A DNA stretch of 64,000 bases from Bolinopsis microptera (Eukaryota; Ctenophora; Tentaculata; Lobata; Bolinopsidae). The notes beneath the pieces are model-generated. The model did no database searches. It was not told the origin of the DNA and worked only from the letters and a program-made list of their open reading frames with translations. Numbering within the stretch: the first letter of the stretch is position 1; each line of letters begins with the position of its first letter. Of this stretch, positions 1 to 64,000 are shown one piece after another. Location: positions 9,290,635 to 9,354,634 of the forward strand of contig NC_087079.1 of the NCBI RefSeq assembly GCF_026151205.1, given 5' to 3'. Both the position numbers and the translations under genes were made by a program.

Positions 1-411
1 GTTACTATACATATGTTTTGTACATCAACAAAGTAGTCATGTGAATGTGAACCCTATTTACTATCTAGCCCATTTCTATTTTTCTAGGTCAATCAAATTC
101 TACTGATGGATCACATCACAAATTAATCGTCACTGATTGGTCATTGGCCGGATGACATGGTCTGATCTCTTTGGGGGTAAATTTCATGATCCAAGGTCCG
201 CCACCGGGTAGACTTAGACTTTTCTTTTTCAAGAGAGTGTTTACTCATCAGGATCATTAGTACTCAATAAATGAAACGTTATCTCACATCAACATAATTG
301 AAGAAGACATATTGATTGTTAACAAAACTTACAAATGTGGAGATTTCGATTCAATAGATTGATTTAAATTCAATAGATTTGAAATACACCACAATTCAAT
401 AAATTTAAAAT

Positions 412-432
412 AACCAGCGCCCGGCGCTGGTT
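412..432. repeat. Near-perfect palindrome with GCGCTGG core
   Basis: AACCAGCGC and GCGCTGGTT arms are separated by three bases. The same palindrome occurs in unit 2 (about 13,632) and unit 3 (about 25,650). The GCGCTGG core is the one that dominates the 540-bp repeat-rich element at 8732-9271. Confidence 0.6.
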
Positions 433-647
433 ACAAATGTTACTATTTGATAGATTTAAAATAACCAGCGGTGTTCGCCAGAGTTGGTTTATGCCGAGTA
501 AATACAATGTGCGACTTATTTTTGTGGTGTCTAACCGTGACCAAATAATAAATAAATGAGCCGGAGAAAATGTTCTCAGAAAGTGGTTCCCTGATTTAGT
601 TTAACGGAATCAATAGTCAAATTGATCTTACACCGTTATGTTTGCCC

Positions 648-1110
648 TTATGCTGTTTCTACTGCTACTGCTGCTGTTTCGTCTGCTGCTACTATTTCTT
701 CTGTTTCGTCTGGTTTTATTTCGTCTACTGCTGTTTCTACTGCTGCTGTTACTGATGCTGATGCTGAAGCTGATGCTGAAACTGATGCTGACACTGTTTC
801 TGCTACTATTGCTACTGTTTCTACTGCTATTAATACTGCTGCTAATGGTGATATTGATGCTGGTACTGATAATGATACTGATGCTGTCTTTGTTTCTGTT
901 TCTGCTACCATTTCTTCTGCTACTGATGCTGCTACTGCTTTTGCTGTTGGTGTTTCAGCTGCTGCTGCTGCTGGTGTTTCAGCTGCTACTGTTGCTGGTG
1001 TTTCAGCTGCTGATGTTTCAGCTGCTGCTGTTGTTGGTGTTTCAGCTGCTGCTGCTACTGCTGCTGCTGCTACTGCTGCTGCTGCTGCTGTAAAATAAAA
1101 GAAAGCGACT
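648..1110 (-). repeat. Trinucleotide-rich tail of the receptor (Ala/Glu/Thr/Pro/Ser low complexity)
   Basis: The last ~150 codons of the unit 1 receptor are imperfect GCT/GCA-type triplets encoding alanine runs and AAETPA-like units. All three frames of the plus strand also stay open here, as expected of triplet repeats, so those frames are not genes. Units 2 and 3 hold longer versions (13,861-14,690 and 25,878-26,712), including a ~120-bp internal duplication, so the intracellular tail length differs between copies. Confidence 0.75.
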
Positions 1111-4100
1111 GCCTTTCGTTTAAGTTTGTTAAACATGGAATAAAGTGATGTTCTCAGAGATATGTCGTATAGAAGAGGGTTAATCACCGAATTTATTGGT
1201 AAAACAAGGATTGAAAATAAGGGATACCACGGCGTTGCATCTAAAATATCGGCATAATGAAAGCAACAAGTAATGATAAAAGGTACCCAGCATGCAAAAT
1301 CCGTAAAGATAATCCATTGAGTAACTTTTTGCAGTTTGGTATTTTTTTTCTTTATCTGTTTGTCCATCTCCAGATTTTTTGTAGCGATTTTGTCCAGCTT
1401 TCTTGCAGATTTCTTTACCTTAATCACTATTGCCATATAAGAAACTGCTATAGTGACAAAACACGCGAAATTAACCCATTAGGGACGATAGGGTCGTTTA
1501 CGACCCACCTTTTCTAGAGGCTATAGAGGACAAACCAAAATACTAAACACCACGAATCTTTCGCACATATGCTCAAAATTTATTGGGCTACATTATTGAC
1601 TTTCCAGTCGAGACCCAATTAATCACTAACAATTAAATAATTAGACTAATTAGTCGTCATAATTGGAAAATATTTCACTTAACTTCTTGCCTTTATTGGG
1701 ACATTAAAACTTTATGTAGGCTTATTTTTTTGAGAACAAAATAGTTGCGGGCAACGATTTTCTTGGCACAAATGAAAAGCCCGTGATAATCAAATGTTCA
1801 CAAACAGAGCTAGACGCTGTTCACTAACTGCGGTCGCATACGACCCACTCGTCCGGGTCGCAAACGACCCATCACGGTTTTTCAGCTATTACTTCTGAAA
1901 CAAAGACGTTAGGACAAAATAAAAACTGTAGCATAAGTTAAAAACGTATGGTCAATACTGTGTGACTCTAACTTTTCAAAAATAGAGAATTTGGGTCATT
2001 AACGACCCACTCGGCTCACTTGCTTATTACTACATTTTTCCATGTAACTTCTTGAATTCCGCCTAAAACATGACATCATAAGTGCAAAATCGCCTCTCAG
2101 CAAGTGATTATCATCATAAATTGCGAAAAATCGGTTAAATGGGTCATTAGCGACCCACTAGGACCACAAAATTGATTAATTAAATATAATGTAGTCAAAC
2201 TATTACAAATATTAGTATAAAAACATATTATATCTTGGTCATTACTCCTGTACGATGATTTAACTTTTAAAATCGATCGACTGGGTCAATAACGACCCAC
2301 TCGGAAGTTGAACCACTTCATTAATTATCATGCTGTTCCACCATCAAGAAAGACACTCGTAGGTCTTAATTCCACACAAACCACGGTGGCTGACAACTAG
2401 ACCTTCTGAGATCCAGGGCCAACTGAAGGGCAGTCATCACTCATCAAAGAGCTGCGAGAATAACACGACTGCATATGCCTGGAGTTGCGTCCTGACTATG
2501 GTGTGTGGAAATCTGTACCGAAAGGACCGTGGCCGTGTCGTAAAAGAAAAGGAGATCGGCCCTCGTTCCTAACTTGCTAGGTTATAGCCATGCTGTTGTT
2601 GTTGCTTATTAGATTCTGTTACCTTTTTCGTCAATTTCGAATCTTGGTAAACGACCTGCTACAACTCACCGCTTGAGACCCAGGGTCCCACGGTGATCAG
2701 ATCATGTCACTCAAGAAAAATCCCCTGAACGAAGTTTACGAGATATCCTGTAACCTTGGGTAAATACTGAAAGAAGAGCGGTCAAATTGCATATTCTAAT
2801 CCAACATGCCAATCTGTTTGACATTCCTAGAAAGTACAAGAATAACTAAACAACTGCTGCATTCAGATGGCTGAATGTACAGCTCTGTGAAGAAGGACAA
2901 GGAAAAAGCCCCCCCCCCCCCCATCTGGCTGGTGGTACTGCAATCTGCAATCTCTCAGACAACTACGTCGTTGTGGGTAACAACCCCGCAACAACGAGGC
3001 AGCTTTCAAAACGAAACCAAGTATTACGTAATCGGCCGAGAGAGAGGGGGGTTTCCTAATGATTACGCTAGTGTAATTTTGACATAATAGCTGTGTGGTG
3101 GGGTGTGGGGGGGGGGCGGGGCTAAAAATTGTCCAATAAGTGATTACGTAATATTATGTCAATGTGAACGGCCCCTAAGAAGTAAAGAAAGGAAGCTGCG
3201 AAATGAGTAGACGCAGCCATCTGAAATCTGAATCCAGCAGTTGTATAGTTCTTCTTGGACTTTTTAGGAATCGGGAAAAGATAGGCACGTTGTTTGTTGT
3301 CTCACGACATTACGGTCGTGTACTAACAGCTGATAAACTCACCTACCTATCAATCCAATTCTGCCCATTATTCGTCAGTGATTGGGTGACGTGATCTGCA
3401 CAGATCACCTTGAGACTCCAAATCTCAGGAGGGCTAGTGGTCATCCACCCGGCGTGGTTTGCGTGGAATTAAGACCTACGAGTGTCTTTCTTGATGGTGG
3501 AACAGCATGATACTGATAATTAATAACGTGGTTCAACTTCCGAGTGGGTCGTTATTGACCCAGTTGATCGATTTTAAAAGTTAAATCAACGTACAGGAGT
3601 AATGACCAAGATATAACATGTTTTTATACTAATATTTGTAATAGTTTGACAACATTATATTTAATTAATCAATTTTGTGGTCCTAGTGGGTCGCTAATGA
3701 CCCATTTAACCGATTTTTCGCAGTTTATGATGATAATCACTTGCTGAGAGGCATGTTTGCACTTATGATGTCATGTTTTAGGCTGAATTCAAGAAGTTAC
3801 ACGGACAAATGTAGTAATAAGCAAGTGAGCCGAGTGGGTCGTTATTGACCCAAATTCTCTATTTTTGAAAAGTTAGAGTCACACAGTATTGACCATATGT
3901 TTTTAACTTATGCAACAGTTTTTATTTTATCCTAACGTCTTTGTTTCAGAAGTAATAGCCGAAAAACCGTGATGGGTCGTTTGTGACCCGGACGAGTGGG
4001 TCGTATGCGACCATAGCTGTATCTTTTAAAGTAAACGAGATACAGATTAGCTTTTTTGGATATCTCATTTTTGCTGTAATGTGACCTAGTGTGTTAAACG

Positions 4101-7100
4101 GCATCAAAATCGGCAAACTTTAAAACTCGTCGTCCCTAATGGGTTAATGCAAATGATCAAGAAAACAAAGCCCTGTTGAGGATCATTCCTTTTGACATAA
4201 TACTTAAATAAACAGACAGGTGCGTTACCATAGAACGAAAGTTTGTAACGAGAAATCCCTCCGTAGTCATTGGAAAAAATAGCGTCTACAAGAACCTTTA
4301 TTTGAGCCCAAGTGAGGTCCTCGGCTGCTATCCTGCCATAATACTTCTGAAGTATTTCTCGGTGTACATATTTATCCGGACAGCCAATAAACAGTGAGTT
4401 TGAATTTTCGTATTTCATACCATTCACAAAGAAATCTTCGAGTTCTTCAACTAAAGGCAGCCAAGAAATAACTGATGATACCATCAAGATAGTGAAAAGT
4501 ATTACGACCACTTTTATCAAACTTTTGTTTGTGACTTCCTTAGGTATCACTAAATTGTTATTATATACACCGAAAGCTCTCAGTAAGCCCAAAGCAGTCA
4601 TGGATAGCAAAGATACTTGGGAGCCGGTAGTGCTTATGATGCCTAAAGAAACACAGATGTTACTAGAAAGCCAGTTTAGTTGAATCGAGCAGTACGTTTT
4701 ACTGTGATAAGTATTGTAAACCGAGATCATGGTAAGGTAGATACCAATCATGAGGTCACCCATGCTGATTAGAAAAACCAAGCTCTTGTTGAGAAGTGCA
4801 GCTTCTGATTTTGTAGCTCTGATACTAGAGATGTTCTTAAATACTGACACACAATTTAAGATGAGAGCTAACACTCCAATGGTCCAACCAACAAGCTTAA
4901 GGAAAGTGCTGTTAACGATTTCTTGTCCACAACTTTCATTGCATTCGTCTGAAATATCGGAGCAGTGAACAGTTTTATCACATTTCTGGGTGATTGGAAG
5001 GTACACGCCAGATTTATGGCACTTAAAGTGGTTAGTGCACCCCGACTCATCTGAACTATCTCCACAATCATCAGCCAGGTCGCATACTTTGTCATAAGTG
5101 ATACATTTGCCGTTTTCACAAAGGAATAAATCATTACCGAGTTTTCCTGTTTTGAAATCTTTGATCAGGAAAGTAAGTTGACCTTCTTTGTCTGGGGTGA
5201 ATATCTTATCCCTATCGAATTGTCCACTGCAAGAGTCCCACCTAATCGATCTTCTTAGTGGGCAAGTTGCATTCATGCAACGTCCCAAACAGCTTGCAAA
5301 AACGTAATACTCTCCAAAAAAGTATCTGCAGTCTTTCTTTGCGTCGGGTAAAATTATCTCAGTAGTTTTGTTCCGCCCAAAGATGTCTGTGTCAGGGAAA
5401 AGGAAACTTACTCTTGAACAATATTGGTTGGTAAGATTTGATATTTCAATAAGTCCTGCTAGGCAATGTTGCATTCGTATTTTCATCTTGCTATCTCTTG
5501 TAGCTTTTGCAAAAGGTATAGTTTGAATTCTCGACACACTGCATATCTCAATTTCATTACCGCAAGATTCTTTCCTATCACATAGGTTGGAAAAGCTAAC
5601 AAACCTTAGGTCCGAGTTGTAACATATGAATACCTCGTCACATTCAGTTTCATCGTGACTAACAAGGCGGAATGTTGACCCCTTTCCACAAGTTGGCCAA
5701 TGCACCTTTTCATCTTCACCATTCGTGCAGTCGACCAGTCCGTCATGCACCCATGCAAAAGGAAAGACAATGTCATCCATAACATGGGAAAGATACCTTC
5801 TCGTACATTTCTTTGTGGTCATAATTTGGCATAGGTCTAGACGTTCGTCACTACTATCACCGCAATCTGGGTGACCATCACACAAAAGGTGTTTGTGTAT
5901 AAAACAGGAGCCACTACTTTCAACGCACGCCTTATCGATTCCATCGTCACATATTTGTGGTATGGAGTTGATGGGAATGGTTTGGACGTGTAATGATTTC
6001 AGGCAGATGATCTGCTTGGCAACAGTGGTGTTGTATCCACGAACTGGGCATTCTATACCCACTCTAGATGGGTCCGAGCAGTTGGTTTGGTCGCTGTAAT
6101 CGTCACAAAATAGTATGATTTCGTCTGGGTAATTCCAACTCATTCTGCTGCGAAGTCTTGCGGCACATCGGGTATAATTATGAAGCGGTACTATAACCCC
6201 TTTTCTTAAATTGAGGCACGTTGTTGTCATTTCATTGATCACACAATATTTTTCATCATTCCCATCATTACAGTCTTTTACCCCGTCACACACAAAGTTT
6301 GCAGTAAAATACCAAGTTTGGTGCATCAGATTGTTGTCCAAAAACTCTCCACACTGAACACCGTACTCAAAACCATTACAAAACTGTTCGTCCGTGCAAT
6401 CACCATATGGGGAGCAAATAAGATCACACAGTTCAGAGTCTTTTTGATATTCACAGAAAGCTTCATCAAGGTTTGTGTTAAGGCAGTCATTCTTCCCATC
6501 GCAAGAACGAACCCCAAAAATTCCGTCAGAGTGGATGTCAGCCGTGTGAACAATATGAGTAAATGTATTCATCTGTGGCATTTGTTTCAGGCAAAGATAT
6601 CCACATGGGTATTCACCTGGTTTGAGAAAATTAGGTCAACAGAATTAAGTTGAATTAAAGTTGTTAATGATGTTATATTGGTTTATATTCATCCTTAGGG
6701 TTAATAACTATTGCTAACAAAAAACTATTTCACTTATAGGAACATGACTTAGGAGCTGCTGTTTACTTGCCCTTAGGAGCTGCTGTCTACCTGCCCTTTG
6801 GAAATGCTTTTTGTAGATGTGGTTGTCTGTGGTTATTACTTCTACTTAGCCGTTCGGTGTCAAGATCAGCTAAGTGTGCGGAACAGTTCGGTGTGAAGAA
6901 CTTTATAGAACGATCGGTGTATCAGATCAGTTCAGTGTGCAGTGTTAAGAGGTTCGGTGTTAAGAACTTTACAATTGTAGGACAATTGTATCGTAATTAT
7001 CGTATTACTTGAAGAGCCGAAGAACTACAGAAGACACAGTTATTGTAGCAGTGAAGTCCCAGTTTTATATTAGTGATTAGTATAATTGGTATTGACAATT

Positions 7101-9403
7101 ATAATTTGGTATTAGTATTATCATTGTTAGTCTAGTGAGTGTGAGTGTGTGGTTAGCCGTGGTTATTCAGGTAAGACTAATAGAGATAATTACAGTGATC
7201 TTTCGTAAGTATCCTTAATCATTGTTGATTGACTTTTACATTAATTGTCATTATCATTAATTGTGTTTTCATTGTCCTCTCTTATATATAAGTTATCAAA
7301 AGTTACCAAAGATAACACTGACGGACTCGTCTTAGGTATCATATACATAATTATACTACTAATTATTAATCATATATATATGATATATATTATATAGTTA
7401 TTAAATATATATAGACACGGCACAAAAACGTATTTATTTCAAATAGATCTTGCGGAGCAGGTTCTAACTGATAGACAGCACTGAGTGTTCGTCTATGACA
7501 AATTCATGTAGCCGAAACGTCGACAACACATATTTTGTTTTACAGTTAGTACTATAGTAGAGATCGACCCACACTCAAGAGAGCAAAAACGAATCATATG
7601 TTTTCAAACACACACAAATAAGTATACACCCAATTCCGGAAATTTGTTAACCCGGCTCATCCCGCTAATTCTCGATCAACAATCCGGTCGTATCTAGAAA
7701 CCTTATAATTATCTCCGGGAATTATATCCCCGAAAAGTCGTGAACACAGAGCACTGATAATTTCCCGCTAGAGTTCCGAGAGTATCATCAACAGCCAAAG
7801 TATTATTGTATTAAAAACCGTCAATGTGTACCACAACTGCATCAATCATATCCGACACTCTCTAAGTTGGGCACCTACTGTTAGTTCAAGTTGTAATAAT
7901 GAACTACATATATTGATATATTATGTTAACTAATTTAATTTGATGATAAAATCATTACCTGCCATCGAACTAGTTGCAAAACTAGAAAATGGGCTTATTG
8001 GACGAATCACTGATTCTATTCCACAGGCTTGGTAGTGATGTAAGTCATTTTTGCATAGTTCATCAACTGAAGCGTAGGAAATCCTGAAAATATAACACAG
8101 GCAGCTAGCTATAACAACATTGTTCTCTTGAGTACAATGTTGGACAGTACTGGACAGTGTCCAGTGAGGCAGTGACTGAGATAATATGGTACCTCAGAAT
8201 ATTATCTGATAATGTAGATAATGGTACCGCACATTAATCATTAACCATTGGTTGTTTGATCAATTATAATTGTTAATTTAATCAGTAAAGGGAGAAGGAC
8301 ACGGAGAAGGAGAAAGAAAAAATATATATAAATAATACCTGCCGCTTCTGGCGATGAAGGACTTATAGAATAGTGATGAGTTCACACATTTGTGGAAACC
8401 AAGATGACCTGATGTTGAGTTCGCTAGTTCTTCGCAGACGTACTTGAGAAAGCCTCCATTATTTTGAATCTCGCAAGTTGGAGTAAGACTGCCTGGAAGA
8501 ATTTGACTTCGAAGTGAACTGTTTTCTTGATATTTAAAGTTATACAGAGTGATTAAGAGTTTATAAAGAGTCATATATGCGATTTGCTGTAATCGCTCAG
8601 AAACCAATCTTTGTATTAAACCCTAGCTATGAATGATATCCAAACAAACAAATATGTATCTCAGTCATCTGAGGGTAGAAATCCCACATTTTAGGTCCTA
8701 CGAAGTTACAAAATTGTACTATTGATAGACTGGTTCTTTTGCGATAGTCAAAACGCGACAACTAGCGCTGGATGGCGACAACTAGCGCTATCCAGCGCTA
8801 GTTGTCGCCATCCAGCGCTAGTTGTCGCTATCCAGCGCTGGATAACGCTGGCCAGCGCAAAATATATATGTTCGATAATTGTCGCTATCCAGCGCTAGTT
8901 GTCGCCATCCAGCGCTAGTTGTCGCCATCCAGCGCTAGTTGTCGCTATCCAGCGCTAGTTGTCGCTGGCTATGCGACACTGTTGCACGCGATAGTTTGCG
9001 ATGGCCAGCGCAACTGGCCATCGCAGAAAACAGTTCGATAACTAGCGCTGGATAGCGACAACTAGCGCTGGATAGCGACAACTAGCGCTGGCCAGCGCTG
9101 GCCAGCGCAAAGCGATAGCCAGCGCTGGCCAGCGCTGGCCATCGATATCCAGCGCAAAATTTTTGCGCTATTACTCGTCAGCTAGCGCTGGCCAGCGCTA
9201 GCCAGCGCTAGCCAGCGCTAGTTGTCGCTATCCAGCGCTAGTTGTCGCGTTTTGACTATCGCAAAAGAACCGATAGACTTACTATTCTGAATGTAATCAC
9301 CGTTTGTTTGAGCCATACTCATAGAACCAAACTGGGTTACCAATAGTATCAAGCGGATGCAATGAATGATGAAAGCAATACGTAAGGCTTTCGTCACGAA
9401 CAT
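648..9403 (-). CDS. LDLa-repeat class A GPCR (GRL101/relaxin-receptor-like), unit 1; interrupted by a piggyBac-type element
   Basis: Predicted plasma-membrane receptor; the ligand is unknown. Phase-consistent exons are 9403-9283, 8492-8339, 8083-7959 and 6616-4148 joined to 1474-648. They total 3,696 nt, exactly 1,232 codons including the stop, once the insertion at 1475-4143 is left out. Exon 1 encodes a signal peptide. The ectodomain has LDLa-type Cys/Asp/Ser-Asp-Glu modules near residues 164-188, 235-258, 370-396, 418-443, 630-660 and 662-693. The 7TM part starts near residue 708. CWVPF in TM6 and NPLLY in TM7 are class A hallmarks. The usual DRY after TM3 reads LLRAF. No leucine-rich repeats are seen, unlike GRL101 or RXFP1. 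The insertion puts a stop just after the start of TM5. The AATAAA present downstream in units 2 and 3 is mutated here. Exons between those listed are possible but not needed by phase. Confidence 0.8.
1475..4143. mobile_element. Non-autonomous piggyBac-type element, long hairpin structure, 2,669 bp
   Basis: It is flanked by TTAA at 1471-1474 and 4144-4147, while units 2 and 3 have a single TTAA at the same codon. The ends are inverted: CCCATTAGGGACGA on the left, its exact complement on the right. CCC...GGG ends with a TTAA target are characteristic of piggyBac. Inverted homology continues far inward: 1807-2393 matches 3454-4013 in reverse, and matches resume near 2825-2880 and 3215-3270. No transposase frame is visible. 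The arms contain eleven GGGTC-N6-GACCC-type palindromes. It lies in the large receptor exon, in the TM5 codons. Confidence 0.88.
6662..7298. mobile_element. Candidate solo LTR, 637 bp
   Basis: Present only in unit 1, between exons 3 and 4 of the receptor. It begins TGTTAATG and ends GTTATCA, i.e. TG...CA, and is flanked by the 5-bp duplication AAAGT (6657-6661 and 7299-7303). Units 2 and 3 show the empty site with one AAAGT. It contains four diverged copies of a TTCGGTGTNAAGA motif. A 5-bp duplication with TG...CA ends fits an LTR-retrotransposon LTR left after recombination. No internal coding region is present. Confidence 0.68.
7959..8083 (-). CDS. Receptor exon 3, unit 1
   Basis: The acceptor reads ATATTTTCAG before GATTTCC and the donor is GCAG/GTAATG. 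The exon is 125 bp, entering in phase 2 and leaving in phase 1. This matches exon 2 upstream and the G/GT start of the large exon at 6616. It encodes part of the N-terminal ectodomain with two cysteines. The unit 3 copy (30,231-30,355) has the same length. The unit 2 copy (19,676-19,801) has one extra A and is frameshifted. Confidence 0.7.
8339..8492 (-). CDS. Receptor exon 2, unit 1
   Basis: The acceptor TTCTTCCAG/GC completes the codon begun by exon 1 (phase 1). The donor is GGCAG/GTATTA. At 154 bp it encodes the segment starting SLTPTCEIQNNGG and ending FIARSG. Copies are at 20,059-20,212 in unit 2 and 30,929-31,091 in unit 3. The unit 3 exon carries a 9-bp in-frame insertion, which suggests some constraint on frame. 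Confidence 0.68.
8732..9271. mobile_element. TIR element packed with GCGCTAGTTGTCGC-type repeats, unit 1
   Basis: 540 bp flanked by the 8-bp duplication GATAGACT (8724-8731 and 9272-9279). Unit 3 has the empty site at about 31,327-31,334. The ends are inverted over about 40 bases, starting GGTTCTTTTGCGATAGTC. The interior is almost entirely forward and reversed copies of GCGCTAGTTGTCGCTATCCA and shorter GCGCTGGCCA units. There is no coding capacity. The 8-bp duplication suits hAT-like transposition, but the GG start is not the usual hAT CA, so the superfamily is open. Confidence 0.8.
9283..9403 (-). CDS. Receptor exon 1 (signal peptide), unit 1
   Basis: ATG at 9403 followed by 40 codons with a hydrophobic core (IAFIIHCIRLILLVTQF), then donor AATA/GTAAGT, phase 1. 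The only ATG upstream of the hydrophobic stretch is the chosen start. The repeat-rich element inserted 3-4 bases inside the intron; its target duplication rebuilt the GTAAGT donor. Unit 2 copy: 21,003-21,123. Unit 3 has two copies: 31,336-31,459 and 31,739-31,859. Confidence 0.72.
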
Positions 9404-9722
9404 TGTGCCTAATTGGATATGTACATGGTGAAATTAACAATGTAGTACTTGGTCAGTTCAGCGCCGCGCGCCAACAATTATTCAATTCAGATTATCTCGC
9501 AAAATAACTTTGCGAAGGTATAGCCATAGCCATAGGAACGTAGGCGATAAATGTGCGCGATCCGAGGGCACGTAAGTATGTACGTACGCGTACGCACGAC
9601 GGTCGCGAGCTAGCATACACGATAAAAAACCTTGTTCGCTAACCCTTCGGCACTTTGAGTCATGGATCTCGGGAAAAAATGAGTAGTTATTGATTTATTG
9701 TATTACTATTTGTACTTATTAC

Positions 9723-9843
9723 TATAATTGTGGAAATATTTATTGTTCTTTTTAGCCGTACCCATAGAAACAAACTGAATTATCAATATCATCATGATCA
9801 ACCATAAGCGATGAAAGATACAAGCAGCATAAAATAATTCCAT
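9723..9843 (-). CDS. Alternative first exon (second signal peptide), unit 1
   Basis: ATG at 9843 opens a 40-codon frame with a hydrophobic stretch (LWLIMMILIIQFVSMG) aligned in layout with the first signal exon: QFVSMGTA here, QFGSMSMAQ there. The donor position is homologous and also phase 1, so either exon could splice to exon 2. In unit 1 the donor is weak (ATA/GTAATA); in unit 3 it is perfect (AATA/GTAAGT, exon 33,017-33,134). In unit 2 a hAT MITE splits it. Confidence 0.5.
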
Positions 9844-10129
9844 CTCGAACGATTGTTTGCGGTTTGACAATATAACTATAACTATAAGTTAAAGTACAGT
9901 ATGACTGATCATTTTCAACTTGATATTTATAGGAAATATTTGTAAAGAAGTGCGAAAAAGCACATGACTATTTTATGTTTGGTTTTCATGACTTCGCAAC
10001 GACTAAAAGCTTTTTATTTCAATAAAAGGTGCAAAAATGTTGGCATATGAGCGTTATGTTATATTCATGTTCAATCAATAAGATAGTCTTTTTATTATTA
10101 TTTACTATATACTATACATATATGACTTT

Positions 10130-10740
10130 GAAGGCTGCCGGACCCGACAAAGTGGATGTACACCGCTGTTGTTAGACATATCGTAACCTTATACTGCTGC
10201 AGTATATGGATCAGGGTGACTCAAACAGAGCACAATTTGCAAAGAAGTTCAAAGATTTCAGGCACTGGCACTTAGAATCATGTGTGGTGTCAATGTCATG
10301 CCAATTGCACTCCCTTCGTCGCACTGAGCCACCTCGCTGGACGCTGACATTTCAGATATTATACTTTTCCTTAGAGGTGAAGTAGCAAAGGGTGCAGCTA
10401 GGCTGCACGCCAACGGTAGCCTCTCCCTAGAAACTATCACCTATGGAAAATGGACAACCACAACTCACATCACCATCAATAAACGATTACCATCTCGAGC
10501 AGAGAGAGATCTTTCAATACCAATTTTTCCGTTACAACTCCTGGCGCAAACATAGTCATACCGAATTCAGAGACTTCCTGCAAAACACCATTAACAGAAT
10601 CCCATCCAGCGATATAACTGCTACACAGACGAGCCACGCACAGATTCAGGAAGCAGGGCTGGTTATATCATCACCACTGACAATAATAATACAACTCTAG
10701 AGGAAAAATCATTTAAACTTCCTGCCTATATTGTCACAGT
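10130..10740 (+). pseudogene. Decayed LINE fragment (RT C-terminus to RNase H start), unit 1
   Basis: Broken frames read DIILFLRGEVAKGAARLHA and then CYTDEPRTDSG followed by AGYIITTDNN. These align in order with the region between the RT and RNase H of the LINE at 35-39 kb (EEAAKGALRL; the CYT-GSK RNase H start). Stops and frame changes show it is dead. It is repeated in unit 2 (22,140-22,750) and unit 3 (33,400-33,998), where unit 3 homology ends. Confidence 0.6.
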
Positions 10741-11339
10741 GTGGAGGTTTTTAAGAATGAAGAAATTTGCACAAAATACGCGCCAACACTGTTAATGTTT
10801 TACGAAATTCGGTTAAAAAAACCCAAAATCACCATATTCAGGTGCCTCAAAATTAAAAACCATGTTGAAATTGAGTTGGAGATCTGAAATTTTGCAGGGC
10901 GTCTAGACGTTGACCAAATACGATATTGGACCGAATGTCACGTGACTTCAGTTATCCCTTGTATGGTACAACTACAAGTAGCTGCAATTGATCAGCTCTT
11001 AATTGGGCTGCAATCTTTGACTGCAGCCCTATAATTACCCAATTTTAAATGAACGATACCTCATTCTACAGTATGATGAGGGCGTAAAGAGAAGACTTCC
11101 CGGAATCAGCACAATGAAGGGAACAAGATGCTTCATGCTGTTGGAGTTTTAATTATTCATCTTCCACCCGTAGTCCCTACCAAATCGACTGCAAAAAAAA
11201 GTTTCAAATTTCAGGAGTATCGGGAAGTGGGTTTTCTGGAACCCCTGTTTAAAACAGATTGTCGTGAACGGTGAAGTATTATATATGTATATATAATAAA
11301 TAATAATGTATAGATAGATTTTACCAAAACCCATCAAAA
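10741..11339. other. No gene seen
   Basis: AT-rich sequence shared by units 1 and 2 (22,760-23,357). The short frames have no recognisable protein similarity. A short AT-rich run lies at 11,280-11,310. Confidence 0.5.
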
Positions 11340-13111
11340 TGATACCGAGAATGTAATCAGCCGCTCACTTTTTCCATTTATTCACGGCTTACGAATTTTA
11401 ATCAGTTTAACTTTAGGTTTATTACATTGATGACACTCTCTAGAAACCCCTTAGGCCTCGGGTTGCTTTCAGGCCGATACTTAGTACTTTGGGATAAAGG
11501 CGGTAATAGCTAGTTATAGTGTCCAATAAGCTGAGGTTTATCAAATCTTTATTTCAGAGTACTGCCTCTGGGTACGGTAGTGCTGCTTAATTTATCACAA
11601 TTGTAAATGGATGGGAGTTACTACCATCCTTTACGAAACATTTTACAATTTGTTACTTAGAACTTAAAAGCACACATGCCTAGATCTTTTGTTGAAAATG
11701 ACAAACTATAGTTATCTGTTATACCAACTATTTTGACGGCATGATATGTGAAGTGATGTAATATTTATTCAACCTTTCAGTACAACGCCGAACATGATAC
11801 TGCTGGACAAAGGAGTGTGGATTTTGTTCCAGCATGAAGTGTGCAGTAAAACAAGATCTCTTCAATTCCAAAAGAAGTATCATGATCCAACCCCAAGCCC
11901 CACGAAAAACCTCACCGAACCTCCACGCGGTGTGGGGTGTGTGGCTCGAACGGGAGGTGCATGGGTGTTTCTAACCTATGCAAAGGAAGGGACTAGCCAT
12001 CCCTACAACAAAGGAAAGGCTCTAATAGCCTCTACTAACCTTAGAACCGCAGCATAACCGCTTTTCCCACAGGCAAATAACACCTTCCGCAGGAAACTAA
12101 CACGCTCACAGGCTCCCACATGACGTGTAACCCCAGGATTTGGTTTTGGATCGGACACTCAAAACAACGATAGAGAAGCGGTGTACACGCTCACAGGCTA
12201 CCAAGTCTCGTGTAACCCTGGGACTCTAACACTTAACAGACTCTAACACGCTCACAGGCTTCCACGTCTCATGTACCCTAGGATTTGGTCTTGGATCGGA
12301 CACTGAAAACAACGATAGAGGAGCGGTCTACACGCTCACAGGTTTCCATGTCTCGTGTAACCCTAGGATTTTACACGCTCACAGGCTACGACGTCTCGTG
12401 TAACCCTAGGACTCTAACACTTAACAGACTCTAACACGCTCACAGGCTTCCACGTCTCGTGTACTCCAGGATTTGGTTTTGAATCGGACACTCAAAACAA
12501 CGATAGAGGAGCGGTCTACAGTGACGTTACAAGAACATTGCATACTCCTTCGAGTTGCACGTAGCAGGCCATGACCTCTCCTGGAAGTCCCTGTCTCTCC
12601 GTCGTTAACCCGGCGGGGTTGCACCAGGGGCGGTGGTAACAGAACTTCAAGACTCTCGGAGTCTGTTGTCGATATCTATGTTTAATATATTTATGGTATA
12701 TAATTTGGGAGTCACTCTCTCCAGCAGCAGGAGTTGGAGAATGGGGACGCCTTGTGAAAACCACCGTAAGGAAGGCTTACCGTCGACGCCGACCAATCAA
12801 AAGAAAACTATCCAACCCCAATCTGAGAACTTATGACACAATCTTCTTTTTCGACGTCAAAAGAACGATGCTCAGTCAGTTCCAGTGGAACCTAAAAGGC
12901 ATCTTCCTCGCGGGAGGTTGTGCCCAGTGCCAAACACCACCAGCGCTGAGAGATGCAAGGATAAAAAACGGATTTACAGCTTGGACCCTTTTCCTTACTG
13001 ATGGATTGCTCCAGATCAAAATTGGTGAAAAGGTGCTCAATAAGCTTTATTACAATTCTTAAGCCGTGAATGAATGGAAAAAGCGAGCGACCGATTTCAT
13101 TCTCGGTATCA
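11340..13111. mobile_element. TIR element with internal minisatellite, unit 1 (1,772 bp)
   Basis: The ends are inverted over about 57 bases beginning TGATACCGAGAATG. The identical-length copy in unit 2 is at 23,358-25,129. No convincing target duplication is seen. The interior (12,105-12,520) carries imperfect tandem units around ACACGCTCACAGGCT and CGTCTCGTGTAACCCTAGGA. Open frames of 67-102 codons overlap each other on both strands and resemble nothing I know. Superfamily unresolved. Unit 3 stops before this position, so there is no empty-site test. Confidence 0.55.
12105..12520. repeat. Minisatellite of CACGCTCACAGGCT-type units
   Basis: At least six imperfect repeats alternate between a short unit (TCTAACACTTAACAGACTC) and a longer unit with GGATCGGACACTCAAAAC. 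The same array is in unit 2 at about 24,123-24,538. Confidence 0.7.
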
Positions 13112-15571
13112 ATTTGCATTTGCGGACAGTTATTCAAATTAATATCATTTCCTTTTGTTTGGAAAAGAGAGACACTGACAGCGGTACACTCTACCCATGA
13201 TTATGGGTTTTGGTCAAATAGTTACTATATACATATTGATATATTTTGTACATGTACAAAGTAGTCATGTGAACCCTATCTACTATCTAGCCAATTTCTA
13301 GGTCAATCGAATTCTACTGATGGATCGATCACATCACCAATTAATCGTCACTGATTGGTCATTGGCCGGATGACATGGTCTGATCTCTTTGGGGGTAAAT
13401 TTCATGATCCAAGGTCCGCCACCGGATAGACTTAGACTTTTCTTTTTCAAGAGAGTGTTTACTCATCAGGATCATTAGTACTCTATAAATTAAACGTTAT
13501 CTCACATCAAACATAATTGAAGAATATATATTGATTGTTAACAAAACTTACAAATGTGGAGATTTCAATTCAATAGATTGATTTAAATTCAATAGATTTG
13601 AAATACACCACAATTCAATAAATTTAAAATAACCAGCGCCCGGCGCTGGTTACAAATGTTACTATTTGATAGATTTAAAATAACCAGCGGTATTTGCCAG
13701 AGTTGGTTTATGCCGAGTAAATATAATGTGCGACCTATTTTTGTGGTGTCTAACCGTGACCAAATAATAAATAAATGGGCCGGAGAAAATGTTCTCAGAA
13801 AGTGGTTCCCTGATTTATTTTAACGGAATCAATAGTCAAATTGATCTTACAGTTACACCGTTATGTTTGCCCTTCTGCTGTTTCTACTGCTACTGCTGTT
13901 GTTTCGTCTGCTGCTACTATTTCTTCTGTTTCGTCTGGTTTTATTTCGTCTTCTGCTGTTTCTACTGCTGCTGTTACTGATGCTGATGCTGATGCTGAAG
14001 CTGATGCTGAAACTGATGCTGACACTGTTTCTGCTACTATTGCTACTGTCTCTACTGCTATTAATACTGCTGCTAATGGTGATATTGATGCTGGTACTGA
14101 TAATGATACTGATGCTGAAGCTGATGCTGAAACTGATGCTGACACTGTTTCTGCTACTATTGCTACTGTCTCTACTGCTACTAATACTGCTGCTAATGGT
14201 GAAATTGATGCTGGTACTGATAATGATACTGATGCTGTCTTTGTTTCTGTTTCTGCTACCATTTCTTCTGCTACTGATGCTGCTACTGCTTTTGCTGTTG
14301 GTGTTTCAGCTGCTGGTGTTGCTGGTGTTTCAGCTGCTGGTGTTTCATCTGCTGGTGTTTCAGCTGCTGCTGTTGCTGGTGTTTTAGCTGTTGGTGTTTC
14401 AGCTGCTGCTGCTGTTTCAGCTGCTGCTGTTGCTGGTGTTTGAGCTGCTGGTGTTTTAGCTGCTGGTGTTGCTGGTGTTTCAGCTGCTGCTGTTGTTGGT
14501 GTTTCAGCTGCTGGTGTTTCAGCTGCTGGTGTTTCAGCTGCTGCTGTTGTTGGTGTTTCAGCTGCTGGTGTTTCAGCTGCTGGTGTTTCAGCTGCTGCTG
14601 CTGGTGTTTCAGCTGCTGCTGTTGCTGGTGTTTTAGCTGCTGGTGTTTCAGCTGCTGTTGTTTTCAGCTGCTGCTGCTTGCTGCTGCTGTAACAATAAAA
14701 GAAAGCGACTACTTTTCGTTTAAGTTTGTTAAACATGGAATAAAGTGATGTCTCAGAGATATGTCGTATAGAAAGAGGGTTAATCACCGAATTTATTGGT
14801 AAAACAAGAATTGAAAATAAGGGATACCATGGCGTTGCATCTAAAATGGTCGGCATAATGAAAGCAACAAGTATGATAAAAGGTACCCAGCATGCAAAAT
14901 CCGTAAAGTAATCCATTGAGTAACTTTTTGCCAGTTTGATATTTTTTTCTTTGTCTGTTTTGTAGCGATTTTGTCCAGCTTTCTTGCAGATTTCTTTACC
15001 TTAATCACTATTGCCATATAAGAAACTGCTATAGTGACAAAACACGCGAAATTAATGCAAATGATCAAGAAAACAAAGCCCTGTTGAGGATCATCCTTTT
15101 GACATAATACTTAAATAAACAGACAGGTGCGTTTACCATAGAACGAAAGTTTGTAACGAGAAATCCCTCCGTAGTCATTGGAAAAAATAGCGTCTACAAG
15201 AACCTTTATTGAGCCCAAGTGAGGTTCCTCGGCTGCTATCCTGCCATATACTTCTGAAGTATTTCTCGGTGTACATATTTATCCGGACAGCCAATAAACA
15301 GTGAGTTTGAATTTCGTATTTCATACCATTCCACAAAGAAATCTTCGAGTTCTTCAACTAAAGGCAGGCCAAGAATAACTGATGATACCATCAAGATAGT
15401 GAAAAGTATTACGACCACTTTTATCAAACTTTTGTTTGTGACTTCCTTAGGTATCTACTAAATTGTTATTATATACACCGAAAGCTCTCAGTAAGCCCAA
15501 AGCAGTCATGGATAGCAAAGATACTTGGGAGCCGGTAGTGCTTATGATGCCTAAAGCGACACAGATGTTAC

Positions 15572-17027
15572 ACAAAAGATCCTGCGTCTCGAACCTCCTG
15601 GAATGTATGGACATTGTCAGTGAGATACTAGAGAAGGACGGGTCAGCTGATATACTGTATCTCGATTTTCAGAAGGCTTTCGATTCTGTACCACACAAAC
15701 GATTGCTGAGAAAATTGCAATCCTTTGGAATATCTGGCAACACCCTTGCAGTCGTGGAAGACTTTCTAACAGAAGAACATTTCGTGGTCAGGGTTGATCA
15801 TCATTTTTCTAGAGTCTTTGCTGTAACATCTGGGGTCCCTCAAGGAACCGTGCTGGGCGCCCCTGCTCTTCCTGCTCTTCATAATGATCTCCCTGATGGA
15901 ATTGAGAGCTTCGTACACTCTTTGCTGACGATCTTAAGCTAGTAACGAGCACAGCTAAGCACAGTGTTGCACAAGATGAATACTGAAAACTCAATGCGTG
16001 GGAGAAGGAAGGCTCCTAAATTCAATGTGAGAGGATGGCAAAGTGTAAGGTACTACATATTGGGCGTAACAATCCAATCGCATGAGTACTTCATGAATGG
16101 GGAATGCCTCCCCCAAGTGAAGTCAGAAAAGGATTCTTGGAGTTCTAACTACCAGGAAACCTGGACTGGAGTGACCATATAGATAAGTCCGTGAAAAAAG
16201 CAAAGTCTGTTATAGGCTGGATCAAACGAAGCTTGATCTGCCGTAACAAATTTGTTTATGCTAAATGTCTACCGAACTCTAGTTCGACCTCACATCGAAT
16301 ACGCTGTGCAAGTGTGGAATCTACCAGCAGAGCACGGAAACTGGAGGTACTATAAGAAGATAGAAGATGTTCAGAGAGAATTTACACGAATAATCGACGG
16401 GATTGGTATCCTACCATACGATGAGAGACTGAGAATCCTCCAGTTAACAACACTACTGGAGCGCGCCGTATGAGGGGTGATCTTATTGAAACCTTTAAAT
16501 AACGACGGGTAAAGTGGACTATGGACCAGATCTTTTCAGGATATCACGTAGTGGTACCAAGATCCTAAAAGATAAAAGAGGAAATTCAGGTCCTCAGTAA
16601 CCGGTTGCCAATTACTGGAACAAAGTACCCAAGTTCGGTTAAAGAAGCCAGTTCAGTAGACGCATTCAAAGCTCGACTTCAATGTTATAAAAATGAACTG
16701 ATAGCGAGTGGAGCATCGTCAAAGGGTCACTTCTGGGATCTCAGCGAAACCTTGATGTCAAAATAAATACATGTGAGCATGATTCATATGCATATTTCTG
16801 TTCTAATAAACCATTGAATTGCTAAATACCGAGGGAATCAATGTAACTTGATTGTTAAATTCAGAACTACATGTTAACGTCCTTAAAATAATTAATCATT
16901 ACATGTCCGGATAGGAACATTTTTCTTTTGAAAATATTGTTGCGAACTGCAATAGCGTAGAGTGCAGTTGGGTTTTAAGTTTTGTCGAGATGGCTATGTG
17001 GCCATAATCCTATTATTATTATTATTA
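15572..17027 (+). mobile_element. 5'-truncated CR1/L2/Rex1-group LINE in the unit 2 receptor
   Basis: The RT core is readable: YLDFQKAFDSVPHKRLL, then SGVPQGTVLG, then FADDLKLV in the next frame, then RPHIEYAVQVWN and a DERLRILQLTTL block. The 3' end is a (TTA)n tail at about 17,012-17,027, typical of this LINE group. It interrupts receptor sequence between CAGATGTTAC and AAGCCAGTTTAG, continuous in unit 1 (4,650-4,675). Several indels break its frame. The N-terminal RT and endonuclease parts are absent. Confidence 0.85.
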
Positions 17028-20000
17028 AAGCCAGTTTAGTTGAATCGAGCAGTACGTTTTACTGTGATAAGTATTGTAAACCGAGATCATGGTAAGGTAG
17101 ATACCAATCATGAGGTCACCCATGCTGATTAGAAAAACCAAGCTTCTGTTGAGAAGTGCAGCTTCTGATTTTGTAGCTCTGTATACTAGAGATTTCTTAA
17201 ATACTGACACACAATTTAAGATGAGAGCTAACACTCCAATGGTCCAACCAACAAGCTTAAGGAAACTGCTGTTAACGATTTCTTGTCCACAACTTTCATT
17301 GCATTCGTCTGAAATATCGGAGCAAGTGAACAGTTTTATCACATTTCTGGGTGATTGGAAGGTACACCCCCAGATTTATGGCACTTAAAGTGGTTAGTGC
17401 ACCCTGACTCATCTGAACTATCTCCACAATCATCAGCCAGGTCGGCATACTTTGTCATAAGTGATTACATTTGCCGTTTTCACAAAGAATAAATCATTGC
17501 CGAGTTTTCCCTGTATTGAAATCTTTGATCAGGAAAGTAAGTTGACCTTCTTTGTCCTGGGGTGAATATCTAATCCCTATCGAATTGTCCACTGCAAGAG
17601 TCCCCACCCTATCGATACTTCTTAGTGGGCAAGTTGCATTCATGCAACGTCCCAAACAGCTTGCAAAAACGTAATAACTCTCCAAAAAAGTATCTGCAAT
17701 CTTTCTTTGCGTCTGGTAACATTATCTCAGTAGTTTTGTTCCGCCCAAAGAAGTCTGTGTCAGGGGAAAAGGAAACTTACTCTGAACAATATTGGTTGGT
17801 AAGATTTGATATTTCAATAAGTCCTGCTAGGCAATGTTGCATTCGTATTTTCATTCTTGCTATCTCTTGTAGCTTTTGCAAAAGTATAGTTTGAATTCTC
17901 GACACACTGCATATCTCATTTCATTACCGCAAGATTCTTTCCTATCACATAGGTTGGAAAAGCTAACAAACCTTAGGTCCGAGTTGTAACATATGAATAC
18001 CTCGTCACATTCTGTTTCATCGTGACTAACAAGGCGAATGTTGACCCCTTTCCACAAGTTGGCCAATGCACCTTTTCATCTTCACCATTCGTGCAGTCGA
18101 CCAGTCCGTCATGCTCCCATGCAAAAGGGAAAGACAATGTCATCCATAACCTGGGAAAATATACCTTCTCGTACATTTCTTGTGGATCATAATTTGCCTA
18201 GGTCTAGACGTTCGTCACTACTATCACCGCAATCTGGGTGACCATCACACAAAAGGTGTTGTGTATAAAACAAGAGCACTGCTTTCAACGCACGCCTTAA
18301 TCGATCCCATCGTCCATATTTGTGGTATGGAGTTGATGGGAATGGTTTGGACGTGTAATGATTTCAGGCAGATGATCTGCTTGGCAACAGTGGTGTTGTA
18401 TCCACGAACTGGGCATTCTATACCCACTCTAGATGGGTCCGAGCAGTTGGTTTGGTCGCTGTAATCGTCACAAATAGTATTATTTCGTCTGGTAATTCCA
18501 ACTCATTCTGCTGCGAAGGTCTTGCGGCACATCGGGTATAATTATGAAGCGGTACTATAAACCCCCTTTTCTTAAATTGAGGCACGTTTGTTGTCATTTC
18601 ATTGATCACACAATCCTTTTCATCGCTCCCATCATTACAGTCTTTTACCCCGTCACACACCCATAGTTTGCAGTAAAATACCAAGTTTGGTTCATCAGAT
18701 TGTTGTCCAAAAACTCTCCACACTGACCACCGTACTCAAAACCATTACAAAACTGTTCGTCCGGTGCAATCACCATATGGGGAGCAAATAAGATCACACA
18801 GTTCAGAGTCTTTTTGATATTCACAGAAAGCTTCATCAAGGTTTGTGTTAAGGCAGTCATTCTTCCCATCGCAGGAACGAACCCCAAAAATTCCGTCAGA
18901 GTGGATATCAGCCGTATGAGTAATATGTGTAAATGTATTCCACTGTGACATTTGTTTCAGGCAAGATATCCACATGGGTATTCACCTGGTTTGAGAAAAA
19001 TTAGGTAAATAGAATTATATCGAATCAAAGTTACTAAAGAGAACACTGACCGACTCGTCTTAGGTATAATATACATAATTATACTACTAATTATTAATCA
19101 TATATATTATATAGTTATTAAATATATATAGACACGGCACAAAAATGTATTTATTTCAAATAGATCTTGCGGAGCAGTATCTAACTGATAGACAGCACTG
19201 AGTGTTCGTCTATGACAAATTCATGTAGCCGAAACGTCGACAACACATATTTTGTTTTACAGGTAGTACTATAGTAGAGATCGACCCACACTCAAGAGAG
19301 CAAAAACGAATCATATTTTTTCAAACACACACAAATAAGTATACACCCAATTCCGGAAATTTGTTAACCCGGCTCATCCCGCTAATTCTCACTCAACAAT
19401 CCGGTCGTATCTAGAAACTTTATAATTATCTCCGGGAATTATATCCCCGAAAAGTCGTGAACACTGAGCACTGATAATTTCCCGCTAGGGTTCCGAGAAT
19501 ATCATCAACAGCCAAAGTATTATTGTATTAAAAACCGTCAATGTGTACCACAACTGCATCAATCATATCCGACACTCTCTAAGTTGGGCAGCTACTGTTA
19601 GTTCAAATTGTAATAATGAACTACATATATTGATATATTATGTTAACTAATTTAATTTGATGATAAAATCATTACCTGCCATCGAACTAGTTGCAAAAAC
19701 TAGAAAATGGGCTTATTGGACGAATCACTGATTCTATTCCACAGGCTTGGTAGTGATGTAAGTCATTTTTGCATAGTTCATCAACTGAAGCGTAGGAAAT
19801 CCTGAAAATATAACACAGGCAGCTAGCTATATCAACATTGTTCTCTTGAGTACAATGTTGGACAGTACTGGACAGTGTCCCAGTGAGGCAGTGACTGAGA
19901 TAATATGGTACCTCAGAATATTATCTGATAATGTAGATAATGGTACCGCACATTAATCATTAACCATTGGTTGTTTGATCAATTATAATTGGTTAATTTA

Positions 20001-20460
20001 ATCAGTAAAGGGAGAAGGACACGGAGAAGGAGAAAGAAAAAATATATATAAATAATACCTGCCGCTTCTGGCGATGAAGGACTTATAGAATAGTGATGAG
20101 TTCACTCATTTGTGGAAACCAAGATGACCTGATGTTGAGTTCGCTAGTTCTTCGCAGACGTACTTGAGAAAGCCTCCATTATTTTGAATCTCGCAAGTTG
20201 GAGTAAGACTGCCTGGAAGAATTTGACTTCGAAGTGAACTGTTTTCTTGATATTTAAAGTTATACAGAGTGATTAAGAGTTTATAAAGAGTCATATATGC
20301 GATTTGCTGTAATCGCTCAGAAACCAATCTTGTATTAAACCCTAGCTATGAATGATATCCAAACAAACAAATATGTATCTCAGTCATCTGAGGGTAGAAA
20401 TCCCCACATTTTAGGTCCTACGAAGTACAAAATTGTACTATTGATAGACTGGTTCTTTTG

Positions 20461-20991
20461 CGATAGTCAAAACGCGACAACTAGCGCTGGATGGCGACAA
20501 CTAGCGCTATCCAGCGCTAGTTGTCGCCATCCAGCGCTAGTTGTCGCTATCCAGCGCTGATAACGCTGGCCAGCGCAAAATATATATGTTCGATAATTGT
20601 CGCTATCCAGCGCTAGTTGTCGCCATCCAGCGCTAGTTGTCGCCATCCAGCGCTAGTTGTCGCTATCCAGCGCTAGTTGTCGCTGGCTATGCGACACCTG
20701 TCGCACGCGATAGTTTGCGATGGCCAGCGCAACTGGCCATCGCAGAAAACAGTTCGATAACTAGCGCTGGATAGCGACAACTAGCGCTGGATAGCGACAA
20801 CTAGCGCTGGCCAGCGCTGGCCAGCGCAAAGCGATAGCCAGCGCTGGCCAGCGCTGGCCATCGATATCCAGCGCAAAAATTTTTGCGCTATTACTCGTCA
20901 GCTAGCGCTGGCCAGCGCTAGCCAGCGCTAGCCAGCGCTAGTTGTCGCTATCCAGCGCTAGTTGTCGCGTTTTGACTATCGCAAAAGAACC
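20461..20991. mobile_element. TIR element packed with GCGCTAGTTGTCGC-type repeats, unit 2
   Basis: Copy of the unit 1 element at the same site with the same GATAGACT duplication (20,453-20,460 and 20,992-20,999), so insertion preceded the unit 1/unit 2 duplication. It is slightly shorter through loss of bases in one repeat. Confidence 0.8.
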
Positions 20992-21546
20992 GATAGACTT
21001 ACTATTCTGAATGTAATCACCGTTTGTTTGAGCCATACTCATAGAACCAAACTGGGTTACCAATAGTATCAAGCGGATGCAATGAATGATGAAAGCAATA
21101 CGTAAGGCTTTCGTCACGAACATTGTGCCTAATTGGATATGTACATGGTGAAATTAACAATGTAGTACTTGGTCAGTTCAGCGCCGCGCGCCAACAATTA
21201 TTCAATTCAGATTATCTCGCAAAATAACTTTGCGAAGGTATAGCCATAGCCATAGGAACGTAGGCGATAAATGTGCGCGATCCGAGGGCACGTAAGTATG
21301 TACGTACGCGTACGCACGACGGTCGCGAGCTAGCATACACGATAAAAAACCTTGTTCGCTAACCCTTCGGCACTTTGAGTCATGGATCTCGGGAAAAATG
21401 AGTAGTTATTGATTTATTGTATTACTATTTGTACTTATTACTATAATTGTGGAAATATTTATTGTTCTTTTTAGCCGTACCCATAGAAACAAACTGAATT
21501 ATCAATATCATCATGATCAACCATAAGCGATGAAAGATACAAGCAG

Positions 21547-21836
21547 CAGTGGCGTAACGAAAGGCCCTGCTGACCCCCGCTGTGCAGGGGGGCGCCGTCT
21601 TAGGGGGGCGCCAAATCGTCGTTTGAATGTGGGACAATTTCGAAAACTTAACTAAAGTACTAGCAAAACTGCGCGTTTTGCTCTAGATACACACTTTTTT
21701 AGAGATTTTACCGGCGTATTCTTTAAAATCACCTAATTTGTTCATTTTTAGGGAGGGGCACCAAAAGGGGAGAGGGCGCCAACAGGGGGGCGCTTTTTTC
21801 GGCAGGGGGGCGCCAACAGGCAAGGTTACGCCACTG
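21547..21836. mobile_element. hAT-type MITE, 290 bp
   Basis: Terminal inverted repeat CAGTGGCGTAAC with an exact complement at the right end. The 8-bp target duplication ACAAGCAG lies at 21,539-21,546 and 21,837-21,844. Units 1 and 3 show the empty site. The interior is rich in GGGGGGCGCC blocks and has no frame. It splits the alternative first exon (21,860-21,442) of unit 2. Confidence 0.92.
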
Positions 21837-23357
21837 ACAAGCAGCATAAAATAATTCCATCTCGAACGATTGTTTGCGGTTTGACAATATAACTATAACT
21901 ATAAGTTAAAGTACAGTATGACTGATCATTTTCAACTTGATATTTATAGGAAATATTTGTAAAGAAGTGCGAAAAAGCACATGACTATTTTATGTTTGGT
22001 TTTCATGACTTCGCAACGACTAAAAGCTTTTTATTTCAATAAAAGGTGCAAAAATGTTGGCATATGAGCGTTATGTTATATTCATGTTCAATCAATAAGA
22101 TAGTCTTTTTATTATTATTTACTATATACTATACATATATGACTTTGAAGGCTGCCGGACCCGACAAAGTGGATGTACAACCGCTGTTGTTAGACATATC
22201 GTAACCTTATACTGCTGCAGTATATGGATCAGGTGACTCAAACAGAGCACAATTTGCAAAGAAGTTCAAAGATTTCAGGCACTGGCACTTAGAATCATGT
22301 GTGGTGTCAATGTCATGCCAATTGCACTCCCTTCGTCGCACTGAGCCACCTCGCTGGACGCTGACATTTCAGATATTATACTTTTCCTTAGAGGTGAAGT
22401 AGCAAAGGGTGCAGCTAGGCTGCACGCCAACGGTAGCCTCTCCCTAGAAACTATCACCTATGGAAAATGGACAACCACAACTCACATCACCATCAATAAA
22501 CGATTACCATCTCGAGCAGAGAGAGATCTTTCAATACCAATTTTTCCGTTACAACTCCTGGCGCAAACATAGTCATACCGAATTCAGAGACTTCCTGCAA
22601 AACACCATTAACAGAATCCCATCCAGCGATATAACTGCTACACAGACGAGCCACGCACAGATTCAGGAAGCAGGGCTGGTTATATCATCACCACTGACAA
22701 TAATAATACAACTCTAGAGGAAAAATCATTTAAAATTCCTGCCTATATTGTCACAGTGTGGAGGTTTTTAAGAATGAAGAAATTTGCACAAAATACGCGC
22801 CAACACTGTTAATGTTTTACGAAATTCGGTTAAAAAAACCCAAAATCACCATATTCAGGTGCCTCAAAATTAAAAACCATGTTGAAATTGAGTTGGAGAT
22901 CTGAAATTTTGCAGGGCGTCTAGACGTTGACCAAATACGATATTGGACCGAATGTCACGTGACTTCAGTTATCCCTTGTATGGTACAACTACAAGTAGCT
23001 GCAATTGATCAGCTCTTAATTGGGCTGCAATCTTTGACTGCAGCCCTATAATTACCCAATTTTAAATGAACGATACCTCATTCTACAGTATGATGAGGGC
23101 GTAAAGAGAAGACTTCCCGGAATCAGCACAATGAAGGGAACAAGATGCTTCATGCTGTTGGAGTTTTAATTATTCATCTTCCACCCGTAGTCCCTACCAA
23201 ATCGACTGCAAAAAAAAAGTTTCAAATTTCAGGAGTATCGGGAAGTGGGTTTTCTGGAACCCCTGTTTAAAACAGATTGTCGTGAACGGTGAAGTATTAT
23301 ATATGTATATATAATAAATAATAATGTATAGATAGATTTTACCAAAACCCATCAAAA

Positions 23358-25129
23358 TGATACCGAGAATGTAATCAGCCGCTCACTTTTTCCATTTATT
23401 CACGGCTTACGAATTTTAATCAGTTTAACTTTAGGTTTATTACATTGATGACACTCTCTAGAAACCCCTTAGGCCTCGGGTTGCTTTCAGGCCGATACTT
23501 AGTACTTTGGGATAAAGGCGGTAATAGCTAGTTATAGTGTCCAATAAGCTGAGGTTTATCAAATCTTTATTTCAGAGTACTGCCTCTGGGTACGGTAGTG
23601 CTGCTTAATTTATCACAATTGTAAATGGATGGGAGTTACTACCATCCTTTACGAAACATTTTACAATTTGTTACTTAGAACTTAAAAGCACACATGCCTA
23701 GATCTTTTGTTGAAAATGACAAACTATAGTTATCTGTTATACCAACTATTTTGACGGCATGATATGTGAAGTGATGTAATATTTATTCAACCTTTCAGTA
23801 CAACGCCGAACATGATACTGCTGGACAAAGGAGTGTGGATTTTGTTCCAGCATGAAGTGTGCAGTAAAACAAGATCTCTTCAATTCCAAAAGAAGTATCA
23901 TGATCCAACCCCAAGCCCCACGAAAAACCTCACCGAACCTCCACGCGGTGTGGGGTGTGTGGCTCGAACGGGAGGTGCATGGGTGTTTCTAACCTATGCA
24001 AAGGAAGGGACTAGCCATCCCTACAACAAAGGAAAGGCTCTAATAGCCTCTACTAACCTTAGAACCGCAGCATAACCGCTTTTCCCACAGGCAAATAACA
24101 CCTTCCGCAGGAAACTAACACGCTCACAGGCTCCCACATGACGTGTAACCCCAGGATTTGGTTTTGGATCGGACACTCAAAACAACGATAGAGGAGCGGT
24201 GTACACGCTCACAGGCTACCAAGTCTCGTGTAACCCTGGGACTCTAACACTTAACAGACTCTAACACGCTCACAGGCTTCCACGTCTCATGTACCCTAGG
24301 ATTTGGTCTTGGATCGGACACTCAAAACAACGATAGAGGAGCGGTCTACACGCTCACAGGTTTCCATGTCTCGTGTAACCCTAGGATTTTACACGCTCAC
24401 AGGCTACGACGTCTCGTGTAACCCTAGGACTCTAACACTTAACAGACTCTAACACGCTCACAGGCTTCCACGTCTCGTGTACTCCAGGATTTGGTTTTGA
24501 ATCGGACACTCAAAACAACGATAGAGGAGCGGTCTACAGTGACGTTACAAGAACATTGCATACTCCTTCGAGTTGCACGTAGCAGGCCATGACCTCTCCT
24601 GGAAGTCCCTGTCTCTCCGTCGTTAACCCGGCGGGGTTGCACCAGGGGCGGTGGTAACAGAACTTCAAGACTCTCGGAGTCTGTTGTCGATATCTATGTT
24701 TAATATATTTATGGTATATAATTTGGGAGTCACTCTCTCCAGCAGCAGGAGTTGGAGAATGGGGACGCCTTGTGAAAACCACCGTAAGGAAGGCTTACCG
24801 TCGACGCCGACCAATCAAAAGAAAACTATCCAACCCCAATCTGAGAACTTATGACACAATCTTCTTTTTCGACGTCAAAAGAACGATGCTCAGTCAGTTC
24901 CAGTGGAACCTAAAAGGCATCTTCCTCGCGGGAGGTTGTGCCCAGTGCCAAACACCACCAGCGCTGAGAGATGCAAGGATAAAAAACGGATTTACAGCTT
25001 GGACCCTTTTCCTTACTGATGGATTGCTCCAGATCAAAATTGGTGAAAAGGTGCTCAATAAGCTTTATTACAATTCTTAAGCCGTGAATGAATGGAAAAA
25101 GCGAGCGACCGATTTCATTCTCGGTATCA
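23358..25129. mobile_element. TIR element with internal minisatellite, unit 2
   Basis: Same 1,772-bp length and ends as the unit 1 copy at 11,340-13,111, with only a few base differences. Confidence 0.55.
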
Positions 25130-28100
25130 ATTTGCATTTGCGGACAGTTATTCAAATTAATATCATTTCCTTTTGTTTGGAAAAGAGAGACACTGACAGC
25201 GGTACACTCTACCCATGATTATGGGTTTTGGTCAAATAGTTACTATATACATATTGATATATTTTGTACATGTACAAAGTAGTCATGTGAACCCTATCTA
25301 CTATCTAGCCAATTTCTAGGTCAATCGAATTCTACTGATGGATCGATCACATCACCAATTAATCGTCACTGATTGGTCATTGGCCGGATGACATGGTCTG
25401 ATCTCTTTGGGGGTAAATTTCATGATCCAAGGTCCGCCACCGGATAGACTTAGACTTTTCTTTTTCAAGAGAGTGTTTACTCATCAGGATCATTAGTACT
25501 CTATAAATTAAACGTTATCTCACATCAAACATAATTGAAGAATATATATTGATTGTTAACAAAACTTACAAATGTGGAGATTTCAATTCAATAGATTGAT
25601 TTAAATTCAATAGATTTGAAATACACCACAATTCAATAAATTTAAAATAACCAGCGCCCGGCGCTGGTTACAAATGTTACTATTTGATAGATTTAAAATA
25701 ACCAGCGTATTTGCCAGAGTTGGTTATGCCGAGTAAATATAATGTGCGACCTATTTTTGTGGTGTCTAACCGTGACCAAATAATAAATAAATGGGCCGGA
25801 GAAAATGTTCTCAGAAAGTGGTTCCCTGATTTATTTTAACGGAATCAATAGTCAAATTGATCTTACAGTTACACCGGTTATGTTTGCCCTTCTGCGTTTT
25901 TCTACTGCTACTGCTGTTGTTTCGTCTGCTGCTACTATTTCTTCTGTTTCGTCTGGTTTTATTTCGTCTTCTGCTGTTTCTACCTGCTGCTGTTACTGAT
26001 GCTGATGCTGATGCTGAAGCTGATGCTGAAACTGATGCTGACACTGTTTCTGCTACTATTGCTACTGTCTCTACTGCTATTAATACTGCTGCTAATGGTG
26101 ATATTGATGCTGGTACTGATAATGATACTGATGCTGAAGCTGATGCTGAAACTGATGCTGACACTGTTTCTGCTACTATTGCTACTGTCTCTACTGCTAC
26201 TAATACTGCTGCTAATGGTGAAATTGATGCTGGTACTGATAATGATACTGATGCTGTCTTTGTTTCTGTTTCTGCTACCATTTCTTCTGCTACTGATGCT
26301 GCTACCTGCTTTTGCTGTTGGGTGTTTCAGCAGCTGGTGTTGCTGTGTTTCAGCTGCTGGTGTTTCATCTGCTGGTGTTTCCAGCTGCCTGCTGTTGCTG
26401 GTGTTTTTAGCTGTTGGTGTTTCAGCTGCTGCTGCTGTTTCAGCTGCTGCTGTTGCTGGTGTTGAGCTGCTGGTGTTTTAGCTGCTGGTGTTGCTGGTGT
26501 TTCAGCTGCTGCTGTTGTTGGTGTTTCAGCTGCTGGTGTTTCAGCTGCTGGTGTTATCAGCTGCTGCTGTTGTTGGTGTTTCAGCTGCTGGTGTTTCAGC
26601 TGCTGGTGTTTCAGCTGCTGCTGCTGGTGTTTCAGCTGCTGCTGTTGCTGTGTTTTAGCTGCTGGTGTTTCAGCTGCTGTTTGTTTCAGCTGCTGCTGCT
26701 GCTGCTGCTGTAAAATAAAGAAAGCGACTACTTTTCGTTTAAGTTTGTTAAACATGGAATAAAGTGATGTTCTCAGAGATATGTCGTATAGAAGAGGGTT
26801 AATCACCGAATTTATTGGTAAAACAGAATTGAAAATAAGGGATACCATGGCGTTGCATCTAAAATGTCGGCATAATGAAGCAACAAGTAATGATAAAAGG
26901 TACCCAGCATGCAAAATCCGTAAAGATAATCCATTGAGTAACTTTTTGCAGTTTGATATTTTTTTTCTTTGTCTGTTTTGTAGCGATTTTGTCCAGTCTT
27001 CTTGCAGATTTCTTTACCTTAATCACTATTGCCATATAAGAAACTGCTATAGTGACAAAACACGCGAAATTAATGCAAATGATCAAGAAAACAAAGCCCT
27101 GTTGAGGATCATTCCTTTTGACATAATACTTAAATAAACAGACAGGTGCGTTACCATAGAACGAAAGTTTGTAACGAGAAATCCCTCCGTAAGTCATTGG
27201 AAAAAATAGCGTCTACAAGAACCTTTATTTGAGCCCAAGTGAGGTCCTCGGCTGCTATCCTGCCATAATACTTCTGAAGTATTTCTCGGTGTACATATTT
27301 ATCCGGACAGCCAATAAACAGTGAGTTTTGAATTTTCGTATTTCATACCATTCACAAAGAAATCTTCGAGTTCTTCAACTAAAGGCAGCCAAGAAATAAC
27401 TGATGATACCATCAAGATAGTGAAAAGTATTACGACCACTTTTATCAAACTTTTGTTTGTGACTTCCTTAGGTATCACTAAATTGTTATTATATACACCG
27501 AAAGCTCTCAGTAAGCCCAAAGCAGTCATGGATAGCAAAGATACTTGGGAGCCGGTAGTGCTTATGATGCCTAAGCGACACAGATGTTACTAGAAGCCAG
27601 TTTAGTTGAATCGAGCAGTACGTTTTACTGTGATAAGTATTGTAAACCGAGATCATGGTAAGGTAGATACCATCATGAGGTCACCCATGCTGATTAGAAA
27701 AAAACCAAGCTCTTGTTGAGAAGTGCAGCTTCTGATTTTGTAGCTCTGATACTAGAGATGTTCTTAAATACTGACACACAATTTAAGATGAGAGCTAACA
27801 CTCCAATGGTCCAACCAACAAGCTTAAGGAACTGCTGTTAACGATTTCTTGTCCACAACTTTCATTGCATTCGTCTGAAATATCGGAGCAGTGAACAGTT
27901 TTATCACAATTTCTGGGTGATTGGAAGGTACACCCCAGATTTATGGGCACTTAAAGTGGTTAGTGCACCCTGACTCATCTGAACTATCTCCACAATCATC
28001 AGCCAGGTCGCATACTTTGTCATAAGTGATACATTTGCCGTTTTCACAAAGGAATAAATCATTGCCGAGTTTTCCTGTTTTGAAATCTTTGATCAGGAAA

Positions 28101-30393
28101 GTAAGTTGACCTTCTTTGTCTGGGTGAATATCTTATCCCTATCGAATTGTCCACTGCAAGAGTCCCACCTAATCGATCTTCTTAGTGGGCAAGTTGCATT
28201 CATGCAACGTCCCAAACAGCTTGCAAAAACGTAATACTCTCCAAAAAAGTATCTGCAATCTTTCTTTGCGTCTGGTAAAATTATCTCAGTAGTTTTGTTC
28301 CGCCCAAAGATGTCTGTGTCAGGGAAAAGGAAACTTACTCTTGAACAATATTGGTTGGTAAGATTTGATATTTCAATAAGTCCTGCTAGGCAATGTTGCA
28401 TTCGTATTTTCATCTTGCTATCTCTTGTAGCTTTTGCAAAAGGTATAGTTTGAATTCTCGACACACTGCATATCTCAATTTCATTACCGCAAGATTCTTT
28501 CCTATCACATAGGTTGGAAAAGCTAACAAACCTTAGGTCCGAGTTGTAACATATGAATACCTCGTCACATTCAGTTTCATCGTGACTAACAAGGCGAATG
28601 TTGACCCCTTTCCACAAGTTGGCCAATGCACCTTTTCATCTTCACCATTCGTGCAGTCGACCAGTCCGTCATGCACCCATGCAAAAGGAAAGACAATGTC
28701 ATCCATAACCTGGGAAATATACCTTCTCGTACATTTCTTTGTGGTCATAATTTGGCATAGGTCTAGACGTTCGTCACTACTATCACCGCAATCTGGGTGA
28801 CCATCACACAAAAGGTGTTTGTGTATAAAACAAGAGCCACTGCTTTCAACGCACGCCTTATCGATCCCATCGTCACATATTTGTGGTATGGAGTTGATGG
28901 GAATGGTTTGGACGTGTAATGATTTCAGGCAGATGATCTGCTTGGCAACTGGTGTTGTATCCACGAACTTGGCATTCTATACCCACTCTAGATGGGTCCG
29001 AGCAGTTGGTTTGGTCGCTGTAATCGTCACAAAATAGTATTATTTCGTCTGGGTAATTCCAACTCATTCTGCTGCGAAGTCTTGCGGCACATCGGGTATA
29101 ATTATGAAGCGGTACTATAACCCCTATTCTTAAATTGAGGCACGTTGTTGTCATTTCATTGATCACACAATCCTTTTCATCGCTCCCATCATTACAGTCT
29201 TTTACCCCGTCACACACATAGTTTGCAGTAAAATACCAAGTTTGGTTCATCAGATTGTTGTCCAAAAACTCTCCACACTGAACACCGTACTCAAAACCAT
29301 TACAAAACTGTTCGTCCGTGCAATCACCATATGGGGAGCAAATAAGATCACACAGTTCAGAGTCTTTTTGATATTCACAGAAAGCTTCATCAAGGTTTGT
29401 GTTAAGGCAGTCATTCTTCCCATCGCAGGAACGAACCCCAAAAATTCCGTCAGAGTGGATATCAGCCGTATGAGTAATATGTGTAAATGTATTCCACTGT
29501 GACATTTGTTTCAGGCAAAGATATCCACATGGGTATTCACCTGGTTTGAGAAAATTAGGTAAATAGAATTATATCGAATCAAAGTTACTAAAGAGAACAC
29601 TGACCGACTCGTCTTAGGTATAATATACATAATTATACTACTAATTATTAATCATATATATTATATAGTTATTAAATATATATAGACACGGCACAAAAAT
29701 GTATTTATTTCAAATAGATCTTGCGGAGCAGTATCTAACTGATAGACAGCACTGAGTGTTCGTCTATGACAAATTCATGTAGCCGAAACGTCGACAACAC
29801 ATATTTTGTTTTACAGGTAGTACTATAGTAGAGATCGACCCACACTCAAGAGAGCAAAAACGAATCATATTTTTTCAAACACACACAAATAAGTATACAC
29901 CCAATTCCGGAAATTTGTTAACCCGGCTCATCCCGCTAATTCTCACTCAACAATCCGGTCCGTATCTAGAAACTTTATAATTATCTCCGGGAATTATATC
30001 CCCGAAAAGTCGTGAACACTGAGCACTGATAATTTCCCGCTAGGGTTCCGAGAATATCATCAACAGCCAAAGTATTATTGTATTAAAAACCGTCAATGTG
30101 TACCACAACTGCATCAATCATATCCGACACTCTCTAAGTTGGGCAGCTACTGTTAGTTCAAATTGTAATAATGAACTACATATATTGATATATTATGTTA
30201 ACTAATTTAATTTGATGATAAAATCATTACCTGCCATCGAACTAGTTGCAAAACTAGAAAATGGGCTTATTGGACGAATCACTGATTCTATTCCACAGGC
30301 TTGGTAGTGATGTAAGTCATTTTTGCATAGTTCATCAACTGAAGCGTAGGAAATCCTGAAAATATAACACAGGCAGCTAGCTATAACAACATT

Positions 30394-30730
30394 ATCCTCT
30401 TTAGTACTTTAGTACAACTAGCAGGAACCCGTATAATATAACCCTAAACGGTGTCAAGACTCAAAATACTAAAATAATTATTACCTATTTAATCGGCGTT
30501 TTTGACACCACTTGGGGGCCCAAATTTTCGGCTCTAAAATCATTATTCCTTGGCCAATTTTTTATTTTTTCATGCTGATTTGAAGGCCATTAAAGCATTT
30601 GACCCAGCCAAAAAAGTTCCAGTTGTATATCTTTTACGGTTTTTGCGGAAAGTCGCGTTAAAGTTGATGCCGTGGTGTCAGTAAAATGGCACAGATATAT
30701 ATATATCGTCTCGCTTTATATATAGTAAGA
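30394..30730. other. Unit 3-specific insertion, unclassified
   Basis: About 330 bp between homologous flanks (CTAACAACATT-like on the left, ATGTTGGACAGTG on the right) with no counterpart in units 1 and 2. It starts near a doubled TTTAGTAC. I see no inverted ends, coding frame or clear target duplication. Confidence 0.55.
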
Positions 30731-31335
30731 TGTTGGACAGTGTCCACTGTCCAGTGAGGCAGTGACTGAGATAATGTGGTACCTCAGAATATTATCTGAT
30801 AATGTAGATAATGGTACCGCACATTAATCATTAACCATTGGTTGTTTGATCAATTATAATTGCTAATTTAATCAGTAAATGGAGAAGGACACGGAGAAGG
30901 AGAAAGAAAAAATATATATAAATAATACCTGCCGCTTCTGGCGATGAAGGACTTGTAGAATAGTGATGAGTTCACACATTTGTGGAAACCAAGATGACCA
31001 AGAGGACCTGATGTTGAGTTCGCTAGTTCTTCGCAGACGTACTTGAGAAAGCCTCCATTATTTTGAATCTCGCAAGTTGGAGTAAGACTGCCTGGAAGAA
31101 TTTGACTTCGAAGTGAACTGTTTTCTTGATATTTGAAGTTATACAGAGTGATTAAGAGTTTATAAAGAGTTATATATGCGATTTGCTGTAATCGCTCAGA
31201 AACCAATCCTTGTATTAAACCCTAGCTATAAATGATATCCAAACAAACAAATATGTATCTCAGTCATGTGAGTGGGTAGAAATCCCACATTTTAGGTCCT
31301 ACGAAGTTACAAAATTGTACTATTGATAGACTTAC

Positions 31336-31459
31336 TATTCTGAATGAAATCACCGTTTGTTTGAGCCATACTCATAGAACCAAACTGGCCGGTTACCAAT
31401 AGTATCAAGCGGATGCAATGAATGATGAAAGCAATACGTAAAGCTTTCGTCACGAACAT
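31336..31459 (-). CDS. Signal-peptide exon, unit 3 copy a
   Basis: Same signal-peptide exon as 9283-9403 with a 3-bp in-frame insertion (124 bp), a perfect GTAAGT donor and phase 1. It is the copy nearer to exon 2 and a tandem duplicate of 31,739-31,859. Confidence 0.6.
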
Positions 31460-31859
31460 TGTGCCTAATTGGATATGTACATGTTGAAATTAACAATGTA
31501 CTTGGTCAGTTCAGCGCCGCTCGCCAACAATTATTTAATTCAGATTATCACGCAAAATAACTTTGCGAAGGTATAGCCATAGCCATAGCCATAGGAACGT
31601 GAGCGATAACTGTGCGCGATCCGAGGGCACGTAAGTATGTACGAAGTCACAAAAATTTTGTTCATCAACATGTAATCGACATGTAATTTAATTATTTCAA
31701 ACTTAACAAAATTGTACTATTGAATTTGATAGACTTACTATTCTGAATGAAATCACCGTTTGTTTGAGCCATACTCATAGAACCAAACTGGGTTACCAAT
31801 AGTATCAAGCGGATGCAATGAATGATGAAAGCAATACGTAAGGTTTTCGTCACGAACAT

Positions 31860-32127
31860 TGTTTACAATTTAATAATGTAAATGAGGTCGTTGCGTCTAA
31901 ATTTGCCATTTATATACCCGAATCGTACAAAGGACGTGTCTGCGATTGTCATGATTTCAACGGCCAAAACCCATTTTACCATTTGCTATTTTAACACCCC
32001 AATTGTTTAAACATGATGAAAGGACATTTCTTCGATTTTCATGACTGAGAGTTCAACAGCTAAAAGCTATGATTGCATAAGTTACTTATTTTTTAGCATT
32101 AAAAAACTAAGCTATAGCCTACGATTT

Positions 32128-32171
<44 letters not shown>

Positions 32172-32990
32172 AGTCACTATTGTGACGGTACATTAGAACT
32201 AGACAGAAAATAAAGTGTGAAGGGCCTGAACGGAACCCCTCGGTTTCAGTTCCTTGTTTAAACTGCCGTACAGCAAGACATCCACCGTGTTCTCCAAGGT
32301 TGGGCATATAGCTCACTCCACCCTATGCTTTGTCAAATGTTGCTTATATACCAAGGATCTACAGGAAATATTTCCTTGTAAGTTTAGAGGGCGATCTGTG
32401 AACAGACAACTATCTCATTCCCAACTATAGGAATTAAAATTCCTATACTATCCCAACGAGCTACACCAAGCATCGTTTCAGATGAGAACAGCCGCGATAA
32501 ATCAGCAGGCTAGTACTCGAGCTTGATTATATATAAAAGTCACTATTAAGTGACAGTACATTAGAACTAGACAGAAGAGGACTAGAACATATGAAGTTTT
32601 TAAGGTATCAAAATAGCATAGATTTGACTTGAACGGTTAAGGTCTTTTTGAAAACCTTTATTGTCGAAAATTTGACGCCTAGAGCTACATTTTCCCGAAT
32701 TTTAGGTCGTTTTTAAAGAAAAACGTCCGATTTTTGTTATATTATCCTGTCCACTAATTGAACGTTCAGTCGACTCTAATGTCTAAAAACATTTTTGGGT
32801 ACGTATTTCTAAGTAACTATATGTTTATTTTTTATGCAACCTGACACGGATCTTATCTGTGCAAAATAGTAATACTAACTCAAAACAGAATAATATGCTA
32901 ACAATTAGTGCCTAATTGGATACGTACATGGCGAAATTAACAATGTACTTGGTCAGTTCAGCGGGACGCGCGCCGACAATTATTTGTAGT
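31860..32990. other. Unit 3-specific non-coding stretch
   Basis: No recognisable gene. It contains an (AT)n microsatellite at about 32,131-32,169 and two copies of a segment reading AAGTCACTATT...GACAGTACATTAGAACTAGACAGA, near 32,170 and 32,537. The rest is AT-rich. Confidence 0.5.
32131..32169. repeat. (AT)n microsatellite
   Basis: About 19 uninterrupted AT dinucleotides. Confidence 0.95.
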
Positions 32991-33016
32991 TATCGATCTA
33001 TTGTATTTGTACTTAC

Positions 33017-33134
33017 TATTGTGGAAATATGTATTGTTCGTTTTAGCCGTACCCATAGAAACAAACTGACTTATTAATATCATCATGATCAACCATAAGC
33101 GATGAAAGATACAAGCAGCATAAAATAATTCCAT
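33017..33134 (-). CDS. Alternative first exon (second signal peptide), unit 3
   Basis: 118 bp: ATG at 33,134, hydrophobic core, donor AATA/GTAAGT, phase 1. It is the best preserved of the three copies (others at 9723-9843 and 21,442-21,860). Confidence 0.55.
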
Positions 33135-34155
33135 CTCGAACGATTGTTTGCGGTTTTACAGTTATTTAACTATAAGTATGACTGATCATTTTCAATTTGA
33201 TATTTATAGGAAATATTTGTAGAGAAGTGCGAAAAAGCATATGTCTATTTTATCTTTGATGTTCATGACTTCAACGACTAAAAGCTTTTTATTTCAATAA
33301 AAGGTTCAAAAATGTTGACATATGAGCGTAATGTCATATTTATGTTAAATCAACAAGATAGTGTTTTTTTATATTATTTACTATAAGTATATACTATACA
33401 TATATGACTTTGAAGGCTGCCGGACCCGACAAAGTGGATGTACACCGCTGTTTTTAGACATATCGTAACCTACTGCTGCAGTATATGGATCAGGGCGACT
33501 CAAACAGAGCACAATGCAAAGAAGTTCAAAGATTTAAGGCACTGGCACTTAGAATCATGTGTGGTGTCATGCCAATTGCACTCCCTTCATCGCACTGAGC
33601 CACCTCGCTGACACTTCAGATATTATACTTTTCCTTAGTGGTGAAGTAGCAAAGGGTGCAGCTAGGCTGCACGCCTACGGTAGCCTGTCCCTAGAAACTA
33701 TCACCTATGGAAAATGGACAATCACCACTCACATCACCATCAATAAACGATTACCATCTCGAGCAGAGACAGATCTTTCAATACCAACTTTTCCGTTACA
33801 ACTCCTGGCGCAAACACACCGAATACAGAGACTTCCTGCAAAACAACTGCATTGACAGAATCCCATCCAGCGATACTGCTACACAGACGAGCCACGCACA
33901 GATTCAGGAAGCAGGGCTGGTTATATCATCACCACTGACAATAATAATACAACTCTAGAGGAAAAATCATTTAAACTTCCTGCCTATTGTCACAGTGCTG
34001 GTAAGTATGACCGTTGCCCTTATATATACCTCCCATACTACTATACCCCTTTACTGGTTTTTCAGGCATTAAGGCTCATTAGAAGTCTTCTTCTTCGTAG
34101 GGGGCTGTGGTCAATATCACTAATGGTAAGATCGTTACCACTGTAAGATAGAGCA

Positions 34156-34924
34156 GGCAGTATCTAAATAGCCCGACCCCTGTCCGCGGACAACTGTCTG
34201 CGGACAACTGTCCACGAACACCTGTCTACCAGATCATATGACCGCAAATCTTATGAAATTGAATGGTATGTATGGTATCTTGGATGCAATTAGTTACGAC
34301 TAGCATAATTAATTGTAGCGTAGTAAATTACTGGATCAAACTATTGATTGCGATTCAAATGTGGTCCCTCGGATATAATTAGTTATGAATAGCATTGAGT
34401 AGTTGATTGTAGCGTAGTATATTGCTCAATGAAATAATTGATTACGATTTAAATGTGGTATATAAGTTGTTCGTTTTTGGTGAAGTATTATCAGTTGCCA
34501 TCATCAACAACAACTATTCCAATTCCTAACATGGTACTCTTCTGTCTAATGGACGAAATTAATGGACCCACGGCCTCCCTAGAGAATGCTCGAGACTTCC
34601 TATTCCGAAAAACCTCCTAAAGAGCTCCATGTCCTGTCCTGAGTGTAACGCATCTATGTCCCTGGTTCCCTGCTTGTCCTTGAAGTCTCCAGATGGACTG
34701 ATATGGCGCTGCTCCCCCTGCAAGAAGTACAAGAATATCAGAACAGACAGTATCCTCTCTGGACAGAAGCTCGCTCTCAAGACCTTTTTACAGCTGCTAT
34801 TCAGGGGATACTGTTATTATGCAGTAATATGATCTGGTAGACAGTTGTTCGTGGACAGTTGTCCGTGGACAGTTGTCCGTGGACAGTTGTCCGCGGACAG
34901 GGGTCGGGCTATCTAGATACTGCC
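34156..34924 (+). mobile_element. Merlin-like (IS1016-type) DNA transposon, internally deleted, 769 bp
   Basis: Inverted ends begin GGCAGTATCT and continue through repeated GTCCGCGGACAACT units on both sides. From 34,531 a frame reads MDEINGPTASLENARDFL, shifts by one in an A-run near 34,605, and continues as a zinc ribbon (CPEC ... WRCSPC) followed by SILSGQKLALKTFLQLLF. The zinc ribbon followed by this block resembles the N-terminus of Merlin/ISXO2-family transposases; the DDE catalytic core is missing. A 120-bp near-repeat lies upstream (34,275-34,480). No clear target duplication found. Confidence 0.65.
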
Positions 34925-34955
34925 GGTAAAATTAATAAATAAGGAGAAAAAATGT

Positions 34956-37900
34956 TTAGATTTTGTTTTCTTTGAATTTAGTAAATCGTTTAGTTGCTTG
35001 TATGAAGCCGATGATCCTTGGTAGTGAGAATTTGTCCACTATGTCTGTCACGCTAAGATAAAATGAGTCAAAGTATCCTCCTCGTTGGTAAGACAATTTC
35101 GGGCAATCGGGCACTGGCCAATAAAGTGGTTCATTGTCTCCTCCTCCATGAGACAGTGTGGACAAATTTTAGGGACCGTTGTCGGCTTATTAATGTGGTA
35201 GTTTAGTTCACAATGTCCAGTAGTGAATTGTGTTGCTGTTCTTGTGCTCTCTTTGCCAAGTTTCGGGATTGATCTGGCGAACTTATGTCTCCATACTCGT
35301 TTGAAGTGAGTGTTGACTGTTGGGCAACGTTCTCCATCTTTCCCTCATTTTCCGATGACTTATACTCCGCAGCGCTCCCTTCCATAATACCTTTGGTATT
35401 GGTAGTTGCACATGAGCGGAGTCCAAGTTATCGGAGCCTTTTTTGGCAAGAGAGTCTGCCTTTTCGTTACCATCATAGCCTTTATGAGCTGGAATCCATC
35501 GTAGTATGACTTGATTGTCCGTTGCTAGTTGGTTCAGCTCACTTATTGCCATGCTGGTGCTTTTTGATTTGACTTTGATATTGCTCTTTGCCATTATTGT
35601 CGCCTGGCTATCGCAGTTTATGATGATTTTTCTACTTTTGGTTCCAGATTCCTGTAGTATTTTTGCCGCTGTGCCTACGGCAAATGTCTCGGCCTGAAAG
35701 ACGGTTGAGTTGGTTCCTAGGTGGTAGGACTCCTCGCGTGGAGGGGTGTCGTTATCGACAATGTACACTCCTGCTCCAACTTGTTCATTCATTTTGGAGC
35801 CTCTGTGTAGCATTGTATGGTGTTGGCGTCATTCTCAATTTCCTCGTACTCGGAGAGTCGTGGAATTTCTGTGGTAAAACCAATGTCAACATTCAGTGAT
35901 GCAGTCTGTTGGTCTCGTCCTTCAGAATCGAGTTTGATGGTCTTTAGTAACTGTTCGTTGAGTTTTGTATGGGTGATTAGATTGCCCTTCTTATTAACCA
36001 TCGGCTCATATATCCAGTGGTTGTTGGATTTGAGTCTAAGAGCTCCTTTCGCTGCTTCCTCTTCTATCACCAGGTCGATGGGAACGATTCCTGTGATGAT
36101 GTCTAGAGCTGCTCCAGGAGTTGATGGTAACCCTCCTGTTATGAGAATATTCCCTAGCCGCTGAACGCTGCTTAGGATTGTTAGGTTATGTTTTTTGGAT
36201 ACACCATTGAGCCAGATTGTCGCAGCGTATGTCAGGGAAGGTCTGACTACAGCCGTATAAATCCATTTCATGGTCTTGGGGGTGAACCCCCATGTTGGTC
36301 CTATGGCTCTCCTGCATTGCATGAGTATGCCTTTGGCTTTTTTACATTGATTTTTGATGTGTTCATTCCACGTGAGTTTGCTATCGAGTGTTACTCCTAG
36401 AAACTTAGTTGAGTTACGCATACTTATTTCGGTTCCGTTCACTGTTAGAGGTTCAGAGAATTCCCATTTCCTCCTCCAGGTGAACATTACTGTATGTGTT
36501 TTAAGAGTACTTAGCTTCAGCCCGTTGTCGGTGCACCAGTTCATGATGGCTCCAAGACTTTTCTGCGTCATCTCTCTGAGATGATCGGCATCGAAGCCCT
36601 GGTTTCTGCATTTTGCCGGTCCCTCTAACGTAGCTAGTAAAGCAAAATCGTCCGCGAACCCTTGCAGTTCACATGGTATCCTGTATCTGGTGTACGACAG
36701 GAGACTGTCCACTACCAGGTTCCATAAGAATGGAGACAGGATCCCACCTTGCGAACACCCTTTTCTTATAACAATGGATTTCCTGCATCCGTTTAATTCC
36801 ACGTTCGTGGTTCTATTGCGGAGTAGGGACATAATGCATTTGTTGACTGAAGACGACTCACATTTCCGGTTCAGGGCCTTCTCTATAGATTTGAATGCTA
36901 CATTGTCGAAGGCCCCTTCGACATCTAAGAAGGTTCCTAGAGCCATACCGGAGCTTATGATTGTCCGTTCTATTTTGTGTACTATTTTGTGTAAGGCTGT
37001 TTCAATGGAGGCACCTTTTACAAAACCGTATTGTTTTTTATTAAGTTTTGAGTATATCTTAAGGTCTTCCTCCATATGCCATAGCACTATACGTTCGATC
37101 CACTTGAGTGGTACTGGAGCCAGAGTGATGGTTCTTTACTCTGTAGGATTTAGGGTTGTAATAGTCAGTTTTCCCTGGTTTTGGTAGGAAAATGCCTGTC
37201 GAGTTACGCCAGCTATCAGGAACGTATCCACTTTGGAAGCTTGTCTTTGCTAGTTTTGTGAAGGCATCGCTTATGAGTGGTAGTCCCTTCTGTAGCATTA
37301 TAAGGCGCAGACCGTCAGGGCCACTGGCTTTTAGGCCGTCAAATTCTAGTACTGACTTCTCAACTCTACCTTTGGAAAAGATAGTGTTGGATGTCCAGTT
37401 GTTGGTTAAATTTGGTGGAATTTATTCTGCCATGTTTTGGTCCTGTTGAATACTTGGTGTCGTGGCGAAATGGGCGTCCACCATGACTGCCAGGGTTTCA
37501 GCTGGGGATTCGGTGAGGACACCCTCAGGCTTCCTCACTGTCCCCAATCGGGCATTTTTGTTGTTTTTTATTATCGCAGATATTCTCTTTGAACATGACT
37601 TTGCTTCCATGTTCTTACAGAATTCCTTGAATTTAGATGTTTTAGTACGTCCAACCAGTCTGTTGTACTCCGCTTGATGTGAGCGTAGTTCAGACCAGTC
37701 TTTGTCGGACTTGGTCGACCGAGCTTGTCTAAGGCGAAACCGGATACCGGCGTTCGCCTCTCTAACTTCCGCGGTTTCCCACGGAGGAGCACGAATCTTG
37801 TTAGACACATACCTCTCCGTACATGCGGAGTTATACTTATAGGCTCGGTTGACGTTATCAGCCAATACTTTGACTGTTGTGTCAATTTCGTTCTCAGTCA

Positions 37901-38848
37901 ATATGTTATCGAAAGTGCCTATTGATCTGTCCATTTCATCAGCTAGGACTTCCTGAAATTTCTTCCCGTCCGTCTTAGCAATGTCTCGGAATATAGTTTT
38001 ACCCAGTCCGGTGTTGGATGTGATCTTATAGGTGATGAAGTGGTGGTCTGAAGAGTTTTCATCTTCGTCCCTGACCTCCACTTGCCATCGGTTAACGAGG
38101 TTATGTCCTTTTTTGTTTGTAATTGTTAGGTCAATGGCATTCTTCCACCGTCCGTTGTCAAATGTGGGTGAATTACCGTTATTTTCGATAAATAAGTTCT
38201 CGCTCGCTATATAGGCTAGCAGAGAGTCCCCTCGGTCTGACCCGACCTTATCGAAAGTTGTACTGTGCCAGCAAGTGTTTTGTGCATTTGCGTCAGTGCC
38301 TGCAATGAAGGCCATGTTGTTACGATGTGCATACTCCACAGCATTCCTGAACGCGAGAGGTGTACATTCTGGGTCAAGCCTGTCCATGTAACACGACAGT
38401 AGAACAACATTAGTATTATCAATTTTAGTTTGGATGGTTGTGCAGTCCCCAGTTGTAAGTGAATCCATGAAACATAGCTTATTTTGTAAGCATTTGTGGT
38501 AATAGATACACGCACGTGGCCGCTTTAAGTGGTCACTGTTTGCGAAGACTTTAAGTTCAGATGCCGGGGATAGGATTATGTTTTCCCATTCACATACGGT
38601 TCTTGTACGAGTGCTAGTGGGTTACCAAATTTTTTAGCAAATATTACCAAATCGTCGGTTGCCCTCTTAGCTTTGTTTGTGTTAATTTGTATGAAGTTTA
38701 AATGGTTCTTACCTTTAGTTCTAGCCAGTCTGGTTGGCTGTCCCAGGGAGAGAGTGTTAGTTGATGAATTTGATAAAGTTAATGGGGTTGTGTTCGAAGA
38801 TGGGGTTCTTGAGCTCTGGCCATTCAGGATGGCCAGGGAATCAGTCAC
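34956..38848 (-). pseudogene. LINE ORF2: endonuclease, reverse transcriptase, RNase H
   Basis: The endonuclease starts LNFIQINTNKAKRATDDL (38,730) and continues with GTDANAQNTCWHS and SSDHHF catalytic blocks (38,468-37,422). A TAA at about 37,420 precedes the RT: SGPDGLR, PKPGKTDYYNPKSYR, then a frameshift near 37,132, FLDVEGAFDN, QGGILSPFLWN and the FADD active site. A one-base loss near 35,799 removes the first RNase H Asp (CYTE where CYTDGS is expected). RNase H continues with NCDSQATI and RWIPAHKGYDGNEKADSLA (35,813-35,283). Two more shifts follow before a CPHC-ET-HF-CP zinc motif (about 35,180) and the end at 34,956. Confidence 0.8.
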
Positions 38849-38849
38849 C

Positions 38850-39935
38850 TTAATCGGTCCGCTGGCTCCTGCTCTTGGCTGGTCGCAGCGTGACAGATGT
38901 TGTCATTGTCTTGAGTTTATAGCCATTCCTAACTAGGTAGGACTGGCCGGCCTCATTGACATCCACATACGCTGTAGGGCTACGACCTCCCTGGGCGTTC
39001 ATCGACACAAAAGTTAACGAGTCAGGCGGCAAATTCGGATTCTTGCGCTGCAGAAACTGAACAATTTGCCTGCCTTGTAGGTTGGTGAGGTACCCGGGTC
39101 CTCCGAATGCGCAACGTCACTGAACAGGTCCAGTTCCGACCGTGAGGTCAGTCCTGTCCCCGAGCAGCTCCGTTACAGCACTCCGGGAACCCTCGTCGCT
39201 GCAGACAAGGAGGATCCGGCCCCCGTCAATCCGGCTGTCTCTCAGTGAGACTGGCCCGGTTGTCGCGGTCACCGGCATCTCCGCTATCCGCAGCGCCAAG
39301 AATTCCACGATTTCCCGGCGTACCTCCGTTGGTGGGCCCGCATTGGGAGTGGCCTCTACATTGAATGTTGGGCCTGCTCTGCGTGTGTTCTGTGGGGTTG
39401 TGGGGTTTGGTCGCTGTTCTCCAGTTACTGGTTCACTGCTGGTTTGTGGGGTGTTCTGTGAGGTGATTGGTGAGGTGGTGGGGTTTTGTTGGGGGCACGG
39501 CCGCTGATCACCATTTACTGGATCACTGCGGCGGCCTTCCCGTTATGCTCTCTCCTCAGCCTTCCTCTTGTTTTGGCGCTCCTTAGATTTCTTGTTTCGG
39601 CGGACAATAGCCTCAGCCGATCTCCTCATCTTAGGGCGTTTTGGTTTCTCGACAGGTTCCTTCGATTCCTCCTTCGGTTCCTCCGTAACTTCCATTCTCT
39701 CCACCATCAGTCCGGCCGTGTCCCTGTTAGTTTCCGTCTCTTGATCTTCCTCTGTTATAGGTTTTTTCCTTTTTCTTCCCTCCAAATCGTTCTCTTCCTC
39801 TTTTTTCTCGCCGGTTTCCTCCTCATTGAGGAGGATATTCTCCTCTTCTGGTGAAACTTCCGTAGTTTCCTCTTCCTCGTGTGAGGATTCGGAGGTTGAA
39901 CGTTGACGTTTACCAGATTCAGACATATTTCTCAC
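38850..39935 (-). pseudogene. LINE ORF1 (DUF4780-like C-terminus)
   Basis: The N-terminus (39,935-39,543) is a charged Glu/Lys-rich region (SESSHEEEE, EGRKRKKP). After a degenerate stretch, 39,340-38,850 reads in one frame apart from a TGA at about 39,119. This part includes IVQFLQRKNPNLPP and YVDVNEAGQSYLVRNGYKL, resembling the conserved C-terminal domain of ORF1 in RNase-H-bearing LINEs. Likely an RNA-binding partner of ORF2 in the living element. Confidence 0.55.
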
Positions 39936-39960
39936 ATTATTTGTTATATAGTAGTGTTGA

Positions 39961-42838
39961 ACGTATTAAAACTGCCATTAGAAGTCGTTCAGCAGATCTG
40001 TTTTTGGTTTAAAACACTCTAATTCGATGTCAAAGATGACAGGAATAAGAAATAGTTATGTGGAGGTTTAGTACAGAGAAATCCGTCTGAAAAAAATCGA
40101 TCTGCCGACACAAGAAGCTTCCTAAGGATTTTTGACGTTTTTGAGTCACATTAGGTGCCCTTAATGACTGACCAACTTTTCCAAACTTTTCCACGTGTCT
40201 TAAGGCCACTTTTTGCCACTTTACCACTTTTTACCACCTTTCTTGTTTGTCAAATATCTTTAGTTGTTAACATCGTAGAAAGTTGCAGATTAATCGAGGG
40301 TGTTTATATTATCAGGAAGAAAAACTTTTTTGGAGACAATTTATACCTCAGATAATCAATTAATTGGATAATTATCATTTAGCTAATTAGCAAAACTTTA
40401 AAATTTTTTATTGGCTCAAAATGATTAGAATAGCTTAAAACAAGGATAAAAGTAGTACCTTAAGAACGACAAATTTAGTCTACCTCAAAACTCATGTCAG
40501 GTTAGTATATGGTCGTCGACTATTCATGAATACAGGTTAGACAAAAACAATTTGAAGGGCTAGTCCGAAGAAGCAGTAGAACAAGAAATTAACAAAACCT
40601 TGATAGTTAGCCTTATTTTATCCTCCATCAAAAGACAGAAAGGGTAGGTGGAGTCTACCATCGACCTAAAGTATCCATATAATGTATACCAGGGATAGTT
40701 TAAAGGACTTTATTGTTCAAACATATTTGAAAAATTAGAAAAGTTCTGTTAGCCTCACTTTACCCTCCATTAGAAGGAATAAAAAGGGGTCGGCTTGGCC
40801 AGCCTTCAGCCTAGAGGATCCATCTCATGTATTTTAGGTCAGAGGATACTTTGATAGACGTAATTATTCAAATATAATTCAAAAATTATTAATTACTTGT
40901 TACTCTCATTTTTTCCTCAATTAGCGGAACAATTTTCCTCGTCTCTTCGGATTCTGAAAGAGTGAGATCTGATGAATTGATTAAACATTTTAAAACTTGT
41001 ATTGCATGCTTGGAAGCTTTCATTAGAAAACAAAATGTAAAATGACTCGTTAGGCTCAATTTGCTCTCGACTAAATACTTCAAATATTTTATTAATCGAA
41101 ACTCAATTAGTTGAACTATAGAAAATAGACGTGTGATATATCGTATGCCTATCTTAAAAGCTGCGACAATCTTCTAAAGTTAAATAGGGAAACACGTCTC
41201 GTGCGAACTAATGACCAGGGTCATGGATACCCTTATTGTAAAAATTAATGCTATATAAGTTTGGCTTCAAATCGTTCGAAGCCAGTGAAATAAGATTAAA
41301 CTTGAAAAGTAATTAACTGCAATGTTTCTGGAGCACAGAGCGTCTATTTTGTGCGTTTTGCAAAAGCTTTCGGTAGATTGATTGAAACATAGACTAATGA
41401 AATAAAATCTAAATAATTTGATTATTATTCCTCCTCTATCTAAAGTTTTCTAATCCGCAGTACGGCTTCATGAAGTAGTCATTATGTTCTGAGATTGAAT
41501 GAAATGTTTAAATGGTGTACAATTATTTTAGTAGGTGACACCGTAATTGCAGCTTATCACTGGGCAATCTTTTATTTGTGGCATCGGTTCTTTTAATTAA
41601 TATAAAGAAGACAAAATTGTATTGCGAAAATTTTTGCATTGGGAGATATTATCATGATACTATAAATGCTGCCTACATGAAATTAAATGTGAATCTATCT
41701 AACTTTAACATAAATTCTATTCTTTCATAAAGTTATACAGGACTTATATAGGATTACTCATCTTTATCGATTTTTGATACATGAAATCATGTTTAGATAT
41801 TTATATTCAACTGAAATGAAACCTTGTTTATTGATTTGTCCCACTGTTATTAAAATTAGCACTGTAGAAGTTAGATCCGCAGTCGAACAAAATTAGATTT
41901 ATTCATAGAAGTTAAATTTTATGATAAATATTTGAATTATGCATAAAGGAGTTTGAATCCCTTTACCCTCTAGCTCGACATACGAAGATTATAGTGACAC
42001 TGATACTAACTGCTACTATAACTCTGACCCCGATTGAGATGCTCAAAAGTTTTCATTGAGGCGTCTAAGTTGATGGCAAGCTAGGTCAGAAGTTGTTAGA
42101 GGACAAAGTCGTCTGCCCCCTTGCAACAGACCTTGCAATTTTGATTTCAAAATGTGGATGAAGATTGAAGAAGAAACACTGAATAATTAAGATTTAAGGA
42201 TAACCCTGGCCCTGACTTCAAACAAAGATCAATGTTTTCAGTAATTTATTCTGTAAACAATTATGACGGTACTACGATAGTGGACCTATAATTTAATTTT
42301 AATTCTTTGTAATCCTGTATAATCTTGTGTAATCCTGTGTAACCCTGAATGAGTGAAATATAATTATTTGCATCAAGAACTTCCTTTTAGATTTGTAATT
42401 AGTTTTAAACTGTTCGATTCCGTTACTTTTAAAATGAATAAATAAAATATTATGAATATTAATTTGCATTGTTTATTTTATTAATAACGATGATTATGCA
42501 GTCTGATATGTGCCTCGTATTACTATTCATTTCCATTTAACATTTATCGACTAATGCATCGATCATGATGTGCGGGATCGTCCACAATTATGTTACATTT
42601 CATTTACGTATTTCTCTTAGCCCCGCATTGCCGTTACAATTTTATCAGCCTTGTGATTGATCGAAAAGGGGAGTGGTCGATGTGAATTTTCAAAGAAATT
42701 CAAAGTTTGGATTTTGAGGCACTTTCCGGGAAGTTCCGACAGTGAATGTCTTTCTTAAAATTCGACAAAATTTTCCACAAAAATATGCCTCAAATCTTAT
42801 TGTTGTAATCTATACTTTCTTAATATGATTAAGCCAAT
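39961..42838. other. AT-rich stretch without a recognisable gene
   Basis: Only short unsupported frames. About 40,595-40,720 and 40,745-40,870 form a diverged tandem pair, both with a GTTAGCCT..TTTACCCTCCAT-like start, with a third partial at 40,890. Four TGTAATCCTGT-like units lie near 42,308-42,345. Confidence 0.5.
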
Positions 42839-44023
42839 CCTCAGGGATCACCTCCTCTTCCCATACCTTTTTAAACAGTAGCTCTAGTTGGCCAACAAGA
42901 GCGCTTCCTCCATATATAATATATAATACTTACCTTATCGAACCTTATTTGGACGGACATTAAATGAACGGACATAATTATGAACGGACATTAATATAAA
43001 CGCTAGAAGGCATTCAAAACCATCAAAAATCCGAATTTTTTTCATTTTTTTAACCTTTTTTTTATTTCAGCAAATGATTTTTAAATCAAAAGTAAGAAAA
43101 GCAGTCGTTAAGCAGTAAAAATGTTAAAATATGTGTACATGATCAGTGTCTAATATCACATATCATCTTCATCAAATGGGTTTTCGTGCATGAAATAGTC
43201 TATGCTTAAAGCATCAATGATTTCTAGCTTTATGGGAACCTTTTTTATCAAACTACCCCGGTCCTGCATTTCAGTGTTACCTTTTACAAGCCATTCGGCG
43301 TGAAGTGGTTTTATCTTAGACAACTTTAGGTTAACCTTAACATCACATGGAGCTTTCCTAGCACTGTTTCATTACCTCCACTTAGTAATATGAACTATAA
43401 CAACGTCGGACAATTTTTTCTTGGCAACACGATTTACCGTAATACTAATATCTAGAGGCTGGAACAAGTTTGTCATGTTGGCGGGGACTAGCTCATGAAC
43501 TATGTTGTTGAGTGCCATAATTTCGTTGACTTTTTCCGCCAAGTGACATCATATACTAGTAGAGTTTTCTGTGCCTCCGGCAGACCAAGGAGAACCTTTC
43601 CGTCGTTAACTTACGGCACAATAAAGTTCTCATTATAGTTGTCATATTCTGAACAAGAAGTTCGAAGTAGGTCCGATTAGATACTTTTCCAAACCCAGCT
43701 GGCACTAAAGCGTATCATTTTGACTCATGTCACATATCATCCACCATTCATTCTGATTTCACCGGCAACCTTCCCCAGGGTTGCCATACCCCAGAGGTAG
43801 GCAGAGCATCTCAATGCTATCCTCTCGTAGGCTATCTTGGCCCAGCCTCTCTTTAAAAAAAAAAGAAGCTCCATTGTGTACAGCACTTCTAGTATGACCC
43901 ATCAACATTTGTTGGAACGTTATACTTCATGGCGTGATGCCATAATTGCTATTAGATCATAAATCTATATCACCACTTCTCGTATGTGATTTTCAGTTGT
44001 CTGAATAGGTACCTAGTTGGTAC

Positions 44024-45104
44024 CAGAGGCACATATTAGGTGCGATGGGTGCGGGATCGCACAATTTACCGTTTTCCGCACATTTCCGCATAATTTATTG
44101 TTTTCCGCACACTTCCGCACATTTTGTAATTTTCTGCATATTTCCGCATAATCTAGCATTTTCCGCGTAATTTCGCGTTAAGATTTTCGAGTGTAAAAAC
44201 CAAAATATGTTAAAAGTCGGGCCCTTTTAGGACCGTGACTCAGGCCCTTTTAGGACTGTGACTCAGGCCTTTTCGGGACCGTGACCCAGGCCCTTTTGGA
44301 ACTCATACCTAGGCCACGTGACCCAGTTACCACGTGACCCAGGCCCTTTCGGGACCATGACCCAGGCCCTTTCGGGACCGTGACCCAGGCCCTTTTGGAA
44401 CTCATGCCTAGGCCACGTGACCCGGTTACCACGTGACCCAGGCCCTTTCGGGACCATGACCCAGGCCCTTTCGGGACCGTTACCCAGGCCCTTTCGGGAC
44501 CGTGACCCAGGCCGTTATGGAACCCTCGTCGTTACTGTACTTCGATCATACCTGCAGCCCTGTAGTTGAGACTTGTTTTTTGTTCAAATGCAGCCCTTTT
44601 TATCGGGTAATATGAGCTCTATTCGTTGTAGCGTTGGCTTTATAGTGGGCTTAATGGATCTTGGATCAAATGGTTTACAAGTACTGACGATCAATGCCAA
44701 CAAGCGTGTCACATATTTGGGATCACGTATGGGATCTGATCGACTCTATCAAGAGGCGTCTTCAAATAACTGTCTCCTGATCTCTACCAGATCAAGTCAC
44801 TGTTCTCAGATAACTGAATCTCAATATAGGTTCAATCATGGTCTTAGTAAAGAACTACACCCTCAGTAACACATAAACAGACTTATTTTTGATAAGAGCG
44901 GCGGTTATACGTTTAGAATTTCCAAAGTCCTTGAGAAAATGCAAAAGAAAACCGCACAATTCCCGCACAAATTTCGAAAAAATCGCCGCACATTTTCCGC
45001 ATAATTGGTAAAAATTTACCGCACTTTACCGCATATTTTACCTTTATAGTCGGGTGCGGTACCGCATAATTTCGATTTTTTACCGCACCTAATATGTGCC
45101 TCTG
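44024..45104. mobile_element. hAT-type non-autonomous element, 1,081 bp
   Basis: Ends CAGAGGCACATATTAGGTGC and complement, 8-bp target duplication GTTGGTAC (44,016-44,023 and 45,105-45,112). Subterminal regions on both sides are dense in TTTCCGCA/TTACCGCA motifs in opposite orientation, as expected for transposase binding sites. The interior has a GGCCCTTTCGGGACCGTGACCCA minisatellite (44,218-44,515). No transposase frame. Nested in the pogo-type element. Confidence 0.9.
44218..44515. repeat. Minisatellite around CAGGCCCTTTCGGGACCGTG
   Basis: About twelve imperfect units of 23-27 bp, some with TTTTGGAACTCATGCCTAGG variants. Open frames on the minus strand here are by-products. Confidence 0.85.
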
Positions 45105-45528
45105 GTTGGTACGATGTTTGTTGGAGTAAAGGATAAATAATATCCGGATTATATTGGACTGAGATCTAATCAATTGGATTATGAACGCGAGCGTTGATCA
45201 GGGGTAGACGTAGCCATATCTTCTTTACTCCGGCAATTATAATTCTCCCATTATATTTTCGTTGACTTTATTGTGACCCGTTCTGCTACATTCTGCAGTA
45301 TTGGCACTGGTCTAGCAAATATAACGGGGTCTAGCGACACTGCATGCGTGTTTTAGCAACTTTGTAGTTGTAGTTCAGAATTTCAAACATCCTCTCCAAA
45401 TTGTAAACGATGTTTGTATTTCCTGTATGTGATAAATCAAAGACAAAGGGTCGCGCTAAAGTTGCCAAATAGTATGAGCTCTGAGGGATCCTTTTACTGC
45501 TTAGTTCACTTTTATGTTTTAGGTTGTA

Positions 45529-46315
45529 CCTTATCGGACTTTATTTGGACGGACATTACTTGAACGGACATAATTATGAACGGACATTAATATGAACGCT
45601 AGAAGGCAATCAAAACCATCAAAAATCCGAAATTTTTTCATATTTTTTTAAACTTTTTTTAAATTTTAACAAATGATTTTTAAATCCATTTTTCATACAG
45701 TAAGCAAGAAAAGCAGTCTTTAATCAGTTAAAATATGTGTACATGATTATTGTCTAATATCACATATCATCTTCATCAAATGGGTTTTCGCGCATTAAAT
45801 ATTCCATGCTTAAAGCATCAGTAATACCCGCTTTTTGGAAACCTTTTTTTATCAAACTACCTCGGTCCTGCATTTCAGTGTAAACTTTTACAAGCCATTC
45901 GGCGTGAAGTGGTTTTATCTTAGACAACTTTAGATTGACCTTCTCTAACCTGTTCTCGATAAAACTTATTGTTGTAGATTTATTTGCCCAATGTTTCTCG
46001 TTAAAAATAACCTCAAAGTCTTTTGGAAATGTATACTTAGGATGAGATTGCTTTGTTTTTCCCTTGTACATCAACTGCATGGGCATACAAATTTATATCA
46101 AGATAGTGATCATGCCATAATGTGATATTTACAATTTAGATCGTTAAAATTTTATAATAAATTATTTTCATTGATTCAACAATATTATAGTTTAGTCTAA
46201 TGGACTTTAACTTGGACGGTAATTAAATGAACGGACTTTATTTGAACGGACATTAAAATGAGCGCTAGGGCCTGCAGCGTTCAAGTAATGTCCGTCCAAA
46301 TAAGGTCCGATAAGG
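45529..46315 (-). mobile_element. Internally deleted pogo/DDE_1 copy (787 bp)
   Basis: Complete pair of inverted ends flanked by TA (45,527-45,528 and 46,316-46,317). It carries a 108-codon open frame at 46,086-45,760. That frame begins mid-transposase (MQLMYKGKTKQSHPKYTFP, HWANKSTTISFIEN), then jumps to the conserved C-terminus (LKLSKIKPLHAEWLVKVYTE, ending NPFDEDDM). The acidic region between, with later catalytic residues, is deleted in frame. Confidence 0.75.
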
Positions 46316-46440
46316 TAAGTTGCTCATTAGTTATCTCATCAACCCCGGGACCCCCGCACTTTTGCAGTTCTTCAGTTTCTTTAGAGCATAACTAATATCA
46401 TCTTTAGAAGGAGGTCAATCAGAACAAGAAAGGTAGTTAA

Positions 46441-46546
46441 AACTTTTTTGTGAGGGCACACACTCTGTTAGATGACTCAAAGTTAATCTGCCCTTTATCC
46501 ATAGTTACCGTAATATACCGTTTATTGTATATACTTACAGGGCAAC
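46441..46546 (+). promoter_or_regulatory. Upstream region and leader acceptor of the multidomain gene
   Basis: The only non-repetitive sequence between the LINE fragment and the ATG. TATATACTTACAG/GGCAACATG forms a good acceptor six bases before the start codon, so transcription begins further upstream or the leader is trans-spliced. No TATA box can be assigned with confidence. Confidence 0.4.
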
Positions 46547-46601
46547 ATGTTGGTATTGTGTGTGGTCGGACTAGTTATATTAGCTACAACAACCAACGCT
46601 G
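46547..46601 (+). CDS. Signal-peptide exon of the multidomain gene
   Basis: MLVLCVVGLVILATTTNA followed by G/GTAAGA. Hydrophobic core and small residues before the likely cleavage site are typical of secretion signals. Phase 1. Confidence 0.85.
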
Positions 46602-49600
46602 GTAAGAGCTTTAGTTTTATTTCGTTACAAGTCTAGCAGTTGGAATCGGATTTACTTTTATAATCTATTTTATTGATAAAACTGAAGTTGAAAAGATTTA
46701 TCGCAATACTACAATTTTAATGAGTTTATGAACCACGCCCAAACTCTTTAATATTTCAGGGGGTGAAGAGACTACGCCCAAACTCTTTAATATTTCAGGG
46801 GATGAAGAGACTACGCCCAAAATCTTTAATATTTCAGGGGATGAAGAGACTACGCCGTTTACTGCTGTTTCCTTCACCCATGCGAGTACTTACGCTTACA
46901 CCATCCCCGGCGAGGTTGTCAAAGAGGGTCAAAAAAGCGGCTCTGGTATGTTTCAAATATTAAATTCTGAATTGAGCTATAAACTTATAAAATATGATTT
47001 TGAGCTGCTAATTAGAGTTGCTGGTCATACATCAGGATCCTGATGAAACTGTCGCGGCACTGTTGTGGCACTGTCGTGGCACTCTCGTGGCACTCTCGTG
47101 GCACTCTCGTGGAACTCTCGTGGCACTCTCATGGCACTCTCGTGGCACTCTCGTGGCACTCTCGTGGCACTCTCGTGGCACTCTTGGCACTCTCGTGGAA
47201 CTCTCGTGGCACTCTCGTGACACTCTCGTGGCACTCTCGTGGCACTCTCGTGGCACTCTCGTGGCACTCTCGTGGCACTCTCGTGGCACTCTCGTGGCAC
47301 TCTCGTGGCACTCTCGTGGCACTCTCGTGGCACTCTCGTGGCACTCTCGTGGCACTCTCGTGGCACTCTCGTGGCACTCTCGTGGCACTATGTAATAAAA
47401 ATATTACCAATTATTTACTAGTCTTGTCAGAGCCTTGTGATTTACAATACTGATCTGGTGACGTGTCACACGGTATCAGCTTATGGGCGTTGCGATAACA
47501 TTCCAGCAGGATACACATGTTTAATTCCTGTTTAAACTCACGTAGGTATCACAATAACAAGTCCCACGTATTCAGGACCCGGATGTATGACCGAGTTGGC
47601 GAGGTGCCATTTAATTATAATGAATATCAAATAGAATATTTTCTTAAATGTCTTCTTACATAAGCTTTTTTTATTTAGGTAATGAAAAAGACAAAACGAC
47701 CGTTGAAGAAGGATTAGATGGAAAAGGTACTGAGTACATTCCAAATTGCTAAAATGAATGTATTTTAACGTTTATTTGACCATTTTTGGTCGGACAAGGA
47801 ATTTATTGAGTGCCCATATTGCAGCCTAGAAATAAAATTACTTGTAACCATAGTAACCACCTAACAGTAACAAAACAGTTACAATTACTATCTTGCTATG
47901 AATATATAAAATCAATTCATACCCATTGTGTCGACTTGATCATCGAAATTTACATATTATGTATTATAAAAATAATACATATGTATTTATAAATTTAAAA
48001 TGTAGTTGTTTTTTTAGAAATATCTAACGATTGAAAATCAAACCTGCAGTGAATGGTAGATATACTAGATGGAAACTGGGTGAATGTTCGGCTACATGTG
48101 GAGGAGGCAAGCAAACCGGAACAAGGACGTGCACCAATCCTGCTCCTTCTAATGGTGGTGCAGATTGTGCTGGTCCTGCCACAAAAACTAAAAGATGTAA
48201 CAAACACAGCTGCGATACAGGTTAGACCATTTGATAATATTATTTGGATCACTATAGCACCCTTTAAGCAGTTTCTCATGTTGTTTCGGCTATAATATCA
48301 TACAAATTATCGTCGCATATGGCGCAGCATCTTACTCTACCGGTCCTTATTATTCATATTCCTGAATATTATCATTTCTAATTGAAACAATTTCGTATCA
48401 CAAGTTTGCGTTTCACCACCCACCAGTGCCTCACCCACCGCCTCACCCACCAGTGCCTCACCCAACAGTGCCTCACCCACCACCGCCTCACCCACCACCG
48501 CCTCACCCACCCTTGCCTCACCCACCACCAACTTACCCACCAGTGCCTTACCCACCACCGACTTACCCACCAGTGCCTCACCTACCAGTGCCTCACCTAC
48601 CAGTGCCTCACCTACCAGTGCCTTACCTACCAGTGCCTCACCCACAACCGCCTCACCCACCACTGCCTCACCCACCACCGCCTCACCCACCACCGCCTCA
48701 CCCACCAGTGCCTCACCCACTACCAACTTACCCACCAGTGCCTTACCCACCACCGACTTACCCACCAGTGCCTCACCCACCAGTGCCTCACCCAGGAAGT
48801 GCCTCACCTACCAGTGCCTCACCCACCACCGACTTCCCCACCAGTGCCTCACCTACCAGTGCCTCGCCCACCGCCTCACCCACCAGTGCCTCACCATCTA
48901 TATTTAGAAACTATTGTAAAACATCTCCCCTCAGTATTCTGTGACCAAGCAAAGGAAAAGTGTGACGAAGACGTGAAGGGTTGTGGTAAGCCATACACAA
49001 AGTTAATCAAGACATGTAGATCTGAGAGATTTGACCATAAAACCTGTAGTGACGAGTGCAAGACGGCGGTTCAAAGTTCCATGATGCTCTACCCTGCACT
49101 GGAGGAGTAAGTGTAATTATGATAAAGACACGATTACTATTTTTGTAGACAGACTAAATTAGTCCATACAGAAATATGATTATTTTTATTGATATGATCG
49201 AAAGCTAAACGAATGAGATTATTTATATATATTTTCATCTTTGACTTAAAAATTCGTTACAGAATTACCTCCCCGAAAACTGATGTTATTGAAAGTTACA
49301 ATTGAATTATTGAAAGTTATACTGCATCATTGAATATTATGAATTATTTTGACACGATATTCGTATAAAATTAATGTGGATGATAGCTAACAACATTTAT
49401 TTTAGATACTTCAAATGTAAATGTCAACCTAAAGCCAAGAAATGTAAAAAGGAGAAATGCAAATTCTTGTCAGCTTGTTTAGGAGGTATGTGACTATAAA
49501 TACCTCTGGGATATTGCCAAGGGAGGGATAGAAAATAAGGGGGGGGGGGGGGGGGGGGGGGGCGTTATTTTAACCCATCCCACTGTTTACCCGATTAATA

Positions 49601-52600
49601 AATAATCCCTTTACAGTTTTAGTTAAGATATAATCCCACCTCATATTCTCTCAACCTAGTTTTGCTCCGTGATCGGAGTCAGTTTCCAACCGTAATTAAT
49701 CAAAAACAATTATCACTATATTAAATTGGGCATACTTTGCACCAAAAATGCTGAAAGCGCTCATTTTTGGACTTTAAACAAATATAGTTGAGTTGAGAGT
49801 AGTTTAGGAAATATAGCATTAGCAGTTTATAGCATTCATTTTTAACGCAAAAATACATTGTGCAGTCTCTGCATCTTACCAAATTTCCGCTTAATTGATA
49901 AGAAAGTTAAATTTAAAGTTGTTTGGTACTAATCCCTGCAGTAAGAGTAATTAAGTAATTACTCCCTGAATACGTGTGTTATTGTTGTTGTGTCCATATA
50001 TTGTGCTCATGTTACTATCATGTTCTTATATCATCAGGAGAATGTGACGAGAAGATAAAAGAGAAGAAACCCAAGGGCAATAAAAAGAAAGATGAAGATG
50101 GAGGTAAAGATTTAATGACGGGATTTTATTAAAATCCAATAATGTTTTGGTTTTGAGTCGAACTTAATTTAATTTTGATTCAAGGGAAGGGAATGGCCGG
50201 GTTCATCAATTGGTCTAATTATATATACATTAAGGCTGATAGTTACTGTACATATACAGCACATACAGGATTTTAATATAAATACTAAAATCCAATACTT
50301 TTAACCGATATAACAGTACATAAAAACTACAAAGGTTACCCAGCAATACTTACTTTTACTTTTGAAGTTAGGCCCTGGCCAGTAAGGTTTTCTGGTTATG
50401 ATTTCTGATCTCTGTATGCGCTGCTACTGGACAAAGGATTATGTTGGGACTTTGCATTTCCATTGCGCACGACCGACTGACAAATTTCAATAAGAAAACT
50501 GAAAGATAAAAATGGATTTTCACTGTTTCAACTCACTTGATTGCGTAAGAACCATGATTTACTAATTTAGCTTTTAAGCAATTATTGGTTCAGATGACGA
50601 ACAAGATGAAAGTGAAAGTTCGAGCACATCGTTTGGAAAAGGAGTGGGACGAGGTAAAGGAAGGTACAAGAAGGTAAACAAAAAGAAGGAACCGACTGAG
50701 CCACCGACAGAACCAGAGGGACCAGACGGTATGTATTTTGAAAGATAGGATTTAACAGACAAATAATTAAATTTTTTTATTTTTGTCATGTAAAGAATAG
50801 TGCGTTAACTATTGTTAGACATTCAAATCAAAAATATTCTCGTTCGATTAAATATTTCTACAATATCCAATTATGAATAAAATTGAACAAAACTGGAATA
50901 TAATATAGCAATTAAAATATCTAGAGCTATAAAAAGAGTCAAAAATTACACATATCGCATTGCATTTGTAATTTCAACTGAGGTTACAAGTTTCGTCAGT
51001 TTTTGTACTTCTATGACATTCTACAGCTATTTGCTCGGAAGCAACCTTTCTGACGGCTGCCGGATGTCAACCATGTGGAAAAAACAGTTACCTTTCAAAT
51101 GGGGGGTGTGTAAGTTGTCCTGAAGGAATGATATCAGAAGTTGGTTCTACATCAGAAAATGACTGTGTTTTTGGTAAGAATTTTACCAGATTTGACTCCT
51201 ACTGTATTGTAATAGTTCAAATCAGTATCATTGATTGGGAACCAGCTTTGTTTACTGGTGAATGTTTACTCAAGAATTTATACATACAATAATATATACA
51301 ATAATTATATACCTAAATCCGCTAATAAGATTTCATTAATTATTGAATACAGGCGCTGCTTAGATAAATGCAATGCCTAGTAACCAACTCTTGCACTAAA
51401 AATAAGCTTTAAAACAGTCTGAAGACTATCCAGTCCTGTATAGAAAGTTAAAAGCCTAGTAGGCACCCGCTTAGCACTAACTAAAACTTCACTCACACTG
51501 AAAAACAAGCATTATCACACATGTACTGATAAATACACTCAATTGCGACTACAGCTGAATATCTGTCCCTCCTTAATGTAAAACTTTTTGTCCGGCTCCG
51601 CTAAAGCTTTAGCTCTCATGCTGGCAATCAGCTCCTTTCGGGCTTCCCGCTGCTCCAGTGATCTGTCAGGGCTCAAAAACACAGTCTTAAACTTGGCTGA
51701 TTGTCGCAATTTCCGAGCGTTTGCTAAGACTTGATGTACGATCAAGGAGCTGGTCAGGCAGACTTTCACTGGGCGAGTACAGGTAGAAGTTTTCTTCTTG
51801 CCGAGTCGCACTACTTCCACCTTCGGTTTCTGCCCTATTTCCTCTAAAACCTCGCCGATTCTTACCTCTAACTCTTCCTGCTCCTCCTCCGGCAAACCGA
51901 AAACAAGAAGATTTCGACTACGGTCCTCTTCTGCGACTACGGTCTTCACAACATTTTTTAGGGCTTCTGGGCAGATAACTGGGGCAGTTACCGTCTGTGA
52001 ATTGCTTACAATTGCGCTGTAAGTCTTAATCTCCTCTTTAACTGAATCAGCGACTGAGGTTTCCACGATTTTCTTCATAGATTCCAGTTTCTCGGACTTA
52101 CACTGAGAGAGCTCCTGCTGAACGCTGATGAGAGTTTCCTGGTTCTGAATCAACTTTGCCTGAAGAGTTGTGCAGCAATTTCGGTACGACTCCACAGTTT
52201 CCATTAAATAGCCAATGTACTCATAAGACCGACTACAAATGCCAACAAGTTCTGGCTTATTCACTGATTTCGCAAACTTCGGATCTGCTATGTCCGTCAT
52301 CTTTCCGTACGGTTTGCCAAAGTTCCGCAACTGCTCTTTGCTCCAAGAATAAATCTCATCCCACCTGTAGTTAATACTTTCCAAGTCCATCTTTTCCATG
52401 ATTACAGTTAAAGTTACACAATACAAGACGAGCGACAGGCTGAGCGGTGTCGTGATAACAGTAGAGATAAGCCCTGCGATAAGAGAGCAACAAATCAGCA
52501 GCAAATGTGAATGTGCTATTACTGAACTCTGAATGTGCTATTACTGAACTGACAGCTTTGACAGCATTGTCATTGGAATTAATTTGACGAATTCACAACA

Positions 52601-55600
52601 GAAATATTACGAAGTCCTAAAATAATTCTTCGCACAAGTGAATAGTTTTACAGTACTGTTTTTTTAAAGCTCCCTGCTCGGCTGGAAGCTACATGACGGA
52701 TAGTGGATGTCAGCAATGTGGAGATAACTCTTTCAGTGCTGCTGGAGCTTATTCATGTTCTGAGTGTCCGGACGACATGGTATCAGCTGCCGGTTCTACA
52801 TCAGAGGGTGATTGCGTTTATGGTAAGAAAAATGCTATATCTTAACTTTATCATTGACATACTGTGATGCAATGTAAACAACTAAACTCCGATTCCTTGC
52901 ATTCGATTTAGGCAGTGCAATCGTTGTTACCTTTTTAGATTATCATTTAAGCAGTTGTTGGTTCTTTTGAGACTGCTAATGATATTTGTTACAGCTCCCT
53001 GCTCGGCTGGAAGCTTCATGACGGAAAGTGGATGTCAGCAATGTGGAGATAACTCTTTCAGTGCTGCTGGAGCTTCTTCATGTTCTGAGTGTCCGGAAGA
53101 CATGGTCTCAGCTGCTGGTTCTACATCAGAGGATGATTGCGTTTATGGTAAGAAAAATGCTATATCTTAATTTTATCATTGACATACTGTGATGCAATGT
53201 AAACAACTAAACAACGATTCATTGAATTCGATTTCGGCAGTGCAATCGTTGTTACCTTTTTAGATTATCATTTAAGCAGTGGTTGGTTCTCTTGACAAGA
53301 GACTGCTAATGATATTTGTTACAGCTCCCTGCTCGGCTGGAAGCTACATGACGGAAAGTGGATGTCAGCAATGTGGAGATAACTCTTTCAGTGCTGCTGG
53401 AGCTTCTTCATGTTCTGAGTGTCCGGAAGACATGGTCTCAGCTGCTGGTTCTACATCAGAGGATGATTGCGTTTATGGTAAGAAAAATGCTATATCTTAA
53501 TTTTATCATTGACATACTGTGATGCAATGTAAACAACTAAACAAAAATTCCTTGAATTCGATTTAGGCAGTACAATCGTTGTTATCTTTTTGAATTATCA
53601 TTCAAGCAGTGGTTGGTTCTTTTGAGACTGCTAATGATATTTGTTACAGCTCCCTGCTCGGCTGGAAACTACATGACGGAAAGTGGATGTCAGCAATGTG
53701 GAGAGAACTCTTTCAGTGCTGCTGGAGCTTCTTTATGTTCTAAGTGTCCGGAAGACATGGTCTCAGCTGCTGGTTCTACATCAGAGGATGATTGCGTTCA
53801 TGGTAAGAAAAATGCTATATCTTAACTTTATCATTGACATACTGTGATGCAATGTAAACAACTAAACAAAAATTCCTTGAATTCGATTTAGGCAGTACGA
53901 TCGTTGTTATCTTTTTGAATTATCATTCAAGCAGTGGTTGGTTCTTTTGAGACTGCTAATGATATTTGTTACAGCTCCCTGCTCGGCTGGAAACTACATG
54001 ACGGAAAGTGGATGTCAGCAATGTGGAGATAACTCTTTCAGTGCTGCTGGAGCTTCTTCATGTTCTAAGTGTCCGGAAGACATGGTCTCAGCTGCTGGTT
54101 CTACATCAGAGGATGATTGCGTTTATGGTAAGAAAAATGCTATATCTTAACTTTATCATTGACATACTGTGATGCACTGATGCAATGTAAACAACTAAAT
54201 TCCGATTCTTTGAATTCGATTTAGGCAGTGCAATTGTTGTTACCTTTTTATATTATCATTTAAGCAGTTGTTGGTTCTTTTGAGACTGCTAATGATATTT
54301 GTTACAGCTCCCTGCTCGGCTGGAAGCTTCATGACGGAAAGTGGATGTCAGCAATGTGGAGATAACTCTTTCAGTGCTGCTGGAGCTTCTTCATGTTCTG
54401 AGTGTCCGGAAGACATGGTCTCAGCTGCTGGTTCTACATCAGAGGATGATTGCGTTTATGGTAAGAAAAATGCTATATCTTAATTTTATCATTGACATAC
54501 TGTGATGCAATGTAAACAACTAAACAACGATTCATTGAATTCGATTTAAGCACTGCAATTGTTGTTATCTTTTTGAATTATCATTTAAGCAGTGGTTGGT
54601 TCTTTTGAGACTGCTAATGATATTTGTTACAGCTCCCTGCTCGGCTGGAAGCTTCATGACGGAAAGTGGATGTCAGCAATGTGGAGATAACTCTTTCAGT
54701 GCTGCTGGAGCTTCTTCATGTTCTGAGTGTCCGGAAGACATGGTCTCAGCTGCCGGTTCTACTTCAGAGGATGATTGCGTTTATGGTAAGAAAGTACAAT
54801 ATTTTATTATTAACATACTGTGATGCGAAAGAAACAACTAAACTCCAATCCCTTAAATTCGATTTAGGTAGTGCACTTGTTGTTATCTTTTTAAATCATC
54901 ATTTAAGCAGTGGTTGGTTCTTTTGAGACTGCTAATGATATTTGTTACAGCTCCCTGCTCGGCTGGAAACTACATGACGGAAAGTGGATGTCAGCAATGT
55001 GGAGAGAACTCTTTCAGTGCTGCTGGAGCTTCTTTATGTTCTAAGTGTCCGGAAGACATGGTCTCAGCTGCTGGTTCTACATCAGAGGATGATTGCGTTC
55101 ATGGTAAGAAAAATGCTATATCTTAACTTTATCATTGACATACTGTGATGCAATGTAAACAACTAAACAAAAATTCCTTGAATTCGATTTAGGCAGTACG
55201 ATCGTTGTTATCTTTTTGAATTATCATTCAAGCAGTGGTTGGTTCTTTTGAGACTGCTAATGATATTTGTTACAGCTCCCTGCTCGGCTGGAAACTACAT
55301 GACGGAAAGTGGATGTCAGCAATGTGGAGATAACTCTTTCAGTGCTGCTGGAGCTTCTTCATGTTCTAAGTGTCCGGAAGACATGGTCTCAGCTGCTGGT
55401 TCTACATCAGAGGATGATTGCGTTTATGGTAAGAAAAATGCTATATCTTAATTTTATCATTGACATACTGTGATGCAAGGTAAACAACTAAAAAAAATTC
55501 CTTGAATTCGATTTAGGCAGTACGATCGTTGTTATCTTTTTGAATTATCATTCAAGCAGTGGTTGGTTCTTTTGAGACTGCTAATGATATTTGTTACAGC

Positions 55601-58600
55601 TCCCTGCTCGGCTGGAAACTACATGACGGAAAGTGGATGTCAGCAATGTGGAGAGAACTCTTTTAGTGCTACTGGAGTTTCTTCATGTTCTAAGTGTCCG
55701 GAAGACATGGTCTCAGCTGCTGGTTCTACATCAGAGGATGATTGCGTTTATGGTAAGAAAAATGCTATATCTTAACTTTATCATTGACATACTGTGATGC
55801 ACTGATGCAATGTAAACAACTAAATTCCGATTCTTTGAATTCGATTTAGGCAGTGCAATTGTTGTTACCTTTTTATATTATCATTTAAGCAGTTGTTGGT
55901 TCTTTTGAGACTGCTAATGATATTTGTTACAGCTCCCTGCTCGGCTGGAAGCTTCATGACGGAAAGTGGATGTCAGCAATGTGGAGATAACTCTTTCAGT
56001 GCTGCTGGAGCTTCTTCATGTTCTGAGTGTCCGGAAGACATGGTCTCAGCTGCTGGTTCTACATCAGAGGATGATTGCGTTTATGGTAAGAAAAATGCTA
56101 TATCTTAATTTTATCATTGACATACTGTGATGCAATGTAAACAACTAAACAACGATTCATTGAATTCGATTTAAGCACTGCAATTGTTGTTATCTTTTTG
56201 AATTATCATTTAAGCAGTGGTTGGTTCTTTTGAGACTGCTAATGATATTTGTTACAGCTCCCTGCTCGGCTGGAAGCTTCATGACGGAAAGTGGATGTCA
56301 GCAATGTGGAGATAACTCTTTCAGTGCTGCTGGAGCTTCTTCATGTTCTGAGTGTCCGGAAGACATGGTCTCAGCTGCCGGTTCTACTTCAGAGGATGAT
56401 TGCGTTTATGGTAAGAAAGTACAATATTTTATCATTAACATACTGTGATGCGAAAGAAACAACTAAACTCCAATCCCTTAAATTCGATTTAGGCAGTGCA
56501 CTTGTTGTTATCTTTTTAAATCATCATTTAAGCAGTGGTTGGTTCTTTTGAGACTGCTAATGATATTTGTTACAGCTCCCTGCTCGGCTGGAAGCTTCAT
56601 GACGGAAAGTGGATGTCAGCAATGTGGAGATAACTCTTTCAGTGCTGCTGGAGCTTCTTTATGTTCTGAGTGTCCGGAAGACATGGTCTCAGCTGCTGGT
56701 TCTACATCAGAGGATGATTGTGTTTATGGTAAGAAAAATGCTATATCTTAATTTTATCATTGACATACTGTGATGCAATGTAAACAACTAAACTCCGATT
56801 CCTTGAATTTGATTTAGGCAGTGCAATCGTTGTTACCTTTTTAGATTATCATTCAAGCAGTGGTTGGTTCTCTCGAACCAGCTAATGATATTTGTTACAG
56901 CTCCCTGCTCGGCTGGAAGCGTTATGACAGAAAGTGGATGTCAGCAATGTGGAGATAACTCTTTCAGTGCTGCTGGAGCTTCTTCATGTTCTGAGTGTTC
57001 GGAAGACATGGTCTCAGCTGCCGGTTCTACTTCAGAGGATGATTGCGTTTATGGTAAGAAAGTACAATATTTTATTATTAACATACTGTGATGCGAAAGA
57101 AACAACTAAACTCCAATTCCTTAGATTCGATTTAGGCAGTGCACTTGTTGTTATCTTTTTAAATCATCATTTAAGCAGTGGTTGGTTCTTTCGAAACAGC
57201 TAATGATATTTGTTACAGCTCCCTGCTCGGCTGGAAGCTTCATGACGGAAAGTGGATGTCAGCAATGTGAAGAGAACTCTTTCAGTGCTGCTGGAGTTTC
57301 TTTATGTTCTGAGTGTTCGGAAGACATGGTCTCAGCTGCCGGTTCTACTTCAGAGGATGATTGCGTTTATGGTAAGAAAAATGCTATATCTTAACTTTAT
57401 CATTGACATACTGTGATGCAATGTAAACAACTAAACTCCGATTCCTTGAATTTGATTTAGGCAGTGCAATCGTTGTTACCTTTTTAGATTATCATTTAAG
57501 CAGTGGTTGGTTCTCTCGAACCAGCTAATGATATTTGTTACAGCTCCCTGCTCGGCTGGAAGCTTCATGACGGAAAGTGGATGTCAGCAATGTGGAGATA
57601 ACTCTTTCAGTGCTGCTGGAGCTTCTTCATGTTCTGAGTGTCCGGAAGACATGGTCTCAGCTGCCGGTTCTACATCAGAGGATGATTGCGTTTATGGTAA
57701 GAAAAGTCCTATATTTTATTACAAACACACTGCGATGCAATGTAAACAACTCAACTCCGATTCCTTGAATTCCATTTAAGCAGCACAATTATTGGGGTTA
57801 TTTTTTTAGATTATCATTTAAGCAGTGGTTGATTCTTTCGAGATTGCTAATGATATTTGTTACAGCTCCCTGCTCGGCTGGAAGCTTCATGACGGAAAGT
57901 GGATGTCAGCAATGTGGAGATAACTCATTCAGTGCTGCTGGAGCTTCTTCATGTTCTAAGTGTCCGGAAGACATGGTCTCAGCTGCTGGTTCTACATCAG
58001 AGGATGATTGCGTTTATGGTAAGAAAAATGCTATATCTTAATTTTATCATTGACATACTGTGATTCAAGGTAAACAACTAAAAAAAATTCCTTGAATTCG
58101 ATTTAGGCAGTACGATCGTTGTTATCTTTTTGAATTATCATTCAAGCAGTGGTTGGTTCTTTTGAGACTGCTAATGATATTTGTTACAGCTCCCTGCTCG
58201 GCTGGAAACTACATGACGGAAAGTGGATGTCAGCAATGTGGAGAGAACTCTTTTAGTGCTACTGGAGTTTCTTCATGTTCTAAGTGTCCGGAAGACATGG
58301 TCTCAGCTGCTGGTTCTACATCAGAGGATGATTGCGTTTATGGTAAGAAAAATGCTATATCTTAACTTTATCATTGACATACTGTGATGCAATGTAAACA
58401 ACTAAACAAAAATTCCTTGAATTCGATTTAGGTAGTACGATCGTTGTTACCTTTTTAGATTATCATTTAAGCAGTTGTTGGTTCTTTTGAGACTGCTAAT
58501 GATATTGGTTACAGCTCCCTGCTCGGCTGGAAGCTTCATGACGGAAAGTGGATGTCAGCAATGTGGAGAGAACTCTTTCAGTGCTGCTGGAGCTTCTTCA

Positions 58601-61600
58601 TGTTCTGAGTGTCCGGAAGACATGGTCTCAGCTGCTGGTTCTTCATCAGAGGATGATTGCGTTTATGGTAAGAAAAATGCTATATCTAAACTTTATCATT
58701 GACATACTGTGATGCAATGTAAACAACTAAACAACAATTCCTTGAATTCGATTTAGGTAGTACGATCGTTGTTCTCTTTTTGAATTATCATTTAAGCAGT
58801 GGTTGGTTCTTTTGAGACTGCTAATGATATTTGTTACAGCTCCCTGCTCGGCTGGAAACTACATGACGGAAAGTGGATGTCAGCAATGTGGAGAGAACTC
58901 TTTCAGTGCTGCTGGAGCTTCTTCATGTTCTGAGTGTCCGGAAGACATGGTCTCAGCTGCTGGTTCTACATCAGAGGATGATTGCGTTTATGGTAAGAAA
59001 AATGCTATATCTAAACTTTATCATTTACATACTGTGATGCAATGTAAACAACTAAACAACAATTCCTTGAATTCGATTTAGGTAGTACGATCGTTGTTCT
59101 CTTTTTGAATTATCATTTAAGCAGTGGTTGGTTCTTTTGAGACTGCTAATGATATTTGTTACAGCTCCCTGCTCGGCTGGAAACTACATGACGGAAAGTG
59201 GATGTCAGCAATGTGGAGAGAACTCTTTCAGTGCTGCTGGAGCTTCTTCATGTTCTGAGTGTCCGGAAGACATGGTCTCAGCTGCCGGTTCTACATCAGA
59301 GGATGATTGCGTTTATGGTAAGAAAAGTCCTATATTTTATTACAAACACACTGCGATGCAATGTAAACAACTCAACTCCGATTCCTTGAATTCCATTTAA
59401 GCAGCACAATTATTGGGGTTATTTTTTTAGATTATCATTTAAGCAGTGGTTGATTCTTTCGAGATTGCTAATGATATTTGTTACAGCTCCCTGCTCGGCT
59501 GGAAGCTTCATGACGGAAAGTGGATGTCAGCAATGTGGAGATAACTCATTCAGTGCTGCTGGAGCTTCTTCATGTTCTAAGTGTCCGGAAGACATGGTCT
59601 CAGCTGCTGGTTCTACATCAGAGGATGATTGCGTTTATGGTAAGAAAAATGCTATATCTTAATTTTATCATTGACATACTGTGATTCAAGGTAAACAACT
59701 AAAAAAAATTCCTTGAATTCGATTTAGGCAGTACGATCGTTGTTATCTTTTTGAATTATCATTTAAGCAGTGGTTGGTTCTTTTGAGACTGCTAATGATA
59801 TTTGTTACAGCTCCCTGCTCGGCTGGAAACTACATGACGGAAAGTGGATGTCAGCAATGTGGAGAGAACTCTTTTAGTGCTACTGGAGTTTCTTCATGTT
59901 CTAAGTGTCCGGAAGACATGGTCTCAGCTGCTGGTTCTACATCAGAGGATGATTGCGTTTATGGTAAGAAAAATGCTATATCTTAACTTTATCATTGACA
60001 TACTGTGATGCACTGATGCAATGTAAACAACTAAATTCCGATTCTTTGAATTCGATTTAGGCAGTGCAATTGTTGTTACCTCTTTATATTATCATTTAAG
60101 CAGTTGTTGGTTCTTTTGAGACTGCTAATGATATTTGTTACAGCTCCCTGCTCGGCTGGAAGCTTCATGACGGAAAGTGGATGTCAGCAATGTGGAGATA
60201 ACTCTTTCAGTGCTGCTGGAGCTTCTTCATGTTCTGAGTGTCCGGAAGACATGGTCTCAGCTGCTGGTTCTACATCAGAGGATGATTGCGTTTATGGTAA
60301 GAAAAATGCTATATCTTAATTTTATCATTGACATACTGTGATGCAATGTAAACAACTAAACAACGATTCATTGAATTCGATTTCGGCAGTGCAATCGTTG
60401 TTACCTTTTTAGATTATCATTTAAGCAGTGGTTGGTTCTCTCGAACCAGCTAATGATATTTGTTACAGCTCCCTGCTCGGCTGGAAGCGTTATGACAGAA
60501 AGTGGATGTCAGCAATGTGGAGATAACTCTTTCAGTGCTGCTGGAGCTTCTTCATGTTCTGAGTGTTCGGAAGACATGGTCTCAGCTGCCGGTTCTACTT
60601 CAGAGGATGATTGCGTTTATGGTAAGAAAGTACAATATTTTATTATTAACATACTGTGATGCGAAAGAAACAACTAAACTACAATTCCTTAAATTCGATT
60701 TAGGCAGTGCACTTGTTGTTATCTTTTTAAATCATCATTTAAGCAGTGGTTGGTTCTTTCGAAACAGCTAATGACATTTGTTACAGCTCCCTGCTCGGCT
60801 GGAAGCTTCATGACGGAAAGTGGATGTCAGCAATGTGGAGATAACTCTTTCAGTGCTGCTGGAGCTTCTTCATGTTCTGAGTGTCCGGAAGACATGGTCT
60901 CAGCTGCCGGTTCTACTTCAGAGGATGATTGCGTTTATGGTAAGAAAGTACAATATTTTATTATTAACATACTGTGATGCGAAAGAAACAACTAAACTCC
61001 AATTCCTTAAATTCGATTTAGGCAGTGCACTTGTTGTTATGGTAAAAGAAATATATTCATTTTGCTAAGATTATGTTTGCGTTTCATTGCTCAACAGCTG
61101 TTCGAATGATCAAATTTAAGAAGCACTTGTTGTTATCTTTTTAAATCATCATTTAAGCAGTGGTTGGTTCTTTCGACACAGCTAATGATATTTGTTACAG
61201 CTCCCTGCTCGGCTGGAAGCTTCATGACGGAAAGTGGATGTCAGCAATGTGGAGATAACTCTTTCAGTGCTGCTGGAGCTTCTTTATGTTCTGAGTGTCC
61301 GGAAGACATGGTCTCAGCTGCTGGTTCTACATCAGAGGATGATTGCGTTTATGGTAAGAAAAATGCTATATCTAAACTTTATCATTGACATACTGTGATG
61401 CAATGTAAAAAACTAAACTCCGATTCCTTGAATTCGATTTAAGCAGAACAATTATTGTGTTTATCTTTTTAGATTATCATTTAATAAGTATAATAATAAT
61501 ATCATTTTATAAGTAGTATTTGGTTATTTTGCCACTGTTAATGGTATTCGTTATAGCTCCCTGCTCGGCTGGAAGCTACATGACGGAAAGTGGATGTCAG

Positions 61601-64000
61601 CAATGTGGAGATAACTCTTTCAGTGCTGCTGGAGCTTCTTCATGTTCTGATTGTCCTGAAGACATGGTCTCAGCTGCCGGTTCTACATCAGAGGATGATT
61701 GCTTTTATGGTAAGAAAAATGCTGTATTTTATTATAAACATACTGTGATGCAATGGAAACAAATAAACTCCGATTCCTTGAATTCGATTTAAGCTGTGCA
61801 ATTGTTGTTATATTTTTAGATTATCATTTAATTTTAGTAAGTATAATATCTTTTTATAAGTAGTATTTGGTTATTTTGCCACTGTTAATGGTATTCGTTA
61901 TAGCTCCCTGCTCGGCTGGAAGCTACATGACGGAAAGTGGATGTCAGCAATGTGGAGATAACTCTTTCAGTGCTGCTGGAGCTTCTTCATGTTCTGATTG
62001 TCCTGAAGACATGGTCTCAGCTGCCGGTTCTACATCAGAGGATGATTGCGTTTATGGTAAGAAAAGTCCTATATTTTATTATAAACACACTGCGATGCAA
62101 TGGAGACAACTCAACTCCGATTCCTTGAATTCCATTTAAGCAGCACAATTATTGGGGTTATCTTTTTAGATGATCATTTAAGCAGTGGTTGATTCTTTCG
62201 AGATTGCTAATGATATTTGTTACAGCTCCCTGCTCGGCTGGAAGCTTCATGACGGAAAGTGGATGTCAGCAATGTGGAGATAATACTTTCAGTGCTGCTG
62301 GAGCTTCTTCATGTTCTGATTGTCCTGAAAACATGGTCTCAGTTGCTGGTTCTACATCAGAAGATGATTGCGTTTATGGTAAGAAAAGTACTATATTTTA
62401 TTATAAACATACTGTAATGCAATGGAAACAACTAAACTCCGATTCCTTGAATTCCATATAAGCAGCACAATTATTGTGGTTATCTTTTTAGATTATCATT
62501 TAAGTATTGTTTGGTTCTTTTGCCACTGTTGACTGCTAACGGTATTTGTTACAGTCCCTTGCTCGGCTGGAAGCTACATGACGGAGAGTGGATGTCAGCA
62601 ATGTGGAGATAACTCTTTCAGTTTTGCTGGAGCGTTTTCATGTTCCAGTTGTCCTGAAAATATGGTTTCAGTTGCCGGCTCTATGTCGGAGGATGATTGT
62701 GTTTTTGGTAAAAACTAAAAATGAGAACTTATTGAACTGCTACTGATTATCTACTACTAAAAGATAATTTTTGTTACTACTTATAGCCATTTAGAGAAAG
62801 TCTTTATAACTAAGGCTAAAAGGCTTTAAGATTTCTCATGGAATAGTTTGGCTCGTTCTGAAATGACGTATTTCAGCACCATGCTTTGCTGGAAACTACA
62901 TGACGGATAGTGGATGTCAGCAATGTGGAAACAACACTTTCAGTGCTGCTGGAGCTTTTTCTTGTACAAGCTGTCCTGAAGACATGGCCTCAGCTGTTGG
63001 TTCTACATCAGAGGAGGATTGTGTTTTCGGTAAGAATGGGACGACCAAATTTTAACATTATAATGAGCTGCGATAAAAAACATTTCATATTAATTTTTTC
63101 TAAATAAACTATATTTCTACCATTGAAGTGTTTTCTGTTAATTATTGATTAGTTATTCCCGAAACGAAAAGAGATACGAATAGCTACTGGTGGATATTGA
63201 GACAACAGGCTGGAAAGGGGATCTCTTCACGATAGAAGTTGGGTGTGGTGGGTTTTCTCAGAACCTCGAATATTCAATTTCCTTAACAGCACCAGGGATA
63301 AGAAGAGGAGGGCACTGAATACCATTGCAGTAGTGTCCCTCAAAGGTTCTTACATTATTTGGCTTGGTCGCTACAACAAGACCTGGAGTGACAACTGGCA
63401 ACTGGCTAAAAGACCAGGCCCAGTTTAATCCTGATAAACAGCTGACCGTGGGGCCCATAAAACGTCGTTCAAAACTACATCTGGGGTCGTAAGTTCCAGA
63501 CATCAGAAGAAGTCAAACGGTGTGGATGATTCTGCGTCTGAAAAGACTAAAGAATTGAGGTAATAATAGTTGGTTTGGTCTCCATCTAATTTGATAATTT
63601 TCAGCTCCATGCTTGGCTGGAAGTTACATGACAGACAATGGATGTCAGCAATGTGGAGAGAACACTTTCAGTGCTGCTGGAGCTTCTTCATGTTCTGATT
63701 GTCCTATAAAAAACATGGTTTCAGCTGCTGGTTCTTCATCAGAGGATGATTGCGTTTTTGGTAAGAATTTTATCACATTATATTGCAGCTGAACACATCA
63801 TTGAAGCACATTTTTATCTATTTTCCGATTCCCCAAATCCATTTCATGATTCAAATCAGTGATATACATTATTCAAAGATAGTCACCATTTATTCATATT
63901 GGATTTTTCTCAGATCTCTGCTCGGCTGGAAGCTACATGACGGATAATGGATGTCAACAATGCGGAGAGAACACTTTCAGTGCTGCTGGAGCTTCTTTTT
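46547..64000 (+). CDS. Large secreted multidomain protein: signal peptide, TSP1, GDNF/GAS1-like domain, 35+ GCC2/GCC3 repeats (partial)
   Basis: Probable extracellular-matrix or secreted protein; not recognised as a named gene. Exons before the array, all with GT-AG and matching phases: 46547-46601, 46760-46945, 47679-47726, 48050-48220, 48935-49106, 49406-49485, 50038-50103, 50594-50728, 51027-51173. They give 353 residues. The order is an 18-residue signal peptide, acidic linker, TSP1 (about 98-153), cysteine domain resembling GDNF/GAS1 (about 154-237), Lys-rich linkers (238-304) and the first GCC2/GCC3 repeat. The 153-bp exon array follows. Nearly all junctions are phase 1, as in modular genes built by exon shuffling. 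A TTACAG acceptor lies just before GGCAACATG, so a 5' leader is spliced on (cis or trans). The 3' end is outside the window. Confidence 0.85.
46760..46945 (+). CDS. Linker exon with tandem triple splice acceptor
   Basis: 62 codons in phase 1. Two and a half copies of a 39-bp unit encode GDEETTPKIFNIS-type peptide. Each unit ends in TTTAATATTTCAG, so acceptors lie before 46,760, 46,799 and 46,838; all keep the frame. Donor TCTG/GTATGT. The sequence is acidic and Thr-rich with NIS glycosylation sequons. Confidence 0.8.
47052..47390. repeat. 11-bp minisatellite (CTCGTGGCACT)n
   Basis: About 30 near-perfect units in an intron. Because 11 is not a multiple of 3, all frames on both strands stay open and encode the same cyclic peptide; none is a gene. 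Confidence 0.95.
47679..47726 (+). CDS. Short linker exon
   Basis: 48 bp, acceptor TTATTTAG/GTAATG, donor AAAAG/GTACTG, phase 1-1, encodes NEKDKTTVEEGLDGK. Supported by phase and charge similarity to the neighbours only. Confidence 0.6.
48050..48220 (+). CDS. TSP1 domain exon
   Basis: 57 codons with a textbook thrombospondin type 1 repeat: WKLGECSATCGGGKQTGTRTC, then cysteines at DC, RC and SC (six in all). The branch-point-like CTAAC at 48,023 precedes the CCTGCAG acceptor; donor ACAG/GTTAGA. TSP1 modules bind matrix partners and glycosaminoglycans in other proteins. Confidence 0.9.
48411..48895. repeat. 15-bp minisatellite (CCTCACCCACCAGTG)n
   Basis: Over 30 imperfect units just before the cysteine-domain exon. 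Plus frames read Pro/His or Ser/Pro/Thr, minus frames VGEAL-type peptides. A frame in phase with the next exon runs through it, so an extended exon is possible but the CCCCTCAG acceptor at 48,934 is better. Confidence 0.9.
48935..49485 (+). CDS. GDNF-receptor/GAS1-like cysteine domain (two exons)
   Basis: Exons 48,935-49,106 and 49,406-49,485, joined in phase 2. The Cys pattern FCDQAKEKCDEDVKGC, TC, CSDEC, then FKCKCQP, KKC, KEKC and SAC follows the GDNF/GAS1 domain layout (C-x6-C-x5-C ... C-x3-C ... C-x-C ... C). In GFR-alpha and GAS1 this fold binds GDNF-family ligands or Hedgehog. The assignment is by spacing only. Confidence 0.6.
49539..49562. repeat. Poly-G tract (24 G)
   Basis: Uninterrupted G-run in an intron; its length is unlikely to be accurate in any assembly. 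Confidence 0.95.
50038..50728 (+). CDS. Two Lys/Glu-rich linker exons
   Basis: 50,038-50,103 (ECDEKIKEKKPKGNKKKDED) and 50,594-50,728 (Ser/Glu-rich, then GKGVGRGKGRYKKVNKKKEP and EPPTEPEGP), both phase 1-1. They include basic clusters that could bind heparin-like polymers or be cleaved. The last cysteine of the preceding domain may be in the first exon. Confidence 0.7.
51027..51173 (+). CDS. Divergent first GCC2/GCC3 exon
   Basis: 147 bp, phase 1-1: ICSEATFLTAAGCQPCG, then SCPEGMISEVGSTSENDC. It keeps the six cysteines of the array repeats but is about half identical to them, so it has escaped homogenisation. Separated from the array by a 1.5-kb intron holding a LINE ORF1-like frame. Confidence 0.85.
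51539..52399 (-). CDS. LINE ORF1-like protein, antisense in an intron
   Basis: An open frame runs from 52,504; the start at 52,399 (MEKMDLESINYRWDEIYSW) looks better because the upstream codons are merely hydrophobic. It has a coiled-coil-like centre (LQAKLIQNQETLISVQQELS) and an RRM-like part (RNLLVFGLPEEEQEELEVRI; RPVKVCLTSS; VFLSPDRSLEQREARKELI). This is the layout of ORF1 proteins of CR1/L2-type LINEs. No RT or endonuclease adjoins it, and it has no stop in about 287 codons. The 5' side has two copies of AATGTGCTATTACTGAACT at 52,509-52,550. Confidence 0.7.
   Translation of the reverse strand: MEKMDLESINYRWDEIYSWSKEQLRNFGKPYGKMTDIADPKFAKSVNKPELVGICSRSYEYIGYLMETVESYRNCCTTLQAKLIQNQETLISVQQELSQCKSEKLESMKKIVETSVADSVKEEIKTYSAIVSNSQTVTAPVICPEALKNVVKTVVAEEDRSRNLLVFGLPEEEQEELEVRIGEVLEEIGQKPKVEVVRLGKKKTSTCTRPVKVCLTSSLIVHQVLANARKLRQSAKFKTVFLSPDRSLEQREARKELIASMRAKALAEPDKKFYIKEGQIFSCSRN
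62555..62707 (+). CDS. GCC2/GCC3 exon 31, diverging
   Basis: VPCSAGSYMTESGC at the start, FSFAGAFSCSSCPENMVSVAG in the middle and CVFG at the end. It marks where the uniform array gives way to diverged repeats. Confidence 0.9.
62877..63029 (+). CDS. GCC2/GCC3 exon 32, diverged
   Basis: Starts PCFAGNYMTDSGCQQCGNN, then SCTSCPEDMASAVG and EEDCVFG. Acceptor GTATTTCAG. Six cysteines kept. Confidence 0.9.
63030..63604. other. Long intron with a decayed mobile-element fragment
   Basis: 575 bp instead of about 170. 63,190-63,440 reads DIETTGWKGDLFTIEVGCGG in one frame, reminiscent of a VEVGCRGF block often found downstream of animal LINE RTs. Weak evidence. Confidence 0.3.
63605..63760 (+). CDS. 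GCC2/GCC3 exon 33, one codon longer
   Basis: PCLAGSYMTDNGCQQCGEN, SCSDCPIKNMVSAAG, EDDCVFG. CPIKNM replaces CPEDM, adding one residue in frame. Confidence 0.9.
63914..64000 (+). CDS. GCC2/GCC3 exon 34, cut by the window end
   Basis: Acceptor TTTTTCTCAG, then DLCSAGSYMTDNGCQQCGEN and onward; the array continues beyond the window. Confidence 0.88.

Follow-up and report, generated by a model that had tools for sequence, protein, structure and literature searches.

The question raised by this locus in the ctenophore Bolinopsis microptera is whether a TSP1 exon, a GAS1-like cysteine domain and a long array of GCC/ephrin-receptor-like repeats, which follow one another in the 64 000-nucleotide stretch analysed here (the window), belong to one gene and, if so, what kind of protein that gene would specify. 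Our gene model comprises 44 exons on the + strand, running from position 46547 to 905 bases beyond the window end, and its product of 2229 residues contains, in order, a signal peptide, TSP1, a GAS1-type domain, linkers, 35 GCC repeats and a C-terminal domain. In the translation of the spliced exons the frame is open throughout, with the sole stop at the very end. The length agrees with an earlier note, which proposed more than 2000 residues. The anatomy described in that note is borne out, but its repeat number and linker charge are corrected below. The earlier reading was confined to the window and could not see the C-terminal domain; the gene model extends past this limit. Of two iGluRs of this genome, one ranks ML032222a first, and the other has vertebrate delta receptors as its best PDB match, which is no argument for a ctenophore.

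Exon 1 (46547–46601) supplies the start codon and encodes the signal peptide, with 18 residues plus one base. Exon 2 (46838–46945) would encode a short linker with no domain in support, and its acceptor is uncertain because the 39-base unit that carries it is tandemly repeated at 46735–46856, with upstream copies giving in-frame acceptors. Exon 3 (47679–47726), a short charged linker with a GTACTG donor and no domain, is also a weak assignment. The TSP1 domain is formed by exon 4 (48050–48220), which has six cysteines and scores 40.4 bits with PF00090, where the cut-off is 21.6 (E 3.5e-10). The GAS1-type domain, residues 128–211 of the model, is divided between exon 5 (48935–49106, six cysteines) and exon 6 (49406–49485, five cysteines). 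Two linker exons follow, the first (exon 7, 50038–50103) lysine/acid-rich with one cysteine and the second (exon 8, 50594–50728) rich in serine and acidic residues at first and in lysine thereafter. GCC repeat 1 is at 51027–51173, and repeats 2–35 extend from 52670 to 64000 and beyond. Each of these occupies a single exon bounded by phase-1 junctions, and repeat 35 (63914–64066) crosses the window end, with its last 66 bases outside. The terminal exon, 403–905 bases beyond the window end (L001:403–905), encodes the 167-residue C-terminal domain and the stop. An AATAAA was noted by eye 3' of it at L001:1160–1165.

The earlier note was right to describe a long GCC/ephrin-receptor-like array, but instead of over 35 repeats we count 35, including the divergent first. 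All 35 exons are open, encode six cysteines each, measure 147, 153 or 156 bases, are flanked by AG and GT and are entered in phase 1. A two-repeat query passes the Pfam cut-offs of both PF07699 (28.2 bits versus 23.1) and PF23091 (36.8 versus 33.2), while repeat 1 alone scores 22.3 bits with PF07699, slightly under its cut-off, and E 7.7e-25 with a local profile. The repeat exons are under coding constraint. From GCC3 to GCC26 (24 exons, 24 introns) their mean divergence is 3.4%, whereas the introns diverge by 9.8%, and the pN/pS ratios of 0.52 (33 repeats) and 0.56 (29 repeats), from which repeats 1 and 34 were omitted because of their other lengths, suggest constraint that is only moderate. 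The repeat type is that of SCUBE, SVEP1 and ELAPOR, proteins whose cysteine repeats are of the GCC2/GCC3, ephrin-receptor-like or TNFR-like kind. The SCUBE family also has EGF repeats and a CUB domain, whereas the present array consists of 35 near-identical, lysine/arginine-poor repeats of one type, and no Pfam match to EGF or CUB was found in the pieces scanned, which all lie downstream of exon 3. Membership of the SCUBE family was considered but not adopted.

The array is acidic, with 260 Asp and Glu against 13 Lys and Arg in 1784 residues, and the repeats examined at three other loci are net acidic in 19 of 19 cases (−4 to −10). The ends of the protein are basic, the TSP1 exon having a net charge of +6 and the C-terminal domain one of +11. 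The linkers had been called basic; the linker behind the GAS1-type domain is charge-mixed (17 Lys and Arg, 18 Asp and Glu) and not net basic.

The C-terminal domain has 11 cysteines and at least 44 matches in the genome. Of these, 21 lie within open frames at least 366 residues long. GCC matches number at least 147, with further arrays at other loci; for repeat families such as these the genome counts are lower bounds. Searches for sequence relatives of the C-terminal domain gave nothing convincing in Pfam or the PDB, including no galectin match in either, no relative in phages and no confirmed case among 19 pattern matches in bacterial and archaeal genomes. NCBIfam gave nothing relevant. Its structure model is of moderate confidence (pLDDT 68.9). 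The best Foldseek match is a galectin at E 1.2e-3 (TM 0.42), none reaching E ≤ 0.001, and VIA gives Z 8.6, with galectins or GRIFIN in 49 of 50 rows among the matches listed (r.m.s.d. 3.2–3.9, identity 3–12%). From the model, the domain is probably a β-sandwich, and a galectin-like fold is weakly indicated. Set against the structural likeness are the 11 cysteines, the low identity and the lack of a sequence relation to galectins, and sugar binding is at most putative.

It is the C-terminal domain that ties the window gene to a gene family of this genome. The domain adjoins GCC arrays on C13, C10 and C1 and a TSP1 exon at another C10 locus, from which it is clear that these modules have been shuffled within the genome. 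For ten of the 44 matches, the 10 kb upstream contain a GCC cluster in the same orientation, against 0.018 or 0.055 expected under two random models; adjacent matches are not independent in this count, which includes three C13:11.6 Mb pairs that may be separate genes. In two of these pairs there is an open frame, one of 366 and one of 438 residues. Manual grouping of the 147 matches, leaving out rows weaker than E 1.3e-7, yielded the 26 GCC clusters used here. Judged by position only, the C1 array is preceded by a DSL domain and others by exons with no Pfam match. FA58C (discoidin-like) domains, once considered in the C9 and C1 neighbours, were dropped, there being no such Pfam match.

The size of this family, the differing exons upstream of its arrays and the galectin-like model would all suit a fast-changing secreted recognition family, serving defence or self recognition, in which the N-terminal module and the repeat number vary. 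The arrays also appear homogenized inside each locus, as the repeats of each locus cluster together, those at C8:18.13 Mb being nested within the window's set. Against such a role, the array pN/pS is below 1 and the protein sequence of the repeats hardly varies. We regard this explanation as unlikely, although it is the strongest of the alternatives.

The domain encoded by exons 5 and 6 had been proposed to be GDNF/GAS1-like, and sequence comparison supports a relationship to GAS1. Two paralogous domains are present at a C9 locus; the intron position inside the domain is common to all three, as are 11 invariant cysteines. A profile of the three domains finds GAS1 as its sole match among 177 635 PDB sequences (E 6.6e-6; best single stretch, E 1.5e-4). 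Two shuffled-profile controls gave zero matches; one of them (A5) had lost the third cysteine column on realignment, while the other (A6) retained all eleven. Searched alone, the window domain also ranks GAS1 first, at E 0.039. In the alignment with PDB entry 7rhq chain G, all ten cysteines of the aligned GAS1 stretch pair with ten of the 11 here, and 21 of 81 columns are identical. GDNF/GAS1 domains are described as having ten conserved disulphide-forming cysteines each (PMC4349606). The Pfam GDNF model (PF02351) does not match the window domain at its curated score, which is a detection threshold and not a structural feature; it matches one of the three domains at E 0.41, and Pfam EGF scores better for one of them (0.029) than GDNF does for any. 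A genome-wide Pfam GDNF search was blank, which shows no absence because its controls gave no signal either. The exon-5 part modelled alone, half of the domain, is predicted to form three helices (pLDDT 65.6), for which neither Foldseek nor VIA gave a useful match. One of the C9 domains, used as a query, also gave a weak extra match at C6:10557172 (E 0.44), which has an internal stop.

This relationship invites comparison with a soluble ligand trap or co-receptor, in which the GAS1-type domain would bind a secreted signal, for example of the TGF-β family, while the rod and C-terminal domain anchored it in the matrix. The TSP1 domain and charged linker could bind glycosaminoglycans, which would agree with such an arrangement, as would the sole PDB match to GAS1. 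Vertebrate GAS1 and GFR-α domains bind signalling proteins, according to PMC4349606. On the other side, PMC9695228 reports that ctenophores lack the Hedgehog pathway, and genome searches with HH_signal and RET_CLD1 were blank, though unable to show absence. The architecture differs from that of the GAS1 and GFR-α receptors, which bind GDNF-family ligands or Hedgehog and have two or more tandem domains: the window gene model has one domain where GAS1 has two, an eleventh cysteine, and a TSP1 and long repeat rod, and no hydrophobic GPI-type tail is seen at the C-terminus of the translation. A role as a ligand trap is in our view doubtful, somewhat more so than one in recognition.

It could also be argued that two or three adjacent genes have been joined, with the TSP1 and GAS1-like exons upstream and the array, the C-terminal exon or both separate. 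The C9 GAS1-like domains have no TSP1 exon detected in the 30 kb around them, repeats 1 and 2 are divided by a 1.5 kb intron holding an inserted ORF, and a separate start before the terminal exon is conceivable because a signal-peptide-like ORF lies directly ahead of it, 167–281 bases past the window end. However, all exons are on one strand, every junction is phase-compatible and the frame is open to the single stop. Among possible first exons in 46400–51026, exon 1 alone combines a signal-peptide-like sequence with a phase-1 donor (background 0.21 per 4.6 kb), so that none was found between it and the array, and elsewhere both TSP1 and GCC arrays adjoin the same C-terminal domain. These observations make separate genes improbable and agree with the proposal that the TSP1/GAS1-like/GCC order belongs to one gene. 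That the array is inflated by misassembly or is a pseudogene is very improbable indeed, for although some repeats are identical in protein, and the array is hard to assemble because of this, all 35 are open with splice sites, the exons are more conserved than the introns and other arrays occur at other loci.

The interpretation we prefer, to which we give about an even chance, is that one ctenophore gene encodes a secreted modular matrix or mucus protein of ∼2229 residues that acts as a long extracellular bridge. A compact N-terminal head, consisting of TSP1 and the GAS1-type, presumably helical, ten-cysteine domain, would be connected through a flexible linker of mixed charge to a rigid rod, strongly acidic and built of 35 disulphide-rich repeats. 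At the far end of the rod would sit the basic, probably β-sandwich, C-terminal domain present in many other genes of the animal. Such a bridge would most likely act in mucus, adhesive or jelly. Its basic TSP1 and C-terminal ends may bind glycans or other matrix partners, while the polyanionic rod would space them and retain water and cations; the GAS1-type domain could provide a protein–protein contact and need not be a growth-factor receptor. The rod may have expanded through unequal exchange of exon–intron units, and the architecture as a whole may have arisen through lineage-specific exon shuffling. No paper describing the TSP1/GAS1-like/GCC array architecture came up in literature searches of open-licence papers.

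The C-terminal domain reveals a large family, with 44 or more matches in this genome, for which Pfam has no convincing model and the PDB no convincing relative by sequence. Ctenophores are, reportedly, the sister lineage to other animals in some work. It is possible, though we propose it only tentatively, that the GAS1/GFR-α-type domain predates Hedgehog and GDNF/RET signalling, that in comb jellies exon shuffling has set it on a polyanionic rod as a module for adhesion or the matrix, adjoining cysteine repeats of the broad class found in SCUBE proteins, and that it was later recruited as a signalling co-receptor in other animals. If our model is right, a ctenophore has a GAS1-type domain despite the reported absence of the Hedgehog pathway from the phylum (PMC9695228), and a domain-first, signal-later order therefore becomes testable. 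The locus would then belong to a modular toolkit for secreted proteins, the tissue of which (mucus, colloblast or mesoglea) can be examined directly in Mnemiopsis.

The window corresponds to C8:9290635–9354634, and its gene is modelled on the forward strand as 44 exons encoding 2,229 residues, with a single stop, at the end, and with AG and GT flanking the internal exons. All exon junctions are in phase 1 except for one within the GAS1-type domain, which is in phase 2. Exon 1 (46547–46601) is signal-peptide-like and is the sole first-exon candidate of signal-peptide type in 46400–51026, where 0.21 would be expected from 12 other loci (11 in 240 kb, both strands). The terminal exon falls outside the window, at 403–905 of the stretch past its end (L001), and is followed by an AATAAA, read by eye, at L001:1160–1165. 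Three points count against this model. A signal-peptide-type open reading frame lies 167–281 bases beyond the window end, directly ahead of the terminal exon; neither exon 2 nor exon 3 is backed by a domain; and exon 2 has three possible acceptors because a 39-base unit is repeated in tandem. Exon 3 (47679–47726) has only splice sites and phase behind it and may be wrong, which would leave the domain order unaffected.

Exon 4 (48050–48220) encodes a TSP1 domain (PF00090, E = 3.5e-10). We note that the introns flanking this exon each hold a minisatellite (47048–47389 and 48417–48895; periods 11 and 15) and that both are open in several frames. Exons 5 and 6 (48935–49106 and 49406–49485) together encode 85 residues with 11 cysteines. 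A Pfam scan of the two exons made no GDNF call, and in a phmmer search of the PDB the top match was GAS1 (7rhq_G, E = 0.039), the one other match being a PACSIN-2 chain (E = 5.7). Searching the genome with this domain located a relative on another contig (C9:5889462), where two GAS1-type domains lie in tandem, each with an intron at the corresponding position. The three ctenophore domains have 11 invariant cysteines in common, and their profile matched one PDB sequence, that of GAS1 (E = 6.6e-6); all ten cysteines of the aligned GAS1 stretch pair with profile cysteines, with identity in 21 of 81 columns. Two column-shuffled control profiles, which after realignment kept 10 and 11 of the 11 cysteine columns, gave no PDB match at E <= 10. 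Counting against the assignment, Pfam GDNF was reached by one of the three domains, at E = 0.41 only, and Pfam EGF by one, at E = 0.029. The exon 5 part alone was predicted as three helices (pLDDT 65.6), with no useful structural match. We class exons 5–6 as a divergent GAS1-type domain rather than as a GAS1 or GFR-alpha receptor.

Each of the 35 GCC repeats is a single exon of 147, 153 or 156 bases, open in every case and encoding six cysteines, and a two-repeat query passes both PF23091 (ELAPOR-type) and PF07699 of Pfam. Mean pairwise divergence among repeats 3–26 is 0.034 for exons versus 0.098 for introns, and pN/pS is 0.515 (33 repeats) or 0.561 (29 repeats). In a tree of exon-plus-intron units, built with repeat 1 left out and without support values, the repeats on C13 form a separate group, all seven copies at C8:18.13 Mb are nested within the window's set, and repeats 31–35 are the deepest branches of that set. 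The nesting and the deep position of repeats 31–35 fit an array that would have grown from within, its older units remaining at the 3' end. The array is strongly acidic, with 260 D+E and 13 K+R over 1,784 residues (net -247), and all 19 GCC repeats read at three other loci are net -4 to -10. Net charge is positive in the TSP1 exon (+6) and in the C-terminal domain (+11). The intron separating repeats 1 and 2 contains a 332-residue open frame on the minus strand (51539–52537), with no Pfam match at E <= 0.001.

The C-terminal domain (167 residues) has 44 matches, fragments counted, in the genome searched (264,652,675 bases, 232 contigs), and open frames of at least 366 residues surround 21 of these. 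Ten loci were cut out, among which five (L029, L031, L034, L035 and L036) encode single-ORF proteins of 403–431 residues, in which the C-terminal domain is preceded by a hydrophobic start, a further domain and a linker rich in Pro and Thr. The window gene's domain is 50–56% identical to ten other aligned copies. Broken copies occur upstream of the gene, within duplicated segments (12640–13062 and 24658–25080), and downstream of it in reverse orientation (L001:2197–2521 and 3713–4044, minus strand). Pfam gave nothing convincing and PDB sequences gave no match; no relative turned up in phages or prokaryote genomes either. The predicted structure is mostly beta (pLDDT 68.9, pTM 0.69); its top Foldseek matches, to galectins, are weak (E = 1.2e-3, none <= 0.001; TM 0.42), and VIA also matched galectins with a Z of 8.6 (r.m.s.d. 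3.7 over 118 residues), middling Z values being common with VIA.

Module order was read in eight regions, the window and seven other loci. The C-terminal domain follows ten GCC repeats at C13:7.89 Mb, two at C10:5.37 Mb and six (the last partial) on C1, where the domain itself is matched as two pieces; at C10:9.33 Mb it follows a TSP1 exon. It was not detected within the fetched stretches at C8:18.13 Mb, which has seven GCC repeats, and C13:2.44 Mb, which has a GCC array. For 10 of the 44 C-terminal-domain matches a GCC cluster, as grouped by hand, lies on the same strand within 10 kb upstream, compared with random means of 0.018 and 0.055 (maximum 3 each) in 2,000 placements of each of two kinds. 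Exons positioned upstream of the other GCC arrays differ, with a DSL domain on C1 (E = 3.9e-10) and no Pfam match above cut-off for the remainder.

Elsewhere, the window contains tandem segmental duplications of ~12 kb, with pieces at 4144–6662, 7295–9829, 9820–15571, 17022–19853 and 27070–29586 that are 96–99% identical to their counterparts. The receptor-like gene that they carry shows a match to LDL-receptor class A at 4107–6635 and a seven-transmembrane piece at 651–1478, both on the minus strand. Also on the minus strand, 35283–38621 holds a retroelement whose open reading frames encode endonuclease, reverse transcriptase and RNase H. In the wider genome, one ionotropic glutamate receptor (L042) has as its top PDB matches ML032222a iGluR (E = 8.2e-32), ML being the prefix of Mnemiopsis leidyi gene names as used in PMC6278862, and then 4zdm, a Pleurobrachia receptor; for another (L040) vertebrate delta receptors ranked first.

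The TSP1, GAS1-type and GCC modules are already known; the novelty lies in how they are ordered, in how many repeats there are and in the C-terminal domain. Among the open-licence papers listed by literature searches, none described this architecture. The signal peptide, the cysteine-rich extracellular modules and the lack of a hydrophobic tail point to a product that would be secreted. A basic TSP1 domain and a basic tail on a polyanionic, disulphide-rich rod would suit a protein that forms a long bridge within mucus, adhesive or jelly. Extracts of PMC6278862 give TSP1 as one of four domains common to the toxin, colloblast and tentacle gene sets of M. leidyi, which is compatible with such a role and not specific to it. 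The growth-factor binding put forward in the earlier note is possible. Genome searches with HH_signal and RET_CLD1 gave no match, being of a kind unable to show absence. Extracts of PMC9695228 report the Hedgehog pathway as absent from Ctenophora and Gas1 as present in bilaterians and cnidarians; on that account the GAS1-type domain described here would predate its use with Hedgehog.
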